From the IMG/VR virus record IMGVR_UViG_3300044637_001341, positions 1 to 23,524 of that record: 23,524 nucleotides of DNA. One strand, given 5' to 3'. A program made the position numbers and the translations under genes. The stretch comes from a virus. The notes beneath the pieces were generated by a model. It worked only from the letters and a program-made list of their open reading frames with translations, did no database searches and had not been told where the DNA came from. Positions 1-23,524 of the stretch are shown piece after piece (positions within the stretch are counted from its first letter, which is position 1; each line of letters opens with the position of its first letter).

Positions 1-135
1 AAGAACGGTAAGAAGGGCGTCGCGGTGGCGTTGAACAACGTGCAGAAGCTCGGCGACGGCCCGCGCCTGGACAGCCGCATGCGCGCCGAGGACGAGTTCG
101 ACGCCGAGGAAGGCGAGGCGAGCGCTCTGTCGTAA
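1..135 (+). CDS. DUF2815-type ssDNA-binding protein, C-terminal fragment
   Basis: Only the last 44 codons are present; the frame is open from base 1 to a TAA at 133-135, and the N-terminus lies outside the window. The visible segment reads GVAVALNNVQKLGDGPRLDS followed by an acidic tail (AEDEFDAEE...). The LNNVQKL-DG-L pattern and the acidic C-terminus match what I know of the DUF2815 family, phage single-stranded-DNA-binding proteins usually encoded beside a PolA-type phage polymerase, as here. An acidic tail is typical of SSB proteins, where it contacts replication partners. Function is inferred from this short match and the replication neighbours. A hairpin resembling a terminator follows the gene. 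Confidence 0.75.
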   Translation, partial: KNGKKGVAVALNNVQKLGDGPRLDSRMRAEDEFDAEEGEASALS

Positions 136-184
136 TCCCCGCTCTGCCCGGCCGCAACCTGGCCAACGGGCATCGAGGTATCTG

Positions 185-200
185 GCTGGGGGCTCCCGGC
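185..200 (+). other. Small GC hairpin upstream of terminator-like hairpin
   Basis: GCTGGG (185-190) can pair with CCCGGC (195-200) around a 4-base loop, with one G-U pair. It lies in the 115-base gap between the ssDNA-binding protein gene and the kinase gene, just before the stronger hairpin at 211-228. It may be part of the same 3' end or leader structure, or chance in GC-rich DNA. Confidence 0.3.
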
Positions 201-210
201 TGGACGCGTG

Positions 211-239
211 GCCCCGGCGAGACGGGGCTTTCTTTTCTC
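211..239 (+). terminator. Rho-independent terminator-like hairpin with T-rich tail
   Basis: GCCCCG (211-216) pairs perfectly with CGGGGC (223-228) around the loop GCGAGA, and is followed directly by TTTCTTTTCTC. This is the classical layout of an intrinsic terminator for the upstream ssDNA-binding protein gene. The Shine-Dalgarno of the next gene (GGAG, 241-244) begins just after the T tract. Either the kinase operon has to be reached by read-through, or the hairpin trims expression of the downstream replication genes. Confidence 0.65.
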
Positions 240-250
240 TGGAGAACACG

Positions 251-802
251 ATGCGCCCCATCATTCTCGGCCTCACCGGCTACAAGCGCAGCGGCAAGAC
301 GACGGTTGCCGAACATCTCTGCGACGCCCACGGTTTCTATCACGAGTCGTTCGCCGCCCCGATCCGCGCCGCCGTCATGGACATTCTGGGCCTCGACTTC
401 ATGCACCAGCTGGATCAAGCGAAGGAATCGCCGATCGCTTGGCTCGACGGCACGACCCCGCGCAAGATGATGCAGACGCTCGGCACCGAGTGGGGCCGCG
501 AGATGATCCACCCCGAACTGTGGATCCGCGCTTGCCAGCGCCGCATCCAAGTCGCGATCGACCGCGGCGAGAACGTCGTCATCTCCGACGTGCGGTTCAA
601 GAACGAGGCCGACGCTATCCGCAGCATGGGCGGCACGATCTTGCGCGTTATCCGCGTCACGAACGAAAGCCAAGATCCCCACGCCAGCGAGGCCGAGATC
701 GAGTCGATCCACAGCGATTTTTTGCTGTCCAACGAGGCGGATTTGCACGCCCTTCGCCGCAACGTTGACATGATGCTTCCTTGGTTCTCGGAGGGGGCGT
801 GA
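251..802 (+). CDS. Deoxynucleoside monophosphate kinase
   Basis: 183-residue P-loop kinase. Such phage enzymes phosphorylate dNMPs to dNDPs in the cytoplasm to feed viral DNA synthesis. The N-terminus carries a Walker A loop, GYKRSGKT, at residues 10-17 with Lys16. Further on, EWGREMIHPELW and the NVVISDVRFKNEADAI segment (Asp in a Walker B-like strand) follow the layout of T4 gp1-like dNMP kinases; length is in the usual range. The ATG at 251 follows GGAG at 241-244 with 6 bases between. The stop codon overlaps the GTG start of the polymerase gene (GTGA, 799-802), so translation is probably coupled. Substrate specificity cannot be read from the sequence; an adenylate-kinase-like role is the alternative. 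Confidence 0.85.
   Translation: MRPIILGLTGYKRSGKTTVAEHLCDAHGFYHESFAAPIRAAVMDILGLDFMHQLDQAKESPIAWLDGTTPRKMMQTLGTEWGREMIHPELWIRACQRRIQVAIDRGENVVISDVRFKNEADAIRSMGGTILRVIRVTNESQDPHASEAEIESIHSDFLLSNEADLHALRRNVDMMLPWFSEGA
790..797 (+). promoter_or_regulatory. Ribosome binding site that fixes the DNA polymerase start at GTG 799
   Basis: GGAGGGGG lies 1-9 bases before the GTG at 799-801, inside the end of the kinase gene. An in-frame TTG at 781 lies upstream of this site, so it would place the Shine-Dalgarno inside the coding region. The GTG start also begins the protein just before the exonuclease strand and gives the 4-base stop/start overlap common elsewhere in this genome. Confidence 0.7.
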
Positions 803-2721
803 TCGAAGTCTCGATCGACCTGGAAACGCGCAGCACCGTCGATCTCAAGAAGAGCGGCGTGTACCCCTACGCGGCGCACCCGACGACCGACGTGTGGTGC
901 ATGGCGTTTCGGTGCAACGACGATTCGCGCCCCCACCTCTGGTGGCCGGGACAGCCTACCCCGCGAATCTTCGGCGCTCGCACGCCGTTGACGGTCCGCG
1001 CCTGGAACGCCAACTTCGAGCGCCAGATGTGGAACGCGATCCTGGTGAAGCGGTACGGATTCCCGGCCCTACCCCTCGACTCGTGGGTGTGCACCATGGC
1101 CGAGGCGCTGGCCATGGGCCTGCCGGGGTCGCTCGACATGGCCGCGAAGGCCCTCGGCCTGCCCGTCGAGAAGGACGCCGCCGGCTCGCGCTTGATGATG
1201 CAAATGGCCAAGCCGCGCCGCGTCCAGCCTGATGGCACGGTGATCTGGTGGGACGCCCCGGACAAGAAAGCGCGCCTCGGCGAATACTGCAAGCAGGACG
1301 TGGTGGTGGAGCAGGCGATCGCGGCCCAGGTACGCCGTCTCTCGGCGCCGGAGCGCCGCATCTGGATCCTCGACCAGCAGATCAACGACCGCGGCGTGGG
1401 CCTCGACACGGGCCTCGTGTTGGCGCTCCACGACATCGACCGAGCCGCGCAGGCTGACGCCGATCGACGCATGGCCGAACTGACGGCCGGTGAGGTAAGC
1501 GCCGTCACGCAGGCCGGCCGCCTCACGGAGTGGCTGCGCGGGCAGGGCCTCGACCTCGACGGCGTGGCCAAGGACGACGTGCGCGACCTGCTGGAGTGCG
1601 ACCTCGACCCGACCGTCAAAGAAACGTTGTTGCTGCGTCAAGAAGCCGGCGGCACGTCGTCGCGCAAGCTCGTCTCCATGAAGAGCTCCGTCTCGGCGGG
1701 CAACCGCATCCGTGGCATGCTGGCCTACCACGGGGCCAGCACCGGCCGCTGGGCCGGGCGTCTGGTGCAGCCTCAGAACATGCCGCGCGGCACGATCAAG
1801 CACAAGCACCTGGAGCCGTCCCTGCCGTTCGTGCTGGCGCGCGACACCGGGGCCTTGGAGACGCTGTTCGGTTCGATCCACGGCGTCGTCCCCTCGGCCC
1901 TGCGTGCGTGCTTCCAAGCCGGGCCGGGCAACGTCCTCTACGCCGGCGACTACAGCCAGATCGAGGCCCGCGTGCTGCCGTGGCTGGCCGGGGCCGAGCA
2001 CGTGCTGGATGTCTTCCGCGCCGGCACCGACATCTACCAAGCCGTCGCCGACCGCATGGGCGTGGACCGCCAGATCGGCAAGGTCGCCGTGCTCGCCCTC
2101 GGCTTCCAAGGCGGCAAGCGCGCCTTCCAGTCGATGGCCAAGAACTACGCGGTGAAGGTCACGGACGAGGAGGCCGAGGAGGCCAAGGTGGCGTGGCGCC
2201 AAGCCAACCCCGAGGCCGTGGCCATGTGGGAAGGAATTCAGAACGCTGCGTTGCGCGCCTGCAACAACAGGCAGACCTCGTGCTGCGACGGCCGGATTCA
2301 CTTCTACCTCGACGGCCCGGATTGGCTGGTGTGCGAGCTCCCTTCCGGCCGCCGCCTCTGGTATCGCAAGCCGCACATCGTCAAAAAGCTGACACCGTGG
2401 GGACGGGAAGTTGACGAACTCCGGGCGTGGGGCGTGGACTCCTACACGAAGAAGTGGACGAGCTACAGCCTCTACGGAGGTCTTTTGACCGAGAACGTGG
2501 TGCAGGCCGTGGCGCGCGACATCATGGCAGGGGCCATGCTTCGCCTCGACGCCGCGGGGTACCCCCCTGTTCTTACTTGCCACGACGAAGTGGTTTCCGA
2601 AACGGCCGCGGACTTCGGGAGCGTCGAGGAGTTCCGCAGTATCATGACCGTCACCCCCAAGTGGGCTTCCGGCCTCCCCATCAAGGCCGATGTCTGGAAA
2701 GGCACGAAGTACAGAAAATGA
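799..2721 (+). CDS. Family A DNA polymerase with 3'-5' exonuclease domain
   Basis: 640-residue replicative polymerase. The N-terminal half is a DnaQ-like proofreading exonuclease: Exo I is SIDLET (Asp7, Glu9), Exo II is the NANFERQMWN segment, and Exo III is YCKQDVVVEQ. The C-terminal half is the polymerase: the TGRWAGRLVQPQNMPRG segment, motif A GDYSQIEAR with catalytic Asp384, motif B (O-helix) RQIGKVAVLALGFQGG with Lys428, and motif C HDE at 595-597. There is no 5'-3' exonuclease domain, as expected for phage PolA enzymes. At the E. coli Phe762 and Tyr766 positions the alignment by eye gives Leu432 and Phe436. The GTG start overlaps the kinase stop, and the stop overlaps the primase start (ATGA at 2718-2721), so the genes form one operon. 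Confidence 0.95.
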   Translation: MIEVSIDLETRSTVDLKKSGVYPYAAHPTTDVWCMAFRCNDDSRPHLWWPGQPTPRIFGARTPLTVRAWNANFERQMWNAILVKRYGFPALPLDSWVCTMAEALAMGLPGSLDMAAKALGLPVEKDAAGSRLMMQMAKPRRVQPDGTVIWWDAPDKKARLGEYCKQDVVVEQAIAAQVRRLSAPERRIWILDQQINDRGVGLDTGLVLALHDIDRAAQADADRRMAELTAGEVSAVTQAGRLTEWLRGQGLDLDGVAKDDVRDLLECDLDPTVKETLLLRQEAGGTSSRKLVSMKSSVSAGNRIRGMLAYHGASTGRWAGRLVQPQNMPRGTIKHKHLEPSLPFVLARDTGALETLFGSIHGVVPSALRACFQAGPGNVLYAGDYSQIEARVLPWLAGAEHVLDVFRAGTDIYQAVADRMGVDRQIGKVAVLALGFQGGKRAFQSMAKNYAVKVTDEEAEEAKVAWRQANPEAVAMWEGIQNAALRACNNRQTSCCDGRIHFYLDGPDWLVCELPSGRRLWYRKPHIVKKLTPWGREVDELRAWGVDSYTKKWTSYSLYGGLLTENVVQAVARDIMAGAMLRLDAAGYPPVLTCHDEVVSETAADFGSVEEFRSIMTVTPKWASGLPIKADVWKGTKYRK

Positions 2722-5159
2722 CCCACCAAGCAACCTTCCAAGCCCTCTACGCCGCCGGCATCCGAGAGCTCGTCTGCGTCATCCCGCCCAACGCCCCGCT
2801 GTCCCCGCGATCCAAGATTGCGCCGGCCAGCCGCGGCAAGAGCCCCGGCCGCCCCAACGGGGAGGGAGAGTGGGGCGGCTACCCGTGGCAGACGGCCGGG
2901 CAACCCGACCTCCGGGCCGTCATGGCCTGGCAGCAGGCCGGCGCCAACATCGGCCTGCACGCCGGCCGATACCCGGGCATCGACATCGACGTGACGCGCG
3001 AGGACTTGGCCGCGGCGATTCACGCCGAAGCCGAACGCGCCTTCGGTGCCGCACCGGTGCGAATCGGCCGGGCGCCGAAGCGCCTCCTGATGTACCGGGC
3101 CGACGTGCCGTTCCCGAAGATGCAGTTGCGGTTCCGCGCCGACGACGGCGTGGAACATCTCGTGGAACTTCTCGGGCAGGGCCAGCAGTACGTCATCGGC
3201 GGCATCCACCCGGCCACGGGGGAACCCTACACGATCGACCGCCCGGTGGAGCAGCTGGTGGACGCCCTCCGGCCGATCACGCGAGAGGGGGCCACCGCCT
3301 TCTTCGAGGGCTTGGCCGAAACGCTGGAGATGCTGGGCTGCGAGGTGGTGGACCGGAGTTTCAGCGCCGAGCACGCCGAACGCCTGGCCGTGGACCAGGA
3401 GACCCTCAAGGGGCCGTCGATCGAGGCCGTGGCCAAGCTGGTGGCCGCGACCCCCAACGGCGACGCCTTTCCCCACCGCGACGACTACATCCGCTTCGGC
3501 TACGCCATCAAGGCGGCCTGCGGCGTCGAGGCCGAAGGCGAGGCGCTGGAGATTTGGATGGAGTGGGCCGCCCGGTGGGAGGGTGCCAAGGACTTCGATT
3601 CCGACACGGCGGAGCGCGACTTCCTGCGCATGCACGCGCCCTTCGAGATCGGTTGGAACTATTTGCTGGAGGCCGCGCGTCGCGCCGGCGTGGCCACCGC
3701 GGAGTGGGACTTCGACGCCAAGGAGGCGCCGGAAGAAACGCCCGCCGAGCGCCCCAGTGGTGTTCCCATGTGGTCGGACATGGCCATGGTCCACCGCATC
3801 CTGCGCGCCCACGGCGACGAGATCATGCACGTCGAGGGCCACGGCTGGTACGCCTGGAGCGGCCGCGCGTGGGAGCCCGACAACAACGGCGTGCGCGTCA
3901 CCCAGCGCGTCACGTCCGTCCTGGCCCAAGCCTCTGGCCAAGCCCTCCAAGAGATAGAGAAGGCCAACACCGCCGACAAGGTGGCCATGCGGCTGTCGAG
4001 TTCGAACACGGTGTCGGCGGTTCGCACCTTGCTGGCCAGCGCCGCCGGCATCCAGCGAAAGGCCGAGCACCTAGACGCGGACCACTTCCTGCTCAACACG
4101 CCCGGCGGCATCGTCAACTTGATGTCGGGGGAGATCCTGCCTCACCGCCCCGACGCGCGCATGACGAAGATGACGGCTGTCGCCCCGGATCGCAGCCGCC
4201 CGGCCTCGCGTTGGCGGCAGTTCCTCAAGGAAGCCACCGGCGGCGATGTCGAACTGGAGTCCTACCTCCAGCGCCTCGTCGGCTACAGCCTCACCGGCTC
4301 GGCGCGCGAGGAGATGCTGGCGTTCTTCCACGGCGCCGGCGGCAACGGCAAGTCGTTGTTCTTGAACGTTATCCGCGAGATGCTTGGCCCCTACGCCGAG
4401 ACAGCGGCCATGGACACGTTCACGGCCAGCACCGGCGATCGGCACCCCACCGACATGGCCAAGCTGCGGGGTGCCCGCCTCGTGACGGCCAGCGAGACGC
4501 AGGCCACGCGCCGGTGGGACGAACAGCGCATCAAGGCCCTCACCGGCAACGAGGACGTGACGGCGCGCTTCATGCGGGAGGACTACTTCACCTTCCGCCC
4601 GCAGTTCACCTTGATCGTGGCCGGCAACCACGCGCCGAAGATCGAGAACGTGGACGACGCGCTGATGCGCCGCATCCACATGGTGCCGTTCAACCGCAAG
4701 CCGGCCAAGGTGGACGTGCACCTCAAGGACAAGCTGCGCGAGGAGTATCCGAGCATCTTGGCCTGGGCGATCGAGGGCGCCGTGTTCTGGTTCGCCGCGG
4801 GGTTGCAGCCGCCGGATTGCGTGCTCGGCGCCACGCGCGAGTACCTGGAGAGCGAAGACGTGGTGTTGCGTTGGCTTGCCGAACGCACCCACAAGCAGGA
4901 TAATGGCGGGTGTTTGCTCACCGAAGCCTACGCGGACTTCCGCGACTGGAGCCGGCAGGCGAACGAGCAATCGGCCATCGCGATGTCGCAGCAGCAGTTC
5001 TCGAAGGCGCTGGCCGGCAAGGGGCTGGCGCAGCATCGCGATACGACCACTGGCTTGCGCTCCGTCACGGGGCTTGCGCTGGTTGCCGATCCTGCGGCCT
5101 CGACGGCCGACTTCGCTGCACTGGAGCCCGCAGTTGCGCAAGCACTTGGTGATCCCTGA
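2718..5159 (+). CDS. Primase-polymerase / SF3 helicase fusion (P4-family primase)
   Basis: 813-residue fusion that would both prime and unwind DNA at the phage fork. The N-terminal domain (about residues 1-230) is a bifunctional primase-polymerase: the metal-binding pair is in GIDIDV (Asp89, Asp91), and QYVIGGIHPATGEPY supplies the typical histidine. A linker with a D5/PriCT-like region follows. The C-terminal helicase has Walker A GAGGNGKS at residues 539-546 (Lys545), a Walker B-like GARLVTASET, and the SF3 motif C segment LIVAGNHAPKI ending the strand. A small winged-helix-like tail closes the protein. The ATG at 2718 overlaps the polymerase stop by 4 bases; longer in-frame starts would run deep into the polymerase gene. 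The 3' end overlaps the next gene by 26 bases. Confidence 0.92.
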   Translation: MTHQATFQALYAAGIRELVCVIPPNAPLSPRSKIAPASRGKSPGRPNGEGEWGGYPWQTAGQPDLRAVMAWQQAGANIGLHAGRYPGIDIDVTREDLAAAIHAEAERAFGAAPVRIGRAPKRLLMYRADVPFPKMQLRFRADDGVEHLVELLGQGQQYVIGGIHPATGEPYTIDRPVEQLVDALRPITREGATAFFEGLAETLEMLGCEVVDRSFSAEHAERLAVDQETLKGPSIEAVAKLVAATPNGDAFPHRDDYIRFGYAIKAACGVEAEGEALEIWMEWAARWEGAKDFDSDTAERDFLRMHAPFEIGWNYLLEAARRAGVATAEWDFDAKEAPEETPAERPSGVPMWSDMAMVHRILRAHGDEIMHVEGHGWYAWSGRAWEPDNNGVRVTQRVTSVLAQASGQALQEIEKANTADKVAMRLSSSNTVSAVRTLLASAAGIQRKAEHLDADHFLLNTPGGIVNLMSGEILPHRPDARMTKMTAVAPDRSRPASRWRQFLKEATGGDVELESYLQRLVGYSLTGSAREEMLAFFHGAGGNGKSLFLNVIREMLGPYAETAAMDTFTASTGDRHPTDMAKLRGARLVTASETQATRRWDEQRIKALTGNEDVTARFMREDYFTFRPQFTLIVAGNHAPKIENVDDALMRRIHMVPFNRKPAKVDVHLKDKLREEYPSILAWAIEGAVFWFAAGLQPPDCVLGATREYLESEDVVLRWLAERTHKQDNGGCLLTEAYADFRDWSRQANEQSAIAMSQQQFSKALAGKGLAQHRDTTTGLRSVTGLALVADPAASTADFAALEPAVAQALGDP
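5123..5126 (+). promoter_or_regulatory. Ribosome binding site for TTG start at 5134
   Basis: GGAG at 5123-5126 lies 7 bases before the TTG at 5134-5136, inside the end of the primase-helicase gene. It supports TTG 5134 over the in-frame TTG 5146 and GTG 5149, which lie further from the site and would trim the first beta strand of the phosphoesterase. Confidence 0.55.
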
Positions 5160-5973
5160 CACGCAGATCCGGCCCGGCGTCCCTGACATTCATCTCGAAT
5201 GGATTGGACGCTGGGCCGCGGAACACACGCCGGATGTGATTGTCCAATTGGGCGACGCGTGGGATATGCCCTCGCTGTCGGCCTACGACGCGCCGGGCTC
5301 GATGAAGATGGAGGGCGCGCGCTACGAGGCCGACGTGGAGGCCGGCAACGTGGCCTTCGCCAAGCTCAACAAGCCGATCGAGGACGAGATCGCGCGGCGG
5401 AAGCGCCGCAAGATCAAGGCGTGGGATCCTGAGCGCCACTTCCTCTTCGGCAACCACGAGCAGCGCATCGAGCGCGCCATCAACGCGAATCCCAAGTTCG
5501 CCGGCACGATCGGCTACCACCACCTCAAGACGCCGGGGTGGGCGCGACACGACTACTTGGAGCGGCTGTGGCTCGACGGCCTCGTCTACAGCCACTTCTT
5601 CCAAAGCCCGCACTCCCGCTACGCCATCGGCGGCACGATCGACAACGGCCTCAACAAGATCGGCGCCAGTTTCGTGCAGGGCCACGAGCAGGGGATCCGC
5701 TACGGCACCCGCATCCAAGGCTCCGGTGCCAACTGGCACGGCCTCGTGGCGGGCAGCTGCTATCTCCACGACGAGGGCTACCGTGGCGCGCAGGGCCAAG
5801 GCCACTTCCGCGGCATCGTCGTGCTGAACGATGTGGAAGACGGGGACTACTGCATCGAGGTCATTCCCCTTAATCGGTTGTGCCGGATGTACGAGGGCGT
5901 CACGCTCGGCGCCTGGCTGCGCGGCACGTACAAGGACGCCGAGCACCGCTTCACCTTGGCCCGGAAGAAGTGA
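5134..5973 (+). CDS. Calcineurin-like metallophosphoesterase
   Basis: 279-residue predicted two-metal phosphoesterase. The family motifs can be seen in order: PDTQ (Asp9, Gln11, in place of the more usual D-x-H), GDAWD (Asp41, Asp44), GNHE (Asn107, His108), a histidine in VYSHFF (His154), and GHEQ (His184) where the canonical motif is GHTH. Gln for His at two metal-ligand positions is seen in some phage members; it could change metal choice or substrate range. No signal peptide is visible, so it acts in the cytoplasm. It overlaps the primase gene by 26 bases and is probably co-translated, which suggests a role in nucleic acid or nucleotide metabolism during replication. The substrate is unknown. 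The TTG start is inferred from the upstream GGAG. Confidence 0.85.
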   Translation: MRKHLVIPDTQIRPGVPDIHLEWIGRWAAEHTPDVIVQLGDAWDMPSLSAYDAPGSMKMEGARYEADVEAGNVAFAKLNKPIEDEIARRKRRKIKAWDPERHFLFGNHEQRIERAINANPKFAGTIGYHHLKTPGWARHDYLERLWLDGLVYSHFFQSPHSRYAIGGTIDNGLNKIGASFVQGHEQGIRYGTRIQGSGANWHGLVAGSCYLHDEGYRGAQGQGHFRGIVVLNDVEDGDYCIEVIPLNRLCRMYEGVTLGAWLRGTYKDAEHRFTLARKK

Positions 5974-5974
5974 C

Positions 5975-6223
5975 ATGCCGCGAAAGAAGGCCACGCCCCC
6001 GGCGGTCTACTACATCGGCAAGCGGCCACATCTGCACGTTCCGTGCAAAGTTTCCCCTGAGATCAAGGACTTGGCAAAGGCCATGACGGCGGGGAATGTC
6101 GAAGCGGTGGTGGCCATCATCTACACGACCGACGGCGACGAGTACCGGGTCTACGACATCGGCCGGCGAAACGCCTTCGACGTGGCCGCCGACTTGCAAG
6201 ACATGGCGAGCCGGTTTAGCTGA
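5975..6223 (+). CDS. Hypothetical small phage protein, 82 aa
   Basis: I do not recognise this protein. It begins MPRKKATPP, a short basic and proline-containing lead, then alternates strand-like and helix-like segments (YYIGKRPHLHV, EIKDLAKAM, VVAIIYTTDGDEYRVYDI), which suggests a compact alpha/beta fold. It has no membrane segment, no cysteine cluster and no nucleotide-binding loop. The ATG lies 2 bases after the phosphoesterase stop, and GAAG shortly upstream is a weak Shine-Dalgarno, so translation may depend on coupling. Coding is supported by position in the operon, tight spacing and continued high-GC codon use rather than by homology. Confidence 0.7.
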   Translation: MPRKKATPPAVYYIGKRPHLHVPCKVSPEIKDLAKAMTAGNVEAVVAIIYTTDGDEYRVYDIGRRNAFDVAADLQDMASRFS

Positions 6224-6292
6224 CAGGGTTGTATTCTGCAAAAGCCGGTGTTAAGGTGCGCCCATCAACCAACTGGCTCACCGAAAACTACC
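6224..6292 (+). promoter_or_regulatory. 69-base leader with weak promoter-like elements
   Basis: This is the only real gap inside the second half of the plus-strand operon, and it looks somewhat richer in A and T than its surroundings. TTGTAT at 6229-6234 and TTAAGG at 6251-6256 are 16 bases apart and loosely resemble -35 and -10 boxes; both are poor matches. The gap could carry a middle promoter for the three small genes that follow, or be simple spacer. Confidence 0.25.
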
Positions 6293-6559
6293 ATGTCTCG
6301 AATCCCCGCCAAGCGCGCCGAAACCTTCTCGTTTGACGGCATCCCGAACCAGCGCGTCTCCGATGTCTGGTTCGCCACCGGCGGCGCCTACTCCCTGAAC
6401 TGGCTGCGCTCGGCCCTTCGCCGCGGCATCGTCACCAGCGCCGACCTCAAGGCCTACAAGGAGAAGGGCGTCTCCGAGCGCATGCAGCGCATGTGGGCGG
6501 CGCGCGACGCCTACCACGAGGCCAACCGCGCCGCGAAGGCCGCCGCCAAGGGGAAGTGA
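6293..6559 (+). CDS. Hypothetical small basic protein, 88 aa
   Basis: I do not recognise a family. The product is basic, with a strand-rich first third and a helical, alanine/arginine-rich C-terminus ending AAKAAAKGK. The middle, VWFATGGAYSLNWLRSALRRGIVTSADLKAYKEKG, could form a helix-turn-helix-sized unit, so nucleic acid binding is possible, but this is inference. The ATG at 6293 lacks a clear Shine-Dalgarno (the bases before it read CTCACCGAAAACTACC), which is unusual here; an earlier in-frame TTG/GTG-type start near 6248 is possible but poorly supported. The next gene starts 1 base after its stop. Confidence 0.65.
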   Translation: MSRIPAKRAETFSFDGIPNQRVSDVWFATGGAYSLNWLRSALRRGIVTSADLKAYKEKGVSERMQRMWAARDAYHEANRAAKAAAKGK

Positions 6560-6560
6560 C

Positions 6561-6914
6561 GTGCACTGCCCCAAGTGCGGCTACGAGACGCGCGTCATCG
6601 GCACACACCGCTTCACCGACGGCATCCGCCGCCGCCATGCTTGCGTCAACGACGAATGCAAGCATCGCTTCAACTCCGCCCAGGTCATCTACGGCAAGCC
6701 GTTCGCTGTCTGCAAAGGCAAGCGGGTCAAGCTCGTGGACGGCGTGTGGCAAACCGCCAAGACGCTCCGCGAGATGGACTTGATCGTGGCGCGCTCGAAG
6801 CGTGCAAAATGGACTGCGGCAGAACGCCGCGAGTTCATCAAGAAGTCCCTGTTCGGGGACAAGTATCGCGAACCCGCCGAAGCACACGAAACCGAAGGAG
6901 CCGACCATGGCTGA
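6561..6914 (+). CDS. Ogr/Delta-like zinc-finger protein, candidate late-gene regulator
   Basis: 117 residues starting at GTG, preceded by the purine-rich AAGGGGAAG at 6548-6556. The N-terminus has four cysteines in a C-x2-C ... C-x4-C arrangement: CPKC (Cys3, Cys6) and CVNDEC (Cys28, Cys33) followed by KHRF. That matches the Ogr/Delta family (CtNpeCghtF), zinc-containing activators of P2-like late promoters. The stretch GIRRRHAC also recalls the NrdR zinc ribbon, but NrdR has C-x2-C in its second half. The rest (basic, with AERREFIKKSLFGDKY) is unfamiliar. It overlaps the following gene by 8 bases. Its position at the end of the presumed early operon suits a regulator that turns on the opposing late operon; direct evidence for that is absent. 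Confidence 0.7.
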   Translation: MHCPKCGYETRVIGTHRFTDGIRRRHACVNDECKHRFNSAQVIYGKPFAVCKGKRVKLVDGVWQTAKTLREMDLIVARSKRAKWTAAERREFIKKSLFGDKYREPAEAHETEGADHG

Positions 6915-7113
6915 CGAAATCGACCGCGCCCAAGACCTCAACCTGGCCATGAACGACATGGCCGCGAAGCATCGCAAACCGACGCTTCCGGCGCTGGGGA
7001 TCTGCCACTACTGCTCCGAACCGGTGGCCGGGGAGGCCAAGTTCTGCGACGCGGATTGCAGCGCGGACTACGACAAGGAGCAGCTGCTCCGGCAGCGCCA
7101 CTCGCGAGAGTGA
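6907..7113 (+). CDS. Small zinc-finger protein with TraR/DksA-like N-terminus
   Basis: 68 residues. The ATG at 6907 has a strong AAGGAG at 6895-6900. The opening MADEIDRAQDLN closely resembles the start of phage and plasmid TraR/DksA-type proteins, whose N-terminal helix enters the RNA polymerase secondary channel. The C-terminal finger is C-x2-C (Cys33, Cys36) and C-x3-C (Cys47, Cys51) within FCDADCSADYDKEQ, a pattern I associate with DUF2116-like zinc ribbons rather than the canonical TraR C-x2-C pair. It could modulate transcription by the host polymerase, or be an unrelated zinc ribbon. It is the last plus-strand gene; its 3' end forms half of the hairpin at the convergent junction. Confidence 0.75.
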   Translation: MADEIDRAQDLNLAMNDMAAKHRKPTLPALGICHYCSEPVAGEAKFCDADCSADYDKEQLLRQRHSRE

Positions 7114-7120
7114 CGCTGCC
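7091..7120. terminator. Hairpin with GNRA tetraloop at the convergent operon junction
   Basis: GGCAGCG (7091-7097) pairs with CGCTGCC (7114-7120), and CACTC (7099-7103) pairs with GAGTG (7108-7112), with a single C/A mismatch between the two helices and a GCGA loop at 7104-7107. On the plus strand this is a GNRA tetraloop closed by C-G, an especially stable RNA cap. It spans the stop codon of the last plus-strand gene and ends 6 bases from the stop of the opposing 816-aa gene. There is no T-rich tract on either side, so it is not a textbook intrinsic terminator; it may act bidirectionally or protect 3' ends. Confidence 0.5.
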
Positions 7121-7126
7121 CTAGCC

Positions 7127-9577
7127 TCACTGGCCTATCAGGGCCCGCATGCGCGCCTGCTGGCGGATCAGGTTCTCGCGTTCCGCCGGCGGGGTGTTCG
7201 GGTCTTCGATCAACCGCTGGCGCTGCTCGATGCCGCGGAGCACGTCTGCGCGAGCCGGGCCGACGCTGGTGTCCTCGTTCCCGACAAAGCGCCCTGCCGC
7301 CGAACCGGCGCCGCCGCCCAGGCCGCGGCCGGCGGCTTCCGCAAGCTGCCCCGTCTGCTCCGCCGCCACTCGCTGGCGAGCCACTTCATCGAAGAACGGG
7401 TTGAGCTGGCGAGATCCCTGCCGGGTCCACACGTCGCCGATCGCGTTGACGGCCTCGGCCTGCGCCGTCTTTTGACCTCGATTGATCGCCTCCGCGGCCT
7501 TGGCCGTGAGGAACGGCAAGAAGTTGGCGTTCTGCAACACCGAGCTCGCTTGGCCGCCAGTGAACGCAGGGTCGGTCGGGTCGAGCACCGACACGCGGTT
7601 CTGGCCGCCGAGGAAAGCGTTGCGCGTCTGCGACTGCTGGGTGAGGGCGCCAAGCTGCTGGCCGTAGCGCTCTGCCACCGCAGGATCTTGGAGCCGCGGA
7701 AACACGTCCCGAAGCCCGCGAGAGGTAAGAGCGTCGGACACCGAAGGCACCACCTGGTCCACTCGCCCGCCTTCTCCCGCACCCAAGCGCTCCCGCGCCA
7801 GGATTCGCTCGTTGATCGAGTCCATGACGCCCTCGCGGAACTGCGCGGGACCGACCGGGTTCGGGCGCAGCGCGGGCGGCAAACCCGCCATCTGGCCGGC
7901 TTCCCGCTTGGCGACTTCGCTCAAGATCTCCGCAGGCCGGTTTCCTTTGGCGTCAAGGAACTCCCGGCCGAGGCCCGCGAACTCGTCGGCGGTATAGCCC
8001 GCCGCGCGAGTGTCCAAGCCGGTCCCGTAGCTCGGCGGCAGAACACCGCGGAGGGCGGAACTGAACTCTCCGTAGGCCTCGCCCAAGGCGCGCGCACGCT
8101 GGGGGTCTGCCCCTTCCCCGACGAGATTGTTGGCCGCGCTCTGCTGCATGGTGCCGAGCGTTTCGCGAGTGTTCTCCGCGAGGTTGGCGTCCATGAGGAT
8201 GCGGCGCTGCTGCGGGTTCAGCGGGTCGATGAAAGGCCCTTGGCCGGGGAACTTCGGCGAGGTACGCATCGCATCGACGGCGAGGGTACGGCGCAACGCC
8301 TCCGGCACAGCGCCCGCTTGGTTTTCAAACAAGGCAGCGACTCGCGGATCATCCCCGACGTAGGGGCTCCCGCCTGCCGGGCGCAAAGCACTGTTGAGGA
8401 GCGGGTCCGCTTCCTCGTTCAAGGCCTGCTGCCAGGCCCTCGCGTTGAACGCGCTACGCTGGCCGGGGCGCTCCCCGGTCGCACGCTCCAGCACGTCACG
8501 GACGCGCTCGCCTTGGCGCGCTGCCCGTTCGTCCAGTAGCGAAGCCACGTTGCCGCGAACCTCCGCGTTGAGGTTGGCTGCGCCGCGCATGTTGCTACGC
8601 ATGGCGGGGCCTGCGATGTCCGCGAGGATGGTGTCGTCAATGCCAAGGGCCTCCAAGCGGGCGATCGCCTCTCGGAAGTCGTCCAGAGAAGCATTGCCGC
8701 TGGCCACCATTTCCGAGAACTTCTGCAACCCTTCACGGCGTGCGCGGTCGGCGGCATACTCGCCCGCGTCACGGATCATGCCTCCCGTTGCGGCGCTGGC
8801 CGCGTTGCGAACGCCTTGGCCGAGCGAGGTTCGGCCGACAAGACCGGTGGCGGCCTGCCCGCCGCGAACGGCGAGAGGGAGCCCTGCGCCGAAGCCGAGG
8901 CCGAAAGCCGCGCCCGTGGCCGTGGAAAGAGCCTGCTCCGCTGCTCCGCCTTCGCCTGCGCCATACCCGCCAAGAGCGCCCTGCGCCATTCCGACGCCGC
9001 CTGCGCGAGCGGCCTGGCCTACCAGACTCGGTACGGCGGGCGCCGTGCGCGCCGCGTTGGCCACGGCGATGGCCGCGGGGCTGGTTCGCCCTGCGATGCT
9101 GGGCGCGGCCGCGCCGAACGTCGCCAGCGCCGGAACCGCCGCACCGGTAACGTCGGCCGCGAGTGCACGCCCCGGGTACTGGCGGGCGTATTCGTCTTGG
9201 CCCATTCGCGCCGCTGCGACCTCGCGATCGTAGGTAGTACCCTCTTCGGCGGGGGCATCGAACCCGAAAGCTCGGTCCACCAGCGTGCCGAACCCTCCCG
9301 CAAGGCCGGGCAGTTCCGACATCCGAGACGCGCGGTAGCGCCCGGCGATCTCGTCACCGAAGTTGAAGAGGGCCGAATTGAGCGCCCGGCCACCGAAGCC
9401 GACTTCGGCGGGGGCGGAACCGCCCAGCGAGTTGACACGCTGCACCGCTTGGCTGAGCGAGGAGAGCGTGTAGCCCTCTTGCGCCAGCCCTTCCTCAACG
9501 ATGTCGGGGTCGATACCGGAGGCCAGAGCGTTGTCCACCACGCTCTGCAACTTCTTTACGCGCTCTGCCGGGGTCAT
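7127..9577 (-). CDS. Large virion-type protein, 816 aa, candidate internal/ejection protein
   Basis: I do not recognise a named domain. It is the last gene of the late operon. The N-terminus (residues 1-70) is helical and ends GFGDEIAGRYRA-like; a long Gly/Ala-rich, moderately hydrophobic region spans about residues 125-275 (for example AIAVANAARTAPAVPSLVG and TATGAAFGLGFGAGLPLAV). The rest is long, charged and helix-prone, with many Arg, Gln and Glu. That mix of amphipathic Gly/Ala helices and long soluble helices resembles podovirus ejection proteins, which are packaged and cross the cell envelope with the DNA. The ATG at 9577 has a GGAGG upstream and overlaps the preceding stop by one base (TGATG). 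A virion role is inferred from position and composition only. Confidence 0.75.
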   Translation of the reverse strand: MTPAERVKKLQSVVDNALASGIDPDIVEEGLAQEGYTLSSLSQAVQRVNSLGGSAPAEVGFGGRALNSALFNFGDEIAGRYRASRMSELPGLAGGFGTLVDRAFGFDAPAEEGTTYDREVAAARMGQDEYARQYPGRALAADVTGAAVPALATFGAAAPSIAGRTSPAAIAVANAARTAPAVPSLVGQAARAGGVGMAQGALGGYGAGEGGAAEQALSTATGAAFGLGFGAGLPLAVRGGQAATGLVGRTSLGQGVRNAASAATGGMIRDAGEYAADRARREGLQKFSEMVASGNASLDDFREAIARLEALGIDDTILADIAGPAMRSNMRGAANLNAEVRGNVASLLDERAARQGERVRDVLERATGERPGQRSAFNARAWQQALNEEADPLLNSALRPAGGSPYVGDDPRVAALFENQAGAVPEALRRTLAVDAMRTSPKFPGQGPFIDPLNPQQRRILMDANLAENTRETLGTMQQSAANNLVGEGADPQRARALGEAYGEFSSALRGVLPPSYGTGLDTRAAGYTADEFAGLGREFLDAKGNRPAEILSEVAKREAGQMAGLPPALRPNPVGPAQFREGVMDSINERILARERLGAGEGGRVDQVVPSVSDALTSRGLRDVFPRLQDPAVAERYGQQLGALTQQSQTRNAFLGGQNRVSVLDPTDPAFTGGQASSVLQNANFLPFLTAKAAEAINRGQKTAQAEAVNAIGDVWTRQGSRQLNPFFDEVARQRVAAEQTGQLAEAAGRGLGGGAGSAAGRFVGNEDTSVGPARADVLRGIEQRQRLIEDPNTPPAERENLIRQQARMRALIGQ

Positions 9578-10911
9578 CAGCGGCCTCCGTTAAGGCGGGC
9601 GTTTTGCTTTGCCCGCATCCAAGCATCGAACTCGGGCGTGCCGATCGGGGGAACACCGCCAGCGCCCGCAGCGCCCGGACTGGCGGGGTCTTGCAGCTGA
9701 TACGGTTGGTAGGTCGCCGCCGGATCCTGCCAGTCCAGCGTGTTGCCGAACTGCGCGCGATGCTCGCGGGCCGACTGCGCGCGCTGCACGCGAGCGAGTT
9801 CCTGCGCACGGAGGAACCGGAACAGGATGGCATTGCCTTCGGGCGTCTTGAAGAAACCCGGCTGCGCATTGACCAAAAACTCACGGTCCTTGTCGGTGAA
9901 GCCGTTACCCGTACCAAAGGCCGAGGCCATCGCTGCGACGCGCGGGACGATAAGGGCCTCTGCGGCTTCCAAGTCGGTGCCGACTTCCGTACCCACCAAG
10001 CGGCCCGCCTGCGCAATCAGGCCGGGGATGACGCCCGTGGGGTTGCGCTGGAGGATCGGCTGGAGCGCGTCAAGAGCGCGAAGCGACTGCACCGCGGACA
10101 CGCCCTCCGCTTGGATCGTCTGGTAATTGCCGGCGTCGCCCTTGGCGAACTCGCGATCCCACACGTTGGCGGGGACGTTGCTGACCGACAAGTGCGTGGC
10201 CCCCGCAGCACGATCCGCCAAACGCGCAGCCTGGAACGCCGGATCGCGCATGCCGATGCGAACGATCTGCGCCGAATCCGGCTCGGCCGCCTGCACGTCG
10301 GTGAGGCGCTGGTTGCCCAGCTTCGAGAACTGGCCGAGGCGCGTCTGCCCGGTGGCCGGGTCCGTGTATTCCGTCGGCGCGAACCACTCTTCGAGCGGCG
10401 CGAACTGCTTGGCCGCCTCCAAGCGGGCCTTGGCCTCGTCCATGAAGCCTTCGTTCTGCAACGCGATGATCTCCGCTTGGAACCGCTGGCGGAGGTCCGC
10501 AGGCACCCCCGCTTGGGGGGCCGGGGAGGCCACTTGCTGCGCCGAGATGCCTGCCTGCTGGGCCTGCGTTTGCGGGCTGGCGAGAAGCCGCGGCGTGGCC
10601 ATGAGGCGCTGCTGGTCGGGGGTCAACGAAGGCGCGGACATCTGCGGCATCCCGCTGCCGCCGTTCAAGATCGCGCTGATGCGAGCCTTTCGGGCCGCCT
10701 CCTGCTCCTGCGCCAAGCGATCGGCGTTGACCTTGGCCTGGGCTTCCATGCCGGCGCCGAAGTCGCCATCCCGGTACAGGCTGGCGCCGAGCCGGCCGAT
10801 GGCCTGGCGGCGCAGGAGCTTGGCCTGCTCTTCCGAGAGAGCAGACGTGTCCGCCGTGCCCGCAGCGTACTGCGTGAAGCGGTCCTTGAGTCGATCGAAG
10901 ATGCCTGCCAT
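9577..10911 (-). CDS. Virion-type protein of unknown function, 444 aa
   Basis: No family recognised. It starts MAGIFDRLKDRFTQYAAG; the first 110 residues are strongly helical and charged (EEQAKLLRRQAIGRLGASL, AQKVNADRLAQEQEAARKARI type runs). Residues of about 120-190 are Gln/Pro/Ala-rich and probably flexible. The C-terminal third contains more ordered alpha-helical sequence ending in a Pro/Gly-rich tail with VPPIGTPEFDAWMRAKQN. The ATG at 10911 is chosen because it lies directly after the upstream stop (TGACATG); a longer in-frame start at 10965 would overlap the 114-aa gene. It overlaps the 816-aa gene by one base. Possibly a second internal virion protein or a tail-associated protein; sequence alone does not decide. 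Confidence 0.75.
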   Translation of the reverse strand: MAGIFDRLKDRFTQYAAGTADTSALSEEQAKLLRRQAIGRLGASLYRDGDFGAGMEAQAKVNADRLAQEQEAARKARISAILNGGSGMPQMSAPSLTPDQQRLMATPRLLASPQTQAQQAGISAQQVASPAPQAGVPADLRQRFQAEIIALQNEGFMDEAKARLEAAKQFAPLEEWFAPTEYTDPATGQTRLGQFSKLGNQRLTDVQAAEPDSAQIVRIGMRDPAFQAARLADRAAGATHLSVSNVPANVWDREFAKGDAGNYQTIQAEGVSAVQSLRALDALQPILQRNPTGVIPGLIAQAGRLVGTEVGTDLEAAEALIVPRVAAMASAFGTGNGFTDKDREFLVNAQPGFFKTPEGNAILFRFLRAQELARVQRAQSAREHRAQFGNTLDWQDPAATYQPYQLQDPASPGAAGAGGVPPIGTPEFDAWMRAKQNARLNGGR

Positions 10912-10912
10912 G

Positions 10913-11257
10913 TCAGTACCCGCCCACGTCGAGAAGACCGCCGCCACGCTGGCCGCGGGGTGCACGCCGGCCGAAGCCGAGGCCGAGCATTCCGCCCTGC
11001 CCCATCTGGTACGGCCGCTGGTTCATGTCGAGGGAGCCCATCTGCTGCTGGGCGGACGGCAGGCCGGCGTAAGGGTCGCGGCCGCCGTCGAAGCCTTGAA
11101 GCGAAGCTCCCATGTTCCACAGCTGGTCCTGGCGAAACTTCTTGAACGCGTCCTCGCCGATCTGCGCGCGCATGCCGTCCGTGAGGCCGGCGTTGCCGAT
11201 GCGCGAGCCGAAGTCCTTGGCGGCGTTACCGAGCGCCGCGCCGATGCTGCCAAACAT
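10913..11257 (-). CDS. Small Gly/Gln-rich virion-type protein, 114 aa
   Basis: Unrecognised. It begins MFGSIGAALGNAAKDFGSRI, a short amphipathic helix, and ends in a Gly/Arg/Met-rich low-complexity tail (GQGGMLGLGFGRRAPRGQRGGG). The start is ambiguous: GTG at 11260 and ATG at 11257 are adjacent (GTGATG), both overlapping the stop of the S74-domain gene and both served by AAGGGG a few bases upstream; ATG is preferred. The N-terminus resembles small podovirus internal or scaffold-associated proteins, but no function can be given. It sits between the S74 protein and the 444-aa protein. Confidence 0.7.
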   Translation of the reverse strand: MFGSIGAALGNAAKDFGSRIGNAGLTDGMRAQIGEDAFKKFRQDQLWNMGASLQGFDGGRDPYAGLPSAQQQMGSLDMNQRPYQMGQGGMLGLGFGRRAPRGQRGGGLLDVGGY

Positions 11258-12654
11258 CACTTCTTCCCCTTCTTCGGTTCGCGGATCGGGCCGTCCAGCA
11301 AGCCGCCTGTGGCGCGAGCGTAGTTCACGCGCTTGAGGCCGTCGGGCCCGGTCACCACGGCCCCCGGATCGCGCTGCTCGACTTCACCGGCGAGGAGGCC
11401 GAACTGCTTCTCGCCGGTGCCCTTCATGCGGTACGAGTAGAACCCGCGGCCCGCCGGCTTGATGTATTCCTTGGCGCGCTCGTCGGACAGCGAGAACAAC
11501 TGCATGCCGAGGCCGGCGATCTGGCCGAGGCCCATGCCCTGCCGCGTCGTGCTGGAGCCGCTGGACGAACCGCTGGAGTTGACCGTGGCGCCCATCGACG
11601 GGTCGAGCAGGCCGAGGCTCTGGTTAATGAGGCCGAGGCGCTCCGCTTCGAGGTTGCGCGGCGCGTCGAGGCGCTGCTGTGCAAGCTGCTGCTGGAGGGA
11701 GCCGATCTGTCCGAGGGCGTCGGCCCCTTGCAAGCCCATGCTCTGCTGGAGGGCGCCCAACTGGCCAAGCTGCCCGGCCGCGGAGAGGCCAAGCTGCGCG
11801 GAGTTGAACCGGGTTCCGACGTTGAAGCGATCGGTGTCCGACAGCAGGCCCGTGTTGAACTGGTTCATCTGGTTCTGCGCCGCGGCGTTGGCGAGGTTCG
11901 CCTGGTTCGCCATCTGCGCGGAAGCGATGTTGGCTTGGGTGCCGAGGTTGGCGTTGGTCGTGCCGACGTTCAGGTCAACGCCTTGGTTGGCCTGGGAGGC
12001 CGCCAGCTGGTTGCCGATGTCACCCATCGCGGCCTGCTGTGCGTTCTGGAAGGCCGACTGCCGAAGCCCGGCCACCGTGCGGTTGGCGTTGTCGTCGTAG
12101 GCGCGGTTCGTCTCCGCCTCCAGCACCGCCTGGCGAGAGCCGCCGAAGGCGCCCGCGGCCGCCGCGCGAGCCGCATCCTGCTGCCGAGCCATCTGGCGGC
12201 TGCGCTCGATGTCGGCGAGCGAGGTGTCGATGACCCCCGAGGTGTAGGGGTTCATGTACGCGGAGAGGTCCGTGTCCCGCAGGCGCTCGGCCGTGATGTC
12301 GCGGATGTCGCCGCGGTTCACAGTGCTGGCCGACGCGCCGGCGGCCTGCGCCTGGACGGCGGGGGCCGACTGGCGGGCCGCGATCTGGCCCGGGTCGAAG
12401 TTCAGCAGGCCGGTGAGGGCGTTGCCCGCCGCGCCGACGCTGGCGTTGCCTGCGCCGATGGCCCCGCGGGTGGCGTCAAACGCCGCCTGCTGGTCGGGCG
12501 TGAAGTCCGCGAACTGGCGGACGCCCATGTTGTTCGCGGCGTTGACCGCGCGGTTGTAGTTGCCGAGGAACGCAGCCCGGACTTCCGGGTCAAGAACCTG
12601 CTGCTGGGTCTGCTGCTGGGTCTGCTGCTGCGTGGTGCGCGTCCGACCGCCCAT
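11257..12654 (-). CDS. Virion protein with C-terminal S74 intramolecular chaperone domain, 465 aa
   Basis: The N-terminus is a (TQQQ) repeat; residues of about 20-380 are rich in Ala, Gln, Asn and Gly with long helical runs of NLGTQANIASAQMANQANLA type, suggesting an extended, probably trimeric, coiled structure. The C-terminal 76 residues match the S74 endosialidase chaperone: SDERAKEYI at residue 390, then YSYRMKGTGEKQFGLLAGEV and a VNYARATGGLL end. S74 domains fold trimeric fibres and then cut themselves off using a Ser and a Lys five residues on; Ser390 and Lys395 fit. The ATG at 12654 has AGAGG upstream; the in-frame start at 12684 would lengthen the overlap with the acetyltransferase-like gene. 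Likely a fibre or elongated virion component; target unknown. Confidence 0.82.
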   Translation of the reverse strand: MGGRTRTTQQQTQQQTQQQVLDPEVRAAFLGNYNRAVNAANNMGVRQFADFTPDQQAAFDATRGAIGAGNASVGAAGNALTGLLNFDPGQIAARQSAPAVQAQAAGASASTVNRGDIRDITAERLRDTDLSAYMNPYTSGVIDTSLADIERSRQMARQQDAARAAAAGAFGGSRQAVLEAETNRAYDDNANRTVAGLRQSAFQNAQQAAMGDIGNQLAASQANQGVDLNVGTTNANLGTQANIASAQMANQANLANAAAQNQMNQFNTGLLSDTDRFNVGTRFNSAQLGLSAAGQLGQLGALQQSMGLQGADALGQIGSLQQQLAQQRLDAPRNLEAERLGLINQSLGLLDPSMGATVNSSGSSSGSSTTRQGMGLGQIAGLGMQLFSLSDERAKEYIKPAGRGFYSYRMKGTGEKQFGLLAGEVEQRDPGAVVTGPDGLKRVNYARATGGLLDGPIREPKKGKK

Positions 12655-13024
12655 TGGAAAGCCTCTTTGCGAAGGTGGTTGCAATCGGGCGGAAGCCGGC
12701 TTGGCGGGTCCAAGCGCGGCCCCAGCCCTCTCGGCCGAGGATCGTCATGCGCGTGCATCCGATCGACTCAGCCCAGGCTTCGCAGGCAGGGAACATGGTG
12801 GAGAGCTCGGCCAAGTCCCCGGCCGCGAGCCATAGGTGGCACGTCAGGCCCTCGGGGTGTTGGTGGACTTCGGTCACGGCGACCGACTGTGCACCAGGCC
12901 AGAGTTGATACTTCCCGGCCTCCAGCCCGTCCAAGACGGTTTCGAGAGGCGGGTTCTCGGGATCGAATGATAGCGCGGATTGGAGGAGGGGGCCATACGA
13001 GGCCCCCTCTTCCCGCGGCGTCAC
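12590..13024 (-). CDS. Acetyltransferase-like (GNAT-type) small phage protein, 144 aa
   Basis: The core (about residues 30-120) follows a small GNAT-like pattern often found beside phage tail genes: a central strand with VAVTEVHQHPEGLTCHLWLAAGD, a helix ending AWAESIGCTRMTILG, then REGWGRAWTRQAGFRPIATTFAKRL. The GREGW...GF...KRL ending is what I recognise. Whether it binds acetyl-CoA is doubtful because a clear Q/RxxGxG/A loop is missing. It starts at GTG 13024, overlapping the upstream stop by 4 bases (GTGA), with no good Shine-Dalgarno, so coupling is likely. The C-terminal 20 residues (HHAAADPAADPAAGS type) lie in the 65-base overlap with the S74 gene and are read from its Gln-repeat DNA in another frame. 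Confidence 0.7.
   Translation of the reverse strand: MTPREEGASYGPLLQSALSFDPENPPLETVLDGLEAGKYQLWPGAQSVAVTEVHQHPEGLTCHLWLAAGDLAELSTMFPACEAWAESIGCTRMTILGREGWGRAWTRQAGFRPIATTFAKRLSNGRSDAHHAAADPAADPAAGS
12598..12633. repeat. Three tandem 12-base units coding in two frames
   Basis: CTGCTGCTGGGT (12598-12609) is repeated exactly at 12610-12621 and with one change (C for G at the tenth base) at 12622-12633. Read on the minus strand it encodes TQQQ units at the start of the S74-domain protein and, in another frame, the ADPA-type units at the end of the acetyltransferase-like protein. Because the unit is a multiple of three, copy number could change without breaking either frame. Confidence 0.85.
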
Positions 13025-13413
13025 GGCAGGCGGACCTGGGGCACGCCGTTGACGTACTCAACCAGCAAGTAGTTGCGGAGGTAGTCCTGCACCTGCTGGG
13101 CGAGGTTGACGGGCGGGTCGGTCACGGTGGCTCCGAAGATGATGTTGAGGGCGGCGTTGACGCGGGCGACGATCTGCCGCGCGAAGGGGTCGATGCCGCC
13201 CGCGTTGATGATGGTCTGGTCCGAAGCGCCCAAGAGCGGCTGGCCGAACTCCTCGATCTTCATCAACCACACGCCGCCGTCGCGCTCGTACAGCGACACG
13301 CCGATACCGTCGGGCGTGAACTCGAAGACCACGTTGCTCTGGATGTCGATGGCGAAGTCGCGGGTACCGACGGTGAACCGGAAGGCGCGCTGCGAGAGGG
13401 AATAACCGGACAT
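13021..13413 (-). CDS. Virion-type protein of unknown function, 130 aa
   Basis: Not recognised. The sequence is strand-rich: AFRFTVGTRDFAIDIQSNVVFEF, then GIGVSLYERDGGVWLMKIEEF, followed by a helical C-terminus (PFARQIVARVNAALNIIFG, LAQQVQDYLRNYLLVEY). It has the feel of a small beta-sandwich with a helical assembly tail, but this is only secondary-structure reading by eye. The ATG at 13413 has GAGGAG upstream, which excludes the longer frame starting at 13527. Its stop overlaps the next gene's GTG by 4 bases. It lies between the fibre-like gene and the acetyltransferase-like gene, in the tail region of the operon. Confidence 0.75.
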   Translation of the reverse strand: MSGYSLSQRAFRFTVGTRDFAIDIQSNVVFEFTPDGIGVSLYERDGGVWLMKIEEFGQPLLGASDQTIINAGGIDPFARQIVARVNAALNIIFGATVTDPPVNLAQQVQDYLRNYLLVEYVNGVPQVRLP

Positions 13414-13426
13414 GACGTACTCCTCG

Positions 13427-14449
13427 TTAGATCGGGCCCATGACCCGAGAGAAAGCTGCGGGAGACCCGAAGCCCATATGGTACAGAACCCCGATACCCA
13501 GCGTTGCTGTGTCGGAGCTCGTGGCAACCAAGCCCGAACCGAAGCTGCGTTCTACCGTCGTCGGGATATTGGTCGTGATCGTCTGGTCGAACACGGGAGT
13601 GCTGCTGGCTCCCGCGTACACGCGAAACCGCGCGCTGGTGCCCGCCGCGTTAACTTCGATGTCGAACGTGTAGTACGTGGCCAGCGACAGCGTGAGAGTG
13701 GTGCCCGCCGTGGTACGCGTCGAGTTGTTGGCAGTCTTGGCCCGACACGTAGACCCGTCCAGTTCGAAGTACGCCCCGTCCTCGGCGTCGCTCTGGTTAA
13801 TGCAGTCGTGAAAGCCGAGGCGAACAATGCGCCCCGCGAACGACTCAAAAGGCAGATACCCCGCGCGGAACTTAAACGCGCCGACTCCGAACCGCAAAAG
13901 CCGCGAACTGAAATTAACGTCACCAAAGCTAGTTGTGTACCGGTACCCGCTTACGCCTTCGGCCACAGAGCGCAAAGCTGCGCCGCCGAGCGGGTACCCG
14001 ATGACGGCCTCCGTAGGAGGGTTCTGGTTGTTGCTCCCACCGTTAATCGGTTGACCGGCGAAGATGGAGGCTTGTGCCGCGGATACGTTGGTGAAGTACG
14101 CGTGCAGCCATACGTCCAAAGGACCAAGCGCGGCGGGAGTTTCCACCGCTGCCAACTCGAAACCCGTAGCGCCCGCGTTGACGCGGACGACCCGCAGGGC
14201 GTTGCCCGCGTAGCTCAACGCGGCCAGAGAGTCGAGCTGCGCGTCAGACGCCTGCTTGCCGTTGAGCGCCGCCTGCAAGTCCGCTTGGTCGGACAACGTG
14301 CCCGTGATGTCGCCCCAGGCCGTGGCCGCGGTGGTGCCTCCGGCGTTCGACGCGCGCTGCACGGCGCGCTCGATCAACAAGTTGCGCTGCGCTTCGACCG
14401 AGGGGTCGTAGCGGACAGGCGGCGTGGGGAGGACCAGCTTCTCGGTCAT
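13427..14449 (-). CDS. Tail fibre / receptor-binding protein candidate, 340 aa
   Basis: The N-terminal 60 residues are helical, with ITGTLSDQADLQAALNGKQA, a motif typical of phage fibre stalks. It is followed by ALRVVRVNAGATGFELA, another common fibre-repeat pattern. From about residue 110 the protein becomes Ser/Thr/Gly/Asn-rich with many beta strands (TTAGTTLTLSLATYYTFDIEV, RFRVYAGASSTPVFDQ), consistent with a lectin-like beta-sandwich that could contact the host surface. The ATG overlaps the upstream stop by 4 bases (ATGA) and has GAGG upstream. The C-terminal half appears less GC-rich at third codon positions than neighbouring genes, as often seen in exchanged receptor-binding modules. 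The binding target cannot be inferred. Confidence 0.7.
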   Translation of the reverse strand: MTEKLVLPTPPVRYDPSVEAQRNLLIERAVQRASNAGGTTAATAWGDITGTLSDQADLQAALNGKQASDAQLDSLAALSYAGNALRVVRVNAGATGFELAAVETPAALGPLDVWLHAYFTNVSAAQASIFAGQPINGGSNNQNPPTEAVIGYPLGGAALRSVAEGVSGYRYTTSFGDVNFSSRLLRFGVGAFKFRAGYLPFESFAGRIVRLGFHDCINQSDAEDGAYFELDGSTCRAKTANNSTRTTAGTTLTLSLATYYTFDIEVNAAGTSARFRVYAGASSTPVFDQTITTNIPTTVERSFGSGLVATSSDTATLGIGVLYHMGFGSPAAFSRVMGPI

Positions 14450-15930
14450 CGACGGCCTCGCGGAACCACGTCAATGCGCGGAACGCCGAACCGCCAACCC
14501 GTGGCTGCGTCGCCCGTGATCCGCATGTTGATCTGCCGGCCGGTGAGCCGCGTGTCGGTGCGCGCCGACAGCGAATACGGCCCCACGGTGGTGCGTGCGG
14601 CGTTGGGGTACAGGCGCGGGTAGAACGTTACCTCGACTTGGCCGGTCGTGGCCTCGTCGGGAATCAGCTGGCGAACGAAATACACGTCATCGCCGGTGCC
14701 GAGCTCCACCGGGCCGCCTTCGAGGAACGGCTCAACGCTGCCCGGGTACGCCCAACCGACCTCGTGCTGCCACACTTGGCCGTTGGGCGCCATCAGGATC
14801 GGGCGGTCGAACACGCCGCTGTCGTCGCCGGCGGTTCGCGCCAGCGTGCCGATCGTCCAGTGGTTCTCCCGGTAGCTCCAGGTCACGTAGCGGTCGTTCT
14901 CCGTGGACGACCCGGACGGGTAGTACCACGACACTTCGCCGAAAGTCGTGTTGACCACGGCGGCGACCTTCGAGATCTGCGAGCGGTTGATGTCGCCGAA
15001 CACGTAGTCGCCGACCTCACAGGGCAGCGGCTTCGTGTAGCCGTCGAAGATCCAGAACCCGGCCTCGCCCATCCAGACGGCGGAGGTGTCCAAGGCCGCG
15101 GCCGCGCCGGAGCCGACGATGCCGCAACCGGTCCCCACGCGGTCAAAGCCGAACACGAGCGGGGGGCCTTGGTAAACGCCGAACCACGCGTCCACGTCCG
15201 TGAGGTACAGCGTGCCGCCGCGGACCCGAAGGCCGCGCTTGAGGGTGCCGTTGGTCTGGAATTCGAAGTCGCCGGCCTGGTTCGTGCCCGAAGGCGTCCA
15301 CACCGTGTTGTTCTCTTGGTCGGACCACTGGATGCGGCGCGGGTTGCCGCCGGCGCCCAGGGCCACGAGGATGCGCTCGGCCGTGACGACGAGGGCGGTA
15401 CACGCCGTCGGCGAGTTGGTGATCGGCAAAGCATCGGCTGCGGTGTTGAGGCTCCACTCCACCAGCCGGCCGTCCGACGGCGACACCGCGACGAGGTTCT
15501 GGCCCCAGTTGTCGAGGCTCCAGATCGTGGCGTCCCAGATGCCCGAAACGGTCGTGGCCGGGCGGGCGTCGCCGTAGGTGCTGGAGCCGTAGGCGCCCGT
15601 GCCGTAGCCGTTGGCCGCGCCCGCATCCGCGCGCCCGGTCACGAACGACGCCGGCGTGATGTCGTAGAGCGTAATGCCGCCCTCGATGGCGTACAGGCCC
15701 GTGTGCGTGCCGACAGCGACCCCCCGCGTCGCGTTGTTCGCGCGCCAGGTGTAGAGGGCCCGCGGAGCGCCGGAAACCGTCGCCGTCAGCAGTTCACGCC
15801 AGCCACCCATGGGGCGGATGGCGGTCTGGTAGAAACGCACGAGGTTGGCGTCGTACCACCGGCCGGCGGAACTGTATTCAGTGCCGGAGCGGAACACCCC
15901 CGGCGGAAGTTTGAGCGGAAGCAGGGCCAT
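14446..15930 (-). CDS. P22 gp10-like hub / DNA-stabilisation protein candidate, 494 aa
   Basis: The opening, LPPGVFRSGTEYSSAGRWYDANLVRFYQTAIRPMGGW, is the kind of N-terminus I associate with phage stabilisation or tail-hub proteins related to P22 gp10. The body consists of repeated beta-strand blades (ALYTWRANNATRGVAVGTHT, NLVAVSPSDGRLVEWS, VVTAERILVALGAGG), suggesting a beta-propeller or barrel-rich protein; the end is also strand-rich. Such proteins plug the portal channel and carry the tail. It starts at ATG 15930 with GGAG upstream, 3 bases after the Rz1 stop, and its stop overlaps the next ATG by 4 bases. Family assignment is moderate; a general podovirus tail tube or nozzle protein is the alternative. 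Confidence 0.72.
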   Translation of the reverse strand: MALLPLKLPPGVFRSGTEYSSAGRWYDANLVRFYQTAIRPMGGWRELLTATVSGAPRALYTWRANNATRGVAVGTHTGLYAIEGGITLYDITPASFVTGRADAGAANGYGTGAYGSSTYGDARPATTVSGIWDATIWSLDNWGQNLVAVSPSDGRLVEWSLNTAADALPITNSPTACTALVVTAERILVALGAGGNPRRIQWSDQENNTVWTPSGTNQAGDFEFQTNGTLKRGLRVRGGTLYLTDVDAWFGVYQGPPLVFGFDRVGTGCGIVGSGAAAALDTSAVWMGEAGFWIFDGYTKPLPCEVGDYVFGDINRSQISKVAAVVNTTFGEVSWYYPSGSSTENDRYVTWSYRENHWTIGTLARTAGDDSGVFDRPILMAPNGQVWQHEVGWAYPGSVEPFLEGGPVELGTGDDVYFVRQLIPDEATTGQVEVTFYPRLYPNAARTTVGPYSLSARTDTRLTGRQINMRITGDAATGWRFGVPRIDVVPRGRR

Positions 15931-15933
15931 GGC

Positions 15934-16215
15934 TCACTCCGCCGGCGGGTGCGTGGCGCGGATCTCGGCCAGCTTCTTGTACGCGCCGCGGCCCCAAGTC
16001 TGGAGATCGAGGAGCAGCTGCGCCAAGTCGTCGTTGGTCGCTTCTTCGGCCAGCACGGGCTCTTCCACCGGCTCCGTGAGAGCCAGCGGCACCGGCTGGG
16101 GCACCGGGACGTTGACGCGCTCGGTGCGCGTTGCGACCGTCTTACCGCCGCAGGCGGTCAGCGACAGCAGCAGGCACAGGAGTAGCAGCCCACGCAGCAG
16201 CATCGGGATCTTCAC
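15934..16215 (-). CDS. Rz1: Outer-membrane spanin lipoprotein (Rz1-like)
   Basis: 93 residues with a lipoprotein signal: M-K-I-P, hydrophobic LLLLCLLLSL, and lipobox LTAC with Cys22 as the predicted lipidated residue after cleavage. The mature 72 residues start GGKTVATRTERVNVPVPQPVP, rich in Pro and Val, then an acidic middle and a helical C-terminus. This fits Rz1, the outer-membrane half of the spanin that fuses inner and outer membranes in the last step of lysis, so the host has an outer membrane. The GTG at 16215 is preferred over ATG 16203 because of GAGG 6 bases upstream and the usual M-K signal start. The first 74 bases overlap the Rz gene in another frame, the standard Rz/Rz1 layout. 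Confidence 0.9.
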   Translation of the reverse strand: MKIPMLLRGLLLLCLLLSLTACGGKTVATRTERVNVPVPQPVPLALTEPVEEPVLAEEATNDDLAQLLLDLQTWGRGAYKKLAEIRATHPPAE

Positions 16216-16525
16216 GGTACACCTCGTCCAGTTCTCGCTTGAGCCGGGCGTTTTCAGCCGCCAGGCGCGCTTGTTCTCGTGCATATCGGGCCACGCCGCC
16301 CTCGGCGGCGTCGCGCCAGCCGTTGGCGATCGCGGCCCAGCGCTGGTTCTCGGTGCGCAGCTGGAGCACGGCGGCTTCGCTGCCTTTGAGGGCCTGCTCC
16401 AGCTGGCCGATGCGCTCCGAGCGCTTGGCGGTGGCGTCTTCACGGCCCTTGAGGTACGCGCCGCCGAGGCCGGCCAGCACGATGACGAAAGCCGCGAGGT
16501 ACTTAATTGCGAACGGGGGGAGCAT
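16142..16525 (-). CDS. Rz: Inner-membrane spanin (Rz-like)
   Basis: 127 residues. One N-terminal membrane segment, about residues 6-25 (AIKYLAAFVIVLAGLGGAYL), precedes a long periplasmic, charged, coiled-coil-prone domain (ERIGQLEQALKGSEAAVLQL, EQARLAAENARLKRELDEVY) and ends PVPAAVADRLRR. That is the architecture of Rz, which binds the outer-membrane Rz1 through its C-terminus to bridge the envelope. The ATG at 16525 has GGAG 7 bases upstream. It overlaps the upstream holin candidate by 23 bases and the Rz1 gene by 74 bases. Confidence 0.88.
   Translation of the reverse strand: MLPPFAIKYLAAFVIVLAGLGGAYLKGREDATAKRSERIGQLEQALKGSEAAVLQLRTENQRWAAIANGWRDAAEGGVARYAREQARLAAENARLKRELDEVYREDPDAAAWAATPVPAAVADRLRR
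16222..16225 (-). promoter_or_regulatory. Ribosome binding site for Rz1 inside Rz
   Basis: GAGG on the minus strand lies 6 bases before the GTG at 16215 and within the Rz coding region. It supports GTG 16215 as the Rz1 start; the downstream ATG 16203 would be 18 bases from it. Confidence 0.55.
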
Positions 16526-16853
16526 CGTCGGACTCCGGGTGTGGGGGCACGGCGCCGCCCATGCGCTTGATCTCGGCCTCCAAGGCGATGATGCGGATGC
16601 CCAGGCGGACGGAGCGGTTCTGCTCGGTGTGCAGCTGCGCGCGGAGGCGGTCGTTGTCGGATTCGAGGTTCTTCAATCGGGCCTCCAGCGTCTCGACGCG
16701 CTCGGCAAGGCCTTGCACCAGCGTGACGTTGGCGGCGTTCTCGGCACTGTCGCGGCGGTGGCCCGTCCACCAGTCGTAGAACTTCGTGGCCAGCGTGCCG
16801 CCGACGGCTCCGCCGATCAACCCGAGTTCCGTGCCGTATCCGCCCTCGAACAT
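16503..16853 (-). CDS. Holin candidate: one membrane segment plus coiled coil, 116 aa
   Basis: The N-terminus contains one glycine-rich hydrophobic stretch, about residues 9-28 (ELGLIGGAVGGTLATKFYDW), ending in a Trp/Tyr belt. The remainder is a long heptad-like coiled coil (LAERVETLEARLKNLESDND, AQLHTEQNRSVRLG, IIALEAEI) and a polar tail. It is encoded between the endolysin and the Rz spanin, where a holin is expected, and the endolysin has no export signal. A single membrane pass is unusual for classical holins but known in class III and pinholin-like proteins. The start is GTG 16856 or ATG 16853 (GTGATG, overlapping the endolysin stop); ATG is chosen. It could instead be a regulator or structural membrane protein of the cassette. 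Confidence 0.65.
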   Translation of the reverse strand: MFEGGYGTELGLIGGAVGGTLATKFYDWWTGHRRDSAENAANVTLVQGLAERVETLEARLKNLESDNDRLRAQLHTEQNRSVRLGIRIIALEAEIKRMGGAVPPHPESDDAPPVRN

Positions 16854-17443
16854 CACGCTACCCCCAGATCCGCCTTGTATTTGTCCAAGAGCTCCTTGCG
16901 GTGCTCCAGCCCGTTGCGACCGCCGTTGATGCGCCGCGTGATCTCCACCAGGTCGTCCTTGTCGGCGAACTCGTTCAGCCCGCGGGACTTCCAATACCAG
17001 CCCGCGGAGTGCGCGGCCAACTCCGGCGATTCTAGCAGCTGCGGGTTGCCAATGAGGCGGCCGCCCAGGCCGAGCACCTTCGCGACCTCCGAGTAGTTGG
17101 CCCGGCCGGTGATCTGGATCAGGCCGCGGCCGATGAACCGCCAGCCGTCCCCGGGCTCGGTGTTGCCGAGGTTCTCGGCGCCCCACTTGCCCCCATAGAT
17201 GGCGTTGGCGATCGCCTCTTGGTTGGCCGGCTGGGTGGCGGTGCGGCCGTGGCGGCGGGCTTCCTCGGGGGAGATGCGCTTCGGGAAGGAGCGCAGCAGG
17301 GCTTCGACGGAGTAGTTCAGGCTCTCGCGCGTGGCGCGAAAGCCGTTGCTCTCGTGGTCGATCTGCGCAAGAAAGTGGGCCTTGCGCAGCGCCGTGTTGA
17401 TGCCGAACTTGCCCATGGCGTCGCGGATGTGTCGGTCGATCAC
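16853..17443 (-). CDS. Endolysin, GH19 chitinase-like lysozyme
   Basis: 196 residues of a GH19 muramidase/chitinase-type domain that would cut peptidoglycan. Key signs are FLAQIDHESNGF with the likely acid Glu31, TRESLNYS (Glu40), the RFIGRGLIQITGRANY motif shared by GH19 enzymes, and the terminal RRINGGRNGLEHRKEL. Length is typical of a single-domain phage endolysin; there is no separate cell-wall-binding domain and no signal peptide, so release should depend on a holin. The start is GTG 17443, preceded by AAGGAA; a later ATG at 17416 would remove the first helix. It lies 9 bases after the preceding stop and overlaps the holin candidate by one base. Confidence 0.9.
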   Translation of the reverse strand: MIDRHIRDAMGKFGINTALRKAHFLAQIDHESNGFRATRESLNYSVEALLRSFPKRISPEEARRHGRTATQPANQEAIANAIYGGKWGAENLGNTEPGDGWRFIGRGLIQITGRANYSEVAKVLGLGGRLIGNPQLLESPELAAHSAGWYWKSRGLNEFADKDDLVEITRRINGGRNGLEHRKELLDKYKADLGVA

Positions 17444-17452
17444 GGTGTTTCC

Positions 17453-17878
17453 TTACGTCGTCATGGTGAATTCGGCGGACGCCACGATCGTGGTGCCTCC
17501 GAAGGGGCGGATCTCAAGGCGGATGACGCTGCCCGACCACCCAAAGCGCGCGAAGTCTCGCTGCACGTTGAGGCGGTACCAGGTGTCGGGATCCGGGGAA
17601 AAACTGCTAAGCGCGGGGTCTTGCGGAAGTCCAGAGACAACCGTGAGCCGAACCTCGTAGTTTTCGCCGGGGAAGGGAGGCGCAGCCACAGGGCTCTGCG
17701 TCCACCACTCGCCCGCGATGTTGAGGGTCAAGCCCGAAGTGCCAGGCTCCGTGGCCGTCAGCGTTCCGGTAGTTTGGAACTGCAAGGCGTTCAAGTTGTT
17801 GACGTTGCGGCGAATGTTCCGGTTCGCCAGCCGAACGCCGCCCAGCTGCCGGCCCAAGAAGGTCTGGAGGATGCTCAC
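17453..17878 (-). CDS. Virion-type beta-rich protein of unknown function, 141 aa
   Basis: No recognised family. The N-terminus is SILQTFLGRQLGGVRLANRN, a short helix, and the remainder alternates beta strands: TGTLTATEPGTSGLTLNIAG, ENYEVRLTVVSGLPQDPALS, WYRLNVQRDFARFGWSGSVI, RLEIRPFGGTTIV. This suggests a beta-sandwich, perhaps a carbohydrate-binding or fibre-tip domain, but that is inference. The GTG at 17878 begins 1 base after the upstream stop (TGACGTG), with only a weak GGGTGG upstream. Third-codon-position GC appears lower than in neighbouring genes. It sits between the fibre-like gene and the endolysin. Confidence 0.7.
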   Translation of the reverse strand: MSILQTFLGRQLGGVRLANRNIRRNVNNLNALQFQTTGTLTATEPGTSGLTLNIAGEWWTQSPVAAPPFPGENYEVRLTVVSGLPQDPALSSFSPDPDTWYRLNVQRDFARFGWSGSVIRLEIRPFGGTTIVASAEFTMTT

Positions 17879-17879
17879 G

Positions 17880-18488
17880 TCAAGCCACCCGCCAAGTGTC
17901 GGCCACTCCCGGCACCTTGAGCAGCGAGCGGATACTGGCGGCTTGGAGGGTGTAGCTCCCCGACGCCGCACCGTCCAGCAGCGTCACGCCGGCGCCAGGC
18001 GCCACGGTGACGACGCCGCTGGTGCCGTGGTTCATCAGGCTGATAGCCGCCCCGTCGCGCCAGCTGACGCTCGACTCCGGCGGAATCGTCCACGTCGGGG
18101 TGGCCGTGCTCGTCTTGGCCACCATGCGGCCGTGGTCCGTGGCCGTGAAGGTGTAGTTGGAGTTCTGCACCGTCGGCGGGACGTCGCGGAGGTTGCCGCG
18201 CACGTCGGTCTGCTCGTCCGTGCGGCCGAAGAACACTTCGTCGGCGTCGCTGGTGATGGCGACGTTCGTAGTGGCCGCGGGCTGGAGCGTCTTGAAGCGG
18301 AGTTGGTTGCTCGTCTTCGACTCGAACAACGTGGCGCCGGCGCCGACGTTGGCGCCGGTCAGGTCCAGCGCCGTCTTCAACTGCGTGTCGATCGTGTCGA
18401 AGTTGGCGTTTAGGAACCCGCCCCAGGTGTCAACGTCACCCGAGACGGTCGGCTTGGCGAAGTTGAAGTTCGGAGTGAAAGTCGGCAC
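17880..18488 (-). CDS. Fibre-like tail protein, 202 aa
   Basis: The N-terminus contains FTPNFNFAKPTVSGD followed by DTWGGFLNANFDTID, a signature I know from the start of many phage tail-fibre and collar proteins. The rest is strand-rich (NYTFTATDHGRMVAKTS, TSGVVTVAPGAGVTLLDGAA, SYTLQAASIRSLLKVPG), with the repeat-like texture of a trimeric beta-helical or knob domain. Length is short for a full fibre, so it may be a collar whisker or a fibre anchor. It starts at GTG 18488, two bases after the adaptor stop, without a good Shine-Dalgarno and with no alternative ATG; coupled translation is likely. The stop TGA lies 1 base from the next GTG. Confidence 0.75.
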   Translation of the reverse strand: MPTFTPNFNFAKPTVSGDVDTWGGFLNANFDTIDTQLKTALDLTGANVGAGATLFESKTSNQLRFKTLQPAATTNVAITSDADEVFFGRTDEQTDVRGNLRDVPPTVQNSNYTFTATDHGRMVAKTSTATPTWTIPPESSVSWRDGAAISLMNHGTSGVVTVAPGAGVTLLDGAASGSYTLQAASIRSLLKVPGVADTWRVA

Positions 18489-18490
18489 GG

Positions 18491-19111
18491 TCAGGGCCCC
18501 ACTTTGCGGCTGCGGATGCGGAGGGTGCTGCCACCAAACTCCGCGCGTTCGTTGTCGAGGCGCAGATCGTCCAGCGCGCGCTGGAGCAGATCGGCCCACG
18601 TCTGGACCCGGGCGTCGTCCTGCAAGTACGGCGCGGACTGGACCAGCGCGCCGTACAGGTAGATCTCCGGCGCTCGCGAGAGCAGCCAGTTCGTCGCCAA
18701 GCTGGCGCCCAAGCGCGGGATCCGCGCGTAGTAGTCCACTTGGACATCGTTCGAACCGCTCAACCGCGGCGCCAGCCGGATGTTGGTGCCCGCGATCGTG
18801 TAGAGGTCGGCCTGGGTGCCGTTGCTCCACTGGTCGGAGGCCAGCGCTTCCTGCGGCGTTACGTAGTGCAGGACGGCGTTGTTGCGGCTCGTGTCGCGAA
18901 CCGTCACGAGTTCCGCCATGTCTGCCGGCAAGGCAGCAACGCCGTTCGTGGCCGTCAGCGTGGTCGTGGTCCACATCTCGCGGGTGCGGATGTTCTTGTC
19001 GAAGTACGACTCCGCCAACCCGATGAACGTCGGGATCACCGGGGCGAGATCCTGGCGGTTCAGCCAGTCGCCGATGGCGGTTCGCAGAGCGTCGTAGTTG
19101 GCGAAGGACAT
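18491..19111 (-). CDS. Head-tail adaptor protein, 206 aa
   Basis: The start, MSFANYDALRTAIGDWLNRQDLAPVIPTFIGLAESYFDKN, is the familiar opening of phage adaptor proteins that sit under the portal (P22 gp4-like/gp6-like position and fold). The sequence continues with helices and short strands (ALPADMAELVTVRDTSRNNA, NDVQVDYYARIPRLG) and ends in a helical RALDDLRLDNERAEFGG segment. Adaptors join the portal ring to the tail machinery. The ATG at 19111 overlaps the preceding stop by one base (TGATG). The position after capsid and completion genes fits this role. Confidence 0.82.
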   Translation of the reverse strand: MSFANYDALRTAIGDWLNRQDLAPVIPTFIGLAESYFDKNIRTREMWTTTTLTATNGVAALPADMAELVTVRDTSRNNAVLHYVTPQEALASDQWSNGTQADLYTIAGTNIRLAPRLSGSNDVQVDYYARIPRLGASLATNWLLSRAPEIYLYGALVQSAPYLQDDARVQTWADLLQRALDDLRLDNERAEFGGSTLRIRSRKVGP

Positions 19112-19422
19112 CAGATGCGCCCCGGGCGAGTGCGGAATTTGGCGTTGGCCGGGTCATTCAGCCAACGGCGGACGAAAGCCTCGTCCTTGTCTTTGCCGGA
19201 GGCCACCCACTCAGCGTAGATCGCCATCGGGATCGAAGCGACCTTCTTGCCGTCGCCCCACCGATCAAGGCTCGTGTGGGCGTTGAACTGGGCCTGGGCG
19301 CTCTCCACAATGCCCTCCACGTCCTGCTTCTTCTCCAGAACAAAGCTCTGGCCGTCGTCGCTGCCGTGGAAGATCGTGCGGATGCCCGTCAGGGGGTCGT
19401 AGCTGAATTCGCGAGCAGACAT
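19111..19422 (-). CDS. Conserved podovirus virion-region protein, 103 aa
   Basis: Opens SAREFSYDPLTGIRTIFHGS and ends RRWLNDPANAKFRTRPGRI. I recall the FSYDPLTG...F and the ending RWLNDP...FRTRPGR as a widespread small protein encoded between capsid and adaptor genes of many podoviruses, but no function is attached to it that I know of. The middle includes KKVASIPMAIYAEWVASGKD, helical. The ATG at 19422 follows AGGTAG, and the stop overlaps the adaptor start by one base. The context suggests a virion component or an assembly factor at the capsid vertex. Confidence 0.8.
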   Translation of the reverse strand: MSAREFSYDPLTGIRTIFHGSDDGQSFVLEKKQDVEGIVESAQAQFNAHTSLDRWGDGKKVASIPMAIYAEWVASGKDKDEAFVRRWLNDPANAKFRTRPGRI

Positions 19423-19431
19423 GGTGCTACC

Positions 19432-19791
19432 TCAGATGCCCGGGCGCGAAACGGCGATCGCGGTGAAGGTGAACGTCGGCGACGTGCCGGCGATGACCCA
19501 CCGGAGGCGGATGCGGCGATGCGTGGCACCGTGGGTGCCGGGGACGATGGCCAAACGCTGCTGGCCTGCGGCCGTCAGCTGCGCGCCAGCCACGACGGGG
19601 AACCACGTGGTGCCGTCAGCCGACTCTTCGAGCGACAGGTTGAGCGTCGGCGTGGTGCCGCCGGCGGCCGTCACGTTGACGCAGACGGTGACGTTGCCGT
19701 TGTCGTTGGCGAACGGGATCTCCTGCTGGCCGCTGGTGGTGCGGGCCGCGGAGCTCAGAAAGGGGCTTTGCAGATAGATCGAATTGTTCAC
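19432..19791 (-). CDS. Small beta-sandwich virion-type protein, 119 aa
   Basis: The sequence is almost all beta strands: GNVTVCVNVTAAGGTTPTLN, LSLEESADGTTWFPVVAGAQ, RRIRLRWVIAGTSPTFTFTA. The pattern 'ESADGTTWFPV' is typical of small phage proteins with an immunoglobulin-like or jelly-roll fold encoded right after the major capsid gene. It may be a head decoration or completion protein; I cannot decide. The GTG at 19791 is preceded by GGAG with 6 bases between. A strong hairpin separates it from the capsid gene, which probably lowers its expression relative to the capsid. Confidence 0.75.
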   Translation of the reverse strand: MNNSIYLQSPFLSSAARTTSGQQEIPFANDNGNVTVCVNVTAAGGTTPTLNLSLEESADGTTWFPVVAGAQLTAAGQQRLAIVPGTHGATHRRIRLRWVIAGTSPTFTFTAIAVSRPGI

Positions 19792-19813
19792 GGCTGGCTC
19801 CAGTTACGCGAAA

Positions 19814-19839
19814 GCTCCGGGGGCCGAAACCCCCGGAGC
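19814..19839 (-). terminator. 10-bp perfect hairpin downstream of the major capsid gene
   Basis: GCTCCGGGGG (19814-19823) pairs perfectly with CCCCCGGAGC (19830-19839) around a 6-base loop. On the minus strand the hairpin is followed by TTTCGCG, so the T tract is short. It lies in the 64-base gap between the capsid stop and the next gene. A leaky terminator or an mRNA-stabilising 3' structure here would raise capsid output over downstream genes. Confidence 0.7.
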
Positions 19840-19855
19840 GCAACACCCGAGCCGC

Positions 19856-20827
19856 TTACGCGGTGGTCAGGTCCGCAACGATGCCGTGGGCGGCCTCGTT
19901 CTTCATCTTGATGCCCCACTCCACGATCAGCATGCGCTTCTCGGCGTCGCCGGTCTTGGCGAGCGGAATGGTCTGCATCGGACGCAGGGTGGCGATCGCC
20001 GCGTATTCCGGGTCGAGCAGGAACGCATCGCGCTCGCGCTGGAAGCGGTTCGGGACGATCGTCAGGTTGCCGAAGTCGGACACGTAGACATCGGCGGCGC
20101 CGATGATCGTGGTCGGCTTGGCGCCCTGCGCGTTGTAGCGGATGTCAGCGATGCCCGTGAAGCCCGACGCAACGCCCTTGTTGAAGGGGCCCACCATCAG
20201 GATCTTGAGCTTCGCGCCGCTGTTGTAGCACGACTGGATGCCGCCCTTGAGCAGCGTCTCGGTGAACGGACGCTGGTTCGGAGCGGTGGCGTCGGTGGCC
20301 GCGGCCGACGGGATGCCGTTGGTCAGCGTGCCGTTGGCGCCGCCGGTGCCGCGCGAGACGTTCGAGGTCAGCCACGCCGGGACGCCCGCCGAACGGCGCG
20401 GGGTCGTGGTGTTGCCGACGACGCCGGCCTGGTTGGCCAGCGACATGCGCTCCATGTCGCGCTTCATCTCGGCGCCGCGCTTGGCCGTCTGGTACGCGAG
20501 CTCGGTGGCGCGACCGGCCCTGTCCACGGCGTCGAGCGTGCCGGAGACGATGATGGTCTTGCGCGAGATCTGCGTGTAGTTGCCCAGGCGGACGGTCGGG
20601 GTCGGCGTGGCGAACGCGGCCTCGTCACCTTCCACGACGGCGTTGTTGTCCACGGCGGCGTCGAGGGCGTCGGTCTGCCACTCGAACAGAGTGTTCTTGA
20701 CCTTTTCCTTCGACACGTTCGAAACGAACGGCGTCTCCTCGGGGGAGATGTTGTAGATGACGTTCGAGAGGTCTTCGCGAACGCCGACGGCGGTGAAGCG
20801 GGTATAGGTACCGGCAACGATGGCCAT
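19856..20827 (-). CDS. Major capsid protein (DUF5309 / SU10-type)
   Basis: 323 residues. The N-terminus, TYTRFTAVGVREDLSNVIYN followed by SPEETPFVS, is the conserved start of the DUF5309 family, which includes the SU10-type major capsid proteins with HK97 fold. The next section (VKNTLFEWQTDALDAAVDNN, YTQISRKTIIVSGTLDAVDR) and the late DVYVSDFGNLTIVPNRF segment also fit this family. Length is in the usual range. The ATG at 20827 has AAGGA 8 bases upstream. It is flanked by the scaffold gene upstream and a strong hairpin downstream, as expected for the most abundant virion protein. Confidence 0.9.
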   Translation of the reverse strand: MAIVAGTYTRFTAVGVREDLSNVIYNISPEETPFVSNVSKEKVKNTLFEWQTDALDAAVDNNAVVEGDEAAFATPTPTVRLGNYTQISRKTIIVSGTLDAVDRAGRATELAYQTAKRGAEMKRDMERMSLANQAGVVGNTTTPRRSAGVPAWLTSNVSRGTGGANGTLTNGIPSAAATDATAPNQRPFTETLLKGGIQSCYNSGAKLKILMVGPFNKGVASGFTGIADIRYNAQGAKPTTIIGAADVYVSDFGNLTIVPNRFQRERDAFLLDPEYAAIATLRPMQTIPLAKTGDAEKRMLIVEWGIKMKNEAAHGIVADLTTA

Positions 20828-20837
20828 GGGTGAGTCC

Positions 20838-21872
20838 TTACTTCAAGTTGAGGAGCAATGCGGCGGCGTCGGAAACGCTGCCCGTCTTCTGGAGACGGTT
20901 GAACTGCTTCTTCACTTCCACCTTCACCGAAGGCTTGGCCGGAGCCGCGCCGGGCTTGAGTGTCCCCGAAGTTGCAGGCTTGTCACCCTGGAGGCTGGCC
21001 TGCTTGCGCGCCATCGCACGATCGAACTTCATCGCCTTGCGAAGAAGAACGACGGCGCGGGCGTCCGCGAGCGTCTTGACCTCTTCCGGCGAAAGCCCCA
21101 CGGAAAGCGCATACTCGGCGATCTCGGCGCGTTCCCGGCGGGCAACCTTCGGGTTGCTCCACTCGGGCAGCAGTTCGGTCGTGAGGATCTGGTTCTGCTC
21201 CTGCACGTACTCTCGGAACTGTCGTAGCTCCTGCTGCTGGGTAGCCTCCGCCAGTCGGGCCTTTTCGGCTTCGACCGCGGCCAGCTTCTCCTGCCGCTCC
21301 GCCTTCTCCGCGCGCCACTTGCGCTCGTACTGGACGGCCTGGATGGGGTTCTGCTGGTACAGGGCATCCCAATCCGGCTCGTCAGCCTTCTCGGCCAGCT
21401 TCAACTGCTGTTCGAGGGCGCCAAGCAGCACGCTGTATTGCGTGCGCTCCCGCAAGACCTCCGTCGCTTCGCTTTCGAGGCGCTTGCGCCCCTCCGCGAC
21501 CTCCTGGGTCTTTCGGGTGTAGTCGGACTGCCGGAGATAGCCCTTAATGAGTTCGTCGCGCTTGACCTTGACCTTCTCGCCGCGTCCGAGGTCAATCTCG
21601 AACTCTTCTTCGGCCTTCGTGTCAGGCTGCTCGTCGTCCTCCGAGGCTTCATCGTCCTCGACATCGACATCTTCATCGGAGTCCTCGGGCGCCGTCTCCT
21701 CGCCTTCGGCCTCCTCCGCGTCTTCGTCACCGGCCGTTTCGTCGGTGGCTTCGTCCTCGTCGCGTTCCTCTTCCGGGTTGCCGTCTTCGGCTCCAAAGAG
21801 GCCCGCAAGCTGCGAAGCAGCGGTGTTCACGTCGATCCCGGTGCTCGGGGTATCGGTATTCTCAGCAGGCAT
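20838..21872 (-). CDS. Scaffolding protein, 344 aa
   Basis: Located between the portal-side genes and the capsid gene, the usual place for a scaffold. The first ~95 residues contain a very acidic low-complexity block (residues about 29-92, nearly all Glu/Asp with Ala, Ser, Thr), then EEEFEIDLGRGEKVKVKRDE, and a long coiled-coil region (about residues 110-235, such as KWRAEKAERQEKLAAVEAEK). The C-terminus is basic (KPSVKVEVKKQFNRLQKTGS...), matching scaffolds that bind capsid subunits through a basic helix. The ATG at 21872 follows AAAGGTG. No head protease gene is seen in the window, so removal of scaffold may be non-proteolytic. Role inferred from position and composition. Confidence 0.85.
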   Translation of the reverse strand: MPAENTDTPSTGIDVNTAASQLAGLFGAEDGNPEEERDEDEATDETAGDEDAEEAEGEETAPEDSDEDVDVEDDEASEDDEQPDTKAEEEFEIDLGRGEKVKVKRDELIKGYLRQSDYTRKTQEVAEGRKRLESEATEVLRERTQYSVLLGALEQQLKLAEKADEPDWDALYQQNPIQAVQYERKWRAEKAERQEKLAAVEAEKARLAEATQQQELRQFREYVQEQNQILTTELLPEWSNPKVARRERAEIAEYALSVGLSPEEVKTLADARAVVLLRKAMKFDRAMARKQASLQGDKPATSGTLKPGAAPAKPSVKVEVKKQFNRLQKTGSVSDAAALLLNLK

Positions 21873-21901
21873 GGTACACCTTTCTGTGGGATGTCAACAA
21901 C

Positions 21902-22195
21902 TTAGGCGGGGAACAGGTTCCGAATCGCCTTGCGGGCCTTGGCGAGCATCGACTGCGCCACCTGGCCGTCTTCGGTGCGCAGGCGCAGGCTCAGATCGAC
22001 CTGCTGGAGCGCGCGCATCTCGTAGTAGAGGTTCTCCCGGCCCTCGATGTCCTTGGGCTCGGTCTGCGCCCACTCGCGCAGGATCCGGTTCTGCGCCTCG
22101 ACAACGGCCGTGCGGTAGTCGTTGGATTCGAGGAGGGCCTGGGCAGAAATGCCGGCGGCCGCGCGCTTCTCGTAGTCGGGTTCGTCGTGGGTCAT
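21902..22195 (-). CDS. Small helical protein between portal and scaffold, 97 aa
   Basis: Unrecognised. It is charged and predicted all helical (AALLESNDYRTAVVEAQNRI-like and ENLYYEMRALQQVDLSLRLR), ending LAKARKAIRNLFPA; it has no cysteines and no membrane segment. The ATG at 22195 has GGAG upstream and lies 3 bases after the portal stop. Proteins of this size and place are common in podovirus head operons, and may assist portal or scaffold assembly, but no function is known to me. Confidence 0.78.
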   Translation of the reverse strand: MTHDEPDYEKRAAAGISAQALLESNDYRTAVVEAQNRILREWAQTEPKDIEGRENLYYEMRALQQVDLSLRLRTEDGQVAQSMLAKARKAIRNLFPA

Positions 22196-22198
22196 CGC

Positions 22199-23524
22199 TT
22201 ACGCTCCGGGGAACGGGGAGGGAGCCGGCGGCTGCGGGGCCATCGGGTTGCCGGGCTGCGGCGGGGCTGCGGCCAGCGCCGGCACAGGGGTGACGCCCGG
22301 GGCGCCGCCGGCGACGGAGGTGCCGCCATCGCCGCGGGGCATGGTCAGGAACGCCAGCACCTCCGCCAGCGGGTAGCCCGTCTTGGTGCACGTCTCGATC
22401 GCCTTGAGGACGATCTCGTCGCGGCGGGCGTCGGCATCCGACTTGGCCTTGAGCTCGGCCACTTCGGCTTCCTTGTGCTTCTTCTCGGCCTCGGCGCGCG
22501 CCACCAGCATCGCCGGGTCTTCCTGCGGCGGGTTCTGGTTCTGCGGCTCGTAGGTCGCCGGGTCGTTCCAGAACGCGTTCGCGTCCTTGAAGCCGGCGAG
22601 GCTCGTCATCTGCGCGAGGGTGTAGCGGAACTTCTCGACGCTCGTCAGCGGGTTGTCCGGGCCGAGGGTCGTGAGGATCTGCTCCTGCTTCTCGGCGATC
22701 TGCATGAGGTAGCCCATGCGCACGTTGTCCGACCCGCGGCCCAGCGCGACGTTGATCGTCACGTCGGCCTGCTCCGGCCAGCACCGCGGGTCGATCGGCA
22801 CCCAGCGGTTGCGCAGACGAACCATGAGCTCGCGGTCCTGGTGCTTGCGCAGGAGGTGGTAGACGTTCTGGATCAAGCTCTGCCAGCCCGTCTCCGCCAG
22901 CACGCGGCAGATCATCTCGACCTGGGCCTGGCCCTTCGAGATCGTGGCCTGCACGGCGTCCTTGGTCGAGGACTGGAGGGCGTCCGCGTCGAGGCCGGCC
23001 GCGGCCTTCGAAACGCCGGTGCGGCTCTCGCGCATCTCGTCCATGAGGCCGAGGACCGGGATGACCTGTTGGCCGACGAACGGCGTCTCCAACGGCTGGG
23101 CCATGCCCGGCGCGCGCATGCGAACGATGCCGCCCGTGTCGTTGGAGAGCACGTCGCGGATGTTGACCTGGCCCTCGACCACGGCGGTGCGCGGACGGAC
23201 GGACTGCGCGAGGGAGTCCATCATCGCGCGCCACAGGCCGGTCTTGGCCACCTGGATGTCGGCGGCGAGGTCGGCGGCGCAGTCGGGGAAGAAGGTGTGG
23301 GTCTTGATGTTGGCCGCGAACGCCGAGAACGGCGAACGGTCCCACGGCTCGAACGAAACGAGGTTGTATTCGGAGCCGAGGCAGATGACCTTGTAGAACT
23401 CGGCGAGGCCGTCCCGGTCGGTGTCGAGGCGGACGTAGGCCTCGACGTACAGAACGCGCTGGTTCATCTGCTCCGGGTCGCTGCCGAAGGGGAACTCGGC
23501 GGCCGGGTTGCGGGTGAACGTTTC
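22199..23524 (-). CDS. Portal protein, 5'-truncated by the window
   Basis: The frame is open from the window edge to TAA at 22199; 441 residues are visible and the N-terminus lies beyond base 23524. The visible part starts ETFTRNPAAEFPFGSDPEQM, then VEAYVRLDTDRDGLAEFYKV and SFEPWDRSPFSAF, both typical of podovirus portal proteins (P22/phiEco32-like). Later parts include long helices (AEKQEQILTTLG, RAEAEKKHKEAEVAELKAKS). The C-terminus is a disordered Pro/Ala/Gly-rich tail ending PAPSPFPGA. The portal forms the dodecameric ring through which DNA enters and leaves the head. The terminase genes probably lie just outside the window. Confidence 0.88.
   Translation of the reverse strand, partial: ETFTRNPAAEFPFGSDPEQMNQRVLYVEAYVRLDTDRDGLAEFYKVICLGSEYNLVSFEPWDRSPFSAFAANIKTHTFFPDCAADLAADIQVAKTGLWRAMMDSLAQSVRPRTAVVEGQVNIRDVLSNDTGGIVRMRAPGMAQPLETPFVGQQVIPVLGLMDEMRESRTGVSKAAAGLDADALQSSTKDAVQATISKGQAQVEMICRVLAETGWQSLIQNVYHLLRKHQDRELMVRLRNRWVPIDPRCWPEQADVTINVALGRGSDNVRMGYLMQIAEKQEQILTTLGPDNPLTSVEKFRYTLAQMTSLAGFKDANAFWNDPATYEPQNQNPPQEDPAMLVARAEAEKKHKEAEVAELKAKSDADARRDEIVLKAIETCTKTGYPLAEVLAFLTMPRGDGGTSVAGGAPGVTPVPALAAAPPQPGNPMAPQPPAPSPFPGA

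Follow-up and report, generated by a model that had tools for sequence, protein, structure and literature searches.

Homologs of TraR of the F plasmid, a group of small proteins to which Orf73 of lambda and Orf82 of P2 belong, bind RNA polymerase and inhibit promoters for rRNA and ribosomal proteins (PMC9239242). These small homologs are described as reprogramming host transcription during phage growth, with a DxxDxA motif that reaches the active-site region of the polymerase; the five homologs tested there are said to carry counterparts of R48 and R49 as well as a C4 finger. RNA polymerase without the Si1 insertion in β does not support TraR action, and the TraR homolog of P2 lies in the early replication operon and is expressed from an early promoter (PMC9239242). 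DNA contacts made by the zinc ribbon of NrdR involve R12, R26-R29, and R37 on the backbone, with D15 and R17 reading bases (PMC9110341). Phage P2 also encodes Ogr, which with Delta of P4 forms the Ogr/Delta family of late activators.

We compared with these systems two adjacent genes of a virus record (an IMG/VR contig) that carries an SU10-type portal and capsid. The window, i.e., the whole stretch of DNA analyzed, is 23,524 bases long. Its main features are:

251-6223, plus strand: early/replication operon with dNMP kinase, DNA polymerase, primase-helicase, metallophosphoesterase, and a small ORF (PHROG matches)
6293-6559, plus strand: 88-aa ORF directly upstream of gene 1, ending 1 nt ahead of it
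6549-6554, plus strand: Shine-Dalgarno-like AGGGGA ahead of gene 1, read directly
6561-6914, plus strand: gene 1, GTG start, 117 aa; zinc-ribbon protein with an NrdR-type ribbon in residues 1-39, without an ATP-cone, and with a basic middle part
6894-6900, plus strand: Shine-Dalgarno-like GAAGGAG ahead of gene 2, read directly
6907-7113, plus strand: gene 2, ATG at 6907, stop at 7111-7113, 68 aa, starting MADEIDRAQD; compact, TraR/DksA-like
7127-23524, minus strand: late (virion/lysis) operon with portal, scaffold, SU10-type capsid, tail, endolysin, Rz-like spanin, and ejection-type protein

As the initial annotation had proposed, the plus-strand operon ends in two overlapping genes, the overlap being 8 nt. 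Both are real genes, as judged by the Shine-Dalgarno-like sites, by family matches above chance, and by third-codon-position GC, which was 0.81 in gene 1 and 0.86 in gene 2 (0.80-0.92 in seven more of the window's gene frames) versus 0.48-0.61 in three overlapping alternative frames. The same annotation had placed them at an early/late boundary. The opposing late operon does adjoin them, its 3' end sitting 13 nt past gene 2 (the nearest gene is 7127-9577, minus strand), but the point is one where two operons converge, with the gene pair at the distal end of both. The portal gene is an open frame running off the right contig edge, so that late-strand DNA upstream of the portal lies outside the window.

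The 88-aa ORF at 6293-6559 had no Pfam or NCBIfam match above cut-off and no PHROG match, and no terminase gene was above cut-off among the family matches of the window. Between 6200 and 7400, a promoter scan returned no promoter-like site, and a terminator scan returned two terminator-like sites, both on the minus strand, versus 1.0 ± 1.1 in shuffled sequence. Rfam and tRNA scans gave no matches, and DNA similarity searches with 5000-9600 gave no match to named phages. One further contig, L019, shares 6,006 bases with the window at 99.8% identity and extends it leftward (L019:1-5425) by early genes that, judged by eye, resemble those for helicase, nuclease, and ssDNA-binding proteins; no RNA polymerase gene was noticed by eye among its ORFs. 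On the late strand, the Rz-like spanin match in the 278-aa frame at 15934-16770 (minus) is confined to residues 188-258, and the N-terminal two thirds of that frame had no PHROG match.

The N-terminus of gene 2 was said to resemble TraR/DksA, and further searches bore this out. It contains the DxxDxA motif (D3-E4-I5-D6-R7-A8) at the same positions as TraR, and residues 1-64, i.e., nearly the whole length, match phrog_54 ("DksA-like zinc-finger protein") at E 3.7e-8 with moderate identity. Of all PDB chains, TraR (5w1s) was the one best matched by a profile of 13 sequences of the gene 2 family (E 0.004, aligned from residue 1); the single sequence matched no PDB chain at E<=10. With TraR, Orf73, and P2 Orf82, gene 2 shares small size (68 vs 73 aa), an N-terminal helix bearing DxxDxA at positions 3-6-8, a four-cysteine finger followed by a C-terminal helix (predicted in gene 2), and a place in the early/replication region.

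Relatives of gene 2 in named phages were found by whole-protein tblastn, and not via the motif. All 57 records had less than 60% identity to gene 2 (PPpW-3, 48% over the alignment), and from the 40 matches listed of these 57 we picked 14 phages by hand to span different phages. The strict DxxDxA motif was present in 11 of the 14, the exceptions being L017 (DxxDxT), L034 (DxxDxG), and L052 (no motif). In 12 of the 14, the annotation of the shown flank includes a gene for replication, recombination, or ssDNA binding; of the remaining two, the L051 record is unannotated and the L036 flank shows none. The compact TraR-like gene directly follows a DNA primase gene in L047, L053, and L049 (the Schitoviridae VBP47 and pYD6-A, and phage Lana). 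Genome contigs searched with gene 2 gave one locus, in Gulbenkiania mobilis, with no ribbon gene in the flanks examined.

Two of our scans of the sequence collections used the literal peptide MADEIDRA as one of several patterns, and the near-invariance of this octapeptide in the loci that they found is therefore partly selected. The 14 named phages escape this bias, as do 22 distinct compact sequences that lack the exact octapeptide (most of those phages included), of which 13 had strict DxxDxA; L037 is a miss in this count, where the segment cut it, and a match in the count of 11/14. One record (L015/L084) combines a MADEIDRA start with a true TraR finger: it matches TraR over nearly its full length (E 4.3e-8), passes the Pfam model zf-dskA_traR (49.4 bits), and is matched by the profile of the window's family at 98.6% probability. 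The compact-family profile also matched P2 Orf82 (77% probability, E 2e-5). These two matches tie the compact group to TraR.

The zinc fingers of gene 2 and TraR differ. The C-x2-C/C-x3-C motif of gene 2, like the C-x2-C...C-x4-C motif of gene 1, is present as originally described; its cysteines (33, 36, 47, and 51) form C-x2-C-x10-C-x3-C, a spacing also found in Pseudomonas phages PPpW-3, Lana, and Persinger and in Vibrio phage VBP47. In comparison with the TraR finger, C-x2-C-x17-C-x2-C, gene 2 has about six fewer loop residues after the R48/R49 position, and R48 and R49 themselves, which in TraR contact the rim of the secondary channel and β' Si3, correspond to A44 and K45. In a set of 35 distinct compact-type sequences, 25 have R or K at the R49 position and nine have R at the R48 position. 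The model zf-dskA_traR (PF01258) was not listed for gene 2 at E<=5, versus 43.6 bits for P2 Orf82. Because neither the TraR-type finger nor R48 was found, we do not claim gene 2 as a canonical member of the TraR family; judged by its sequence, it would be a protein that works like TraR.

Several results count against even this wording, i.e., the unmatched zf-dskA_traR model, the change of R48 to A44, the failure of the single sequence to match any PDB chain, and the three named phages without strict DxxDxA. The predicted structure of gene 2, with helices at residues 3-21 and 49-67 (the latter C-terminal), is of moderate confidence (pLDDT 75.9, pTM 0.40), and when it was used in Foldseek and VIA-align searches, TraR was absent among the matches, which were weak ones to other zinc proteins, none reaching Z 3; this outcome speaks neither for TraR nor against it. 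In addition, TraR-like action would be expected only in a host whose polymerase bears β Si1 (PMC9239242). Gene 2 might instead be a treble-clef adaptor for a target other than polymerase, e.g., gyrase, as for YacG, or the phage replication machinery. The finger of the model resembles those of zinc proteins including YacG (chain 4tma_J, Z 2.8 over 41 residues, rmsd 3.5), the nearest Pfam model is DUF2116, annotated as "treble clef" (19.4 bits, below the cut-off of 26.8), and replication, recombination, or ssDNA-binding genes are the usual neighbors in named phages. However, Z values below 3 fall in the noise range of such comparisons, and an adaptor of this kind would not predict conservation focused on DxxDxA and the cysteines, although the octapeptide partly reflects how the sequences were collected. 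We regard the adaptor as rather unlikely, and consider that gene 2, taken by itself, is probably a regulator acting on polymerase.

Gene 1 was originally described as Ogr/Delta-like. Its cysteines (3, 6, 28, and 33) do have the C-x2-C...C-x4-C ligand spacing of that family, but it scored above the cut-off with the Pfam model Zn_ribbon_NrdR (PF22811; 33.2 bits, cut-off 27.2, E 5.1e-8) and below it with Ogr_Delta (PF04606; 19.8 bits, cut-off 26.3). With P2 Ogr as a control, the order was reversed (Ogr_Delta 76.9 bits, NrdR ribbon 16.8 bits). When Ogr_Delta was run across 26 records, P2 was the one above cut-off, and five others including the window gave weaker matches (E<=0.05). Some similarity to Ogr is nevertheless retained: the top PHROG for gene 1 is phrog_603 (E 3.9e-4), also the family of P2 Ogr (E 1.3e-28), and in hhalign P2 Ogr was matched by an alignment of nine ribbon sequences with 94% probability (E 1.1e-7). 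Ogr and the gene 1-type ribbons thus look like distant kin, sharing the ribbon and this profile similarity, with gene 1 the longer protein (117 vs 72 aa), and as a reading of the motif the original description made sense. We therefore rejected Ogr membership as a class and kept it as a distant similarity; the profile scores place gene 1 nearer to the NrdR-type ribbon than to Ogr/Delta.

In a PDB search, solved NrdR was matched by gene 1 alone at E 0.078 and by a three-sequence profile at E 1.6e-7. The AlphaFold model of gene 1 is confident in residues 1-40 only (pLDDT 93-96), with residues 41-117 poorly modeled, and a Foldseek search with it placed NrdR chains at all of ranks 1-13, with TM-scores of 0.26-0.37 that are probably low because of the poorly modeled remainder of the protein. 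Gene 1 shares with NrdR the N-terminal ribbon and its predicted fold, and differs from it in having no Pfam match to the ATP-cone listed at E<=5, a score of 21.1 bits with the full-length NrdR model TIGR00244 (cut-off 124.65), and a C-x4-C rather than a C-x2-C second knuckle.

When gene 1 was aligned to solved NrdR, five of the six backbone-contacting arginines were retained (R12, R26-R28, and R37; R29 is replaced by His), whereas the base-reading D15 and R17 correspond to G14 and H16. The other eight ribbons of the nine-sequence alignment vary, five having D or E plus R at the base-reading positions; among these five, L038 and L042 are identical to each other at all eight contact positions. 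As the backbone arginines are largely retained and both base-reading residues changed, we infer that gene 1 may be a DNA-binding ribbon with its own specificity, for a site other than that of NrdR. On the other side, the single-sequence match to NrdR is weak, the two base-reading residues are altered, residues 41-117 are poorly modeled, and the L044 ribbon has few of the NrdR contact residues, with the arginines not all retained.

Few relatives of gene 1 were found. As a single protein, it found none in the viral contigs; with the three-sequence alignment, seven records were found. Named phages gave one weak match (E 0.01), and with the ribbons of L004 and L020 as queries, zero matches and one weak match, respectively. 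At the syntenic place of the ribbon gene, contig L009 (2829-3128) encodes a protein without most of the ribbon cysteines and with a helix-turn-helix-like segment at its end, for which the HTH_23 score is 24.3 bits, just under the cut-off of 24.6. In L039, an NrdR-type ribbon gene (3624-3797) lies where a large-terminase-like gene ends and is followed by a gpW-like gene (both identified by eye), so that some NrdR-type ribbons do sit among late genes.

Two other functions for gene 1 were considered. A protein stripped down from NrdR could act on host NrdR boxes and so set the host's ribonucleotide reductase higher or lower to serve phage DNA synthesis, as its best family and its location, an operon of replication genes that includes a dNMP kinase, might suggest. 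We judge this very unlikely, given the missing ATP-cone, the low TIGR00244 score, and the replacement of D15 and R17 by G and H; the window also contained no site resembling, with up to three mismatches, what we took to be the NrdR box consensus, host sites lying outside this search. Binding of RNA, as a translational regulator, or of a protein would be in keeping with the basic middle part (16 K+R vs 6 D+E in residues 45-101) and with the many roles that zinc ribbons fill. This too is unlikely, since the arginines that contact the backbone in a DNA-binding family are retained and the syntenic L009 protein carries a helix-turn-helix-like segment. The ribbon above cut-off, the three-sequence profile match, the Foldseek ranking, the five arginines of six, and the L009 segment all point to DNA, and that gene 1 alone is a regulator acting on DNA seems to us reasonably probable.

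The two genes might be expected to remain together in related phages if they formed one device, as the initial annotation had suggested in proposing a two-part switch. Besides the window, 44 viral contigs had a TraR-like gene, including 14 found by one of the MADEIDRA scans; 24 of the 44 were of the compact type and 19 shared with TraR a second knuckle of C-x2-C form. With the 44th, L083, a home-made profile gave no match. The flanks covered 4-10 kb and were often ended by contig edges, so that all linkage counts are lower bounds. Of the 24 contigs of compact type, five had a ribbon gene in the flanks, as against none of the 19 with the C-x2-C knuckle. In none of these five were the genes side by side, the ribbon lying about 1.3 to 2.2 kb from the compact TraR-like gene, and most loci had one gene only in the DNA examined. 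The contigs with both genes are L004/L023 (one record) and L020, which are relatives of the window phage via the primase (43% identity), plus a separate group of L006, L011, and L013, in which the L011 and L013 ribbons are identical in sequence. Among five primase relatives besides the near-identical L019, two had both genes, L021 had the TraR-like gene only, and neither was seen in L022 or L024. In L006, the genes between the ribbon and the TraR-like gene overlap end to end, which suggests that this stretch is one operon.

The reverse comparison gave a similar picture. A phrog_54 match at E<=0.01 was found in 0 of the 7 records located through the ribbon, and three further ribbon contigs had no phrog_54-type gene in the flanks examined. 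None of the 14 named phages had both genes together, with no ribbon in the flanks examined. Zn_ribbon_NrdR gave no match at E<=0.05 in the 14 whole records; the genome search with PF22811 failed to recover gene 1 from the window itself, so that its zeros understate presence, and a home-made ribbon profile, itself built partly from sequences that it then finds, was run alongside. No Ogr_Delta match above cut-off was present in the 14 named phages, in which there were two weak matches. In two phage groups the genes thus occur in a common early region, but among the relatives examined they overlap only in the window, and nothing here points to an obligate device of two parts.

These results bear on the idea of a two-part switch for turning on the late operon, in which an Ogr-like late activator (gene 1) and a modulator of polymerase (gene 2) would be produced in fixed ratio. 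In its favor, the genes overlap at the end of the early module, the ribbon is distantly similar to P2 Ogr, P2 likewise carries both Ogr and a TraR homolog, and in L004/L023 and L020 a terminase-small-subunit-like gene (by eye) follows the compact TraR-like gene on the same strand. However, the Ogr_Delta score of gene 1 is below cut-off, the genes are not side by side in the five contigs with both, and none of the seven ribbon records has a phrog_54 match at E<=0.01. In the window, TGTT-N12-AACA and TGT-N12-ACA, which we took to be Ogr-type dyad patterns, had 0 sites (0.11 expected) and two sites (1.84 expected), respectively. The pattern TGTTGT-N13-ACAACA (PMC5694545), allowing up to three mismatches, had three sites with 2.54 expected. 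Such dyads are at chance frequency in the window, a count that does not settle the matter, as the promoter region upstream of the portal lies beyond the contig end. In P2 itself, the ogr gene and that for the TraR homolog are 3.3 kb apart, with the latter in the early replication operon (PMC9239242), and a separate promoter and terminator are annotated for ogr. A coordinated late switch by the gene pair is unlikely, and in the specific form of a fixed-ratio Ogr-like activator and polymerase modulator distinctly so.

We have, by a small margin over even chances, come to favor the view that the two genes encode largely independent early regulators of host transcription, with the gene 2 protein binding polymerase and the gene 1 protein binding DNA. 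The N-terminal helix of gene 2 would insert into the secondary channel of the host polymerase, placing D3, D6, and A8 near the active site, with the compact zinc finger and C-terminal helix anchoring the protein at the channel rim. By lowering initiation at ribosomal and other growth promoters, it could free polymerase for the phage. The case for such TraR-like action comes from the phrog_54 match, TraR as the top profile match, strict DxxDxA in most of the named phages, and the matches to L015/L084 and P2 Orf82. Gene 1, with an NrdR-type ribbon and no nucleotide-sensing domain, may bind DNA as a phage-specific transcription factor at a non-NrdR site. Both proteins would presumably be made early. 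A tighter coupling can be imagined, in which the TraR-like protein strips polymerase off growth promoters and the ribbon, bound to phage promoter DNA, recaptures the altered polymerase, the overlapping genes setting a fixed ratio and the compact finger being a second docking mode for DxxDxA at the secondary channel; we consider this highly improbable.

The effect of phage TraR-like proteins on host polymerase is already known (PMC9239242), and several gene 2 homologs are already labeled "DksA-like zinc-finger protein." The compact-finger variant may be new, as we found no description of it in the available part of PMC9239242 or in the open-licence literature searched. Phage NrdR ribbons without an ATP-cone may also be new, no paper on them having been found in the open-licence literature searched. 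While the overall interest of the gene pair is modest, a compact group that often keeps DxxDxA without the TraR finger would reveal which parts of the protein are truly needed, and would account for a phage gene labeled "hypothetical" or "DksA-like" in dozens of records. The gene 1 group, on the sequence evidence, provides a set of candidate phage transcription factors. One record, OM046621.1 (L050:3001-3204), gives a compact TraR-like gene the label "DNA cytosine methyltransferase," which is probably a misannotation.
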